The translations under genes were made by a program, and so were the position numbers. The notes under the pieces were generated by a model that made no database searches, had not been told where the DNA came from, and saw only the letters and a list, made by a program, of their open reading frames with translations. From NCBI RefSeq assembly GCF_040183065.1, contig NC_091132.1, forward strand, positions 87,434,606-87,498,605: a DNA stretch of 64,000 bases, written 5' to 3'. Shown here in pieces: positions 1-64,000 of this stretch. The first letter of the stretch is position 1; the number at the start of each line of letters is the position of its first letter. The stretch is from Periplaneta americana (Eukaryota > Arthropoda > Insecta > Blattodea > Blattidae).

Positions 1-205
1 AGGTGGCCCAGGTTCAATTCCCGGTCGGGGCAAGTTACCTGGTTGAGGTTTTTTCCGGGGTTTTCCCTCAACCCAATATGAGCAAATGCTTGGTAACTTT
101 CGGTGTTGGACCACAGACTCATTTCACCGGCATTATCACCTTCATTTCATTCAGACGCTAAATAACCTAAGATGTTGATAAAGCGTCGTAAAATAACCTA
201 CTAAA
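1..205 (+). repeat. tRNA-headed SINE, family A (cut by window edge)
   Basis: It starts within the head: GGTTCAATTCCCGGTCGGGG is the B-box part. The body continues CAAGTTACCTGGTTGAGG and GTGTTGGACCACAGACTC, and the tail is CGTCGTAAAATAACCTACT followed by (AAATA)n. The same body occurs inverted at 36085-36336. Confidence 0.85.
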
Positions 206-1209
206 ATAAAATAAATAAAATACAATATGTACTGTACTTTCAAAAAAGAAAAAGCCATTTATAGTTGTTTGCCATGTGCTTGTACTCCAAGTCCTCATGT
301 TTACCACACTTCAGTTTCTGCGATTACATCCTCCCGACATTGCAGCTGTAGTGATTGAGTCGCGATTTTTTATTATCGTTCTTAATGTCGATGATGGGAT
401 TCCTAATGAATCAGAGAGTTGTTTCTGAGTAAGAGTACTGTTCTCATCGTAATTTGTAAGAGTTCCAATTTTTCCGACACAGAAAGTGCTTTTCGTTTAA
501 CACTCATTGTAATCACATTCACAGACACTTCAATACACTAAAGGACAACAAACTCCCAGCAAAAATTTCCAGAATTTTATTATGGCCGAGTGAGGAATGC
601 TGTTTGAGAGAGAGAGTTAGCAAGAGGGTGAGGTATTGTAACTGTATGTAGGCTTAACCACACAGATAAGGAGTTGAATAAGAGAGCATAGCAAGAGGGT
701 GAGTTATAAAGTATGAAGGTTTAAATGCGCAGGTAGAGGGTCGAATACCAATACTTTTCAGATTAATAGCACCAGTGAGTTCAATGACCAAGGTGTTTCA
801 TTGCTCTTACAGTACATTGCTGAAAATTACATCGAAAATATTCCACAAAATCAGAGTATTATGCGGGACTTGAGCACAACAAACAGGGTATTTTATAAAG
901 ACGTTATACATGAAATGTGCAGGGACCGGACAAAAAAAAGCGTATTACATGGGCTAGCGTAAATAAGCAGGCACATCTTATTGAGGTTTTACTGTATAAA
1001 TATATGTTCAAAGTTCTAAAAAACAAAGAAATTGCTATATTAAACTCGTGTTAACATGCATTTATATATAAACTTGTTCACGTTGGCCATGTTATGACTA
1101 AGAATGTGATGTCGCACCGTAGCCTGTCTTTCATGTTAGCCACAAAGCAAAACATGTAATGCTAAACTATAGAACACTGAAAATGGAGAGCTGTGTCACA
1201 TAATCTTAC

Positions 1210-1301
1210 TTTAATCGAGGCTCATTTTCAAGTGTTAGAAGAGCTGTAGCACCTCCAAATGAATGCCCCATCATGGTAAGGTTTTCCAGGTTCAATCGAC
1301 C
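1210..1301 (-). CDS. PAF-AH exon f with catalytic serine (GHSFGG)
   Basis: 92 nt, phase 0 entry, GTAAG donor on the left. It encodes GRLNLENLTMMGHSFGGATA followed by LLTLENEPRL. GHSFGG is the GxSxG nucleophile elbow of PAF-AH; the Ser is the acyl-enzyme nucleophile. The exon leaves two nt of a codon, so at least one more exon must follow left of the window. Confidence 0.9.
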
Positions 1302-1392
1302 CTACAAAGAAGAAGAAAAAAGCAATACTAGTTACTCAACATGCCACGAGTGATTTTTGTGTGTGCACATCTAAACATTTTGACATTTGCAC

Positions 1393-1529
1393 CAGTGACG
1401 TCGCCAGGATCAGAGCAAGGGGGGTGCGGATGGGGTGCGAGATTTAAAAATGGGGTGCGAGCTGTAAAAATGTGGTACATAAAAATCCAAAATGTTCTTT
1501 CATGCATTTCAGCGCATACTATACATCTG

Positions 1530-1583
<54 letters not shown>

Positions 1584-1779
1584 GCTCATCACATCCATTA
1601 CGATACACTATGGGACGTAGTTGTTTTTTCACATCCAAGAAATTGTTTGTTTTTGTTCTTTAAAATAATTTATGCCTAGTATTTTGTTAATAAATTGCCC
1701 TTTGGGGTGCGGAAAGGGGTGCTCCGATTTTTATGGGGTGCTTGCGCACCCTTTCGCTCCCCCCCTAGCGACATCCCTG
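1393..1779. mobile_element. hAT-type MITE with 8-bp target duplication
   Basis: The insertion is flanked by ATTTGCAC (1385-1392 and 1780-1787). The ends read CAGTGACGTCGCCAGG and, inverted, CAGGGATGTCGCTAGG (12 of 16 matches), and inside each lies a G-rich GGGGTGCG motif. CAGNGNYGTCGC ends and an 8-bp TSD fit hAT. The (ATT)n tract at 1530-1583 is internal. Reading frames through it are artefacts. It lies in the PAF-AH intron between exons e and f. Confidence 0.85.
1530..1583. repeat. (ATT)n microsatellite
   Basis: About 18 perfect ATT units inside the hAT MITE at 1393-1779. The tyrosine- and isoleucine-rich reading frames over it are artefacts. Confidence 0.97.
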
Positions 1780-1787
1780 ATTTGCAC

Positions 1788-2900
1788 TATTATATTAGCT
1801 TTTACTAGTTGGATACTCAGATACAAAGTCTAGTGAATTCAAATGGAATTTAAAATGAAGACAATGATGCCCAGGTCAGATTTTATAGGAATGTTCTCTT
1901 TTTCGTTCCATAATTCCACCACCTCTAGTTATCATACTCATCTTCCTCTTCCTCCTCCTCCTCCTCCTCGGGTAAAAAAAGAGGAAGAAAGTATCAGGTG
2001 ATTGATTACTAGCGAAAGAATTCCAAAAAACATATTGTTGTTTTATAAAGCTAACTGTATATTCCGCAACATTCTTTTGTACCTAGTTTCTTAGTAAATG
2101 TATCAAGATTCTTCTTTCCCCGTAAGTCCTAGTCAGCACAATAGATTTACTTTATTAAATACATTCCTTTCTTCTTTGTAAATATTGTATTGGATATATT
2201 ATGCTAAACCTTACAATAATCAAATCCTCTGTTCTGCAGTTATGTCTTGCAAATAGACGGAATTGAGCAGTTTTTATGCATAGGTCATTCGAAAATTAGT
2301 GGCAACACTGCTAGTATTCAGATTCTCTAGCAGTGACTAATATGTATAAGCTGGTAGTATAAGATGAAGTGGTGCCTTACATATATGTGTTACCTGTAAG
2401 TTATAAGGTAATAATCTCACATATATTTTATATGCAGTGGTTACAATAATAAGACTGTTATCTGCAAAGTTCTAAGGCCAAAAAAATGTGGAAAAGAGCA
2501 GGACTCACTCAAAGTTATATTCATTGTTGTTCATGATTATGAAGTTGTATTAATCACTCATTCTGTTCCAATTGGATAAACACTGAAATTTTAACAAACA
2601 GAACTATAATGAATTGGACCAAATTCTGCAGAAAGGAACCAACCCACAAACAAATTTAATGTCTCAATAATTAAATAATTCCAAGGATACACATTTTGGG
2701 CGAAGATATTTCGTATAATATGCTTTTGGTTAAATAAACAAGTATGTAGTTATTTTTAATTGTGAATTTATCACTCACGTTTAAATTTAAAGTGCATTTT
2801 TCTCAGTTCAGGTATCATGTGGGTTAGTTCATTTCTGCAAAATGTGATCCAATTACCATTTGGAAGTTTAGTTTAAATAAAATTGTAATGAAATTTGTAC
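1788..2900. other. PAF-AH intron, nothing recognised
   Basis: AT-rich, with a short (CCT)n-like stretch near 1945-1970. No element end or coding block was seen. Confidence 0.5.
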
Positions 2901-3014
2901 CTTGAGCTGCGAAAGCTTAAAATCCTTAGTAAGGATATTTTTGATAGGAGATCCATCATTTATTTTTTCCAGTAAGTCTAATAGTCTTCGACATTCTTCT
3001 ACTCTCTTTGACAC
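2901..3014 (-). CDS. PAF-AH exon e
   Basis: 38 codons, phase 0 at both ends, with acceptor AG (plus CT at 3015-3016) and donor GTACAA. It encodes VSKRVEECRRLLDLLEKIND followed by GSPIKNILTKDFKLSQLK. This matches the helical PAF-AH segment with Q/K-R-x-x-EC and a short ND/DHG-x-P loop just before the nucleophile strand. Confidence 0.85.
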
Positions 3015-3240
3015 CTGAAAAAATACCAATGTAGTAACTTTCATCATATTTTTAGATACATTAGTTTTGGTGGTTAGGGTTATTAATTTACATTTTTATG
3101 CATTATTCCTAATGCCACAAAACTGTCCAGTAGGAACAATTTTATATTCAGTCCAGGTTTCATTAAATCTCAAAAAAAAAAAAATCTATAAAATAGTTAC
3201 ATACGCACATACATATATATCAACATACATATATACATAC

Positions 3241-3900
3241 ATAAGTGTTCTGCCCATGGGCAGGTCTTTCACTGCAAACCTAGCATTCTCCAATCTTTCC
3301 TATTTTATGCCTTCCTTTTAGTCTCCACATAATATGATCCACATATCTTAATGTCGTCTATCATCTGATATCTTCTTCTGCTCCGAACTCTTCTCCTGTT
3401 CACCATTCCTTCCAGTGCATCCTTCAGTAGGCAGTTTCCTCTCAGCCAGTGACCCAACCAATTCCTTTTTCTCTTTCTGGTCAGTTTTAGCATCATTCTT
3501 TCACCCACTCTCTCCAACACAACTTCATTTCTTATTCTGTCTGTTCATTTCACATGCTCCATTCTTCTCCATATCCACATTTCAAATGCTTCTATTCGTT
3601 TCTCTTCATTTCGTCCTAATATCCATGTTTCTGCTCCATACAATGCCACATTCCACACAAAGCACTTCACTAATCTCTTTCTTAGTTTCTTTTCCAGAGG
3701 TCCGCAGAAGATGCTCCTTTCTCTATTACCGGTAAATGCTTCCTCTGCCACTGCTATCCTCCTTTTGACTTCCTGGCAGCAGCTCATGTTACTGCTTACA
3801 GTACACCCCAAGTATTTGAAGCTGCTCACTTGCTCTACTGCCTCATTTAGAATTCGCAAGTTTACCTTCTTTATTCTTCTTGCAACGACAACAATGGTCT
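3241..3900 (-). mobile_element. RTE/BovB-type non-LTR 3' end, family B
   Basis: Two minus-strand frames (3545-3859 and 3305-3520) give SSFKYLGCTVSSNMSCCQEV, WNVALYGAETWILGRNEEKR, and then RNWLGHWLRGNCLLKDALEG and RRRYQMIDDIKICGSY. This is the RT thumb and C-terminal region of an RTE-like element. A frameshift separates them. Its 3' end meets a (CATA)n stretch near 3215-3243. The sequence lies in the PAF-AH intron between exons d and e. Confidence 0.8.
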
Positions 3901-4329
3901 TCGTCTTTAGGAGGCATATTTTAACAGTTTTTCTGTTTACATTTTTTATTCACATTCATTATCAATTTTCTGAACTTCAAAAATTGTATAGAATTATCAG
4001 ACATTGCTTAATAACACCTCAGAAATTTATATTTGCAGAAATTACATATATATCTGAATTGTAAACTAAGTCAGAACAAACTCTTGCACATTGTTCAAAA
4101 CTGTCCCATGTATAGGATACTTTTAAACAGGAATGAGACACTTTTGAACAACATCCAAATCACCTATTAAAGAAATAACTAAGAATGTCATGTAAAGAGC
4201 ACTCTATGGTTACATTATTTTTTCTTAAAAACTACTGAAGTCCATATCAAAGTGTTTCATAGTGCGAGCACTTTCTCCTAATTCTCCGGTTGTGTGAATT
4301 TCATGACAATATCATTTTTCTCCGTCTTA

Positions 4330-6245
4330 CTGCGTCTTCAGCTTTAGGATGTGAAAAGTTCCACGTTTGTTGAGAAACCTCTGCATAAATCTGACATTGT
4401 CCAACTACCTCTTCCACTTGTCCAACTTAGAGAACTTATAGTTTCCTTTGTATTTGTTGCCACTAAATTCAATAACTCACTTTCTAGTTACAGACAAACA
4501 TATCGAAGTCTACCTCAGGGCGCTGTCCTCAGCACAACTTTATTCAATATTTATATAAATGACTTACCCTCCCTCCTAGAGGAATCAAACATGAAAACAG
4601 CACTATTTGCAGATGATATAGTTTTGTGGACTTCTGGATCTTACAGACATAGAGACAAAATTCAAAATTCTGCTCTTAAAGCTCTAAATCAACTACATTA
4701 ATGGAATACATCAAATTTGATGACACTCAACTTAAGCAAAAGTAACTACCAAATATTTTCACTTGGTAAAAAAGAAAGAGAATTCAATATCCAATGCAAT
4801 GGCCAACACCTTCCTAGGACTTATGAATCCAAATATCTTGGAGTTATTTTCGATAGTAAGTTAACATGGAGCAACCATTTGAAATACATTTCTGAAAAAG
4901 CTCGTAAAAGATTCTCCCTTCTAAAAAGACTAGCAGGAAAGAAATGGGGATGCTCTAGGAATACTTTGAACACTACATACAAAATGTTTATACAGCCAGT
5001 GCTGACATACTGCGGAGAAATTTTAATTACTTCACCTTTCATAAACGAAATAGAATATGTTCAAAACCAAGCTCTCAGACTCATTACTGGTGGAATCAAA
5101 ACAACTCCAATAGATTCTATGAGATTCCTCACTAATATTAACAGCATCAAAATGACAATAGAAGAAAAAGCACTGATTCAATATGAAAAACTTATCAGAT
5201 TACCAGGAAACAATTGGCATTCATACAGTCCTCTCTGTAGATTGAAAACTCAAAAAAGTTTCATATCCATTGTTCAAGAATTAAAACAGAAAATCAATAT
5301 CCCGAATTTAAAAGAAAACCTACAAATTAAACCAAACCCTTTAACTCTATTAAATATAGAAAATAATCTAAATTTAACAGAAGAAATACTGAAATCAGAA
5401 GTAAACACTGAAATACTAAAACAATTGTCTTTAGAGACAATTAATGTTAGATATCCTCCACAAAACTGGCTTCATTTATACACTGACGGATCCTTGATCT
5501 CCAGAGAACAAGGTGCCGGTGCAGGTGTTATGTGCTGTCTCTTCTCACTTTATAGATCTCTTGGGTATGGAACAACAAGTTTTGATGGAGAAATCATTGC
5601 AATAAGTGAAAGTCTCAGGAATCTTCTATGCCACATCAGTAAATTTAGGAATGCAGTTATATTGTCAGACTCCAAAGCAGCTATTCTATCAATAGTCTCT
5701 AAACACACACCTTCATCTCAAACAGCAGAAATAACTAAAATGCTCTCTCAATTAATATCATTGTATTCCTATGGATACCATCCCATTGTGGAATCCTGGG
5801 AAACGAGAATGCGGATGCTTTAGCAAAGAAGGGCAGCACTGCTACTTACAAACCTGTTACTAAATCTACGTATTACTCTGTAAAAAGATTTATTAAATCT
5901 ACATACTTAGACTTCAACAAACAAAATTTGATAACACAATCCCAAGGGAAAAAATGGAACTCTCTGCATCAAAATCCACAGTTAATTCCCGATTTACCAC
6001 GAAAATCGTCTGTAGCTGCATTTAGATTGGCAACAGGCCATGATTGTTTGGCCAAACACCTGCATAGAATTGGAATATATCAGTTCCCTAACTGTCCATT
6101 GTGCAACTCAAACCAAGAAATGGATTCGGAACACCTCAAAGTCTGTGCTTCAGTGGCTGGTCATGATAATATCTTTGAAAAATATTGGAGTGCAAGAGGT
6201 CAAATGACTTTATTGTCAAACGCCTGGCATTAGAAAACAACAACA
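4330..6245 (+). mobile_element. Non-LTR retrotransposon (RT + RNase H + zinc knuckle), 5'-truncated, decayed
   Basis: The frame from about 4351 reads SLPQGAVLSTTLFNIYINDL and ALFADDIVLW, i.e. RT motifs with the FADD catalytic box. A TAA interrupts it at 4699-4701, and the same frame then reads NLSKSNYQIFSLGKKEREFN. At 5460-5820 follows an RNase H domain (LHLYTDGS, SFDGEIIAI, ILSDSKAA) whose last block, WIPSHCGILGNENADALAKK, is reached through a frameshift near 5770. The end shows HLHRIGIYQFPNCPLCN and HLKVC, a C-C-H-C zinc finger. A (CAA)n tail closes it. This is the I/Jockey-like architecture with a cis RNase H. The 5' end is lost and no TSD was found. Confidence 0.88.
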
Positions 6246-6952
6246 ACAACATCAGAAAAAAAAAATTTCCTCAGTGTCATTTCTTTCTATGGCTACTATT
6301 TCTTATAGAGTTTCACATAAACCTGACATTGTAAATATAGCTCTCGCAAGACTGGTGTTCTCAGGTTTTCTCATTCTGAGTTGTCACATAGCTTCATGAA
6401 GCCCTAAAGCAGTCAATTCCAGCAATTCTGCTTCAATACATTTACAAGCTAAAGGACGAGCATAATCATATGCTAATTGACGTATATTTGTGTAAGTCAT
6501 GCCATAATTTATTTAGTACATCTAGTAATATAATTAACTAATTCGGACTCCTGCTCTTCACTGAACACCTGTTGGATCGTGTATCGCAAACCATATTTTC
6601 CACCTATGTCATCATCTTCTTAAACTCCTTCATTTGGTAAAATAATGAGTTGTGAGACATGTCATACTTTGAAGCTTCAGCTCTTAATAAAAGTTTTCCT
6701 TCATTGTCGACCTTGCCGATCAAAATACCCCTCATTTCTCATGAAAAAAAAGAACTGAAAAGACTACAGTGGACTATAGTGGACTTTATGTTGTCAGCAA
6801 ACAGGTGGATACATTAAGAAGATTGACTGATTGTCAGACGTTGCTGCTTCCTGAATAACTTCATTGGATAATTCATGCTTGTCCTTTTCATTATGTACGT
6901 CTGAACAATTTTATGCACTAAAAATAAATATATCATCAATAAATTCGTTATA
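6246..6952. other. PAF-AH intron, mostly unassigned
   Basis: Only the 18-bp block CATGAAGCCCTAAAGCAG at 6395-6412, shared with the family G repeat near 8685, was recognised. Confidence 0.45.
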
Positions 6953-7755
6953 CAGTAGAATTCCTCACATCCAGCAACTGTGGGACAAAGCCAGTGCCGG
7001 ATAACTGATTTTGCGGATAATTGGAAAAATACGTTTATAGGTTATGTAAAGATGTACTGTACTGCACAAACATTTTTTTCCATGTTGAAATTTAGTAATT
7101 TTCATATAGATACTTAAAAATAAAGTTTTGAAATACGTACAATGTTTATTTTTAATACTGAATACGGTAACGTACATTCATCAGTTCATAATGTATTGTA
7201 ATGCATAACAGCATAAAAAATACTAAACGTTTTTGTAACCTTCTTATGACAATTTTAAATAGCGGCCATGTGACGTGAAGAGCAATGTAGTCAACATCGC
7301 AACTATGAATATGAAGTAGCGCTCGATGATTTGAACCTCTTTAACATATCTCTAATGTCTTCTTGTTTATATACACTTTCTATCACTCGAATGAAACTTT
7401 TACACGCTGTAGGAACAGAGAATTTCACACTTTCCTATTTAGACTCGTCCAACACCCTTTCGAACAGGTGATTTCAAGTGGTAAATTTAAAGATATCGTC
7501 TCTGCGAATTGTTTGCAAGGCCCAAGTGACAGCTTACCGATCTCCAGGGACATAACGGAGTTTTCTGTCTATGTTTTCACGTGTGAACAAAGTAAAGATT
7601 AAACAGTATGCGGCATATGTGATCCATGAAAATCACTCACATCTTCATCTGACTCTTCCCTTTCGCATCAATGACTTTTTTTTTTGGCCTAGCCAAAAGT
7701 GCTGTTGTTTTGGTATTGCTGGTTATCTGGGTGCTGGATACGAGGGATTTTACTG
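6953..7755. mobile_element. pogo-like non-autonomous element (803 bp)
   Basis: The ends start CAGTARAATYCCTCRYATCC (left 6953, right inverted 7755) and match at about 18 of the first 23 positions. TA flanks each end (6951-6952, 7756-7757). The left part contains GCCGGATAACTG and CGGATAATTGG, the 'ggataa' style of Tigger/pogo ends. No transposase could be read, although the internal 700 bp is mostly open and of unknown origin. Confidence 0.65.
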
Positions 7756-8266
7756 TATTAAACTTTTAAAACGTTTTTCACAGTATTGTTAAATTAATGT
7801 TGTGGAGCAGTTTTGAACATTGTTCAAATGCTCTCTCAAGGAATTGTTCAAATGTACACCACATGACCTATCAAAAGACTATTCATTAAAAGGAAGAAGT
7901 AAATATTAGAGATCTACAATAATTTTTGAAAAATGAATTCATTAGGTGCTAATATTAAATAATGAAACTCACCTCTGAAACATTCATGTTGTCAGAATAT
8001 CCTTACGAAGTTCGAAAAATAAATTCTGCTCTCTAAGCACTTCAACACAAGTGCACTCACTGAGTTCACACCAATAAATTAAATGGCATGAAAATAGCAG
8101 CCAGTACATCAAAAGGGCTGGGTTCTGCTGTCAATACCGGCAAGTTAATGAAAATTATGTGTTGAGGTGAGAAATTCAATCTGTTCTAATGTGTCCCCTG
8201 TTCAAATATGTCCCCCTTCTCCCCTTTAATGATAAAAAAATAAAGTCATTTGTTGTTGCAACTTAC

Positions 8267-8393
8267 CTGTTTGCTCCGCTCTGGGAAGTGCCCAGAACCA
8301 AAACATACTACTTTAAAATTTACCCACGAAGGTGTAGAACTGGCTTGCCTCTCTTTAGATTTGTAATAGAATGAAGCAGAGGCTGACTTGTCC
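8267..8393 (-). CDS. PAF-AH exon d
   Basis: 127 nt between AG acceptor (8394-8395 on the plus strand) and a GTAAG donor (left of 8267). One G completes the Arg codon begun in exon c; the rest reads DKSASASFYYKSKERQASST and then PSWVNFKVVCFGSGHFPERS. DRSASATYY is the typical family sequence directly after AAVEHR, so this exon bridges the reading frame between exon c and 2901-3014. Without it the joined frame has a stop codon. Confidence 0.88.
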
Positions 8394-8534
8394 CTGTGAA
8401 ATTAATAAACATAATCAAAATTAGAATGGAAATAAATTCTTCTAAACATGATTATAATGTGATATAGTACTGATATTACTTATTTCATTGTGAGAGTAAA
8501 TAGCTTCCTTGTGAAGTGGTTATTAGAGGAGAAA

Positions 8535-8700
8535 AATTCGCTCTGGCGCCGAGAATCGAACCCGGGTCCTTGGTTCTAAGTACCAAGTGCTCTAACCACT
8601 GAGCTATGCCGAAGTTCAATCCACAGCACCAGATCGAATCCCCCTCCTCTAGTGTTTTTCCCTTTGTGAATTGTCACGTAGCCACATGAAGCCCTAAAGC
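8535..8700 (-). repeat. tRNA-headed repeat, family G
   Basis: The minus-strand head reads GGCATAGCTCAGTGGTTAGA, CTTGGTACTTAGAACCAAGG and GGGTTCGATTCTCGGCGCC. CATGAAGCCCTAAAGCAG at its right edge also occurs at 6395-6412, so the unit is repeated. The anticodon arm could pair (CTTGG/CCAAG), but with a 9-nt loop and no acceptor stem. Confidence 0.7.
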
Positions 8701-8890
8701 AGTGGTCGTCAGCACTCACTTAAATGGATAGAGTGCATAGAGGGCAAGGAACTCTGCTCCATCGTGCACAAGGGATCGTTGCTTACGAGATTATATACAA
8801 GCTGGCGCATAGCACAATCGAGAGTGGGTCTCTGAGCGCCATGACAATTTCTGCAGCTAGGTTCACCTCGCAGTCCTATTAAATGACGAA
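8700..8890. mobile_element. hAT-type MITE copy, one end recognisable
   Basis: The left end CAGTGGTCGTCAGCACTC is identical to 31068-31085 and adjoins related internal sequence (ATGGATAGAGTGCATAG, CTCCATCGTGCA). The right end cannot be aligned with confidence. It abuts the tRNA-headed repeat at 8535-8700. Confidence 0.6.
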
Positions 8891-9242
8891 TAGTTCCATT
8901 ACTAAACATTGTGTATCGTAAAAATTCTTTGATTAATTCTGCATTACTGATCGAGTACGAAGACTATAAACATAACAAGCATATTACAGTCTTATTTGAG
9001 ATTTATCGATGACTTGTTAAATATCAGTATGCAGATTTTCAGGTTATTTAATGGAAATTACAATTTTGTTTCCCGAAAGTCTGAATTTGTTGAATAAAAA
9101 ATGTTGCTTCCAAACTACATTGTTCATCTGATTCATTTACTTTGGCAAGTTGTTTTCAGTTCCGTATTTTTCCTTCAGATTTCGTTCCCTCTAATTTGTT
9201 ATAATTGCTGGAAGTGAACTACCGGTGTCTTCTACTTTCAGA

Positions 9243-9243
<1 letters not shown>

Positions 9244-9298
<55 letters not shown>
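9244..9298. repeat. (ATT)n microsatellite
   Basis: About 18 perfect units next to the 3' end of an RTE-like copy at 9304-9430. A second tract lies at 9433-9469 with interspersed ATC. Confidence 0.97.
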
Positions 9299-9299
<1 letters not shown>

Positions 9300-9303
9300 C
9301 ACT

Positions 9304-9430
9304 TATGGCTTTTAAGAAACCCGGAGATTCATTGTCGCCCTGACATAAGCCTGCAATCGGTCCCTATCCTGAGCAAGATTAATCCAGTCCCTACCATCAT
9401 ATCCAACCTCCCTCAAATCCATTTTAATAT
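9304..9430 (-). mobile_element. RTE-like 3' end, copy 5, short
   Basis: About 127 bp matching the last codons and 3' end of the 38653-39243 family on the minus strand (GGCTTTTAAGAAACCCGGAG and onward). It is bounded by (ATT)n tracts on both sides. Confidence 0.75.
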
Positions 9431-9826
9431 TAATTATTATTATTATTATTATTATCATCATCATTATTAAACTAGTCTAGTTCCTAGCTTGTCTTGCCTT
9501 AAGACAATCAGTAGCGTTATTCGAGGAAAAGAGTATGATTTACCATCATCATTACTGCTGAATATTGATATATACGATTTGCATTATTTAGGATACAACA
9601 TACGCAGCAACGCGATTAATGTTGAGCATGCCGAGTTTAGTGTAACATACTCCCCTCATCCTCCAAGCCAAATCAAATATTATTACGACATAACGAGTAA
9701 TATATAAATAATAATAATTACTACAATTATTCATTGTGATAAAGTACAATCGGTGTACCGAAGGTTTTAGTTTATGTTTTCATTAAATTGACATGTCATG
9801 AGTGACGACAGAAAACAGCAAATCAA

Positions 9827-10215
9827 AGTTTCTGGGTAGCTTAGCTGGTAGAGCATTAGTACATTTAACCAAAGGTCCTGGGTTCGATACCCGGCCCCAG
9901 AACAATTTTTCCTTCGAAATTATTCAAATCAACTTTACAGGGAGTTATACCTGAAAGCTTGATTTGCATAATACCCGTCACTGTTCGTCAACCAAAAACC
10001 ACAATTTAAGTCACACAGAGTTAGTGTGCACTCAATGTTGGTTGCTTGACGATTGTCAGCCCACTTTGAGGTCTGTGGATACAGAGGGAAAAATTGGATC
10101 GGTGTCTGGTAGAGTTCCCGGGTAGCTCAGTTGGTAGAGAATTGGTACGTTTAACCAAAGGTCCCGGGTTCGATACCCGGCCCTGGAACAATTTTTCCTT
10201 TGAAATTATTCAAAG
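9827..10215 (+). repeat. Direct tRNA-headed dimer (family C SINE)
   Basis: Two plus-strand heads (9832-9905: GGGTAGCTTAGCTGGTAGAG, GGGTTCGATACCCGG; 10115-10190: GGGTAGCTCAGTTGGTAGAG, GGGTTCGATACCCGG) are separated by tail and body sequence. A and B boxes of a Pol III promoter are intact in both. Body block GTGTGCACTCAATGTTGG is shared with 63775-63795. No cloverleaf acceptor pairing, so these are not tRNA genes. Confidence 0.85.
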
Positions 10216-10576
10216 GCATGTTATGTTTTGCGGAGTTGCTAATGACATTTGACACTTCCCTCATATGAACTGCAATTTTCTTCTTGGAGATACAGCATGT
10301 CTCAATTTAACACTGCATATATTTAATATCTGTATTATGATACAGAAAGAAATAAACTGATTTAGCTGTTGAAATCTGTGTGTTATGAATATTTAATTCT
10401 CTGGTTATAAATTTATTATAAAGTTGTAATGTTATAAAAATCACGAACTAACATTATTTATTTTTAGATACAATACAACATACAGTATTTAGTTAGATAT
10501 TAGTCTATAATTCGTATTTTTAAATTAAGAAATTTATCAAATCTTAGAGTAAAATGTAACTGTAATCATTATATAC

Positions 10577-10742
10577 CTATGTTCAACTGCAGCAACCAGG
10601 AAGCCATGAGATGCAAGTTCCACACATATTGAAGAATATAAGAAACGAGAAGCCCCAAGACCATGGGACAATATAACAACTGGTAGTTTTGCTCCTTCTT
10701 TCCGAACATCTGCATTCCACACTACTGGAATGTAGCAGTTGC
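10577..10742 (-). CDS. PAF-AH exon c (SHGLGA segment)
   Basis: 166 nt. The first two nt complete the Gly codon from exon b; the exon ends with the first two nt of an Arg codon. It encodes NCYIPVVWNADVRKEGAKLP, then VVILSHGLGASRFLYSS and ELASHGFLVAAVEHR. This is the most conserved PAF-AH block (human form: SHGLGAFR ... ASHGFIVAAVEHRD) and contributes to the oxyanion-hole region. The donor is plus-strand AC at 10575-10576. Confidence 0.92.
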
Positions 10743-10897
10743 CTAAATAATTTACGAATTAAAATAAACACAACATTAAAAGGCGTCAATCATAGAATTA
10801 AATTTAATATATGCTAAAGCAAAGATTAATTCTTAACAGAAGCAATACCAATATTATTCAGTATTATACTTAAACTAACCAATCTTAATGGGCTTAC

Positions 10898-11012
10898 CTG
10901 CTAGTAACCAGAAAAAAAACTTCAACACAAATGTCCATATTTGCAGGACACGGGAAAACCCTTCCAAATATTTATCATGTGCAACCCAAGGAATCCATCG
11001 AGATGAATGTTT
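10898..11012 (-). CDS. PAF-AH exon b
   Basis: 115 nt, entering in phase 0 from exon a and leaving one nt (G) of a Gly codon at the GT donor. It encodes KHSSRWIPWVAHDKYLEGFS followed by RVLQIWTFVLKFFFWLLA. The WIPW-x-x-HD-x-Y motif is characteristic of PAF-AH. The hydrophobic stretch after it corresponds to the family's membrane-associating region. Confidence 0.85.
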
Positions 11013-11279
11013 CTGTAAACAGGAAATAATAAATCACCACCTGGTTCGATGAGTAAACAACATTTACTTCTAGACAAATTTCCAATCATTTTCTCATCTT
11101 TTTCTCGACCATTTAAAATTAATAAATTATCCATCTTGATTACACAACTTTAACACCACAACAACAACGCACATACACAACACATCCGATCACCCAACAC
11201 AACACAAACATGCTGCATTTCGAGCAATGGTACATAGACTACTCAACATACCAATGAGTCAACAAGACTACAAAGAAGA

Positions 11280-11604
11280 ATGGGTAGAATGGAGAAAAAT
11301 TCTCTCAGGCACCGGGACTCGAACCCGGGTTTTAAGCTCTACATGCTGATGTTTTATCCACTAAGCCACACCGGATTCTAGTTCCGATGCCGGATTGAAT
11401 CCTTCTCAGTTTAAGTTCTATCTCTCTGTTCTCCTTAAGGGCTGGCTTAGTGGATAAAGCGTCAGCACATAGAGCTGAAAACCCAGGTTCAAGTCTCAGT
11501 GCTAGAGAGAATTTTTCTCTGTTCTACCCATTTTTCACTATATGATAATACAGAATTCCTGCATGGAAATATCATATCATATGTACTTCGGTACATCACA
11601 GTAA
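11280..11604. repeat. Inverted tRNA-headed dimer (family D) inside PLE2
   Basis: Flanked by TACAAAGAAGA (11269-11279 and 11605-11615). The left half is a minus-strand head (B box complement at about 11315), the right half a plus-strand head (GGCTTAGTGGATAAAG, then GGTTCAAGTCTC), joined by about 60 bp. The tail CTTCGGTACATCACAG on the right matches family D. The pair interrupts the PLE2 reading frame and so is younger. Confidence 0.85.
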
Positions 11605-12365
11605 TACAAAGAAGAGTTAAACATAATCAAATACATAGCACAAGAAAATGGGTACAACCCTAACCTAATAGACAACATAATAAAAAATACAAAACATAAT
11701 TACAAAAAAAACATAGGAATAAAACACACTAACATACGAAAACAAAACAACACATACAAGATTGCATCCTCATTCACGAAATTAAATTACAACATCGCAT
11801 ACAATACTGTACACAAAATATGCTACAAAAGTATCTCAACACACAAACAACACAAACAAATACAATCTCATAGGTGTATACAAACTCACATGCAATAGCT
11901 GCAACAACTTCTACATAAGACAGACAGGCAGATCATTTCAAACACGTTACAAAGAACACATCACAGCCATAACCAAATCACAAAACACTTCCACATACGC
12001 AGAACATATCACAAACGCCAATCACACCTACAGAAACATAGACACAGACATGGAAATACTACATATCCAACCAAAAAACTAGAAACTGAATACACTAGAA
12101 CAATACGAAATAAAAAGACACACAAAAACACACCCACATCAAATCCTCAACACATGACTCAATTTCAGAACACACACACTATCTACCAAAAACCAGAAAC
12201 TGAACACACTAGAACAATACGAAATATACAGACACACAAAAACACAGCCACATCGAATCCTCAACACACGACTCAATTTCAGAACACACACACTATCTGA
12301 CTCCACACTACACTACACAAATGCATCCCCCATAGGAAACGGAATCAGAAGGCACAAAGATCACA

Positions 12366-12404
12366 CAGTTCTGAAGATGGTCCCCAGGCCGAAATTAGTC
12401 AACA
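12366..12404 (+). ncRNA. Hammerhead-ribozyme-like core in PLE2
   Basis: CTGAAGA at 12371-12377, hairpin GGTC/GGCC, GAAA at 12391-12394, TTA, then the canonical cleavage triplet GTC at 12398-12400. GTT before the core and AAC after it can form a short stem I. The layout, including a T just after CTGANGA and a 13-nt hairpin segment, is the same as in PLE1. Function is not shown. Confidence 0.5.
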
Positions 12405-12501
12405 AGGTAACCTAATTAATTAACATGTGAAAGCATAATATATACGGTACTTTACTTTATGTTCCGAAGTAATAAATTATCAATATTAACATATTATATT
12501 A

Positions 12502-12579
12502 TTATGATTGGTTGGTAGCCAATGCTCTGGTATCATGGCAATGAAGCCATCAGCCATCTTGCAGTCCAGTATTTTTCTA

Positions 12580-12627
<48 letters not shown>

Positions 12628-12912
12628 GGCATGAACATAACAAAATTGTCATACATTCCTTCTACTTCTATTTTCCCAGTATCTACTAATTAGTGTCTTT
12701 TTTGTTAAAGCAGGACAGGACATTAGATGGTTTCTTTCCAGTTGATCACACAGCATGCATAGTGGGCTTGGTATTATACCAATGCGATACAGGTAATGAG
12801 GTAGACAGTTATGGCTGGTGAGGAGGCGGAATTCTGCAATGGCTACACATCTTAGGGAATCTGGGATACATTTTATGATTTTACTCCATTCTTTGCCTGA
12901 AGCTCTTGTTGA
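12502..12912 (-). mobile_element. Third, short 3' copy of the RNase H non-LTR family
   Basis: A 19-bp perfect repeat, ATATTAACATATTATATTA, flanks the insertion (12483-12501 and 12913-12931). On the minus strand 12905-12690 reads GKEWSKIIKCIPDSLRCVAI, AEFRLLTSHNCLPHYLYRIG then PSPLCMLCDQLERNHLMSCP, homologous to the zinc-finger end of 4330-6245. The (ATT)n tract at 12581-12627 is inside the insertion. Confidence 0.78.
12581..12627. repeat. (ATT)n microsatellite
   Basis: Perfect ATT units within the TSD-bounded insertion at 12502-12912. Confidence 0.97.
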
Positions 12913-13054
12913 TATATTAACATATTATATTATGTTCATACTTCATAATTACAAAAAGTGAGACAAGTAGGCTATATCTTTGTACAATATTCTACACAGT
13001 ATGTGTAGGTTACAGGTTTGTCATGCATCTATAAGTAGGTATCAGTAGTCATTC

Positions 13055-13150
13055 ATTCATAGTTTTCTGCCCAAGGGCAGGTCTTTCACTGTAAACCCAG
13101 CATTCTCCAATCTTTCCTATTTTCTGCCTTCCTCTTAGTCTCCGCATATG
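13055..13150 (-). mobile_element. Family B RTE-like 3' end, short copy
   Basis: This stretch matches the last about 95 bp of the 3241-3900 element (TTCTGCCCAAGGGCAGGTCT, then CACTGTAAACCCAGCATTCT). It begins next to ATTCATTCATAG. Confidence 0.75.
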
Positions 13151-13155
13151 ATATA

Positions 13156-13157
<2 letters not shown>

Positions 13158-13192
<35 letters not shown>

Positions 13193-13244
13193 CATCATCA
13201 TCATCAATTTATTTAGCCATGTATGTATGTATGTATGTATGTAT
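13158..13244. repeat. (ATT)n, (ATC)n and (ATGT)n simple repeats
   Basis: Consecutive (ATT)n to about 13191, (ATC)n to about 13206 and (ATGT)n at 13219-13244. A further (ATT)n lies at 13701-13726. Confidence 0.95.
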
Positions 13245-13726
13245 TTAACCTAACACTGTAATTGGGTATACACCCAGTGGCAGAAATATAATATAATATA
13301 CGATAACATTATAACAATTATAGCAATAAAATAACATAGATAAATTAAACGTAAAATTAATTCTAACTATAAATAGGCTAAACAAATTCAATAAACCTAA
13401 GACTATAAAGAAAGACTAAATGCTATAAATAATGCCTACTATCAGCATATCTCAGCAAAAGTAAACCTAACTTGCAAGTACAGTATTTCTATTAGACTCA
13501 ACTATTGTCAACTTAAGTAATTACGAGTCACCTTAATTACATATAAACTTAATTAATTATATGGTAGAATAGGGACAGTTAATATATACAATATACAGTA
13601 AATGTTAAAAAATAATAAACATTAAATAATATTAAAACATTCAAATAAACAACTCTCATTAAAATTTGTCTCAAAGAATTCGTCACTGACTAAAATAATG
13701 TATTATTATTATTATTATTATTATTA

Positions 13727-14140
13727 ACAATATTACCTTACGTATTCCAACGAAAGATATTAGAGCCCACAAACTTTTCTATAATAGAAATTTCTTTTAC
13801 CAGTCTCCAGATGCATTAAAAATGCCAACATGCATGGCTGCGAATTCGATCCCTTCAATGTATAGACTTAGTTTGCTCTTGGCAATGATTTATCATTTAT
13901 GTATTCTTTCGGGCATAATACTTTTATCATTGTATCATCACTATTATTCTCATAGTATTCTTAGTTATTTGTCCATTCATCGTCATTTGTAATTGTATTT
14001 ATGGGTAATAATTATTTTTTGCACTTTTTTTTTAATTATTTTGTCATTATCAATTTTGTCATATTGTAATTATGCTTTGTGCTGAACTGTTATTGGCCTC
14101 TGGCTGTTGTACAGCACAATAAATAATAATAATTAAATAA

Positions 14141-14191
<51 letters not shown>

Positions 14192-14203
14192 GTTATTATT
14201 TAT
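13727..14203 (+). mobile_element. Likely non-LTR 3' UTR ending in (AAT/ATT)n tail
   Basis: The segment ends CTGGCTGTTGTACAGCAC then AATAAATAATAATAATTA and an (ATT)n tract. The short hairpin-like CTGTTGTACAGCA and microsatellite tail suggest a retrotransposon 3' end, but no reliable coding block was seen upstream. Low confidence. Confidence 0.35.
14140..14201. repeat. (ATT)n microsatellite
   Basis: Directly follows AATAAATAATAATAATT of a probable LINE 3' end (13727-14140). One GTT interruption near 14191. Confidence 0.95.
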
Positions 14204-15089
14204 AGATACACAGAAACCCTATTGCACCATGTTAGGATTATAGTTTTTTACATATCATAAGAGAATACAAATGCATGCATGTAGGATAATAAGTATCTTA
14301 TTATAAGTGATAAATGCAATGTTAGTCTATTAATTAATTAAGCTTCCTTCATAAAAAGGTTGCTAGGTTAGACAAAGTGTATTATACATAATTTGGAAAA
14401 CAAATCTAAAAGGTAAAATGATTTATATTTGAAACCATTAGGGAATAGAATATACGAAACATAAAAAAATGTACACCTAAGTAGCGTATATGCTCATTTG
14501 CAGTTAAGCAAGGGATAGTAGTACCGGTATCAGAAATGTTAGAATGATTTGAATGCCATATACCGCGAGAAAAATAATATCTACGGATTTAATGACATTG
14601 ATATCTACACTTATTAAGACTATGTAAACCGATGGAAAGAAAATACGACTGACACTGATATTCTAATAGCCTGCCACACTATACAGTTGTGAAGTAAATT
14701 TCACACATTTTTGTGGACTTAAACTTTTGTTTCTGTGTTGTGACAGTATATGGTGCAAAAAAAGCAATAGAGCACAATATTACATAACAACGTATGATTA
14801 AAAATAGTATTGCTTCAAGTAATACTTGAGTCGAGTAATATGACGAATACCTTCGAAGTCCAAGGAAGGCTGTGCCTCCGCTAATATTTTATCAGAATAC
14901 AATATCAAAGTATTTATTCCAGCTGAATTAAGATCATAAACAATTTATAAGCAATTGACAGAAATGTTTTCTTTCAAACTAATGAGTATTACTATTCAAT
15001 ATGAGTAAGTTATATCAAGCTGACCACATCCAGTAGTTGGTAATGCCTGCTCGGTATATATAGTACAAGTAATTTGTAATGATAAAAAC

Positions 15090-15185
15090 CAGAAAAACCT
15101 CAATCAGGTACCTTGTCCCAACCTGGATTTGAACCCAGGCCCGCCCGTTTCACGATCAGACATTACTCCACAGCAATGGAGAATT
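15090..15185 (-). repeat. tRNA-headed SINE, family A fragment
   Basis: The minus strand reads TGGAGTAATGTCTGATCGTG, then GGGTTCAAATCCAGGTTGGG and GGTACCTGATTGAGGTTTTT. Tail is missing. Confidence 0.75.
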
Positions 15186-15594
15186 TCACGTGAAACTAAA
15201 TAAAAACTTATAATAAAAAAATAAATCAAGGCATGAGTGGGACTCAAACATGCATGGTAATTTTGTTTCGTTGTCAAGTATAACACCAGTGAAGGCTACC
15301 ATACAGTTCGACTACAAGCCTTTACCAACGTTCTTTCCACATATATGCATAGTGAATATTATGAGTATTTGGAAAATTATCCATTGTTAATTTTGTGTAT
15401 TTGGAGATTTCGTGAGTTATATCTAGGGTTGTCAAATAGTATGTTATTCCCTATTCTTACGTGTTCTTACTTTAAATTACGTCTTCCGTAATTTTAGGAC
15501 TATCTATGTTTTTTTTTTTTCTTCACAATATAATTATTTTCAATATGGAGTCTACCAGACCGATTTGTAGAGATTTATTTTTTACAATGCTTTG

Positions 15595-15783
15595 GGGTGC
15601 TATTCATAGACATTGCGCTAGACCGCACTACGAGCGTGCTAAACTAGCCCGGGCTATCGACTGGTTACTTGTACAGGATTCATATCATATCTTATCGATA
15701 ACACTGGTTTATGAATACGAAAAACGTTAGTTTGCTGATCATCCACCGGAAGCCTGCGCTAAGAATGTCTATGAATACGGCCC
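15595..15783. mobile_element. MITE with GGGCCGTATTCATAGACA-type ends, short form
   Basis: The left end reads GGGTGCTATTCATAGACATT and the right end, inverted, GGGCCGTATTCATAGACATT. The interior matches the two outer parts of 46631-47234 in opposite orientation, so this is an internally deleted form. No open frame. The TSD is unclear (TTG on both sides). Confidence 0.8.
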
Positions 15784-16213
15784 TTGAAGTTTAAGTGGCC
15801 AGCTTAAGAAATAAGTGTTCTGTTGACTTGATAAAGGCTGAACTAAAGCATTTCTCAACTTCAGTCAGTCATACAGAACATTTAACTTAGAGAATAAAAA
15901 TAATACAACATTACTTCAGTTACATATGTTAAATATGAGTGATGTCAGCAATGCTTCATGTTTTCCTAGGTATGAATGGTTTCATTAGACTTATACTGAA
16001 AACATATATATGTAGACCTAACATATAGGTTCTATAAATGTATTTTATAATGTTAAGTAACTAAAATAGAGTTAAGATTGGTAATGACCTTACACCTTAA
16101 ACAATTAAACAATCAATTGAAGGGTTAATAACAAAAACCGGACAAGTCCAAAATATTAATTTTTCAGAAAAAAAACTGTCCTTCACATTTCTCATACAAT
16201 AAAATAATCTGAC

Positions 16214-16219
<6 letters not shown>

Positions 16220-16251
<32 letters not shown>
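16220..16251. repeat. (TA)n microsatellite
   Basis: Perfect TA run immediately left of the MITE at 16254-16503. It may be the expanded TA target. Confidence 0.97.
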
Positions 16252-16253
<2 letters not shown>

Positions 16254-16254
<1 letters not shown>

Positions 16255-16503
16255 GAAGCGTCCAATTCCAAAACTGTCTAAATCGATTTTTTTTAAAATT
16301 GAGATAATGGCGGTTTCATCATCTACCTAAATGTCTCTAGCAATTTTCTAATGAATGTTGTGCCTAAATTCCCTCTTTCCTTCCATAAATAAGCTTCAAA
16401 TATGACGAACACTGCAAACAATGAAGAAAAAAGTTATCAGTTTGTGGCGTTTCCTGAAAATTGTTAAGAATGGATGTAGACAGTTTTGGAATTGGAGGCT
16501 TCA
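16254..16503. mobile_element. 250-bp MITE in a (TA)n tract
   Basis: Inverted repeats of about 30 bp with two or three mismatches: TGAAGCGTCCAATTCCAAAA at the left and, inverted from the right, TGAAGCCTCCAATTCCAAAA, both continuing CTGTCTA. A perfect (TA)n tract lies immediately left and ATATATAC immediately right, consistent with a TA-type target. No coding sequence. The superfamily is unassigned. Confidence 0.8.
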
Positions 16504-17237
16504 TATATACACCAACGCTGGTAAAAAAGTTGCATAGGTTTAATGGAGCAGGTTCTGTGAATGATGTGACATGGGTTTTGTATTGACAAGATAGGCAACA
16601 CTACCAGCAGCCACTATGTGCAAGAGGAGTACCATATGTTATTATTGTAACACAGTGCGTAAGTTTTAGTCTGGTGAAGAGTTGTGAGTTCGCAGATGCA
16701 AGCAGCGGGAGAAGTGGGGAATTGCTGGTTGGCTGACAGAAACACCATTAACTTTCCTGGAACTCCCTGTATTTGTTTCATAGCATTTATTGTTAATTAA
16801 ACATGCAACAAGTAATAGAATATTGTTTATCATTTATTATATATATTAAGAATATTATGTACAAACAGAATGAGTAGCACAACCCAAACACACACTATGC
16901 TCCTTCATTGTGGCAAGTCTGGAGCATGTGTAAGTTACATCAAATTACTTTACCAGAGAAGGGGTTGTTATTGACCAGCCAACTCCCATGCAGAAAGAAC
17001 ATCCATAATGGATGTTTCGACATTTTATTCATAATATATGTTGCTATTTAACAGAACTTCAAGATGTGGGTATTATGTTGTGATGACAGAACCTGCATAT
17101 GAATGAAAATAAATGAGTAAATAAGTAAATCAAGATAAATAAATAAAGGAATATATAAATTACGTGTAAATGATTAAGTAAACAAGCAGATAAAAAATAA
17201 ACACAGACTAATTAATTAACCAATTAACAAAACTGCA

Positions 17238-17463
17238 GTCGCCCTGGGTGGCAGAGTTGATATAGCACTGGCCTTCTGTGCCCGAGTTTGAGGGTTCGAT
17301 CCTGGCCCGGGTCAATGGCATTTAAGTGTGCTTAAATGAGACAGGCTCATGTCACTAGATTTAGTGACATGTAAAAGAACTCCTGCGGGACAAACATTCT
17401 GGCACACCGGCAACGCTGATATAACCTCTGCAGTTGTGAGCGTCGTTAAATAAACAATTTTTT
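17238..17463 (+). repeat. tRNA-headed SINE, family F, with 14-bp TSD
   Basis: The TSD is TTAACAAAACTGCA (17224-17237 and 17464-17477). The head carries CCTGGGTGGCAGAGTTGA and GGGTTCGATCCTGGCCCG. The body reads ATTTAAGTGTGCTTAAATG, GGCACACCGGCAACGCTG and GAGCGTCGTTAAATAAAC. Confidence 0.9.
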
Positions 17464-17477
17464 TTAACAAAACTGCA

Positions 17478-19053
17478 TTAATCTCACATCATGTGTTCAC
17501 CTATTTATAAGGTCCAAAAGCTCAAAATGGGCTAAGTGGAACTCTGACATTATGAAAGTCCTCGACAGATGGGTAAATAAATATGTGAAAATATAAAATA
17601 AATACATCTGAGGGGTCAGAAGCAAAGAAGTATAAGTGCACTTCAGTTACTTTAGACAAAATGTGATTGAAAATGATTAAGCTTTCGTAAAGTTCCAATT
17701 TTAAATTTTAATGTATGATGTCGTTGAAAGATATATCCTTTGTCACTAAAATTTGTTACGTTTTAGCTTACCTTGGATGCATTTAAATCATTTTTAAGAA
17801 ATGTCACTTTTATCTCTTTGCTTCCGACTCCCTCATTTGCAATATAAACTATTAATTTAGAAAGTAAAACTATATTATACCATGAGATAAAAATGGTATT
17901 CAAATCGTACCTACATGTAGGTGAAGGTTAACACACACTGTTCTGTGTTCACTCTAAAGCGACATTATTTCACTATACACATTTTTTGTTGTCCATAATA
18001 TGCATATATACAGACTGTCTCATAACCTTTGGGACATTCCCATAATTAGCATATTTTAGTGTAATCTAAAAATAGTTATGTATTTACGTTATAGAATTCA
18101 CCAAAGCCTACCTACCATTTGGAAAAGTTGGGAATTATACAGGGTGTTAAAGAAATATGTAGTAATAAGTGTAAGTTAGTTTTCCTTTTAAGTGGGGCAT
18201 CCTATATTTCATTTCATAAATTTGTTGCACTCTTCATTCTAATTCAAATGATATAAGCATGAAGTACAATAGTTTTGTATTCAGGTCATTAACAAAACAA
18301 TTTAAAGATCATGTGTACATTTTTTGCTATTTCGTGAAAAATATTTTTGAAAATGTGCATAAATTTCAAGACTATTAATTTTAAAACACAAGCTGTAAGC
18401 CAGAAACAAAAGCAGAAGAAGAATATACATATAAATAAAATTATACCATATTTACCCAAATGTAAGTTGACATTGAATCTAAGACGACTTTGAAGAAACA
18501 TCCTAAGAATTTTCTTTATTCACTTACAAGTATTACGCTTTTCCTCTGCAGCCCAACTATATACTATTCAATGTAAAAACATTGACTTTGAGCGAGCATA
18601 ACAATATTCCTTAATCTGTGATTTTAAGAAAACCCCAGATTTTTGGATTCGAGGATTCAGAAAAAACTGCATGTTATATATTTCGGTAAATACAGAAGTA
18701 ATGTTTAAATATCTGGTATGAAAAATATTAACTATTCTCGAATTCACCCTTAGAAATTACGCTAACCCCTACCTACTTGCAATGGTAGTAATCTTATGGT
18801 TCTTCTTCAGTACCAACAGTAACTTCGTGGGTTAAACAAAAAAATAAAACTGTGAAAAAGACATATTGTAAACACTGAATGAATATGGAAAAAAAATCTG
18901 TTGAAAAAGACATACGTATTCACCCTGAAGAGCAATGTCAGTACAAATCACAAATTACATTTGTTGTATGTTATGTAACCAAGTGCACTGCATTATTGTT
19001 ACTAACTGTGCACCATTAACTGAACTATTGTTATCCATGCATTAACTAACTAC
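17478..19053. other. PAF-AH intron, unassigned AT-rich DNA
   Basis: No recognised element. AAC.AGGGTGTTAAAG near 18140 and a CAGACTGTCTCATAACC block near 18010 could be eroded transposon ends, but no partner was found. Confidence 0.4.
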
Positions 19054-19151
19054 CTTGATATGGTCTAAGGAGGTTGGGTAGTAGAATCTTACAAAACATC
19101 CATCACGAGAATATTCTGTCATCAAATCAGCACATCCTGGGACAAAAGGCC
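19054..19151 (-). CDS. PAF-AH exon a (N-terminal region)
   Basis: The exon lies between an AG acceptor (plus-strand CT at 19152-19153) and a GT donor (plus-strand AC at 19052-19053). It starts with two nt completing a Gly codon and ends in phase 0. It reads GPFVPGCADLMTEYSRDGCF then VRFYYPTSLDHIK, matching the conserved PAF-AH segment that follows the N-terminal leader (GP-x-x-x-GC-x-D-L-M ... RLYYP). The preceding exon, which would carry the start codon, was not found. Confidence 0.85.
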
Positions 19152-19699
19152 CTGCAATGGAAAGTGCATGTGACAAGGGAGTTAGAAGAAAGGTATTAAA
19201 ACTACAGATTAATATTGTATTTAGACATTTTGTTTCTAAACTATTATGACATACAATGTTGAACATATGTCTGGAACTTTTATGTATCTTTTTCAATTTA
19301 CTTCAACAATCTTTTGTTTTTTCATCTATGATTCACATATCAAAAAGTATTAAACTGGTTTTTAAGCATCTCACTGAAGAGATATTGTAACCTAGTCACT
19401 ATGTAAAATGAAGCAAACATCCACCATAATTATAACATTTTCAAAGTAAATTTATTAATTATTATACAGAGAGGTTAGTAGCATTCAAGCCTGTCAGACT
19501 CCATTTCATGCCTGCACTGTATCTCACATTGCAGCCGAGAAAAGGGAGCCAACATTGCCACTAATAATAGTGCATTACTGAAAGCATAAATTATTTAAAA
19601 CTGGTAATAATGAGCATGAACCTGTATTACAGAATTGTTGAAAATGATTTTCCTTAGGTGTGATTAAAATAATTTCCCAACTGATATTTTCTTTTAATT

Positions 19700-20470
19700 C
19701 ACCTACTGTATTGTGTGAGAGTTATTCTATATACTTGGTCTTTTTAAGTTCCTTCACAAATAAAAATCATACGAAGTGAGATCGGGACTACAAGGGGGTC
19801 ACAACCCAGTTCTTCTTCTTCCTAAATAAGGGTGTAGACTGCTACTGAAGCACTTAAGTACAAATGGCCCATTGTGTTCCCCATTAACTGGAAATCAACC
19901 CAGAAGACCGCAGTGTGTGACCAACTTTGCGTCATGAACCAGTGCTAATAACTCTATCCTCAGAAATCTCTGAAATAAGATCCAGTGATTCGTAAGCAGT
20001 GTGTGCAGCAGTAGAATCCTGCTGAAAGAATGACTGCTGGCATTGAAAGTCTTAGTATTTCTGCTTGATATCGTGCAGTATTAATAATTTCTTAATAAAA
20101 AGTAGGCCCCAATATTCTGTCTGCATTAAAATTACACCACACACCAACCCTTTATCATATAATGGAACTTCACAAGCCAGATTTTTTCTGCATTTCAGTA
20201 CCAGTACTGGTTATTTTGTGGAATGACGTGGCTATGTAATTCGACCATGCTTCATCCGAAAATATGATTAATTCATGATTCACTCTGCTATCAGAAACAC
20301 TCTCACACTCACAGTTACAAAATCAGATGGTATTCGTGTAACCAGAAGTAGCAAATTGTAGACCACTGTAATTTTATGGGCTTTTACTTTAAGCAGTTTA
20401 GTGGCACATCTTTGTGAGGATTTTGATGTGGTCGTTTCCTGAGCAAGCCAATGGAGAGATTTTTTGATTC
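19700..20470 (-). pseudogene. Tc1/mariner-like (DUF4817 + DDE) transposase relic
   Basis: In minus-strand frames joined across shifts, the remnant reads RCATKLLKVKAHKITVVY (helix-turn-helix region), SDEAWSNYIATSFH (first acidic block), then PPCSPDLTSYDFYL and a KDQVY-like element. These correspond to the FSDEAWFHLSG and WPPRSPDLTPCDFFLWG blocks of an arthropod transposase family whose N-terminus is annotated DUF4817. Many stops are present. It is not expressed as a protein. Confidence 0.7.
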
Positions 20471-21889
20471 CAGTTGTTCATATTTCATAGCTATAATTTT
20501 TATTCCATTCTAATAGATAATTTTGCGCTCTTAAACCACAGACTTCTTTGTGCTTTTTCTCCCACATACATGTTGTTACACAATCAGTGTTGTCAGATTA
20601 AAAAAATTCGGATCATAACGAAAAAAATGACATATAACAAGCAGAGATTAGTGAGATTTTTCTTTTTTGTGAAAATGTCGCATTTTCATGGAATGACCCT
20701 GCAACTGTTCACAAATTATACTTATTTTTGACAATTGGCAAGACATATTCAAAATAACAATTTATAAATGAACATAATAAAAAGGACGTATCTCACATAA
20801 CAACATTTCTCGCATATCATCAAATAAACCCAATTACAAAAATGAGTCACTAGTAAAATTTTTATCATGTTAGATATGCTACTTTTGTATTTATCAATAT
20901 AACATGACACTGTTGAATCAGTTTTACAATAAAAAAAACCTAAGATTTTTATGGCTCATATATTGATGATCCTGTTAGTGCAGAAGCTTAAAGGAAGCAA
21001 AAAGCAGTTATGGGCTTGCGTAGAATAATATTTGTACCTGATAAGCAAAATTACCGAGAGGGAGTTCTTGCGGTAGTTTTCCATTTGGTCCCGGCTTCGA
21101 CTCTGACTAATATGATCGCCTTACTTTGTAAGGTTCGTTCCTACTAAGAGAATGTACCACTTCTCCGACAAAGACATAAACTTCATCTCAAGTTAATTTT
21201 TTAACCGTCACATAACTTGTCTGGGATTCACTCCTCCTGATCTATAGACAAAAATAAATCAAACTTTCGAAATGATACCTATTTACAGAAATATTCATAG
21301 CTGAGACATAATAAAAATAAATTAAGACTGCTCCATTGACAATCACCTTGAATTAATCACTCCCATACACTACATTACCAATCAATACTAATGTACACTA
21401 GCCAAAAAAGCACATCAAGGAATAAATGAGTGAGATACCTACAGTATAACCATTAGTCATTTTAAAACATTACTTAAAATTTAAGTCAGATTGTATACAG
21501 TCATATGTAATTATATTTGTTACAGTAGTACTGTCCAGTGGACTGGTGAGTTCACAGTTGGAGTTAAACATACCCTTAGATTCACTGTAATCTCCCTTGA
21601 AAAATCCTCAGTCACTGCTGTTATAATCTGTCCATGGATTCTGTAAAGCAAACTGACACATGATGTCACTAGGGAGAGGAGAGAGCCTGCTCCCTTTCTT
21701 TCTCGCTACCAAGCTAACAAGTGAATGGGCAACAGTTCACATAGCATATTGTATTCCCTCTCCCACACGTCCTTTCTTTTGTATCCTGACTACTCATTGG
21801 ACCAACCAGCTATGATGCCAGTCGCTTCTTTTGTGACTTCTACTCTGCAGATTCGTCTTGCAGAGCTTTTCTCCTGCTTGGCATACAAT

Positions 21890-22065
21890 GGGACCTTAAA
21901 TGGGGATGAGTTGTGTGGATATAAAGGGAAGAATTGTGACGGTGTCGTGTATGGTTCCTGGGGTAGCTCAGTCAATAGAGCATTCGTGTGCTATGCGAAA
22001 GATCCCAAGATTGATACCCGGCCCCGGAACAATTTTTCCCTTGAAGTTATTCAAGTGAATTGATA
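21890..22065 (+). repeat. tRNA-headed SINE, family C, single
   Basis: Body GTGTGGATATAAAGGGAAG precedes the head TTCCTGGGGTAGCTCAGTCA with B box GATTGATACCCGG and tail GGAACAATTTTTCCC. The B box carries substitutions (GATTGATACC), so the promoter may be weak. Confidence 0.75.
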
Positions 22066-22185
22066 CTTTACTTGATGATCAACAAAGAACTTATATCAAT
22101 AAATACAACGAAGGGGTAAAGAAAAATAGAGCTATATTAATACGAATCATTGACGCTATTTGTCTTCTAGCTAACCAGAGCCCCC

Positions 22186-22590
22186 TCTACGGGGACATGA
22201 CGAATCAGATAGTTCTTTGAACAAAGGAATTTTTTTAGAACTTTTTAATGTGTTAAAAAAATATGGTTTACTTTTAGAAAACCATCTAAATTCTTCCACA
22301 GTGTTTCCAGGAACTTCTCCATTGATTCAAAATGATACCATAAAGCTATTACTGATGTAGAAAAAGAAGAAATAAAAAATGAAATTAACTCAAGTTTCAT
22401 TTATAGCTATAATACTTGATGAAACTTCTGATATTGAGAACAAATCCCAACTATCTACAGTTCTCCGCTATGTCTATGAAAGATTCTTGAGCTTTGTAGT
22501 TTTAGTGCTGATAGAACAGCAGATGGTTTATTTACTCATGTAGCACGAGTAGTTAATGAATTTGAAATTTCTACTAAACTCGTGCGACTA
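22186..22590 (+). pseudogene. hAT-type (DUF4371/ZMYM1-like) transposase relic
   Basis: In broken plus-strand frames the sequence reads LRGHDESDSSLNKGIFLELF, PGTSPLIQND and, after a frameshift, FIAIILDETSDIENKSQLST followed by VLRYVYERFL. This combination (LRGHDES, spIQN, ILDETSD-x-x-x-x-QLS-x-VLRYV) is typical of the zinc-finger MYM-like hAT transposases with a DUF4371 domain. Stops and shifts show it is dead. Its termini were not found. Confidence 0.78.
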
Positions 22591-22825
22591 TATCAGCCTA
22601 TATATTTTTAACAGAACACCCATACTCCAGGTTCAGCATATGCCACTGATCTTGATGCATAAGAATGTGTACCCTCAGTCTGCTGACAGCTGATCATAGG
22701 GGAGATGGAGTGTCAGCAGGTGAGCGATATGTGCCTGTGGCCAAGACAAGTGATGTGTGGCTGTGGCCAAGGCATTGCTGAATGCGGGCCCAGGTAAAAT
22801 GATGGCTCTGCAAACCATAGTGATA

Positions 22826-23243
22826 AACACGTGGTTTTAGTTAGTAGTCACTAATACTTCCAATATAATAATCAGTTGGATTTACCTGTAGGCCTACATC
22901 CTAATGCACTATTATTGCCTCTCTCACTTGTTACCAACATAAACACTCTAGAGGTCCAGGATGCAATACTAGGGAAATGGACCATTTCTATAGTAATTCG
23001 ACCTGGACTGTCCAATATTATGTTGGTAATTAGTAGAGGAGGAAGGGAAGTTCTTCAGAACCACCAAAGGAGGCACATTTTCCTTCCCCCCTCCCCTAAT
23101 TACCAACATAACATGCGAACGATCCAGGACGAATTATTGGTAACCAGTGGGGGGAGGGGGGTCTACAAATAAATATAGGCTACAGGTAAGTTCAAACTAT
23201 TTTTATGTTGAAAGTATTTGTAGCTGCTAACTAAAACCACGTT
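22826..23243. repeat. Foldback element with nested inverted repeats
   Basis: Outer arms AACACGTGGTTTTAGTTAG (22826-22844) and CTAACTAAAACCACGTT (23227-23243) are inverted. Next inside, TTACCTGTAGGCCTAC and TATAGGCTACAGGTAA are also inverted. At the centre are three copies of a TTACCAACATAA block in alternating orientation (from 22931, near 23020 and from 23098). No coding potential. It may be two nested MITEs. Confidence 0.65.
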
Positions 23244-24981
23244 TTTTTTTTCACTACATAGTTAATCTCATAGAAGCCGGCGCAAAAAATAATCATGTCT
23301 TTTTCAGTGTAGTTTTTATGGAGAATCACCATAGTGAGTAGGCCTAATAATACCGAGTGTTATACTGTGTTAGTGAATGAAATATTGTACAAAACGATAT
23401 GAATATGAAACTATAAAAACGGCATATGTCACCGTCGCGGATTCAGCTTTCTAACCTAACATTTAATGGTCTATTAATTCCAACGAGTTGGTTAATTCAA
23501 TATGCAGCTAATTAATACATGGAAACTTTTATAGACTATTTGCATAGCTGTTAGCTACTTGTATTTCTGCTACCTGTGTGACGTCTACAACAAACCACTT
23601 AAAACCAATTCCTATTCTGGACCACTATAGGCCTATGATTTTTTAATTTGGTTTGCACTACAAATTTATAATCTAAATAACTTAATATAGGTATTTATTC
23701 AAATAAAAAACATCCAAGAACATTGTTATATTAGTATGGCCTACGTAAAAATATAGGTTATGCAAGATAATCATTAATGCAAACTTGCAAATCACTCTGT
23801 TAAACTGGTAAAATGAAAAAATGTACCTACTTTACGTTAGTTATTTTAGATAATCAAAATGGAACATAACCTTGCGAAAATGGCAAATGATGAGGAATTT
23901 TACTCTTCCACCACCTCATCTTCAAGCGTTTTCACAACTTATTTTGTAACTTCTACACGTCTGAACACCTGCCGGAATGACATCGATAATCAACACGCAC
24001 ACACATTATAAGCCTATACACGAAACGCTTCTTCTTATTTGCACGGACAATGGTCAATTGGACACACCTATGTTGTAAAGTCCAATCGTTATCGTAATAA
24101 GGTCCAATCAATACACAGCAAATTGGCACTTGTCACGAACCAGTGAATATGCATTTGCATACAACCACACTACTGGTACTGTGATATATATAACTAAAGG
24201 AAATTACTGTGTAAATATGGAATAGACAGTATATTACGATACAAGGTTGGGAAGTCCTTTCTACAAAATCGAGGAAAAGTTTGAAAAACGAGCAGAGCGA
24301 GTTTTTCAATTTTCGGGATTTTATAATGCATTTCATAAACTTGTACTGTACAAAATTTTTCGCAGGACCATATTTTTATTGCAATTAAGCCTATACAATA
24401 ATATATTTTGTATTGAAAATTTAGAGCAATATTATTCCAAAGCCTTCACAAAAATATATTGTAATGGTAACTAAATAACAATAAGTGTACTGTAATGGGT
24501 CTATTTCAGTAATTTTAAGTTTTGAAAAATGCTTTCCCTAGTACCAAGTTTCTTTGTGGGAACTCTAACTTTCAAGGCCTAACAACAATAACTGTAAATA
24601 CAACAAAAAACACTATCGTGCAAGAAATACAATTACAGTAACTACTGGTACCACAATAAAAAATTTAAACACTTTAAGATTTTTTAAATACCTAATTACA
24701 TTTGAAGTTATAAAATCTTGAGAAGTGATCTGTTCTGTAAGATTATTATGTGCATATCTTTTAACTTTACTATTTTATATAATTTTTATATTATTCATGT
24801 TTCCTGTACCGTTCTTGTTTTGTATGGTACAGTATACCTTGTCTTTGGCAGTCACTTTTTAGTGAAAACTCAATAAAGTTATTCAGATTGAGTCAATATA
24901 AAGACTACTTTGAAGTAAAGTAAAGTAAAATGTGACAATAAGATCATTTTTAAGAAATCTTGTGAGTGTTACATGCGTCAT
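23244..24981. other. Intergenic DNA, nothing recognised
   Basis: AT-rich, no coding blocks, no repeat borders. The missing first PAF-AH exon should lie somewhere between 19151 and 34711, but no segment here was convincing. Confidence 0.4.
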
Positions 24982-25023
24982 TTCTTCTTCTTCTTCTTCT
25001 TCTTCTTCTTCTTCTTCTTCTTC
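24982..25023. repeat. (TTC)n microsatellite
   Basis: About 14 perfect TTC units. No element border was recognised nearby. Confidence 0.97.
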
Positions 25024-25747
25024 ACAGTCCTTGAAGTTTGACCTAAGACTCCCTTGAGCTTCTCAACAATAAGATTTTTTTTACAGAGGTAGGGGTATTA
25101 ACCCCACACTCCAACTCCCAACCAGGAGAGTCAGGGACTCTGATATCAGGGTTACCATATCTTGGCTGAGAGGAGTCCACTTTCGGGTGCTACGTACTCA
25201 CCCTCACCCTTTCCAAAATGGGATAGGATTTGCTGGTTACATTGACAGATGGTCTGTCAACTAATGCACTTCTAGAGCTTGAGTGGTTCACTTATTCTAC
25301 ATCAGTGCAACCCTCAAGACAAAATAGCCAGCCATTCATGTTTCTCCTTTATCCAGGATTTGGACTGGCATTAAGAAGTACAGAAATACCCCTTAGCCGA
25401 TGGAGTTTGTGTCAATTGCTAGATATTAAAAATTTTTCGTACATTACATAAATAAAACAATCTTATGGCTCATGTTATATTCGTATTTAATAACTCTTCT
25501 CCTCCCTTGGCGGTGCTACAGTCTTCTAGAGAACCTTGGCATCTTCAACGATTTTCCGTCTTTATAGAAGTTTTCTTACCAGTACGATTCTGGGTTGTTG
25601 ATATCCAATTATAGCATTCAAGCTTCTTCATTGCGTCCTTTACTCCATCATTCATCTAGTTTCGGCTTGTCTTGGTTCCTTTGCCCTCCAGGATTGTCAG
25701 ATAGACTCTTGAGTTGTCCATTCTACCATGTGTCCAACCTTTGTCAG

Positions 25748-25999
25748 CCTTTTATTTGGTTATTTAACGATGCTGTATCAACTACTAGGTTATTTAGCGT
25801 CGGTAATAGCAAGATGATATTTGGCAAGATGAGGCCGAGAATTCGCCATAGATACCTGACATTCGCCTTACAGTTGGGAAAAATGTCGGAAAAACCCTAC
25901 TAGGTAATCAACCCAAGCTGGAATCAAACCCACACCCGAATGCAACTCTGATTCAGCAAGCAAGTGCCTTAGCCGACTGAGCTACGCTGGTGGCTCAGC
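25748..25999 (-). repeat. tRNA-headed SINE, family A variant with a different head
   Basis: The left end GGTTATTTAACGATGCTGTA and CTAGGTTATTTAGCGTCGG match the family A tail (inverted). The head on the right (GTAGCTCAGTCGGCTAAGGC; GGGTTTGATTCCAGCTTGGG) differs from the other copies, as if a different tRNA-like head had been joined to the same tail. Confidence 0.75.
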
Positions 26000-26734
26000 T
26001 TACCTGCCCTTAACTTATTCGTAACTGGTGTGTATGTGTATATATGTTTAACTCATTGTTATAACGTTTTCTTCATATGGCATTTTCACATGTTGAGCCA
26101 GTTATTCCGTGGACTTCTCTTTCAGTAATCAGCTCCTAATGCAGCACCAATCTCATCCAACTTCTCCTCTGTCAGTACTCGCCTTCGTCTCTTTGGCTTC
26201 AACACCAAAACCTACCTAAAGAATAAACTTTATTCACTAACCTATAAATTTATTAGGAATGGAAAATCAGGATATTGTCGATATCATGTCAATAAGCAAT
26301 AATTATAGTAATTAATTTGTCTTTCCTCCTTGCAAATTGTAAGGCTTGTTATATGTAACACACCATTTGTATTTCCACAACCAGTGAAAATTGGACACAT
26401 GTTTATATATTACGAAATTTTAAAATCATTACTTACTTTTACTTTTGAGGGTATTTCCACTTGTCAGCAGTTACCCTGTATTCCCATCTTCCACACTTCA
26501 CTGTCTTGTCAGTCCCCTTCCTTCAGATTATGTTGCTTCATCATTTGGACTACACAAGACTTCCATGATGCTCTCGGCCGTCCACACCTTCTTCTTCCAG
26601 AAGGTGAGCAATAGAGGAAAGTCTTAGGAAATCTTTCACAGTCAATTCTATTGACGTGCCCATATCATTGTAGAGTTCGTCTTTCAATTCTCTCGATAAC
26701 AGATTCCTCCATTTCCATGCTTTCCATGGCCTCA

Positions 26735-26942
26735 GCACTAGAATGAGGTGGTGTGATCAGCACCACGCTCTGACCGCCTTTAACCCCCGGGAAAGACCCG
26801 GTACTCAATTTTATAGAAGGCTGAGTGAACCTCAGGGCCATTCTGAAAGTTTGGCAACGAGAAAAATCCCGTCACCCCTTGGGATCGACCCCCGGACCTT
26901 CCAGTCCATAGCCAGCTGCTCTACAAACTGAGCTACTTGGAC
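26735..26942 (-). repeat. tRNA-headed SINE, family B
   Basis: Minus-strand head AGTAGCTCAGTTTGTAGAGC and GGGGGTCGATCCCAAGGGGT, body GCCCTGAGGTTCACTCAGCC, and left end CCTCATTCTAGTGCTGAGGC. A second copy lies at 40428-40650. Confidence 0.8.
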
Positions 26943-27369
26943 TGTCACATATAGGAGGTTTCATAAAATCAACGAAGAAATGCTAGAATTAGGATAGATT
27001 TTTTTTTTTCAGTTGTATGATTTTTTTTTTTTTTTACATTTTTATTCATTTTTGTGCATTTAACTTCAAATATACAAGCTACCTCTACCATCCTAGAGGT
27101 ATAGAATAAGGAAGATGTTATAAATGAGCTGCAAAAGTTTAATTAAATTGCACGTAGCAGTTCTTGAATAAATGGGTCATGAAGTTAGCAAATCTAACAT
27201 TAGTGGGATAAGTCATTCATACTCCCCAAAAGATATGGTAACCCTACATGAACTCCCGAAGATAAAAATCACGAGAGGTTAAGTGGGGGATAGAAAGGGC
27301 CACAGATTAACACTAAATTATTCTGTCCTGAAACATTTAATTAATTTGCTGTAGAGAAAAGTTTATGTA

Positions 27370-27919
27370 TGAGTACTTAGTGGTGGAATCCTGTTGAAAG
27401 AATGCATAATTTCGCTCCATCTCTGCCAACTCTTGAAAAAAGTATACATACCTATTATATTAGAGTCACATATCTATTGGCATAAATTGTTTCTTTAAAA
27501 AAAAAGTTATCTGGTAATTCTTTTCCCTCTTATGGCACATCATACACAAACTTTCTCATGAATTTACATAGCCTTGTCGAAGAAAAATATAAGATATGGA
27601 TCTATTTCTCAATCCCGTACATTATTCAAAACCTAATCACAAAATTTACGCCTTTTCCAGAATTTCCCGGATATAGCTCATGACACACAATCATTTTGTA
27701 TGGTTTGAGTTTCAACAACTTTATAGCTCTGTGCGGAGAAGAACAAGAAATTCCTTTGTTGGCAAAGCTGTGTAATTGATTTTTATGGAAATTTTTCAAG
27801 AGGTAGTCAATATCCAACAGTTTTTCCATCAAAGTTCTTTTTCCCTTTCTGCACTTATCTGTAATCTTCACACCAGGAAATCTTTCTGCAAATAGTCTTC
27901 GAATTTGACAAGCAGACAT
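27370..27919 (-). pseudogene. Tc1/mariner-like (DUF4817 + DDE) transposase relic, second copy
   Basis: The N-terminal 97 codons are open (27626-27919) and contain SSPHRAIKLLKLKPYKMIVC, homologous to RCATKLLKVKAHKITVVY at 19700-20470. The DNA left of 27626, in broken frames, gives CAIRGKRITR, LFFKETIYANRYVTLI and a plus-strand stretch near 27385-27405 that also resembles 20000-20020. It lacks the last acidic block. Both copies probably derive from one family. Confidence 0.65.
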
Positions 27920-28321
27920 TGTACCTATTAGAGATGAACAAAACTAACTGCCGCTCTCGCTCACTGTGTTCATTGCATTTGTCTTTCGAGTCTCGGCTCG
28001 TCATTCTCGTGCGCTTTGAGTCTCGCTCGTCATTCTCGAAATAGCATTTGGTCAGCGTGGAAAGATTTCGTAACTATGAATAACATACATCATTGAAATA
28101 AATAGCATAAATGTTTAAATGATACAAAAAGACAAAATAGAACAGTAGGCCTATCTTAGTTACCAAATGTTCTGTTTCTATTATATGATATTACCTATGG
28201 TTATATAAATAGAAAAAAAAAACAATTCTCAAATAAATTTGCATTTCTAAGAAACATAAAACATGACATTAGTATCTTTTTACTTGAGATTGCACACTTG
28301 ATCTTAAACATATGAAAAGAA

Positions 28322-29544
28322 TATATATTATTTTAATGTACCGAAGTACATATGATATTTCCATGCAGATATTCTGCGTCATCATATGATGAAAGAGTAA
28401 TGGAACAGAGAAAAATTCTCTCCAGCGCCGGGATTTGAACCCAGGTTTTCAACTCTATGTACTGATGCTTTATCCACTAAGCCACACTGGATACCCACCC
28501 CGGCGTCGGACAGAATCGTCTCAGTTTAAGTTCCAACTCTTGGGTTCCCTCTAGTGGCCGCCCTCTGCACTACATCATAGATGTATATGAACGTAGGACT
28601 GAAGTCCACACATGTGCTGAGGTGCACTCGTTATGAGTGACTAGTTGGCTGGGATCCGATGGAATAAGCGCCGTCTTAAATCACGAAGTGATTTACGCAT
28701 ATCATATATATTATTTTAATGTACCGAAGTACATATGATATTTCCATGCAGATATTCTGCATCATCATACGATGAAAGAGTAATGGAATGGAGAAAAATT
28801 CTCTCCGGCGCTGGGATTTGAACCTGGGTTTTCAGCTCTACGTGCTGATGCTTTATCCACTAAGCCACACCGGATACCCACCCTGGCGTCGAACAGAATT
28901 GTCTCAGTTTAAGTTCCAACTCTTGGGTTCCCTCTAGTGGCCGCCCTCTGCACTACGTCATAGATGTCTATGAACGTAGGACTGAAGTCCACACATGTGT
29001 TGAGGGCGGCCACTAGAGGGAACCCAAGCGTTGGAACTTAAACTGAGACGATTCTGTCTGATGCTGGGGTGGGTATCCGGTATGGCTTAGTGGATAAAGC
29101 ATCAGCACATACAGCTGAAAACCTGGGTTCAAATCCTGGTGCCGGAGAGAATTTTTCTCCGTTCCATTACACTTTCATCGTATGATGACGCAGAATATCT
29201 GCATGGAAATATCATATGTACTTCGGTACATTAAAATAATATATATGGATTTAAGACGGTGCTTATTCCGTCGGATCCTGGCCAACTAGTCACTCATAAC
29301 GAGTGCACCTCAGCACATGTGTGGACTTCAGTCCTATGTTCATAGACATCTATGACGTAGTGCAGAGGGCGGCCACTAGAGGGAACCCAAGAGTTGGAAC
29401 TTAAACCGAGACGATTCTGTCCGACGCCAGGATGGGTATCCGGTGTGGCTTAGGGGATAAAGCATCAGCACGTAGAGCTGAAAACCCAGGTTCAAATCCC
29501 GGCACCGAAGAGAATTTTTCTCCGTTCCATTACTCTTTCATCAT
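28322..29544. repeat. 1.22-kb palindromic tRNA-headed SINE array (family D) with single TSD
   Basis: A 12-bp repeat, ATATGAAAAGAA, flanks the block (28310-28321 and 29545-29556). Inside are four copies of one unit: two on the minus strand (tRNA-like parts about 28410-28495 and 28790-28880) and two on the plus strand (about 29075-29160 and 29440-29525), with the symmetry centre near 29000. Each head has an A box (TGGCTTAGTGGATAAAG) and B box (GGTTCAAATCC), and each has body motifs CACTAGAGGGAACCC and tail CTTCGGTACATTAAAATAAT. No internal TSDs were seen between units. Confidence 0.85.
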
Positions 29545-30990
29545 ATATGAAAAGAAAATTCCTAGCCTTTTAATAAGGGCCTAATTAAATAAAGACTGGG
29601 AACAGATTATTATACACTGAAAGGTAGAGATGTTTCATATAGGCTACTTGATTGTTTATACATATGAAGAGTCCACTGCAAGAATGATGGATGTCACTTT
29701 CTTGTAGGAAATGAACCAAGACTGTCAATGCATAGCTTAAGACATATAAAATGAACATAGAGAGTTATATGGCATTAACACTAATAGCCATTGTCCAGTA
29801 ATGATCGGAAAATCACAGTTAAGCTTTGAGCGCTAAGCATTTCAATCTTTCAATTGCTTCTCCTGAAAAATGTGTTCCAAATGACATCAATCATTCTTGC
29901 ATTGGACTCTACATATGTAACAGTTGCCAAAGTAGATAAAAGTTCGGTCTGGTATAAATAACTGTGGCGATTGAAGGCTGCTTTGGAATTTTGGGAGATG
30001 ATCAATATCGAGTCTCAGAAGACCCGGTAGTCTTTACGTCAAGGACGCGACATAATACAACATTGTCGTGCGGGTTTTCGGCTTTGCAGGCGCTGTTAGT
30101 CTCGCTTTTTCGATCGTTGTTCGTCTCTAGTACCCATATATCACTAAAGAAAACCTATATGCACATTATTAGATTATTATGCATTCTTAAAGAAATACTG
30201 CATTCTGAATAACACACTTCGTGTTATAAGAGTTGAATGATTCAGAATGGGTTAAGAATATGTCACACATGTATGATGTAGTTTGACGTTTATATGCTAG
30301 GAACCAACCAGTACCAAGACACCCCGTGTGTGGCCCTCATTTGACTGACACACCCAGCAGAATTAGAGAAACAAAGAATAAGGAATATATATTTTAAGAA
30401 ACATGGGAATATTTTACTCTGTATTCATTTGCAGTATATTTTTTACATTGATAAATGTGAAGACTGAAGGGCATGAATTAGAAAGGGTTATAGAGATAGA
30501 ACATAAAGGTCAATAAACTGTTACAGTCATTTTACAAGTGAAGACACAAGTTACCACGATGTCTACAGTGAAAATGTTATGGTTGACATTAGTTGTACAT
30601 ACGCGATACCAGTATCCCACCCCTGAGTGGTTACATATATACACAGACGGATCTCTCCTAGACAAAAATACAATGCTGGGGCAGGAATCTACAGCAATAT
30701 CTTCAGTTTTTATATCACACTGGGTCCATTAGCAACGCACTATGATGGAGAATTACAGGCAATTAACACAGCACTTCAACAACTCATGAGCCACAATAAC
30801 AAATTCACAAAAGTTGTGATACTCACGGATTCCAAGGCAGGACCACAAGCAATAAGATCACTACACCCTGAAAATTCTAATAAGAGAAATACACAACCTT
30901 GCAAAATTAATTCAAGCTTTACATAAGGAACTTGTAATCCAATGGATACCAGCACATTGCCAAATTGTAGGAAATGAAGCAGCTGACCTT

Positions 30991-30992
<2 letters not shown>

Positions 30993-31033
<41 letters not shown>
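30993..31033 (+). repeat. Poly-A tract (41 A) within a retrotransposon coding region
   Basis: An uninterrupted run of A immediately follows codons for ADLA in the RNase H region, where the other copy has only AAGAAG (KK). It is an expansion of a Lys-codon run rather than a 3' tail, because homologous coding sequence resumes beyond it. Confidence 0.85.
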
Positions 31034-31035
<2 letters not shown>

Positions 31036-31067
31036 AACAGCCATTAAATAAACTGCTAATCCTAAAT

Positions 31068-31249
31068 CAGTGGTCGTCAGCACTCGCTGAAATGGGTGAA
31101 GGGTAAGCAGAGCCATACCGTATGCCCCATCGTGCAGCAGGATGAGCTAGAGAGCATACCCGCTAGCAGCTACAAGTGCACCATAGTGCAGTGTGTTCTC
31201 TGCGGGTAAGAGACGCTAGCCCCAGAGTGCTCTGTGCTGATGACCGCTG
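31068..31249. mobile_element. hAT-type MITE inserted in a LINE (182 bp)
   Basis: Perfect 8-bp TSD TCCTAAAT (31060-31067 and 31250-31257). The termini are CAGTGGTCGTCAGCAC and, inverted, CAGCGGTCATCAGCAC, matching at 14 of 16 positions. CAG-x-GGTC-x-TCA is the hAT/Charlie style. The short interior has no coding potential. A related left end is present at 8700. Confidence 0.9.
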
Positions 31250-31683
31250 TCCTAAATTATCCTTCCAGAATGCTAAAATCTGACTCAAACCCAAAGTTTA
31301 TCAAGCCTGCAGGACAAGACATTCTGAATATAGCGAGAACAAATCCTGGAGCATACTGCTGAAGGACAAATCTATCATTCCTGATCTACCCCGGAAGAAA
31401 TCTGTGGCACTGTTTCGCCTCACTACTGACCTCACTGCTTGGCCTCACACCTGCATAGGATTGGTATATTCTCTTCGCCACACTGTACTCTCTGCTTGGA
31501 CGTGAACTCTATCATGAATAAAGGCCACTTACTGCAGTGTCCAGCAATTACGAAGCATCTCAGCTTACAAGTTACTACTGGGACGCCCATAGGAGAATGG
31601 AGGAAATCCAAGTTGCATAAGCATTGGCAACAACAACAACAACACCAACAACAACATTAGTTGTAGAAACAAAGTATGATGTT

Positions 31684-31834
31684 GAATAATTTCGAGGGAA
31701 AAATTGTTCTGGGGCCGGGTATTGAACCCGGGACGTTTGGTTAAACGTACCAATGCTCTCGGCCCCGGAACAATTTTTCCCTCGAAATTATTCAAATCAA
31801 CTTTACAGGGAGTTATACCTGAGAGCTTGATTTG
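31684..31834. repeat. Compact tRNA-headed palindrome (family C) with TSD
   Basis: A 14-bp repeat, CAAAGTATGATGTT, flanks it (31670-31683 and 31835-31848). A minus-strand head (GGGTATTGAACCCGGGAC) sits between inverted arms of about 33 bp (AATAATTTCGAGGGAAAAAT and its complement near 31768-31796). The second head is reduced to GGCCCCGGAACAATTTTTCC. The tail ATCAACTTTACAGGGAG identifies family C. Confidence 0.85.
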
Positions 31835-31984
31835 CAAAGTATGATGTTCTTTTTAAATTATGAATTCTTTTCGGTACTGGTATAGTTTAATAGGAAAACA
31901 AAGAATATGAGCTACTTTATATGCATGGATTTAGCTTAAATGTTAAGCATCTACTGAAATTTTTTCTGCGAACAGACAACATAT

Positions 31985-32043
<59 letters not shown>
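31985..32043. repeat. (ATC)n microsatellite
   Basis: About 19 perfect ATC units with no interruption. Confidence 0.97.
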
Positions 32044-34710
32044 GGCAAGCATTGAACATAGTGATCTGCTGAGTTCCCAAAACCACATTTAGGCCAGAGC
32101 TTTGCATGATAACATATATCGGTACTGGTATCGAAAAAATATTGATAACTTTGATACAGTATTTGGATAGTTAATTTTTATACAGTGAGAATGTTTTTTA
32201 TATATTTATCTCCAGTTTGAAGTCCTTTGTCAATATAGCTTAGGTTAGTATAAAACATGGTCCTTGCTAATGACAAAGCTACCAATGTCATTCTTGTCTA
32301 TCTTATTAAATTGTTTTTCTTTACCATATAAGCATCGTACTTTATGCACTATAGAATTGTTTCTTCTCATTCATCTTCATTTTTTTATCTATGTGTTGAT
32401 ATTATTAATCTTTGATCCTACAGAATTCTCTCCAGTGCGTAGAACTGGGGGCCCTGGGTTCGATCCCCAGTGCCGGAGCAAATTTTTCTCCGTTATTAAT
32501 TAATTTTTTAAATAAACATTAAACTCTTAATGAAAAAATTAGTTCGTGATTTATTAATTGCTCAAAATCACATAATCAAGAAGGGAATGGTCAATATATA
32601 TATTATTCCTAAAGCTGTCAATACAAACCTTCTTTGGAATGAGCTGAGGGAACAGTTTTAAGAAAAAATATTATTAGTCTATCTTATAAATTTTAAAGAA
32701 AATTGGTATGGTGTCATTAAAGTTACTAACAATTTTCATTTATATTTATACATTAGCAGTGATAACTATAACAATATCGACAAGATATAAATCTACTTTG
32801 TTATGTCAACAATGTGAGTAACGTTTTGAACGATTTACCAGCCCATTTGAAAACTAATTACTTAACCTTAGAATCACATTTACTATTCCATGTATTTCAA
32901 GGTAATTAATTATAAAGAACTACAAATTTTAATAGTCCTTATATAATAGAAATAGTGCTGATAGCACTGCTATGTGCCAGAGCTGTCATCAACTGAGAAG
33001 CACTTGCCATATTTAGCTATTCTTAGTAATACCCTGTTTAAGTGCTGATTTGTTTTAACTCAAGTGTTTTGTAAATTCCAAAAACAGCGGGCTTAAATTG
33101 TATATCGTTGCTAACTTTTTGTCATTTAGTATATTTAATACAGAAAACATATACATGGTCAGTTGCTATGTAAATTGACGTATAATGTACTATTTCGAAA
33201 TGTTTTCATTCATCATGTCTGGAGAATATATTATATAAATAATATATATACATACACACACTCCTTTAGCACTGTTTTGGTTAACACTTCACGTTCTATG
33301 AACATATCTTGAACACTAATCAGGGGATTACTGCACACTGATGGCACTAATGGCTTAAGTTAAATTAAAAAATAAAGAACCCAAAATATGAAACAAAATA
33401 CTACTATAACATAACAGTCTGTCACATTTTTTTTTTCAAGACTTGGCTGACTCATTTTTTAAACTAACACAACCACTGCATTCAACACTATGCATATACA
33501 TATCGACAACAAATGTTCTATTAACACTATAATATCAACAGGTCTCAAATTATATGTGTACATATAAAATGACATTTAAAACCTATAATATGTTTAACAA
33601 TATGTTATATATCTAGTGTGTTTGTAACACCTGTTCTAAAGTAACAAAGGACATTAGCTTCATAGGAAGACAGATACAAATCTTTGTATTGAGATTTCAA
33701 AAGAATATTGTTCTCCTGGATTTACATGTAATTAGCCTACTTTGATTTCGAAAATCTTTTCAGTGTTTCTGTATTAATCCGTAAAAAGTCTACAATATTT
33801 TTGGGTAAAAAGGGAAACTAAGTGACTAACCTAGAGATTATTAAAAATTCCGATAGCATGTTTATTGCCTGGAAAGTTTTTATTAATGTTAGCCTATGCT
33901 AACTGCTATACTCAAGAACTGGACAGTGTTGCATTTTATACATATTAATCTACATTCTTCCCACATTAATGTGCTAATTATAATCTTTTTTTCTGCAGTC
34001 TTAATACTGTATAAAGTCAATTTGTATTTGTTCCTAAAACCATCTCCAAAGTAATCTAAGTTCTTGACTATATATATTCAAAACTGGTTACTCACATTGT
34101 TGGATTTTGTGGATGATGAAATTGAATACTGTACTTAAAGTATGATACATATCTTTTTTTTACAAAAACACTCTATGGAAGACAACATGTATATATAACA
34201 TACCACTCAAATCTTGTGCAAATATAAAAGGTACAGTCAACTTGTTTACATTTCTCGGAATCACACATTCTTTCACATACACACACAGATTTACTTAATA
34301 GAACCAAATTCTCAGTTAAATATTAAAATTATATTTGACAAGGCATCACAAATGACACCTATGAAAATAAACATAAAGTATCAAAATATTTTATGCAAGT
34401 AATATTATATTAAAAGATACAAAGTAATAGCATAGTCACTCCCTAATTTTCACACTGTAATGATAGACCAACTGCAAAGACAGAGTTTTCATTGTTTTCA
34501 CTGCACTTTTGAACACTGTTAATGCCACCTATATTGGTCCAAACAGGTCCTAATAAAACTCGATTTTGGCAATCAGCCTAGTCGCGGTACTGTTGTACAC
34601 AGAATTGTAGTTAAAATATCCACATTAGGTCCATATCTTATAATAAAGTTGCTTGAGCATTTTAATGACCAGAATAAAGATCCTTGTCATCTTCATTGGT
34701 TCTTAAGATC
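32044..34710 (-). other. Probable 3' UTR and intergenic region of the uif-like gene
   Basis: This stretch follows the stop codon at 34711 and holds no recognisable coding sequence. It is AT-rich and mostly free of the SINE and LINE copies common elsewhere, apart from one SINE fragment near 32410-32500. That low repeat load would fit a transcribed 3' UTR followed by intergenic DNA. Several minus-strand AATAAA-type signals exist (for example around 33870-33890), but the true polyadenylation site cannot be chosen from sequence alone. Confidence 0.35.
32408..32506 (+). repeat. tRNA-headed SINE fragment
   Basis: GGGGGCCCTGGGTTCGATCC followed by CCAGTGCCGGAGCAAATTTT and TCTCCGTTATTAATTAATT. The flanks resemble family D tails (GGAG..ATTTTTCTCCGTT). 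Only the B-box half is present. Confidence 0.6.
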
Positions 34711-34742
34711 TCACTGGCCTTCGCTGTCACTGTCACTCTTAT
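34711..34742 (-). CDS. uif: uif-like final coding exon and stop
   Basis: 32 nt after a TTTTCAG acceptor. The first two nt complete an Asp codon and the exon reads DKSDSDSEGQ followed by TGA (plus-strand TCA at 34711-34713). The acidic serine-rich C-terminus resembles casein kinase 2 sites. The untranslated region should continue left from 34710. Confidence 0.8.
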
Positions 34743-35158
34743 CTGAAAAGATAGCAATTAATCAATATGCATAAAAAATTTATTTTCAAGTTTAACAAAA
34801 TTCATATGAGGCACACATTCCAAAATCCGTCTTATCCACTTTAGGAAATTTTTAGCAGTAGTTTCTGATTCTACTCCCTTTTCTCTATCATTCTATTGAC
34901 ACATGAGTTTGCAAACTACGATATAGCCCTTTTATTTTAAATGTTAAAAATCTAAGACTGTTCCGAAAAACTTCTAATCCACTAATGTGCCTGTTCCAAA
35001 ACTCATCTTGTTCATGTTGTTTCCATTAACTGCCTCATCCACATGCAATCTTATTGGATTTAGACGATGATGTTTCCATACTACTCTCTATCATTTATAT
35101 TTTGTTTAAGAGAAGAATTTGGTTGGTATCCAAAAGTTTATGAATACATTCCAATATT

Positions 35159-35482
35159 TTTTCTTTTATCCAATGCCACCAGGTTGTCTTTCGACATTTC
35201 TGGTCTTCTCTTCTGGCTGTGGCTTAATTGTAACCCACTTCTGAGGTTGGGGCGCCTGGAAGGCGGAGTTACATCACCCCGATGATGTGATAGGATGATT
35301 ATGATAATGTAGTGCCAGGAGAGGTCTTAAATCTAAACTTAACCTAAATTCCAGACCATGGACGAACATAGGAATAATCCCCTTTAAGGAAAAATTCCTG
35401 TGCTCTAACCGGGAATCGAACCCGGGACCACATGAACTATAGCCAGAAGCTCTGACCACTAGACCATGAGGCTGGTCATATA
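35159..35482 (-). repeat. tRNA-headed SINE, family E, with 14-bp TSD
   Basis: The TSD is TACATTCCAATATT (35145-35158 and 35483-35496). The minus-strand head has ATGGTCTAGTGGTCAGAGC and GGGTTCGATTCCCGGTTAG, then CACAGGAATTTTTCCTTAA. The body includes GGGTGATGTAACTCCGCC. The acceptor stem does not pair, so it is not a tRNA gene. Confidence 0.9.
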
Positions 35483-36084
35483 TACATTCCAATATTGAAT
35501 ACTAAATCAGAATGAAAGATATTTTATTTTTATAACTAGTCAGCATTGCGACTGTTACAACATGGAGCTTAGGTTGCTTTTCTGCCTGGCATAATAAATT
35601 TTTTTGGTGCTTCATTGTAGTTTAATAATTCAGATTTTGAAGACCAGCACCATCGATTTAATATATATATTTTTTTCATTTAATTTTTTTTTCTGTCGTC
35701 ATCATCAGGCTAATGGCTTATATAACTTGGTTTATGATGTCGAAATAATGCAATTTAATTACTTTTTCAGTACTAATGCAACTACTATTTTTCAGCTTAA
35801 TATTTTATAAGACTAAGATAAAAAACCGACATAAAAGTAGCTTTTTTTGAAGAGAGAAGATCAGTTATTTGTTTTGGCCCCAGTTGCAGTTCCAGAACCT
35901 GCATTGTTCAGTGTACGGTTTCAATTAACATCTTATCCAAAATATTACGCCTTATTTCTTTGTCATCCGAGTTTGAATCATGAAAGACTGTTTTTTTTCT
36001 TTTTTTCTTCAAATAAATTTCCCCCCCCCCCAATCGCTGTTATTTATACTTGCTTTAACATCTTTGGTCATATCGCGAGTTAAT

Positions 36085-36336
36085 TTTTTTAATTGGGTTA
36101 TTTTATGACGCTGTATCAACATCTAGGTTATTTAGCGTCTGAATGATATGAAGGTGATAATGCCGGTGAAATGAGTCCGGGGTCCAGCACCGAAAGTTAC
36201 CCAGCATTTGCTCGTATTGGGTTGAGGGAAAACCCCGGAAAAACCTCAACCAGGTAACTTGCCCCGACCGGGATTCGAACCCAGGCCACCTGATTTCGCA
36301 GCCAGACGCGCTGACCATTACTCCACAGGTGTGGAC
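36085..36336 (-). repeat. tRNA-headed SINE, family A, with 14-bp TSD
   Basis: The TSD is TATCGCGAGTTAAT (36071-36084 and 36337-36350). On the minus strand the head has GGAGTAATGGTCAGCGCGTC (A box region) and GGGTTCGAATCCCGGTCGGG. It ends CGCTAAATAACCTAGATG at the left. Confidence 0.9.
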
Positions 36337-36489
36337 TATCGCGAGTTAATCTTTTGGTTGAAATCTGAAGGACTGTGTAGTATTGTTGAGACAGGTTCTA
36401 ATGTTGTGAACTAGATGATTACTGTATCTGTATGACTGATTTGTTATGAATATGATTGCGGTAATGAATGAAACCAGTGATATTCAGGG

Positions 36490-36642
36490 ATGTTGTGGCC
36501 CGAATTTCCTGGCATTTGCCTTACGCTTGAGGAAAAACCCTGAAAAACCTCAACCAGGAAATTCAACCCGACCTGGAATCGAACCCGGGCCCTCTGCATA
36601 AGAGACCAGCATGCTGACCCCTACACCACAGAGGTGGTCAAT
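36490..36642 (-). repeat. tRNA-headed SINE, family A, second minus copy
   Basis: Minus-strand head with GGTGTAGGGGTCAGCATGC and GGGTTCGATTCCAGGTCGGG; body AATTTCCTGGTTGAGGTTTT. It is shorter than 36085-36336, and the tail is lost. Confidence 0.8.
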
Positions 36643-38396
36643 ATCGCAATTAATACTGCAGATATCTCTGAAGGAGGTTTTGTGAGACTCACAAAGTAAT
36701 GAATAAAGTAGAAAGACGTAGAATACAATAAACCTTCAAAGGCAGGACAGCTTGAAGGGCTTAAAATTATAAATTATTTCGATTCTGAAGATTCCTGAAC
36801 TGTTCTGTGAAGAAAGAGAATATGACAGACAAAATTCTTCTACTGAAAATTGAGGTTTTTAATTTCTGCAAAATTCTGTATTATTTTTCTATTATCATGA
36901 TGAAATAAATTAATAAGCAATCCATGATGTGATAACCCATGAAGGGCCAAGGCCGGCTCCTGGACTCACGCCCACATGTCCCAGTAGTGGTGAACGATCG
37001 TCCAACTAATGCAAAGGTAATGTGTGAGCAGCACAATGATCCTTGTAGGCATTGTATCAGGTTTTTGAAAACGGATTTTGCTACTTAGCACAGCTCCCCA
37101 AATTCATCATGATGCTGGATGGCACCGGTCTCATACACTGAACGAAATTTCATCAGAAATTTCCTTCCCTATGAGATCTCAAATTAGCACTCATTCCATA
37201 ACTAGAGTTCATGCATGATGACTTCGACGCTACTGCATGGGATATCATGAAATAAACCTGACTAAAATTAAACATCCAAGATGCCACTTTCATTCATTTC
37301 ATTTGCTAATTTTCTAAAAATTAACTATAAAATTAAAAATGTCAATTTGAACACAAGCAAAAATTAGAAATGAGAGATTTCGTGGTCAGAGATTGACAAG
37401 GAAGCACAATGAATTAACATCACTACTTTCAGTGTAAAGAATCTCTAAGCAAAACGTGAATTTCTGAAAGATTGCATTTTTTTGCCGGGAAACTTTTCTC
37501 CCCCTAGCATCTCTTTTTACCCAGTGGAGTTCGTTCATAATGTCGTAAGGCTGTAGCCCTTGAAGTAATTTTAAGAAAAATTTATCTCAACAAACAAAAA
37601 ATGTCATTAACTATCGGCTGCAGTTTTTCCAGGGCAGCAAATCAAAAACTTTATCGATGAGGAATGTTTAGACACTTATCTCTACTTTTTAGCATTTGGC
37701 ATATGAACATACTGAATGTTCCTTGAAACAGCTATGATTAAAATTTGCAAACTGTACAGAAAGAAAACAAATTTTATATAAAAGGATAATGAGATGATAA
37801 GTAAAATAATGTAACTGCGTGTTCATAATCTATTACTCAGGTAAAACATTTGCATACCATACTTTCGTTAATGATTTTACTGGAATGTTGGGCTAAAGTT
37901 TTGTAATGCTTCTATTTAAAGTGTTACATGTAGATGATATAATTTGCATAAATCTCAACTCTCCTACGATAAAGTTCTATTAGTCGCCACTGCTGTAATT
38001 CCGACTAACTTACAAACATAATTTGTGATGTTATTGCTATGGTTTAAGTCCGATGTGCTGTGCTTCCAGAATGAGAATTATATAAATTCACTTAGAGATG
38101 TAATGAAGTTAAGTTACATGGGTTAAAGATTCATATTAATGGGTAAGTGATAGATTCCTTATTCGAATTATTTTCACTAACTCTTAGTGAAATTAAAAGA
38201 AAAATCAGATTCTTTACTGAGACTAAAAGTTTAAGTGATTATTTTCCGATTATGTAATTGAAAGATTTCACACCAAACATTAATATCTCACAAAATCACA
38301 AAAATTAAGTTCCTTATCTTAATCACACCTTGTTATCTTGATGGAACAGACACGCGACACTAGATATGGGGTGAAACAAAAGAGCCTTGACAATAC
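36643..38396. other. uif-like intron, unassigned
   Basis: A less AT-rich block at 36940-37260 (GGCCAAGGCCGGCTCCTGGA and on) looks like an inserted repeat but matches nothing else in the window. Confidence 0.4.
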
Positions 38397-38513
38397 CTTT
38401 CTTTCCTGGGTAAGCATGGCGCTTTAGTCTGTCATAGAGGTCTTCCTTGTTGCCATAGATGCTTGCATTGGAGCGTGCTAGACTGTTCATTTTGCCCCCA
38501 TTGTGCAGACTCT
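38397..38513 (-). CDS. uif: uif-like exon 9: cytoplasmic tail
   Basis: 117 nt with acceptor ATTTTAG and donor GTATTG. It reads [20 protein letters not shown] followed by [19 protein letters not shown]. Phase 1 at both ends matches its neighbours. It has no folded-domain signature; it is polar and likely disordered, with a YDRL motif that resembles a Yxx-phi sorting signal (inference). Confidence 0.85.
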
Positions 38514-38652
38514 CTAAAATGTGGAAATAAAAGTATGATTTTGAAGTATACATTTGCAATATGATTAAAATGGTTGTAAAAATAAGAATTGCCAGTCCAG
38601 TGAACTTTACATGATGAAATTGGATTCTGTATGATAACTGTTGTTAGTTAAT

Positions 38653-39243
38653 ATAAATGACACTCGGGAGGAAATTAAACGCAGAATAAATATGGGAAAT
38701 GCGTGTTATTATTCGGTTGAGAAGCTTTTATCATCTAGTCTGCTGTCAAAAAATCTGAAAGTTAGAATTTATAAAACAGTTATATTACCGGTTATTCTGT
38801 ATGGTTGTGAAACTTGGACTCTCACTCTGAGAGAGGAACATAGGTTAAGGGTGTTTGAGAATAAGGTGCTTAGGAAAATATTTGGGGCTAAGCGGGATGA
38901 AGTTACAGGAGAATGGAGAAAGTTACACAACGCAGAACTGCACGCATTGTATTCTTCACCTGACATAATTAGGAACATTAAATCCAGACGTATGAGATGG
39001 GCAGGGCATGTAGCACGTATGGGCGAATCCAGAAATGCATATAGAGTGTTAGTTGGGAGACCGGAGGGAAAAAGACCTTTGGGGAGGCCGAGACGTAGAT
39101 GGGAGGATAATATTAAAATGGATTTGAGGGAGGTGGGATATGATGATAGAGACTGGATTAATCTTGCACAGGATAGGGACCGATGGCGGGCTTATGTGAG
39201 GGTGGCAATGAACCTTCGGATTCCTTAAAAGCCATTTGTAAGT
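38653..39243 (+). mobile_element. RTE-like non-LTR retrotransposon 3' end, copy 1
   Basis: Flanked by a perfect 17-bp TSD, AACTGTTGTTAGTTAAT (38636-38652 and 39244-39260), and therefore a complete 5'-truncated insertion. The open frame reads SVEKLLSSSLLSKNLKVRIY, YGCETWTLTLREEHRLRVFE, RRMRWAGHVARMGESRNAYR and GRPRRRWEDNIKMDL. This is the C-terminal part of an endonuclease-reverse transcriptase protein; the RT catalytic box is absent. The frame is still intact, suggesting young age. It ends just after the stop at AAGCCATTTGTAAG. Confidence 0.9.
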
Positions 39244-39444
39244 AACTGTTGTTAGTTAATTCTTTGATGCCAGTGGTTCTGATATGGAAATGTACAAAAA
39301 TAAAATTAGTTTAAAATAAGGAAAAAAGAAACTAAAAAAATGTCATTCACTTGGGGAGGAACAATCAGAATTTCGTTCTGGAACTTTTTTTTTTTTACAC
39401 AAAACTGTATTAGATTTGTTTTCGTTATTAATTATTCACTGTTA

Positions 39445-39986
39445 CTTACTTACTTACTTACTTACTGGCTTTTAAGGAACCCGGAGGTTCATTGCCGCCC
39501 TCACATAAGCCTGCCATTGGTCCCTATCCTGAGCAAGATTAATCCAGTCTCTACCATCATATCCTATCTCCCTCAAATCCATTTTAATATTATCTTCCCA
39601 TCTACGTCTCGGCCTCCCCAAAGGTCTTTTGCCCTCCGACCTCCCAACTAACACTCTATATGCATTTCTGGATTCGCCCATATGTGCTACATGTCCTGCC
39701 CATCTCAAACGTCTGGATTTTATGGTCCTAATTATGTCAGGTGAAGTATACAATGCGTGCAGCTCTGTGTTGTGTAACTTCCTCCATTCTCCTGTAACTT
39801 CATCCCTCTTAGCCCCAAATATTTTCCTAAGAACCTTATTCTCAAACACCCTTAATCTCTGTTCCTCTCTCAAAGTGAGAGTCCAAGTTTCACAACCATA
39901 CAGAACAACCGGTAATTTAACTGTTTTATAAATTCTAACTTTCAGATTTTTTGACAGAAGACTAGATGACAAAAGCTTCTCAACCG
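39445..39986 (-). mobile_element. RTE-like non-LTR retrotransposon 3' end, copy 2
   Basis: Flanked by a 15-bp TSD, AATTATTCACTGTTA (39430-39444 and 39987-40001). The minus-strand frame (177 codons) is nearly identical to copy 1 from SVEKLLSSSLLSKNLKVRIY onward. It ends in a (TTAC)n/(GTAA)n tail at 39444-39465. It lies 200 bp from copy 1 in opposite orientation. Confidence 0.9.
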
Positions 39987-40427
39987 AATTATTCACTGTT
40001 ATCATTACAAATTAGAAAATAAGTATCAACATATTCATCCAACACAACTGGTCAACCGTATGACAAAAGTTGTTCAATATCCATCTTCATTATTTGGTGT
40101 TAACTTCTTCCTGAACTTACGTAATCAGAATAACAAAATAAATAATACTGATATATATAAAATTAATTACAGAAAAATATCTTTCAATAAAGTTGTCTTT
40201 CTAATCTGTACAAAGTAAGAAAATAGTGACAGACAGTGAAGAAATATACTGAAAGTGAAATAAATTATTAATATACATTAAAAAATCTTCTCAAAGCATT
40301 GAATGTAAGCCTTAACTCAAAGAAAGTCTAAAGCATGCCGAACCAAAATGCACAAATTAATTAAAAAGGTATCCACTAAATACGCCATGAAGATGCTTGA
40401 GAGGCATGGAGGTAGAGCTCCATGACT

Positions 40428-40650
40428 TCTTGGCCTCAGCATTAGAATGAGGTGGTATGGTCAGCACCATGCTCCGAATAACTTTTTACCCCAGGGAAAG
40501 ACATGGTACTCAATTTGATAGGAGGCTGAGTGAACCTTGGGGCCGTTCTGGAAATTTTGGCAACGAGAAAATCCCATCACCACTCGAGATTGAACCCTGC
40601 ACGTTCTAGTCTATAACCAGTTACTCTATTAACTGAGCTACCTGGCCACC
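40428..40650 (-). repeat. tRNA-headed SINE, family B, second copy
   Basis: Minus-strand head AGGTAGCTCAGTTAATAGAG and GGGTTCAATCTCGAGTGG, same body (CCCCAAGGTTCACTCAGCC) and end (CCTCATTCTAATGCTGAGGC) as 26735-26942. Confidence 0.8.
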
Positions 40651-42098
40651 ACAAGTTAATTAAAACAGACATACTTCCATGCTTTTCTTAAAGTTGTCGT
40701 CATTGACTTCAGACATAAATTACACGACAATAAATAGTTTATGTACTCGTGAAATAAAAATATTTTCATTGACACATCATGACATAACATTTTAGGGCTG
40801 TGTACTGTTATTTTCAAAGTTATTATTTTCTGGCAGCACACCATTATCATAAATATTCTTCATTGATAGAATTCCTCCCTAGCACTCTAATTCTTGCAAT
40901 AAAATCCACATTTTAAAATCCACAGAAATGATTTGTTTCGCCAGAAAATAAATACTATTTACTTACATGCAGGTTTTTAAATAACTCGTACTATAAAATG
41001 AGTATAATTCTGTGCCGTAACATAAGGTGCAATTAAGAAATATTTCAACTACAATATTATACATATCCTTCTACACACATTATAGTACATGCTACTTATT
41101 CAAGATACGTGAATTATTACGTGGTTGTTCGAAGTGCTTAGAATACGATCTAGAACTAATGAAAATATTTGGATAAATGTGCCTGTATTTCTATACAAAG
41201 AAGTCGAAAGTATAACTGTGAATTATTAAGGAAAGAGGAAAATTGCATGTGAGTGAAGCTTCCTATAATTATTATACCCAACCATGTCTATTGTGGAACT
41301 GCACAGACAAGTCACCAAGCAACGTCAAGGTCTGCAACTAGTTTCAGAAAGACAGCAAAAATGATTTTATGAAGCTAAAACTTGGTGACTGGGCATTTCA
41401 AAAGACAAAGCATGTTTACTTGCTTGCGTTGCAGAAGCATACTTCATTCCGTCTGAGTGCAGTGTAGCTAACAGGAAGGCTGTGGGTTGAAGAATGTACT
41501 GTTGTTTTTGTAAAGCTGAGTATCTGCCAAGAAAGTACTCAGTGTTCAAATCTGTGATTGGTAGAAACTAGTTTCATGTACTTGAAGTTTACAGTTTAAT
41601 TTTTCAATTTATGATTTTTAGCACACATTTATTAGGTACCATACGTTAACTCACAAAAAATTTTACTTTTTGTTCGTTAGTACATTAAAAACTGTAAACT
41701 TCTTATATCTCTCAATGAGATTACGAGATAATTATTTTAAAAAATACAGGTATTATGGAAAGAATGCTGTTAAATTTTGTCTTGATGCATTTATTTAAAT
41801 TCAATACGTAATTTTTTTAGTTATCCTGTACATTATTTTAGTCCCCATGTATTGCTACGCATTTTAGAAGACAAAGAGTGCATATTTAGTTACTTTTGCT
41901 TTTTAAAATATGTTAACGAAAACATAGTTTGAAATTATTCTTAAACTTAATTATTATACCATATAAAATGTTAATGGGTTAATAGAATTCAAACATTACT
42001 GCTGGGATATAAGTGATAAAGCTAGTTTAGTTAAGAAATCAGTCTCTTGTTAAGAATAATTATTTATGACAGATCAGAAAGAAACTGTGTAAGAGGAA
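40651..42098. other. uif-like intron, unassigned AT-rich DNA
   Basis: No open frame with coding character and no element ends. It ends at the (AAT)n tract at 42099. Confidence 0.4.

Positions 42099-42173
<75 letters not shown>
42099..42173. repeat. (AAT)n microsatellite, longest pure tract in the window
   Basis: 25 uninterrupted AAT units in the uif-like intron, about 250 bp left of the pogo-like element. Confidence 0.97.
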
Positions 42174-42174
<1 letters not shown>

Positions 42175-42420
42175 TGATCCAGTTTTATTATTGAAGTTAT
42201 TTTTACTACAAACCTGTTGAAAACTTCTGAAGCTGTGTTGTTAAGCGAGTGTATTTCTTTTTCTTCTATTATTCTGTAGATGAAAATATTTCATGTAAGT
42301 CTACAGAGCATTCCATTAAATTATTTTCAAGGTGGCTGTTCAAGTGAGACAATAATTATACTACATTCTCAAAATATTTAAATTACGACATTCTGAATTG
42401 GAGTGAAAAAATAAATTATA

Positions 42421-43443
42421 CAGTCAACTTTGGATATAGTGAACTCGGTTATACTGAATATTCGGCTATAGTGAACCCAAATGGTTTGTCCCAACCCGCA
42501 TACATTAAAAAGTACATTAATATTTCCGTTTATAGTGAACCCTCGCTTCAGTTATAGTGAACCTTAAAAATTGAAGTTACAAGAGTTGTATCCTGACAAA
42601 TTCTTATATGAAGTCAGACCTTCTTGTATAAAATTGAAAGAATGTGTTAAGAACAACATCCTAAGTTTCTTACTCCTTTAGTCAAAGGACATAGTAGGGT
42701 TAGTGACTTCTAGGCAATGAACTGTACTGAAAATCCAGGCAATCTGTGACGACCTTGCCTCACTCCACCATCGAAGGTTTGCCATCCTGTTCTCAGGCAA
42801 CTACTCTACTGTTATTCCTAATCCTCCACCGTCGAAGGGTTGCCTTTTATTCTCAGAAACATTTCCATTGTGACAGATATCATCGAAATAACGGAAAATG
42901 AAATTGCCTTCTTTTATTAAAAGGGGACGGACATTATCTCCAGAGCATAAATGAAGGTTAGATTCCGATGACTTTCAAACTCCATCAACCCCCTCCCAGT
43001 TTCCATTTAGTGACCCGGGAAATTTCAAGACTTAGTACACAGTCACACCATAACAGCGTTTGTCATTTCTACCTGATCAGTCTGTTTCTAGTGTTCCAAC
43101 ATTGAATGTACTGTATAAAAATGTCGAATTGTAAAGTGTTTTCTTTGAAGATAAGGCAAATATTATAAGTGACATTGAATGTGGTCTTTCGCAAGCAGAC
43201 GTGAGTCGACAGTATAGTTTAAGTAAACCAACTTGAGTAACAGTATACAGTGTAATCCATTCCACAAAAATAAAATGAAATATTTTAATCACCGTATAGT
43301 ATTTTATTTTCTTGTTCACAATTTCATTCATTCTGTCATTTAACCCTAAGGTTAGGGGAGATACACTTCGGATTTAGTGAACCTTGGATATAGTGAACGA
43401 AATGTACAAGTCAGTAGAGGTTCACTATATCCAGAGTTGACTG
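42421..43443 (+). mobile_element. pogo/Tigger-like DNA transposon, internally deleted
   Basis: 24-bp TIRs beginning CAGTCAACT (42421-42444 and 43420-43443, one mismatch) are flanked by TA on both sides. Subterminal copies of TATAGTGAAC recur at least three times near the left end. Inside, about 43115-43240 reads in two plus-strand frames as a CENP-B/pogo-type N-terminal helix-turn-helix (SNCKVFSLKIRQ, then SDIECGLSQADVSRQYSLSK). No DDE domain remains, so this is a deleted derivative. It lies in the uif-like intron between exons 9 and 8. Confidence 0.88.
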
Positions 43444-43894
43444 TAATTTTTGCGTTCATTAACTTAAACAATGAATAATATTAGTACAAACTTCTTGAGT
43501 AAGTAATAACTGAAAAAAAAAAAAAAACAGAATTCACTTTTTCTGTAGTCCTTGAAATTAATGTTTTATTTTAAAAAATTATATTTCAATTTTTTTTTTT
43601 TGTAAGTGGTATGTCTTCATCTCAACTAACTGGTGAGATATGATGGTTCCACTGTGTGAGAAATTTTTACTGAAAATTTAATTATGTTTCCTTAGGATAT
43701 GTATTAGATTTCTATTGTATATTCTAAGAAAGAAAATTTTATTGAAGTTATTTGAACATCTTATGTGCATTAGGATAGACACACTTGTCTTTCATTTCAT
43801 AACGGAATACTCTGCCGACTATGCTTAGAAGTAAGCACATAATTAACTCAGATCATTCAGACTACTTTCTTCACTTGTTAGAATATTAACTTAC

Positions 43895-44097
43895 CTTTCA
43901 TATAAGTTTCGTTGTAAAAGTTTGGCATTTCCCAGCCATCTTCCTCATCATCATAATAATGTGCGTATGTTGAGTGATGAGAGGGAGCAATAGATTCTGC
44001 ATATGGTGTTGGTGCTCCATAGTAAAAGTTGACCTGAGATCCATTTTGTTCTGTGGCTGCAGTGAGAATCTTCTTTGGTTCTTTCCTACGTGATGAC
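43895..44097 (-). CDS. uif: uif-like exon 8: juxtamembrane cytoplasmic tail
   Basis: 203 nt with AG acceptor (TTAACTAG) and GTAAG donor. The exon begins with basic residues [10 protein letters not shown], then [32 protein letters not shown] and [19 protein letters not shown]. Several tyrosines in YY and NFY/NETY contexts may be phosphorylation or sorting sites; this is inference. The strongly patterned sequence suggests selective constraint. Confidence 0.88.
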
Positions 44098-44534
44098 CTA
44101 GTTAAGAGATAAAATAATTCACTGTAAATATGTTTCTTGTTTTCCATTTGTATCTCGTACCTTTAACAAATATCTTAACATGTTATTGTTAAAAAAACCA
44201 AAAATGAAATGAAAAATGAAATTGCAGTGTTAGTTTCATTGAATTCATTGTACCTGTAATTAGGTTAAATACATACTGTATGTGTTTTCCACTATATAAC
44301 ATACAATTTTATCTTCCAGTTTCCTTCCTAAATATAAGTAACCACATTAAGCAGATTATTATTGCATCCTGACATATACCAGTAATTGGTATTGGTTCCT
44401 TTTGTGTATAAAATAATTTTGTGAAGACTGTAGTCATAGTTGTAGATAGTAATTGACATTTTTTTCCCACTCCTAATGTCGTAAGTATGCTGCCACTTCT
44501 ACCCCCAAGAAAATACTCCAGATTCTCATTTCTG

Positions 44535-44626
44535 TTAAAGGCCGAGTAAATTCCATTGGGAATCGAACACGTAACCCTCCGGTTTGTACTTCAATGCCTT
44601 AACCGCAATGCTACCGCACCCTAAAT
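44535..44626 (-). repeat. tRNA-headed SINE fragment, family I
   Basis: The minus strand reads GGTGCGGTAGCATTGCGGTT then AAGGCATTGAAGTACAAACC and GTGTTCGATTCCCAATGG. Pol III boxes are recognisable, but the rest is not delimited. Confidence 0.6.
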
Positions 44627-45284
44627 TTTAAGTTATAGTTATTAAAAATATAGATAATAAAAAATGTTTAATATGATAATCATTTTAATCTTCAATATTT
44701 ACACGTTCCAATATTGTTTTTTCGTTTACGTTCGCGTTCAGAAGACTCTTCCTTCAAAGCCATTGACGTTGGATGTGGTTTTGTGGTGTACAAATGATCC
44801 TCAGAAATTGCTGCAGCCTTTTTCAAGCTCTCCCTACGTTGCTCGGTATTCTAGGCGAAACTGCTTGCAATACAAAAAGTCATGAAGTGTTGTAACGCAA
44901 ATGTTACTAGTGCCTGTATCTACAATCAAGCAACTTTACAAGTTGTCGACGAAAAATTTAATTTAAATCTTATTGCTTTCGAGATTATAAATCTACTATT
45001 AGAAAACAAAAATCATATCTGCTTGCCTTGGGTACGACGTTATACTGGTGTATGAATAATATCATAAAATGATAATGGCAAAATCGGCAGATTCAAATCA
45101 ACACTTTCATACAATTTATGCTCAATATCATTCTTCAAGAATCAAATGAAAAACTACATTACACAAAAAATGGAATACTGGATAAATTGCACAAAGATTC
45201 GTTAACAAAAGAACTTATTCTTTCCTTCAGTCTTCACCAGAAAAAAATGCTGTAACATATTACTTTCTAACTTTATGCTGTCAC

Positions 45285-45425
45285 AATTCCTTACAGAACA
45301 TGGTAAATTTGGGGAGTACCTCCAAAGATTCTATATTAAAGGCAATGCAAACTGTCCATGTTGTGGAAATTATAATCAAATTGGGGAGCATATTCTGTTT
45401 GACTATCATTATAAAGGGAAGGATA
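45285..45425 (+). pseudogene. Non-LTR retrotransposon C-terminal zinc-finger fragment
   Basis: A plus-strand frame reads GKFGEYLQRFYIKGNANCPC then CGNYNQIGEHILFD. The pattern G-x-x-x-x-Y-L-x-R-F ... C-x-C-C ... EH-x-L is the C-terminal zinc finger of R1/I-type retrotransposons. The upstream 44940-45285 may belong to the same relic but is too eroded to show it. Confidence 0.55.
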
Positions 45426-45520
45426 ATAAATAATATCACTACTTGACACTACCTATTCACTGTGAATTTAAAAATACTGTACACCAACTGACTTATTTAT
45501 TTTAGAAGTGTCATTCAAGT

Positions 45521-45783
45521 ATGTTTGAGATGGGCAGGGTATATAGCATGTATGGGCGAATCCAGAAATGCATATAGAGTATTAGTTGGGAGGCCGGAGG
45601 GAAAAAGACCTTTGGGGAGGCCGAGACATATATGGGAGGATAATATTAAAATGGATTTAAGGGAGGTGGGATATGATGATAGAGACTGGATTAATCTTGC
45701 ACAGAATAGGGACCGAAAGCCGGCTTATGTGAGAGTGGCAATGAACCTGCGGGTTCCTTGAAAGCCATTTGTAAATAAGTTGT
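45521..45783 (+). mobile_element. RTE-like 3' end, copy 3
   Basis: Flanked by a 15-bp TSD, AAGTGTCATTCAAGT (45506-45520 and 45784-45798). It encodes MRWAGYIACMGESRNAYRVL and the GRPRHIWEDNIKMDLREVGY segment of the same family, ending at NLRVP and AAGCCATTTGTAAATAAG. Only the last 78 codons are present. Confidence 0.9.
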
Positions 45784-45949
45784 AAGTGTCATTCAAGTTG
45801 TTCACATCATTTACAAACAAAATTTATTCAAAGCTGCAGAGCATGTATTGATTTGACTGTAAAATACTTTTATAACATTAAATATTCGTGTTTCATTGTG
45901 TTCTAATTTAAATTCAATTTTATAAGATGGTGATTGTCAACATTTAACG

Positions 45950-46440
45950 CCACATCTAGTGTTAGTGTGCTGGTGTTCCATCCAGGTACCCCTAGTTCGA
46001 TCCCCAGTCAGGTTATTATGGAATCTGTGGTGGACAAAGCAAACGTTGCAGAGGGATTTTTTGGGGTACTCTCGTTTTCCTGTATCATTCCACCAACAAT
46101 CTCCATCTTTCATTTATCATAGTTAAAAATAGGCTGAGGTGAAGTCTTGGAGGGGGGGGGGGATAGTACAAGTTTGCGATACTGATATAGGAAAGGTTTG
46201 GGGCTCTAGACTCTGGGGCTTATTAGGCTATTCGTCTGAGAATGGGACCTGGCTCTGAAAGGGGTGAAACAAGATGGCCACCTGTCAGGGTCGGATTCAT
46301 GTCACCCAGGCCATCTATTTAACTATACTGTCACTGTATATATAGGGCGCATAATGGGCCAAATTAAGCATAAGTACAAGGAGCGTTCTGAGTTCAGCTC
46401 TTAAAAAAGCCATGCCATGCCAAATAGGCTTAACATTTAA
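45950..46440 (+). repeat. tRNA-headed repeat, family H
   Basis: A head with AGTGTTAGTGTGCTGGTGTT and AGTTCGATCCCCAGTCAG begins the block. The body is unusually GC-rich for the window and includes an 11-bp G run (46151-46161). The end is GCTCTTAAAAAAGCCATGCC. It resembles insect SINEs of the 'GTGGTTCGATCCC' type, but no second copy is present here to confirm its borders. Confidence 0.55.
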
Positions 46441-46630
46441 CACTAATATACCGTACTATCTTCGCATGAAATGGGATTTCCCTTACTGGATAATAAATAA
46501 GATATAAACAGAAATAACATTAAAATAAAACTTCCTAAGCCAGCACTAATGTTGAAATAGAGAAAATATTTGCAATCTGTGCTTAATATTACCTATACTG
46601 TATCTTTATAACATTACTGAAATAGAATTG

Positions 46631-47234
46631 GGGCCGTATTCATAGACATTCTTAGCACTGGCTTCCGGTGGATGATCAGCAAACTAACGTTTTTCGTATT
46701 CATAAACCAGTGTTAGCGATATGATATGATATGAATCCTGTACAAGTAACCAGTCAATGGTCAGGGCTATAGTCCCGTCGCACTTATTTCCGGCAGCCAA
46801 TCGCGTTGCAGGTCGGCTACATTTAAACATGTGCGTCTTGTGATTCGTGATTTGCTGATGATGTTATTCATTTCTTAAGGCTCGATAAATACTTAATATA
46901 ATCGCCCGCCATTTTGGCTCTTTCGTTGGCCTTCGCAGAAAGCACACGACGTTATTTGCCACTCAATTATTTGCTGAATTACAGTGCATTTGATTTATTA
47001 TCATAGGAGCTATGATATGATAATGTTTAACGGTGTGGCAAATAGATTCCTCGTATGGTAGCTCGGCAACGAAAGAACAAAAATGGCGAACGATACTACC
47101 TACCTAGGCTTTATAGAGCCTTCACTTCCTAAGACGTAAGCAAAGAGGAGGAGTCACACCAGGAATAACAGCGTCGCGACTATAGTTTAGCACGCTCGTA
47201 GCGCGGGCTAGTGAAATGTCTATGAATAGCACCC
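46631..47234. mobile_element. MITE with GGGCCGTATTCATAGACA-type ends, long form
   Basis: Same ends as 15595-15783, 604 bp. The interior has a second, nested inverted pair (CCGCCATTTTGGCTCTTTCG and CGAAAGAACAAAAATGGCGA), so one strand could fold into a long hairpin. The flanks are TTG and TTA. It lies in the uif-like intron between exons 8 and 7. Confidence 0.8.
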
Positions 47235-47678
47235 TTAATGTTTTCTTTATAAAGGAGCATCGTGCAATTAATCTTGTTACTGTATGAGTAATTGAATTTT
47301 GACCAACAATTTGTATTCTTCTTAAATTAAGTACGCTATCTGCTAATTTCTTCTCTATCAGATTTACATTTTTTTTTTTAATTTGCGTCTTCATTAGGAA
47401 TAAACAAGAATTTTCTTCAACGAAATGTCATAATTGCGTTATTATTGTATTATATTCTTAGATAAACCAAATTCAAGGAAGGAGTTCAAAATTATTGAAA
47501 TATACGATATTCTTCATTAATAAGCACTCAGCTTGTTTTTAAAGTAGAGAAAGCAATAGGTCCAAAGAAAATCATGTTAAAAATTGCCACCTAAACCAGC
47601 TATACCTAAATATTGTTTAATCAGAAATAAGTAAAAAAAAAAAATTAATCACTCAAGACAGGAAATATTAAAACCAAC

Positions 47679-47877
47679 CTAACACAGATCATCCAGACAA
47701 GCAGTACAATGATGATGATGAAGATAACAGCTCCAGCAATACCACCAGCAATGTATGCAAACTCTGACTTCTCTTGACAGTGTTTTCCTGTGAAACTGCC
47801 AACACAGCGGCAAGATGGCTGGCCTCTAGAGTCCTTAATACAAGTTCCTTCATTGTCACAATAACCAATGCACATAT
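47679..47877 (-). CDS. uif: uif-like exon 7: EGF-like domain plus transmembrane segment
   Basis: 199 nt. It encodes [20 protein letters not shown] then [13 protein letters not shown], a six-cysteine EGF domain. This runs directly into [20 protein letters not shown] followed by LLVWMICVR, a clear single membrane span of about 24 residues with a basic stop-transfer end continuing in the next exon. Topology is therefore extracellular N-terminus and cytoplasmic C-terminus. Confidence 0.92.
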
Positions 47878-47973
47878 CTGTGAAAAAAAAAAGTTAAGGT
47901 TATTTCACATTTATCATAAACGGAAATGAATGGTGTCACTAAACCAGATGCTGTCTTTCATAAAAGTTCTTAC

Positions 47974-48121
47974 CTTTACATATATATCCTGTGGCATTGT
48001 ATCCTGGTTTGCATTCGCATCTGAAGTCATTTGTTTCAGGACTCAATAAGCAGTAAGCGTTAGGATCACAGTGCATACCTGGTCCACTCTCACACGGATT
48101 GCTGCATTCCGATTTGCTTGT
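47974..48121 (-). CDS. uif: uif-like exon 6: EGF-like domain
   Basis: 148 nt, acceptor CTTACAG, donor GTAAG. It reads [20 protein letters not shown] followed by [20 protein letters not shown]. Six cysteines in EGF order (C..C..C..C.C..C) end at [10 protein letters not shown]. It leaves one nt, completed as Asp in the next exon. Confidence 0.88.
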
Positions 48122-49134
48122 CTGTAAGAGACAAATAAATTTAATTTTAGGTCTTAGATCTGAATCTATGTTTCCTCAGTTTCAATCTTCAAGATTTTTC
48201 CAAGACAGCAAGCGAAATAGGAAAAGAAGCGTCAAATTTGAACCATTTCCAGATTTACTTCCATCAATAAACAACCAAAAATAACGAGAACCTTTATCTT
48301 ATGAAATGGACTCTAGACTGATCAAATCACCAACAGATACGTACTAGTATATACTGTATTTAATCATTTACAAAAGTCTCAATAATATCTCAACTTACAG
48401 TAATGTAAAGCTGAAAGTTTAAACTTCTTTTCAAAAGAAAGAAAGATTATATTTTGATAAAATTGTATTTATTTTGTTAAAATTTCAGTTGATGCTATAT
48501 GTGTATGTATTACGTCCCCAAGTTAAATTTGCATCTCGTGAATGCAAGAGATGAGTGCTAGTAGTTCTAATATTGCTCTTGTTAGTATACAACCTACTGT
48601 TTTGTCTGTGAGTGAGGTCATGTTACGAGAGATAATGCAATGAGTGAGGTAATATATATAATGTATGTAAGAAATATTGTGCATAATTTTTCTTTTTACC
48701 TTGGCGATTTAATTGAAGTGAATTTTTATGGCAGGCAGAGTAACTATCTCATGCCCCCATGTTTTAAATTGCTACCAGTGCACTTCATTATAACCAGGTA
48801 CCCAGTTTCGAAGCCGTTAGCCCTGTGAACTTACAGTAACACTTTCACAGTATTTATATGGGTACAACACTTTCAGCACCTTCTATTATTCACCACTATC
48901 TCATACAACTCGCTGGCACGAACAGTGAACACCTCTTTATCGGCTTAGTATTTACTCATAGGTCACAAAAGCCAGAGGGAGAGGGAACGGTGATTCATAT
49001 TCTTTCTGGATGCAGATTTAATTGGGCGCGTAGTAAAGTTTTCATTAAAGAGAATAAATTACTAGAGAACTCGTGCTGCTATGCAGCATTCATTTGTACA
49101 AACTCATAGAACTTCTTTCTATATGACATTTGCT

Positions 49135-49325
49135 GTGCACTTGCCCTTTGATTCTCTTTCAACCTTCAGGTCTTTCAACACTTTGCTCGGGATAGTGCGA
49201 CATAAAGCTGTCCATGACAATTCAGATTCTGGTAAATAATTGCCTACCTACTTGATCTAATGTCTGATCTTGAGCTTTATTGATTGCTATACAAAATGTC
49301 AAACGTACTGGAAATTACTTTCTTT
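49135..49325 (-). pseudogene. Helitron/PIF1-type helicase remnant
   Basis: Read on the minus strand, two frames give RLTFCIAINKAQDQTLDQVG followed, after a frameshift and stop, by NCHGQLYVALSRAK. These match the last helicase motifs of Helitron and PIF1 helicases (A-x-T-I-N-K-S-Q-G-Q-T and H-G-Q-L-Y-V-A-L-S-R). Nothing of the Rep domain was found nearby, and no CTRR hairpin terminus was identified. It is a decayed fragment in the uif-like intron. Confidence 0.75.
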
Positions 49326-49876
49326 TGAGCGAAAATGGCAAAGAAGAATCTGATTGTGTTAGGTCAATGCGAGGAAATACAACTCTTTGCTAAGAAGTAT
49401 GTTTTCACTGACAGAATAAATAGGTAGTTATAGAGAATTTGGAAAAGATTCCTGTTTCTCAAATTCTATAAATCCATAACGGACAATGAGGTTTTTCCCT
49501 GCAAAAATGATTTTAACTGAATTAATACTAAGAAATTAGATTGTTTTCTTTTTGAAACTATATAATTTGAACATTTCCCATTATGTCAATAGTATTTTGA
49601 GTTTTGCGAAAGCCTATACCACAATTGGTACTGTACGCATTCTGCAGAACGGAATCACCCACAAACAAATTTAATGTTTCAATACTTAAATATTTCCAAG
49701 GATCCATTTTTAATCTCTTTCCTTACTATATATTTTACCAGTTTTGTGAAAAAAAGTATCATTTTTTTTATTTTCGTATAGAGGTCATTTAATATTACAG
49801 AATCACTGTACATCAGTAATTTTCTTACATACCTAAAATATCACTGTGAAATAGACATACATTCATACCTGAATTA

Positions 49877-50722
49877 TTATCCCGAGTTATCTCGTGCACT
49901 TTGATTCCAGCTCTGGTAGTTGTCCCACTTTGATTTTCTCCTGAACTAATTACCAACTTATGTTTTTTTATGGATTATTTTATGAGGTACAATACCAGTG
50001 CTTTATCAAGGCATTAAATGTTGCTTGTCGTGTGATAGACTCGAAAGCAGGGTATTACACACAGTGGCAGATTGCATTCCGGACAGTAGTATCTGCTCTT
50101 GTGTCGAATTTGATTGTATTTTGAGTCTCTCGCATGAAACACTGTCTGGTTGGTTGTTCTTCTTCAGAGTTCGTGGAATAACTTCTGGAGAATGTCTACC
50201 TGTAAGCCGAAGTGGGTTGGGCGATTTTCCTGGCCATCCTGCCTTGAGTGATAGGACATTCGGGGTGTATTTTTCGAAAATCTTACGAATTACCACCATT
50301 CGATAGTCCAAGGGTGTCTTCCTGCCTTCAGATATCGTATACAAAACGTAGGAATTCCACAAGGCCAACTCGAGAAGATGAAAGAAGATATTTTTATAAT
50401 ATCGCTTTCCACTATTTCGCGGGGCAGGATAAGCTGCCAAGTGCTGGTCTACTTTGTCGACTCCTCCCATTGAGTTGTTATAGTCGACCACCATTTTCGG
50501 CTTCAAATCATCCTTGATGACGACCATCTCAGCGCTGTGTATTGTGCTAAGAAGCACCACATCTTTTTTATCCTTCAACCTGAGGGTAATGTTCTTGTCC
50601 CTCTGGATGGAAACATATATATTCGGGATAATAATCCTTAGCAACGAAGATGGGACTCAAACGAGTTAACTTGGGTTAATAAATTTTGTCAGAAGTTAGC
50701 AACCCGAGTTAACTCGGGTTAA
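49877..50722 (-). mobile_element. piggyBac-like transposon with internal deletion
   Basis: The right end reads inward TTAACCCGAGTTAACTCGGG and the left end TTATCCCGAGTTATCTCGTG, so the TIRs begin CCCGAGTTA-x-CTCG and abut a TTAA target (mutated to TTAT on the left). The inner right end holds a second partial motif at about 50670-50685. The coding part is the C-terminal half of a piggyBac transposase only. At 846 bp it is far shorter than the usual 2-2.5 kb, indicating deletion of the N-terminal half. Confidence 0.75.
50006..50644 (-). pseudogene. piggyBac transposase C-terminal fragment
   Basis: An open minus-strand frame reads RLKDKKDVVLLSTIHSAEMV, KPKMVVDYNNSMGGVDKVDQ, YYKNIFFHLLELALWNSYVL and GRHSPEVIP. 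These are the conserved C-terminal blocks of the piggyBac DDE domain, including the third catalytic Asp region (YN-x-x-MGGVD). The first two catalytic Asp are absent. After GRHSPEVIP the frame loses the expected cysteine-rich zinc finger (C-x-x-C pairs), suggesting a frameshift. Other frames across this region are shadows. Confidence 0.85.
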
Positions 50723-50971
50723 TCAGGGAAGTGGTTAATCAAAGATACTTCGTACAATACACTTTTGGTTAAAGCAATAAGTATGCAGTTATATTTTCTT
50801 GTGAACTTATCACTCAGATTTAACTTTAAAGTGCATTGTTAGTTCCTTTCTTCCAAATGTGGTCCAATTATGGTACCAAGTCTTTATTTCTGGTGTATAT
50901 TTTTGGAATTTTTAGTGCATGTAATTCTGAACACTAATTATAAATATCACAAATATAACTTTAGTTCTTAC

Positions 50972-51283
50972 CGCAGATGTGCCCTTAGTGCTGGTGTTGG
51001 GTGGACAGGATATGCAAGTAGTTTGCTGTGGATCTGGTTGGTATGTGCCCTTCTTGCAAGGTATACAGCTGTTCTGCGTGCCATTCAAGAAGGTTCCAGG
51101 CTGACACACAGGCAAAGTACATTCCTCCACAGTTGCAGCACCAGGTCTGTGTGTAGTGCGGCCAGTTGGACAACCTTGACAAGCTGCTTGGACACCCATT
51201 GTTCTGTATGTTCCTCGTGGACATGGTTCACATTTACCCTCTACTCCCAATTGCCTTCCAGAACCACATTCATCTCGACATTC
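50972..51283 (-). CDS. uif: uif-like exon 5: two GCC2/GCC3 repeats
   Basis: 104 codons in phase 0 at both ends, with acceptor TTTTAAG and donor GTAAGAAC. Starting at [20 protein letters not shown], it holds one complete repeat ([19 protein letters not shown]) and a second ([20 protein letters not shown], then [16 protein letters not shown]). Twenty cysteines at regular spacing point to an extracellular disulfide-rich module. Confidence 0.9.
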
Positions 51284-51826
51284 CTTAAAATTAGACACAG
51301 GATATGAAAGTAAATAATCGACAATATGTATGTAAATTAAATAATTTATTATTAATTTCCCAGAAATAACTTAAAAGCTAGGTAAGATTGCAGGACCTTC
51401 CAGAGTCATTGACCAGGGTATGCCATAGAAGGCTGGTCTAAGCTCTTCCTGCGATGAAATGAGATCATGATAGAGATTTTTTTCGGTTGCCACAGAAAAA
51501 CTTGAACTCTTGGAGAAAACCCGTGTAACTTGAACCACGGGCTTGCCCAACATAAGTCATAAATTGGGGAATATTGCGAATTGAAGGGGGTCCACAGGAT
51601 TACGAGTCCAGCACTCTACACACTGGACTTCTGTGGTGGCAGGAATAATCTATTCTATGTCTGTTTTGCAGTTCAAGTGATTATCTGATTCCAAACAACG
51701 AATTTTGTGCTAATAGATTCCTTGAGATCAATTTCATTTAATCTACTACTGTTGGAAAACTGAGCACTATTATGTGTACTAAATTTGATTACACAAGTTT
51801 ATTAGCACTAAACCAATCATTCGTTA

Positions 51827-52248
51827 ATAAAATATATATAAATTTCAATCATAAGACACATCTGTTTTGCAAATGTTTATTTGCTATATGAATATGGAAT
51901 ATATTAATGTTTTCGCCTTATTGGGCATCATCAGATATAATAAAATATGTAATCTGAACCTTGATCAAATTGAGCAAATAACAAATGAGCAATGTATTAT
52001 ACATGGTGTTGGATCTTCATGAGCTTTATGTATAAAAGTATAAATAAAATGAAGGATAATTAATTTCAATGTGATGTAAACTTTTAAAATTGAAATTGAA
52101 ATTGATTGTGTATACATATAACTCATGTTACAGTATGAATACAAATTAATCAATTAGAATTATACGATTTATCAATGATGTTAAAAAATTATGAATAAAG
52201 TGAATATATTAGCTTAAAAATTAAAATTCACATTGTTCGAAGAATGTC
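51827..52248 (-). repeat. PLE1 left pLTR, inverted copy
   Basis: The sequence is the reverse complement of 54157-54579 with scattered substitutions and small indels. It includes the hammerhead-like core on the minus strand (about 51897-51940). The inner junction lies at a TTCGAA palindrome, which could have primed a fold-back during integration (inference). Confidence 0.9.
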
Positions 52249-53276
52249 CAATTCAAGAAACCATACTCATTATTACAGAAAAACTACATAATTTACAAAT
52301 ACCAGAAACTAAAATTCAACAAATAATACGATTGTTAAATACCGTCACTTCCCAAAATTATTTCACATTTAATCAGAAAATATATAAACAAAACATCGGC
52401 CTAGCTATGGGCAACCCCCTATCAGGAACTCTTACCGAAATCTTCTTACAAAACATAGAAGATAACAAAATCAACGAAATTTTAAATAAACATAACATTA
52501 AATCATACTATAGGTATGTAGATGATACAATCATAATTTATGAAAATACGTCAACAGATAATTCCATTCTCGACTCATTTAATAAATTACACAAAAATCT
52601 AAAATTTACAGTTGAACATGAAATGAATAATTCTATACCATTTTTAGATCTAAAAATAATAAAACATAAATTTGAAGTGAGTTATGATATCTACAGAAAA
52701 CCAACACACACAACACATAGTATACCTGCAGATTCAACACATCCCCAAAACCAAAAACAAAGCATGTTTAATTACCTAACAAATAGATTAACACAATTAC
52801 CATTATCCAAAAACAAATACAAAAAAGAAGTGCAAAGAATATTAGACATCGCAAACGAAAATGGATACAGTAAAACTCTCATTCGGAAACTAATTCGGAA
52901 AAAAGAAAACAACATACAACGACAGACAGCCACGACCTTAGTAAGATCCAACAATAAAAAAACAAAATTTTGGTCAACACTCACCTACAACAAATACATA
53001 TCTAATAAATTAAAAAACTTTTCCAATAAAGAAAATATAAATATAGCATTTAAAACAAATAATAAATTAAATAACAATATCCATAATACAATAAACACTA
53101 AAGATAAATTAAATAGTAAAGGTATATATATGCTCAAATGTCACACATGCGAAAAGAAATACATAGGCCAGACCAAACGTAACATAAAAACAAGATATAA
53201 GGAACATGTCAATGACTTTAAGAACAATAGAGAAAAATCAAAATACGCGGCACAATTAATACAGGACACGAATTAG
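52233..53276 (+). pseudogene. Penelope reverse transcriptase and GIY-YIG endonuclease, truncated
   Basis: The open frame of about 347 codons begins inside the RT palm. It has QKIYKQNIGLAMGNPLSGTL (motif B), SYYRYVDDTIII (YVDD catalytic motif C) and NSIPFLDLKI. The linker NGYSKTLIRKLIRKKEN leads to GIYMLKCHTCEKKYIGQTKR followed by NIKTRYKEH, a GIY-YIG nuclease with the Penelope-type CxxC insert. The stop at 53276 follows a frameshift: the next frame continues GRQNTLSILKTYNNNNFINA and AEEFFIAYYHNKYKNIINEN to about 53431. The N-terminal RT is missing. Confidence 0.9.
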
Positions 53277-54156
53277 GCCGTCAGAACACATTAAGTATCC
53301 TAAAAACTTACAATAATAATAATTTCATAAATGCAGCTGAAGAATTTTTCATTGCATATTACCACAATAAATATAAAAATATAATTAATGAAAATTTATT
53401 AAACTTTAGAAATCCGCTTTACACAATTTAAAGTAGACCCATCCACATCACAAACGACCATGATACGCCGTTCAAATAGTTCCCTTTAAAATCACTGCGC
53501 CACTACACAGCTGAACATATACGATCACCCAGTCTTTAGTTCACTTCAAACTACCAACACACTTCTACAAACATCAAGACATATACATATGTAAGCAATC
53601 GAAAACCGTTATTAATATTATAACAAACTCTTAGTATTCCCAAATTTGCATTTGTTTCTTAATAATTACTTAATAATTCTCATATTTTTTCCCTCGTTCT
53701 TAAAACTGTTTAAACAGATTGAGATAAAATAGTAAAATTAACATTTTCTTATTTTTACAGAAATCATCTTCACATATACAGTCCCTGATAAACTTTGATT
53801 ACACACAGAATCTGTATGTTATTAAAATCAGATGAATATTTTAGATCTAAATGATCAATAATAACCACTATTTGTATCAATGTCAGATAACATTCAGTTC
53901 ACAAGCGAACGTATACGTAAGTAATCTTATAACAATTTATTACATCCATCTCTAAAATAAATAACTTTACATCTTCTCTATTTCGACTATTAATTAATGC
54001 TTATATCAAGTACAACTAATACGATTTACAACTTTGATTCCCCTCACCTTTGTTTTTCAGTACATGATTGAAATTCTACATGTATAATTACAACCAATCG
54101 ACAACATAAGATCCATCAGTCACAACACAACATCAATATTGTATATAGTACCCTAA

Positions 54157-54579
54157 GACATTCTTCGAACAATGTGAATTTTAATTTTGAAGCTAATATA
54201 TTCATTTTATTCATAATTTTTAACATCATTGATAAATCATATAATTCTAATTGATTAATTAGTATTCATACCGTAACATGAGTTATATGCATACACAATC
54301 CATTTCAATTTCAATTTTAAAAGTTTGCATCACATTGAAATTAATTATCCTTCACTTTATTTATACTTTTATACATAAAGCTCATGAAGATCCAACACCA
54401 TGTATAATACATTGCTCATTTGTTATTTGCTCAATTTGATCAAGGTTCAGATTACATATTTTATTATATCTGATGATGCCCAATAAGGCGAAAACGTTAA
54501 TATATTCCATATTCATATAGCAAATAAACATTTGCAAAACAGATGTGTCTTATGATTGAAATTTATATATATTTTATTA
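54157..54579 (+). repeat. PLE1 right pLTR
   Basis: The sense-orientation copy of the terminal repeat. It contains the hammerhead-like core at 54465-54505 and is followed by about 54 bp, rich in A, up to the TSD at 54634. Confidence 0.9.
54465..54505 (+). ncRNA. Hammerhead-ribozyme-like core in PLE1
   Basis: CTGATGA at 54470-54476 is followed by a 3-bp hairpin (GCC/GGC), then GAAA at 54490-54493, a very short stem III region, and TTA as the NUH site. TATAT before the core and ATATA after it can pair as stem I. The core is the hammerhead consensus CUGANGA..GAAA. The matching minus-strand copy lies at 51897-51940 with the core unchanged. Self-cleavage is untested, and the T after CTGATGA is an unusual bulge. 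Confidence 0.55.
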
Positions 54580-54976
54580 TATTACTAGGCATATCTGAAA
54601 ATACAAAAATGAATTGTAAAAAAAAAAAAAAATCAATCATTCGTTAGATTTAACATTGTACCATTTGTAAATTATATTATCTGCAATAATATTTATGGTT
54701 GAGGCTAAACTAGAAACAACAATGGACCTAAAATTGATCCCTTGAGAACTCCATGTTGAATATTTCTAAATTCTGAGTGAGTAACTTCGTAACTGTTTGG
54801 TATATTTATTTTTGTACTTTTTGTTTTCTATTTGACAAATAAGATATAAATTAACTGTGTCATCTCTAATATAATGAAGCTTTAATTTATCAATATATTA
54901 CATTATGGCACTTTAGCGAAATTACAAAATACTTTTTCTCCATATAATTTTAAGTTTGAAGTTCAATACAGTTGAC

Positions 54977-55555
54977 AGCAGCTGGGAAGGTGGTCGTCTG
55001 CTAACGTTTACACCAAGAGAGGCAGATAGAGGGAGCAAGGCAGTGTACAACATTGCCACATTGGACTTAACACATGCATGCAATACAAGCAGCTCAGAAG
55101 AGAATTTAAATTCTCAAAAGACAATAATGATCTTAGTTGTTGATTACTGTGAGCATGGCATCAAACAAACCCTATTTCCCTCACTAACAATTCTTTGTGC
55201 GGTTTGCAAACCCACACCACATGCTTCTGCAGTTGTTTCTTGCGCATTGGCAACGTTGCAGCCAGCACTATGATGGCTGGCAGCATTCTGCTCGACAACA
55301 TTTTTAAAACACCTTTACACCTTAAACACTATTTCCCCTGCCTGCTTCCCCTTCTATTTATTTATCTTACAGACACACAGTATATGTTAGTTTAACTTAT
55401 TCCTTGTATTGAAACACTCACACGTGAACAAACGAACTCGGGAAGCACTTAGTTATTACTGACCAATACTGATTGGTTCTAGAGTATAAGCTTGTGACGT
55501 CACATGTCATAAATGCTACTGCGCATATAGCAGACAACTGGCTTCCCAACTGCTA
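54977..55555. repeat. Possible MITE: imperfect inverted ends
   Basis: AGCAGCTGGGAAGGTGGTCG at the left and, inverted from the right, AGCAGTTGGGAAGCCAGTTG, both continuing TCTGC, face each other. No TSD or coding evidence. It could also be chance. Confidence 0.3.
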
Positions 55556-55564
55556 ACGACTTTA

Positions 55565-55689
55565 GTAATGGTGGTGGTGATGGTGGTAGTAGTAGTAGTA
55601 ACAGTACTGTAGTAGTAGTAGTAGTAGTAGTAGTAATAGTAGCAGTAACAGTACTGTAGTAGTAGTATTAGTAACAGTAGTAGTAACAA

Positions 55690-55724
<35 letters not shown>

Positions 55725-55838
55725 ACAGTACTGTAGTAGTAGTAGTAGTAATAACAGTAGTAGTAGTAGTAACAGTAGTAATAGTAGTAGTAGCAGTAAT
55801 AACAGTAGTAGTAGTAGTAGTAATAGTAGTAGTAGTAC
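55565..55838. repeat. Compound (AGT)n/(AACAGT)n repeat block
   Basis: About 270 bp of AGT-rich sequence with regular AACAGTACTGTAGT, AATAGT and CAGT interruptions, giving a higher-order pattern. The long Thr/Val/Leu-rich reading frames over it are artefacts. Confidence 0.95.
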
Positions 55839-56343
55839 CACCAGTACTATAGTTGAAGTAAAGGACAGAGAAGTAGCAGAAAATAAGTATGAGATGGATG
55901 AAGAGAAAAGAATACATGGAATGAAGAGGGATGAAAGAAGAACAGAAAAAGGAAAAAGATAAAAGGAGATATGACATAGAAGAAAGAAAAAAAAGGGAAG
56001 AAAATGAAAAAGAGCAGCAGAAAAACAGCCATTTCATATTCGAAATTAATTAAAAATAATTAATTGTAAGTTCCTGTTTTCAGATTTACAATGGAATATG
56101 TTCCGGATTTTAACATTGTATTACTGCAGTGGCCGCCATTTTATACCTTCAGCTGTTCTACAGTGATCGCAACAAAGCTACCTAGCTCACTCATCTTGTA
56201 TGCTAAACCTGGCAATGCAGGTGAATGAACTAGAGGGTGGAGGTTGGGAAGTAGCATTCTACTTGTACTAAATGTATTACATTTGCCAACTACTGTATTA
56301 CTGTATGATTACTGATAAAATATTGTTACGTTAGCAATATTAC

Positions 56344-56495
56344 CTCTAGTGATACAGCTTCTGTGGCTCTAGTTGTCTTGCCGAGCCCACAAAGTAAGCA
56401 GCTGAAACTGCCTTCATTTGGTTGGTAGAAACCATGACCGCAGCTCCTGCATAAACCAGCTTCATCGTCAAAGTACTTGCCTGCTGGACAACGCT
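56344..56495 (-). CDS. uif: uif-like exon 4: second GCC2/GCC3 repeat
   Basis: 152 nt, acceptor TTACAG, donor GTAATA. It encodes [20 protein letters not shown] followed by [20 protein letters not shown]. Cysteine spacing repeats that of the previous exon. It ends in phase 0, as required by the next exon. Confidence 0.88.
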
Positions 56496-56586
56496 CTGTA
56501 ACATAAGGTTTTAGAATTCAGTTTTCACAATTCTCTAAGCATTAAATTTGATTTCATGTCTATAGATATACAAATTGTGACTTCAC

Positions 56587-56760
56587 CTTTACAATCATTT
56601 GCACTCCTGGCTCCAGGAGCAATGGTGACACCTTGCCGACCTGCGATAAATGGACAGACTGTACACTGCAACTGACCAGATTCACTCTGGTAACTTCCAA
56701 GAGGGCAAGGTTCACATGTTTGAGTTTCTTGACGATAGTAAGTTCCCACGGCGCACGGCA
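56587..56760 (-). CDS. uif: uif-like exon 3: Ephrin-receptor-like (GCC2/GCC3) repeat
   Basis: 174 nt between TTTCCAG and GTGAAG. It reads [20 protein letters not shown], then [16 protein letters not shown] and ending ANDCK. The spacing C-x-x-G-T-Y ... C-x-x-C-P-x-G-x-Y-Q ... C-x-x-C is the signature of the GCC2/GCC3 repeat found in Ephrin receptor-like extracellular regions. Confidence 0.88.
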
Positions 56761-57044
56761 CTGGAAAGAAACAAGGGAATGTGTCTTGAAAATTTTATTG
56801 CATTATAAAGTAATGATAATGTAGACAATTTAATGATAAAAATACTCAGAAATTCTATCCCGAAAGTAGAATGTAATATTATTGCTGTCTAATGCCTTCA
56901 TTTGATATATTTGTTATCTCTTGATTCTCAAGACACTTTATATCCTCTGATAAGATCTTTCATAACTGAGTAATTACATAATATAATATGTTAATGTTAT
57001 ATCTCTAATTTTTTATATATTGAAGATAAATTATTCATTCATTC

Positions 57045-57208
57045 ATAGTGCTCTTCTCAAGGGTAGGTCTTTCACTGCAAATCCAGCATTCTCCAGTCTT
57101 TCCTATTTTCTGCCTTTTTCTTAGATTCCATATAAGATCCATATATCTTAATATCGTCTATCATCTGATATCTTCTTCTGCCCCGAACTCTTCTCCTGTT
57201 CACCATAA
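57045..57208 (-). mobile_element. Family B RTE-like 3' end, third copy
   Basis: The minus strand reads MVNRRRVRGRRRYQMIDDIK followed by IYGSYMESKKKAENRKDWRM, the same C-terminus as at 3305-3520. The 3' end meets an (ATTC)n simple repeat near 57033-57045. Confidence 0.8.
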
Positions 57209-57339
57209 GGAATGGTACACAGAATTTCTTATAGAAACAAATCCATATCAAACAAACGTCACCTATAATTATGTAAAATACTTGTATCTTCTCTAGTGAA
57301 TTACTGATGAAGGATGACTGACTTTTAGCACAAAAAATC

Positions 57340-57791
57340 CAAAGAAAATCTTCCATAGGAAGGGTAGTGAAACTAGGGTTCTATCTTAGAGACTAAGTTT
57401 GCAGTATATAAAAGAACAATACACAGCAGAAATTTTGGACCTAGAATATATAATACATTAATTAGAGCTTACCCTGAACTAAGTACACTTAACACACATA
57501 GATTTAGGAAACAAATTAGATTAATTATTTAATTGTTTTGTATTTATTTTAAGCTGAGTTAAAAATTGATACTCATATACTCACGTACTTTTGTATTTTC
57601 TATTTGTATGTATTATTACTTGCTGTATGTATTTTACTATATATTAATGTTATTGTGCTCAATGAACTCTCTTAATTTTGTGATATATTTTATATAACTG
57701 ATCTGAGCTGCGCCCGAGCACGAGCTTCTGCTCTTTCGGGCTGCAATGCCTAATGTAGTTCAAGTGTAATGTATTAAATAAATAAATTTGA

Positions 57792-57832
<41 letters not shown>

Positions 57833-57856
57833 TAATAATAATAATAATAATAATAA
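57340..57856 (+). mobile_element. Likely non-LTR 3' end with hairpin and (AAT)n tail
   Basis: A frame near 57440-57510 reads LIRAYPELSTLNTHRFRKQI, like the C-terminus of Jockey/CR1-type ORF2. Downstream, 57712-57741 forms a hairpin (GCCCGA .. GAGC TTCT GCTC .. TCGGGC), followed by an AATAAATAAAT stretch and a pure (AAT)n tract at 57799-57856. A structured 3' UTR with a microsatellite tail is typical of several insect LINE families. The family assignment is tentative. Confidence 0.5.
57799..57856. repeat. (AAT)n microsatellite
   Basis: Directly follows the hairpin-bearing LINE-like 3' end (57340-57798). One AAC interruption. Confidence 0.97.
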
Positions 57857-57989
57857 ATCTAATGATATTGTAAGCAAGTTCTCAAAACAACCTTTGTATC
57901 GTCTATATACAGACGCTACTGAACTACAAGCATCTGGCAAGCCCCTAATAGATATCTAAAAGTAGAAACTATATTATAATTACTCTGTC

Positions 57990-58213
57990 AGTGTCCTATC
58001 ATGTGTGCTCGCAACTGCAGAGGTTATATCAGTGTTACTGGTGTGCCAGAATTTTGTCCTGCAGGAGTTCGTTTACATGCCAGTAAATCTACTGACATGA
58101 TCCTGTCGCATTTAAGCACACTAAAATGCCATCGACCTGGACCGGGGTCGAATCTGCAACCTCGAGCACTGAAGGCCAGTACTATACCAACTACGATACC
58201 CAGACCGACTGCA
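57990..58213 (-). repeat. tRNA-headed SINE, family F, second copy
   Basis: The inverse of 17238-17463, with body CATTTTAGTGTGCTTAAATG and GGCACACCAGTAACACTGAT and head B box GATTCGACCCCGG. It lies in the uif-like intron between exons 3 and 2. Confidence 0.8.
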
Positions 58214-58372
58214 TAATGAATTTCGTCTTATAAGTTACTCATTTAAAAAATGGAATTTCAACATTATCAGATTGGTCTTAGTCTACCATTTTTGAAACCA
58301 TTGGAAGCTTTTTTTTTTTTAATACCGTACATTAACTTGGGAGAAAAGTATAAAAGTGCAATGGCAACTTAC

Positions 58373-58563
58373 CACAATCAGGAGCCATTACGACTTGTCC
58401 CACCGGACAAGCATAGTCTGACTTGAGTTGAAGTGATGCTGGATCTGGCATGGTGTTAGGCAGAATGTCGTGGACATCAAACTGATCTTCTTCCAAAATT
58501 AATTTCTCAAGAAGACGTTGTACACTGGATCTTTCATTAGAATTAGAGTTGATGACAGGGTCA
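58373..58563 (-). CDS. uif: uif-like exon 2
   Basis: 191 nt, AG acceptor in a TTTCAG context and GTAAG donor. It encodes a polar linker ([20 protein letters not shown] and on) followed by [14 protein letters not shown], the start of the first cysteine-rich repeat. The last nt pairs with exon 56587-56760 to make a Val codon. The linker has no recognised domain. Confidence 0.8.
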
Positions 58564-58935
58564 CTGAAAGATACAGTGTGGAAATATAAGCAAAGCTATC
58601 CCATTAGGCTCTTAGGGTGGCGGAAATTTGAGGCTTCTATCTTACGAGACAATCTGCACTATTAATGTAATATAAATATAAACTAACATACAATTTCAAT
58701 AATAAAATGCTTTGTGTTCGGTACTTTTTTGTTTTTAATTACGTTGTGATTATTTCCTGTATTTTATACGAAATAAATCTTCCAGATTATTTCATTATTT
58801 GTCAGCAAATATGCATTTGTATGAAATCTGGTTTGAAAATTTTACGATATGTGGCAACTAGATTCTAAAAATAACTTCACAGTAACACAAATAATATATG
58901 ATGAATCAGAACCATATGATTGTACAAGATGAACT

Positions 58936-59160
58936 TACTTATGGCTTTTAAGGAACCCGGAGGTTCATTGTCGCCCTCACATAAGCCCGCCATTGGTCCC
59001 TATCCTGAGTAAGATTAATCCAGTCTCTACAATCATGTCCCACCTCCCTCAAATCCATTTTAATATTATCCTCCTATCTACGTCTCGGCCATCCCAAAGT
59101 TCTTTTTCCCACCGGTCTCCCAACTAACACTCTATATGCATTTCTTGATTCACCCATTCC
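58936..59160 (-). mobile_element. RTE-like 3' end, copy 4, degraded
   Basis: On the minus strand the block beginning at ACTTACTTATGGCTTTTAAG matches the end of copies 1-3, with many substitutions (for example in the GRPRRRWED region). No open frame remains. It lies in the uif-like intron left of the mariner. Confidence 0.75.
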
Positions 59161-59591
59161 AAGGCTTATTTTGAGGTTTCATAACAAGCTATTACATGAA
59201 CATGTTCGACATATCTGTGGTATTGTCTGAGTTATATCAGAACAAACAAATCTGTAGCTGATAAACTAATGTACAACCTGCGTATGCTTTCTTTGGAAAA
59301 AAATTAATGTGCGAAATTTTAAACCATTAATTATCATCATCATATTCTGTGAACTGTGAAACTGCAAAAGTGTTGAGAGCAGTTTATGCCATAAAAAATT
59401 CTAGTATACTTGAGAGTAGAGTTCCCAGATGAAAAATTTAAAAGCACGACATTTTGCTGAAAAAGCAGGATTTTCCATATAAAAGCAGGACATAATAGAC
59501 TAACTTGGTACTTGACATGACGCTTTTTTCAGTATGTTATATAATAAGGTAATTTGTTAGTCTTCATACAATAAAATTGATACAACTATTA

Positions 59592-60922
59592 CGAGGGGGA
59601 TCCAGGAAATAACGACCGTTTTGTTGTAATAATAAAAAAAAAATATTCATTTGAAAAAACAAAGTCTGTTACATAACTGAAGCTTCCTTTACTTCTCTAC
59701 ATAATCACCACCTACATTTAAACATTTGTCGTATCTGTTCACTAGCTTTAGAATTCCCGTGTTATACTCCTCTGCTGCCAGTTCATTAAGCCAGATGTTC
59801 ACTGTCTTCTTCAACTCTTCATCACTTCCAAAATGCGTACCACCCAGAAAGTCTTTCAGCTTAGTGAAAAGGTGAAAATCGCTAGGAGCAAGGTCTGGAC
59901 TATAGGGCGGATGATCAAAGATTTCCCAACCGAATTGATCCAGCAATTCTCGAGTTGAAGCAGCAGTGTGCGGGCGGGCGTTGTCATGAAGAAGCACAAC
60001 CCCTCTCGAAAGCATTCCTCGCCTCTTGTTTTGGATGGCTCGCCGTAGTTTTCGTAAAGTCTCACAATAACGATTTGCATTGATTGTAGTGCCTTTTGGC
60101 ATGAAATCCAGCAAAAGAACACCTGTGCGATCCCAAAAGACAGTAGCCATGACTTTTTGTGTTGAGAGAGTCTGTTTGAATTTTCTCGGTTTCTTGGGTG
60201 ATGAGGGATGATGCCACTGACGTGATTGGCGCTTGGTCTCTGGGGTGTTGTGAGACACCCAGGTCTCATCACCAGTCACAATTTGATCAAGAAAGGCGTC
60301 TCCATCTGTGTGATATCGCATCAAGAATGTCAATGCTGAGGCCATTCTCTGAGTTTTGTGTTGGTCACTCAGTTGCTGTGGAACCCATCATGCACATATT
60401 TTGTGATAGCCAAGATGTTGCGACACAATTTCACCAAGCAAAGAACGAGAAATGTCAGGAAAGGCAATATGCAATTCGTCGAGTGATGTGCGCCTGTCTT
60501 GCAAGATTCTGTCGTTCACTTTAGTCTTCAGGTCTTCTGTGATGAGTGATGGGCGTCTGGGTCGAGTTTCATCGTGGACATTTGTTCGCCCATTGTTGAA
60601 CATTTCGCACCATTTTCTCACATTTCTTTCAATCATTACAGTATCACCATACACTTCCTTCAATTGCCGGTAAATTTCTGCAGGTTTCAAATGTCGGGCA
60701 TTCAAAAGTCGAATCACACTCCTCACCTCACAGTCGGCGGGATTATCAATCACGTCGTTCATTTTGAAGTAACACAAAATGCACAATGGCGACTTGTTGC
60801 AACCAGTACTCACAACATTATGAGAACACATGTAAAGGAAGCCAGTTGACCTTCAAAAAGGAAGGGGAGTCAGTTGTGCGGCAGGTATGCGCGAACGGTC
60901 GTTATTTCCTGGATCCCCCTCG
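59592..60922 (-). mobile_element. mariner transposon, nearly intact (1331 bp)
   Basis: Terminal inverted repeats of 29 bp, identical to each other, lie at 59592-59620 and 60894-60922 and are flanked by the TA target duplication (59590-59591 and 60923-60924). The single gene inside runs on the minus strand (59689-60762). Size, TIR length, TA target and the D,D34D transposase are those of a classical mariner. The identical TIRs and nearly open gene indicate recent insertion. It lies in the uif-like intron between 58563 and 62853, apparently inside an older repeat. Confidence 0.97.
59689..60762 (-). pseudogene. mariner transposase, one premature stop
   Basis: The frame runs from ATG at 60762 to the stop at 59689, 357 codons, broken only by TGA at codon 125 (plus TCA 60388-60390). 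That codon sits just before the conserved WVP..L motif, where families usually have Arg, so a CGA to TGA transition is likely. The N-terminal half carries the paired helix-turn-helix DNA-binding region. The C-terminal half has the catalytic triad: D in GDETW, D in HDNARPH and D in SPDLAPSDFHLF, with exactly 34 residues between the second and third. As read, the product would be truncated before the catalytic domain, so this copy is probably inactive but could be mobilised in trans because its ends are intact. Confidence 0.93.
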
Positions 60923-61369
60923 TATCATGAATTAAATTAATTAAATAAATTACAATGATTGTAAATAAGCTTTTACCTTGTTTAATTTTCTGATTGTTAA
61001 TACTTCTCTGATGACCCAACTTGTTTGAGCAAGGAATTTTTTTTAATTCAGTAAATACTTGTGAAAATCCATACGCCATAACTGTCTTGAATTAAATTTT
61101 ACGAACATAATTCCTCTAATGGACCCCAGATAAAGACGGTTTCTCTCTTTGGTACATTGAGAATTAATATTAGGGGAGAAAAATTGTTACTGTAACAGAC
61201 ATATTCTGTAGGACCAAAAATTAATCTTTACGTAGAACCACTGAGAATTGGCAAGAAAGAAAAATAGGACAATTACTGATTTTTTACAATGTCTGACCAG
61301 ACGTAGGACACACACCTAAAAAGCAGACAGAACATGTCCGGCGAAATCCGGACATCTTGTAACCCTATT

Positions 61370-62336
61370 TGAGAGGCAGAAGATGTTTCATAGGCTTGGG
61401 AAGACATGAGAGACGGGGAAAGAAATTAAAATGACCAAACTCTCATAGAAGATGTGAAAATCTGAAAATAATGAGTTTCGGCTGTCTATATCAGATGAAG
61501 CTGTTCACGATAATACTCTGCACAATAAAATGGCTATACCCAAGTTTCCGGTTTAAATATCAACAATAAAATTGGACCATTATTTGTATCGCAGAATCAG
61601 CGAGCTTGGACTGTTTCAAAATGCCTGAAAATTACGTAGATATTCTGATATTTCTAACATAAAATATCGTGTGGCGACAACTATATAAAGTATTTCATAA
61701 AACAAGTTTCAGAGTGTTTTCAACAAGGATAGCATCATCTAAGTGCAGTGCTATGTAAGAAGATTATTTTGATGGTGAAGTAATTAGAGATAAACGAAGA
61801 CAGCTTTTGTGTGTGCATTCTGAGAATTTAGGAAACGTAAAAAAGAAGTCCTTCACTGGTCTCCTTAAGGTTTTAGAAAAATAGATTAGCACCATAGAAG
61901 ACTTGAGAAGAACTCAAGAAGGGGAGGCCTTAAATAAGGGAAAGACATGGAAAGAAATAAAGACAATGGCAAGAGTAGAAAATGGAGACATTTCACGAAT
62001 GATCTGTGTTCCAATGAGAAACTATAGAAAGTTATCTTTGTATAGCACACTCAAGCTAATAGAAAATCCAAATGAGAAGACGTAAAACTACACTAATATT
62101 CACATGGTCAATCTCAACAACCTAATCTAGTCTACACACATACGCACTTTCAGTAAGTTTCTTAATACTAAAGCATAGTTTTAGAATTTTACAGAAATCT
62201 CGTAGAGATCAATAATGATACAATACTAACAGTTATTATTCATTAAGTGCTAATAGACAAAGAGTTTCATGCTACACTCATAAATTCAAAAATAAAATTA
62301 TTATTACCAATATAAGTTACCTTACAATTATATTTA
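61370..62336. other. uif-like intron, nothing recognised
   Basis: Single-copy-looking AT-rich DNA between the mariner-bearing repeat and the pogo-like MITE. The short frame at 61903-62085 has no family match that I can see. Confidence 0.4.
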
Positions 62337-62811
62337 CAGTGAAACCCCGTTTATCCGAATTAAAGGAAATGGAGCTGTTTCAGATAAACTGATTTTTCGG
62401 ATAATTCATGGTTACTATTTTCTGTAGTGCACTTTGTTTTATACCTTCAGCATCATAGAAGTGAATAGACGCGGAATCAGTTATCTGCAATTCAGCTATA
62501 ATTGTCCCACAATATACATCCGTTGGCCACTACTGAACACAAAACATGGAAACTGAGGATGTGAAAAGCAGATTTCTCTTACTGCATTCCCTAAAGGGCA
62601 CTCACCCTCATTTTTAGCCTTGCTTTGGGGTGAGAACAAGACGGTAACTGTCTCATTGGTATGCATTGACGAACTTCAGAACATAAGATGCAATTATATT
62701 TTAGACAGTATTCTTTTCAAGAAAAAATACGCTTTATTGTCCAAAAATACGGTATGTATTTTTACTTAATTGTTTCTGTTAAGTGAAGTTTGGTTAAATG
62801 GGGTTTTACTG
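62337..62811. mobile_element. pogo-like MITE (475 bp)
   Basis: The left end CAGTGAAACCCCGTTTATCC and the inverted right end CAGTAAAACCCCATTTAACC match at 16 of 20 positions. The left flank is TA; the right flank is not intact. Internal CGGATAATTC and GATAAACTGA resemble the 6953-7755 element. No coding sequence was seen. It lies in the uif-like intron just left of exon 62853-62918. Confidence 0.6.
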
Positions 62812-62852
62812 TGCATATAACAACAACATAAGTGATAAAATAGTATGCTTAC

Positions 62853-62918
62853 TTGACAGCTGGGAAGGAGATTTCCACACTGTAAGTGTCGCTAGCCTGG
62901 CGAGATTGTCTATCCAGC
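62853..62918 (-). CDS. uif: uif-like exon 1 (of those visible)
   Basis: 66 nt flanked by AG (plus CT at 62919-62920) and GT (plus AC at 62851-62852). It reads LDRQSRQASDTYSVEISFPA then V, entering in phase 1 and leaving two nt of an Asn codon completed at 58563. It is short and has no domain signature, so it is supported mainly by the phase match and splice signals. Confidence 0.65.
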
Positions 62919-63480
62919 CTAGAGAGAAGGCATGAATAGCATCACATGCAGTGCCATTTTAAACAGAATCAATGCACAAACTACAAGTTATTGAAAATAT
63001 GAAGGTGCATGTACGGAATGAAATCTACTTAGATGAAGTGCAAGAGTGCACTGAATACAAGCTACAGTCAATATATGTACGTTTGCTCATGCAGCTACAC
63101 TGTAATTTCTAAAGCAGATTAAATTTAAATTTAAATAGACTGCACAAGATCAGTAAGACAAGAAATATACAGAAAATTAATGTTTTTGCAGTGTCAGTGT
63201 TCAAACTACAAAAAAATATGCATTCGATAGCTTATGGCAATTTCAAGCATTTCAAATGAATACTTTGAAATCTACACAATCATTAAGTATCGCATTATTA
63301 GCTTAATATTGGAAAAACAGTTAAAACATTGAGCTCAACAACAACAGATGGTGATGGTGATGATGATTATGATGACGACAAGACGACAATGATAAATCTT
63401 TTATTCATTCTTGATTCACACACTTTTAGCATTTGTATATCACTAATAATACTAATAAAAACTTGTTAAATTAACAACTT

Positions 63481-63571
63481 TTGAACTGCACTGCTTTAAC
63501 TTATTAAAATGTAATATGGTACTTTACCTTAGTGACTATTTTCGGCGTGATTTATCGCCATTTTCAAACCT
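63481..63571 (-). mobile_element. Penelope-like 3' end, extremely truncated (PLE3)
   Basis: A 91-bp insertion lies between two copies of a 21-bp sequence (63460-63480 and 63572-63592, one mismatch), as expected of a target duplication. On the minus strand it contains TTGAAAATGGCG, CGCCGAAAATAGTCACTAAGG in two blocks around a loop, which is similar to the PLE2 3' end. It carries the stem GGCG/CGCC, GAAA and GTC, but the first core block is degenerate (TTGAAAA rather than CTGANGA). Confidence 0.6.
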
Positions 63572-63629
63572 AACTTGTTAAATTAATAACTTTCATCTTA
63601 TAAATCTCGCTTTTTAGATAAAGCTTTAG

Positions 63630-63950
63630 ATATGTAAAGCTGACTTGAATAATTTCAAGGGGAAAATTGTTCCAGGATCGGGTATCGAACCCAGGACCTT
63701 TGGCTGAGCGCTCCAACGCTCTACCTATTGAACTACCCAGGAAACAGAAAACCACAAATTTAATTCATACAGTAAGTGTGCACTCAATGTTGGGCTCTGA
63801 CAATCTGTCAATCCACTTGAAGTATGTGAATATAAGGGGAAAATTGAGTTGGAGTCTAGTATAGTTCCTGGGTAGCTCAGTAGGTAGAGCGTTAGGTCTC
63901 GGGTTCGATACCTGGCCCTGGAACAATTTTTCCCTTGAAATTATTCAACC
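63630..63950. repeat. Inverted tRNA-headed dimer (family C)
   Basis: A minus-strand head (63645-63752, B box complement GGGTATCGAACCC) and a plus-strand head (63865-63925, GGGTAGCTCAGTAGGTAGAG then GGGTTCGATACCTGG) are separated by a body block, GTAAGTGTGCACTCAATGTT. Both outer arms are AATAATTTCAAGGGGAAAAT-like. No clear TSD was found. Confidence 0.75.
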
Positions 63951-64000
63951 TTTATCTTATCCTAGTGACATAGTGTACTATTTATCGAACTGTTAGCAAC

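What the first reader, a model, noticed from the sequence alone, without database searches (positions are those of the whole stretch)
28322..29544. A 1.22-kb palindromic array of four tRNA-headed units with one 12-bp target duplication
Seen: two inverted pairs of the same tRNA-like unit, symmetric about ~29000, flanked by ATATGAAAAGAA and without TSDs between units. Known: ordinary SINEs insert as single units by LINE-mediated target-primed reverse transcription, usually giving one TSD per unit. Inference: either the whole palindrome inserted at once, or units grew inside one insertion by template switching. A transcript would form a long double-stranded RNA with four Pol III promoters and so could feed small-RNA pathways.
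Basis: partly seen in the sequence, partly recalled or inferred. Interest (0 to 1): 0.85.

Follow-up and report, generated by a model that had tools for sequence, protein, structure and literature searches.

The report
Palindromic four-copy SINE insertion
Four copies of a small tRNA-containing jumping element sit as a large palindrome that was most likely put in by one insertion event primed from both ends of the cut DNA, and several other elements nearby have a similar layout, so this may be how small elements often insert in this (probably insect) genome.

Summary
The palindrome is real. Units U1 and U2 (minus strand) and U3 and U4 (plus strand) meet head-to-head at ~29003, 3' tails pointing outward. 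One 12-bp duplication flanks the array, and none that convinces lies between units. The title is wrong on one point: the tRNA lies mid-unit. The arms are not mirror copies: tails, unit-unit junctions and variant sites differ. A similar layout recurs in the window: inverted SINE pairs at 11.3 and 31.7 kb (11- and 14-bp duplications), at 63.6 kb (no duplication found, both tails short), and a Penelope-like retroelement at 51.8-54.6 kb (13 bp). In the four with duplications one arm has a full tail; the other is cut short where 1-2 nt match the target. Two LINE-like copies in the window are simple. Best reading: one insertion in which both target ends primed reverse transcription of separate, head-to-tail linked RNAs, joined at the centre by 4-nt microhomology. 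It resembles L1 twin priming, but here the arms share whole units; published Penelope insertions have this layout. Which enzyme did it is open. The Pol III double-stranded-RNA idea is not supported. The host genome could not be searched.

The parts
28310..28321 (.). left copy of the 12-bp target site duplication ATATGAAAAGAA
28322..28703 (-). U1: longest unit (382 nt): leader ~210 nt, tRNA-Tyr-like 28420-28491, full AT-rich 3' tail at the outer edge
28704..29005 (-). U2: 5'-truncated unit with full 3' tail abutting the 5' end of U1; tRNA-like 28803-28874
29002..29005 (.). centre of the palindrome: U2/U3 junction, GAGG present in both templates (4-nt microhomology)
   Evidence: read from the printed sequences
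29002..29247 (+). U3: 5'-truncated unit with full 3' tail; tRNA-like 29076-29147
29248..29546 (+). U4: leader shorter than in U1 by ~21 nt, tRNA-like 29439-29510, 3' tail cut short at CATCATAT
29545..29556 (.). right copy of the target site duplication; overlaps the end of U4 by 2 nt (AT microhomology)
11280..11604 (.). second head-to-head pair of the same family (left arm minus, cut tail; right arm plus, full tail), duplication TACAAAGAAGA at 11269-11279 and 11605-11615
31684..31834 (.). head-to-head pair of a tRNA-Asn-like SINE family (left arm minus, cut tail; right arm plus, full tail), duplication CAAAGTATGATGTT at 31670-31683 and 31835-31848
63646..63948 (.). head-to-head pair of the tRNA-Asn-like family, both tails short; no target duplication found (best exact repeat 5 nt)
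51827..54633 (+). Penelope-like element with the same layout: inverted 3'-end arm 51827-52247 (97.4% over 421 nt to the right end, last ~54 nt missing), forward 5'-truncated element from ~52248 with full tail; duplication CAATCATTCGTTA at 51814-51826 and 54634-54646

Best explanation
The array is one retrotransposition product made by two-ended target-primed reverse transcription. An endonuclease cut the two strands of the target 12 nt apart. The top-strand 3' end primed cDNA synthesis at the 3' end of one SINE RNA (left arm, full tail of U1). The bottom-strand 3' end primed inside the tail of another SINE RNA, helped by 2 nt of microhomology (right arm, cut tail of U4). Each cDNA ran through one unit into a second, head-to-tail linked unit (by template jumping, or because the RNA was already a tandem dimer). 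The two cDNA ends were then joined at the centre through a 4-nt match. Filling the staggered cut gave the single 12-bp duplication. Shown: the anatomy, the single duplication, the microhomologies, the unlike arms and the recurrence at other sites of the window. Inferred: the order of steps, the use of separate RNA molecules, and the enzyme.
For: One outer 12-bp duplication, frequency about 0.0001 under two nulls, none convincing at the internal boundaries. Both outer ends are 3' tails, one full and one cut. The same full-tail plus cut-tail layout with one duplication occurs at 11.3 kb (11 bp), 31.7 kb (14 bp) and in a Penelope-like element (13 bp). Microhomology at the cut-tail junction is 2, 1, 2 and 2 nt in these four cases (read by eye). 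Four of 9 SINE-like loci in the window (tandem pair at 9.8-10.2 kb counted as one; two weak profile matches left out) are inverted pairs or arrays, and those 4 of 4 are head-to-head. Published L1 5'-inversions show microhomology at the internally primed end (PMC2912911, passages). Endonuclease-bearing Penelope insertions can carry an inverted terminal copy shorter than the direct ones, one duplication, and an extra tail on only one side (PMC3846280, passages).
Against: In classical twin priming the two cDNAs are primed on one RNA; in L1 the overlap between them, where present, has a median of 12 nt (PMC12016303, section 8). Here the stretch shared by the arms is 34 nt to over 500 nt, so extra templates must be assumed. 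The 63.6-kb pair has no detectable duplication and no full tail. Nine loci in one 64-kb window is a small, selected sample: 4 of 9 is not significantly above an L1-like 20% rate (P 0.086). No other copy from the host genome could be examined (genome search did not complete).
Confidence: 0.72

Rival explanations
1. A single tandem (multimeric) SINE RNA underwent ordinary LINE twin priming: the 3' units became one arm and the 5' units, primed internally, the inverted arm.
For: Explains the two-unit arms and one duplication with a single RNA. Head-to-tail copies exist in the window (9826-9973 followed by 9993-10234). Twin priming is common for L1 (18-22%; PMC12016303).
Against: The two head-to-tail junctions differ by ~21 nt, so a uniform tandem repeat is not the template. 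The 11.3-kb and 31.7-kb pairs have one unit or part of one per arm and would each need a dimer RNA too. Twin priming of LINE-mobilised SINEs is very rare where measured (1 of 5936 germline Alu; one Alu case in PMC2912911).
Confidence: 0.13
2. The palindrome exists as a ready-made mobile unit (palindromic master copy or foldback element) and was inserted whole.
Against: The two ends are unlike; the right end stops inside the tail at microhomology to the target. Other inverted arrays in the window have different centres and different numbers of units. The tRNA promoters point outward, so they would not transcribe such a unit.
Confidence: 0.06
3. Post-insertion local inverted duplication, or independent insertions of single units next to each other.
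For: Units differ by 5-11%, as separate copies might. In the window two copies of a LINE-like repeat do lie as an independent tail-to-tail pair, each with its own terminal direct repeat (18 and 15 bp).
Against: No convincing internal duplications; no stretch of non-element DNA seen between units; the arms are not copies of each other; the same geometry recurs at three further loci with duplications; among the SINE pairs found in the window none is tail-to-tail.
Confidence: 0.05
4. Self-primed (snap-back) second-strand synthesis: the first cDNA folded back and copied itself, giving the palindrome.
For: Self-priming has been proposed for Penelope inverted repeats (PMC3846280 discussion passage). 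Of five columns with a two-versus-two split, one supports the mirror pairs U1-U4 and U2-U3.
Against: The mirror arms have different ends and different internal junctions. Four of the five informative columns (two of them adjacent) group U1 with U3 and U2 with U4; all five lie at CpG-type sites, so this is weak.
Confidence: 0.04

Closest known systems
Endonuclease-bearing Penelope-like element insertions with direct and inverted pseudo-LTRs (Adineta vaga Pen families, PMC3846280, passages)
   Same: Head-to-head inverted terminal copy, inverted copy shorter than the direct one, extra 3' tail on only one side, one short target duplication (8-10 bp in the passages seen; some copies have none), partial tandems. 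A Penelope-like copy in this window shows the layout.
   Different: The array has no listed ORF of 110 aa or more, contains tRNA sequences, and U1 shows no BLAST match to the Penelope copy in the window.
5'-inverted L1 insertions made by twin priming (PMC12016303 passages and section 8; PMC2912911 passages)
   Same: Two oppositely oriented cDNAs, one from the 3' end and one primed internally with microhomology, single duplication.
   Different: L1 cDNAs overlap little when they overlap (median 12 nt); here the arms share whole units and each holds two units. Such inversions are very rare for Alu (1 of 5936).
tRNA-derived SINEs of Blattodea (Sbg1-Sbg9 of Blattella germanica, PMC9191728 passages and section 8 part 1; Talua-Talud of a termite, named there)
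   Same: tRNA promoter with A and B boxes, short length, target duplications of 10-15 bp reported for Sbg copies; a dimeric member (Sbg9) is known.
   Different: Sbg elements start 11 bp upstream of the A box; here a leader of ~210 nt precedes the tRNA's A box. The part that I read does not mention inverted composite insertions.
Metazoan non-LTR retrozymes (PMC7229834 passages)
   Same: Short non-coding units found as tandem copies; a dependence on Penelope-like elements has been suggested (PMC8969392 passage).
   Different: No hammerhead ribozyme in the array among Rfam matches at E up to 10.

Membership tests
tRNA-derived SINE | tRNA-related region with A and B boxes | tested here: met
   tRNA models 48.7-50.7 bits in all four units; A and B boxes 11/11 in U1-U4
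tRNA-derived SINE | tRNA forms the 5' head, transcription starting about 11 nt before the A box | tested here: not met
   tRNA A box at nt 220 of U1 and 199 of U4; the leader is shared by U1, U2 and U4 and in part by U3. The leader holds another 11/11 A-box match (nt 132 of U1, also in U2 and U4) without its own B box at the threshold used
tRNA-derived SINE | no internal Pol III stop signal before the 3' end | tested here: not met
   TTTTT begins 15 nt after the B box in U1-U4; effect on transcription not tested
tRNA-derived SINE | 3' end shared with an autonomous partner element | tested here: inconclusive
   BLAST of U1 against the window (E up to 1e-3) finds no match in the LINE-like or Penelope-like copies; other partners in the genome could not be searched
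Twin-primed (5'-inverted) retrotransposition | one target duplication around two oppositely oriented cDNAs | tested here: met
Twin-primed (5'-inverted) retrotransposition | inverted cDNA primed internally with microhomology to the target | tested here: met
   2 nt here; 1-2 nt at three further loci (read)
Twin-primed (5'-inverted) retrotransposition | the two cDNAs come from one RNA with little overlap | tested here: not met
   the right arm aligns to the left over 545 of its 548 nt
Penelope-like insertion | inverted terminal copy lacking the tail, single short target duplication | tested here: met
   for the array; layout from PMC3846280 passages
Penelope-like insertion | encodes TERT-like RT with GIY-YIG endonuclease, or shares the terminal sequence of such an element | tested here: not met
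   no ORF of 110 aa or more in the array; no BLAST match of U1 to 51.8-54.6 kb; other Penelope families of the host could not be searched
Metazoan retrozyme | hammerhead ribozyme in each unit | tested here: not met
   no hammerhead among 21 Rfam matches at E up to 10

The most novel reading that the evidence does not exclude
In this genome tRNA-containing SINE-like elements are mobilised by Penelope-like (GIY-YIG endonuclease, TERT-related RT) machinery rather than by a LINE. Their insertions therefore take the Penelope form, head-to-head inverted and tandem copies inside one duplication, as a routine outcome. That would be a SINE class with a non-LINE partner.
Probability: 0.27. Interest if true: 0.75.

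Novelty: new variant of a known kind. Interest (0 to 1): 0.5.

Why it matters
SINEs are generally taken to insert one unit at a time through LINE enzymes, and inverted insertions are almost absent for human Alu (1 of 5936; PMC12016303). If two-ended priming is common here, it explains how inverted SINE pairs (sources of hairpin RNA and instability) can arise in one step, and it makes testable whether Penelope-like elements can mobilise tRNA SINEs. It also warns that inverted SINE pairs need not be independent insertions.

Tried and rejected
Tried without result: other copies of the two SINE families in public collections. Viral contigs gave 0 matches to three patterns and genome contigs 0 to two patterns; these collections hold viruses and prokaryotes, so this says little. 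The host genome was asked for ten times with the same request and never answered. A protein search with a host exon-like ORF (50912-51367) gave 29 hits, none with an organism name.

Considered and rejected: hammerhead-type retrozyme (no hammerhead in the array; the Penelope-like copy has sub-threshold hammerhead HH9 matches in both arms, 22.5 and 20.4 bits against a gathering score of 52). The microRNA-precursor matches at the centre (mir-3914, MIR5284) are below their gathering scores and reflect the palindrome. Two copies of a LINE-like repeat at 38.6-40.0 kb looked like another inverted pair, but they are tail-to-tail with their own 18- and 15-bp terminal repeats (no null computed for these), so independent. 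The label RTE that I give them is recalled from the look of the protein and tail; Pfam found no family in the one ORF tested. An inverted pair at 22825-22899 and 23173-23246 has no tRNA or SINE-profile match and was not used in counts. Two weak matches of the tRNA-Asn profile alone (17243-17311, E 0.0042; 26881-26936, E 0.0025) were left out of the nine loci.

Literature: ten searches (some listings capped). In these listings I saw no title or abstract start that reports routine head-to-head SINE insertions or SINEs mobilised by Penelope-like elements. The library is open-access only. I saw passages of six papers (PMC9191728, PMC12016303, PMC2912911, PMC7229834, PMC3846280, PMC8969392) and, of the first two, one named section (for PMC9191728 its first part only).

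Full report
What is there. The region 28322-29546 holds four copies of one element: U1 (28322-28703) and U2 (28704-29005) on the minus strand, U3 (29002-29247) and U4 (29248-29546) on the plus strand. Each holds a tRNA-Tyr-like sequence that ARAGORN and Rfam accept (48.7-50.7 bits). The exact repeat ATATGAAAAGAA flanks the whole (28310-28321, 29545-29556). Against GC-matched random window pairs an exact match this long occurred 3 times in 20,000, and with frequency 0.0001 in another null. Over the nine other pairs of boundaries the longest direct repeats are 2-7 nt; the 7-mer ATATATG (frequency 0.016, not corrected for ten comparisons) is AT-rich tail sequence.

Corrections. The tRNA does not head the unit. 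U1 has about 210 nt before the tRNA and about 100 nt after it; the tRNA's A box starts at nt 220. The leader is shared between units and, in part, with the related copy at 11.3 kb, so it belongs to the element. It holds another 11/11 A-box match (nt 132 of U1; also in U2 and U4) but no B box of its own at the threshold used. A TTTTT run begins 15 nt after the B box in U1-U4, and a run of four or more T follows the tRNA part in all 15 unit copies that I extracted from the window. In Blattella SINEs the element starts 11 bp before the A box (PMC9191728, section 8 part 1). So the tRNA promoter as usually understood would not make the full unit; how the full RNA is made is unknown.

The arms are not mirror copies. 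U1 ends in the complete tail, U4 stops about 62 nt earlier; the U1|U2 junction has about 21 nt that the U3|U4 junction lacks. Pairwise identities are U1-U2 94.0% (300 columns), U1-U3 93.1% (247), U1-U4 93.0% (299), U2-U3 91.9% (248), U2-U4 95.0% (238), U3-U4 88.6% (185). Of five columns split two against two (185 columns hold all four units), four, two of them adjacent, group U1+U3 against U2+U4 and one groups the mirror pairs; all are CpG-type sites, so this is weak. The ends and junctions are the stronger evidence that neither arm was copied from the other.

Recurrence in the window. A self-BLAST and profile searches give nine SINE-like loci if the tandem pair at 9826-10234 is counted once (about 8514-8655, 9826-10234, 11273-11608, 21891-22061, 28322-29551, 31675-31841, 32433-32504, 35383-35466, 63634-63959; E below 1e-5 with the combined profile; two weaker matches of the tRNA-Asn profile alone, E 0.0042 and 0.0025, left out). 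Four of the nine are inverted, and all four are head-to-head: 11.3 kb (duplication TACAAAGAAGA), 28.3 kb, 31.7 kb (CAAAGTATGATGTT, a different tRNA-Asn-like family) and 63.6 kb (both tails short, no duplication found; best exact repeat 5 nt). The nulls for the 11- and 14-nt repeats were 2 and 0 of 20,000. For the loci at 8.5, 9.8-10.2 and 21.9 kb a search for exact repeats of 8 nt or more found only one 9-nt repeat, for the tandem pair, which does not abut the copy at its left end; 32.4 and 35.4 kb were not tested.

A fifth case is a Penelope-like element. The ORF 52218-53273 has 115 homologues at E up to 0.001, of which 13 list PF01541 (GIY-YIG; the name is recalled). The best one is from Periplaneta americana at 51% identity, and the only solved structures matched are telomerase RTs (3 sequences, E 0.0009). 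The window ORF itself gave only a weak RVT_1 match in Pfam (28.3 bits, cut-off 29.6) and no GIY-YIG match at E up to 10; that its C-terminus looks like GIY-YIG is my reading of the letters. Alignment to the Periplaneta homologue starts at ORF residue 6, with clear similarity from about residue 11, which is where the inverted arm ends. The inverted arm matches the right end of the element at 97.4% over 421 nt and lacks the last ~54 nt with the poly(A); the whole has a 13-bp duplication (null 0 of 20,000). In contrast, two copies of a LINE-like repeat at 38.6-40.0 kb (RTE-like by recall; no Pfam family in the ORF tested) are simple copies with their own 18- and 15-bp terminal repeats, lying tail-to-tail.

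In the four cases with a duplication, one outer end is a full tail and the other a tail cut short. At the cut end the element and the duplication share 2 nt (28.3 kb), 1 nt (11.3 kb), 2 nt (31.7 kb) and 2 nt (Penelope-like), read by eye from the sequences. At the centre of the array the two templates share GAGG (29002-29005); at 31.7 kb I read no shared base at the centre.

Mechanism. These marks are those of reverse transcription primed from both 3' ends of a staggered cut. L1 5'-inversions have one end primed at the RNA's 3' end and one internally with microhomology, and are explained by twin priming (PMC2912911 passages; PMC12016303 passages and section 8). There, however, the overlap of the two cDNAs has a median of 12 nt; here the right arm aligns to the left over 545 of its 548 nt, and at the other loci the shared stretch is 34 nt (31.7 kb), 89 nt (11.3 kb), 98 nt (63.6 kb) and 421 nt (Penelope-like). 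So at least two templates, or a multimeric RNA, are needed, and each arm of the array also holds a head-to-tail join. Published Penelope insertions match better: an inverted terminal copy 37 bp shorter than the direct ones, a tail on only one side, 8-10 bp duplications in the cases quoted, partial tandems, and head-to-head as the most frequently observed arrangement (PMC3846280 passages). This suggests, but does not show, that the SINE-like elements were inserted by Penelope-type machinery. Against it: U1 shares no BLAST-detectable sequence with this Penelope copy; in the published case of an unrelated gene moved in trans, Penelope terminal repeats flanked it and were taken to be the signal, and none was found here; and duplications of 10-15 bp are also reported for Blattella SINEs, two of which (Sbg8, Sbg9) share sequence with an RTE retrotransposon.

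How unusual is it? Germline Alu twin priming was seen in 1 of 5936 insertions, L1 in 18-22% (PMC12016303). Four of nine is far above the Alu rate (binomial P about 1e-13) but not significantly above an L1-like 20% (P 0.086). The window came to me because it held such an array, so these figures are biased upward.

The dsRNA idea. The four tRNA promoters face outward from the centre, so Pol III products of the arms would have the same sense and would not cross the palindrome. The long hairpin (-1010.7 kcal/mol predicted) would need transcription from outside. No expression data were available.

Host. The window is from an animal, probably an insect: the best homologue of the Penelope-like ORF is from a cockroach. 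The species is not identified here.

Noticed in passing
window 51827-54633: Penelope-like retroelement, 5'-truncated, with an inverted 421-nt 3'-end arm and 13-bp duplication; sub-threshold hammerhead HH9 matches in both arms.
   Followed up: partly
window 38635-39260 and 39430-40001: Two copies of a LINE-like repeat (RTE-like by recall) lying tail-to-tail, each with its own terminal direct repeat (18 and 15 bp); they serve as simple-insertion controls.
   Followed up: partly
window 22825-23246: Imperfect inverted repeat (75 nt, 80%) with further complementary sequence outside it by eye, perhaps a foldback DNA element.
   Followed up: no
window 59689-60384 and 50006-50653: Transposase remnants: Transposase_1 and DDE_3 in the first (mariner-type by recall), DDE_Tnp_1_7 in the second (piggyBac-type by recall).
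   Followed up: no
window 4348-5823: Reverse transcriptase (RVT_1, 46.3 bits) and a weak RNase H match in adjacent open frames, likely a LINE remnant.
   Followed up: no
window 50912-51367: Ephrin_rec_like repeats in an open frame (83 bits), likely an exon of a host gene; 29 hits, best identity 95% over half the query, none with an organism name.
   Followed up: partly
window 9826-10234: Two tRNA-Asn-like SINE copies head-to-tail with about 20 nt between them; no clear target duplication.
   Followed up: partly
15 SINE unit copies at 8.5, 9.8-10.2, 11.3, 21.9, 28.3-29.5, 31.7, 32.4 and 63.6 kb: A run of four or more T after the tRNA-like part in all 15 extracted copies (14 of 15 with five or more), which is odd for Pol III-transcribed elements.
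   Followed up: partly
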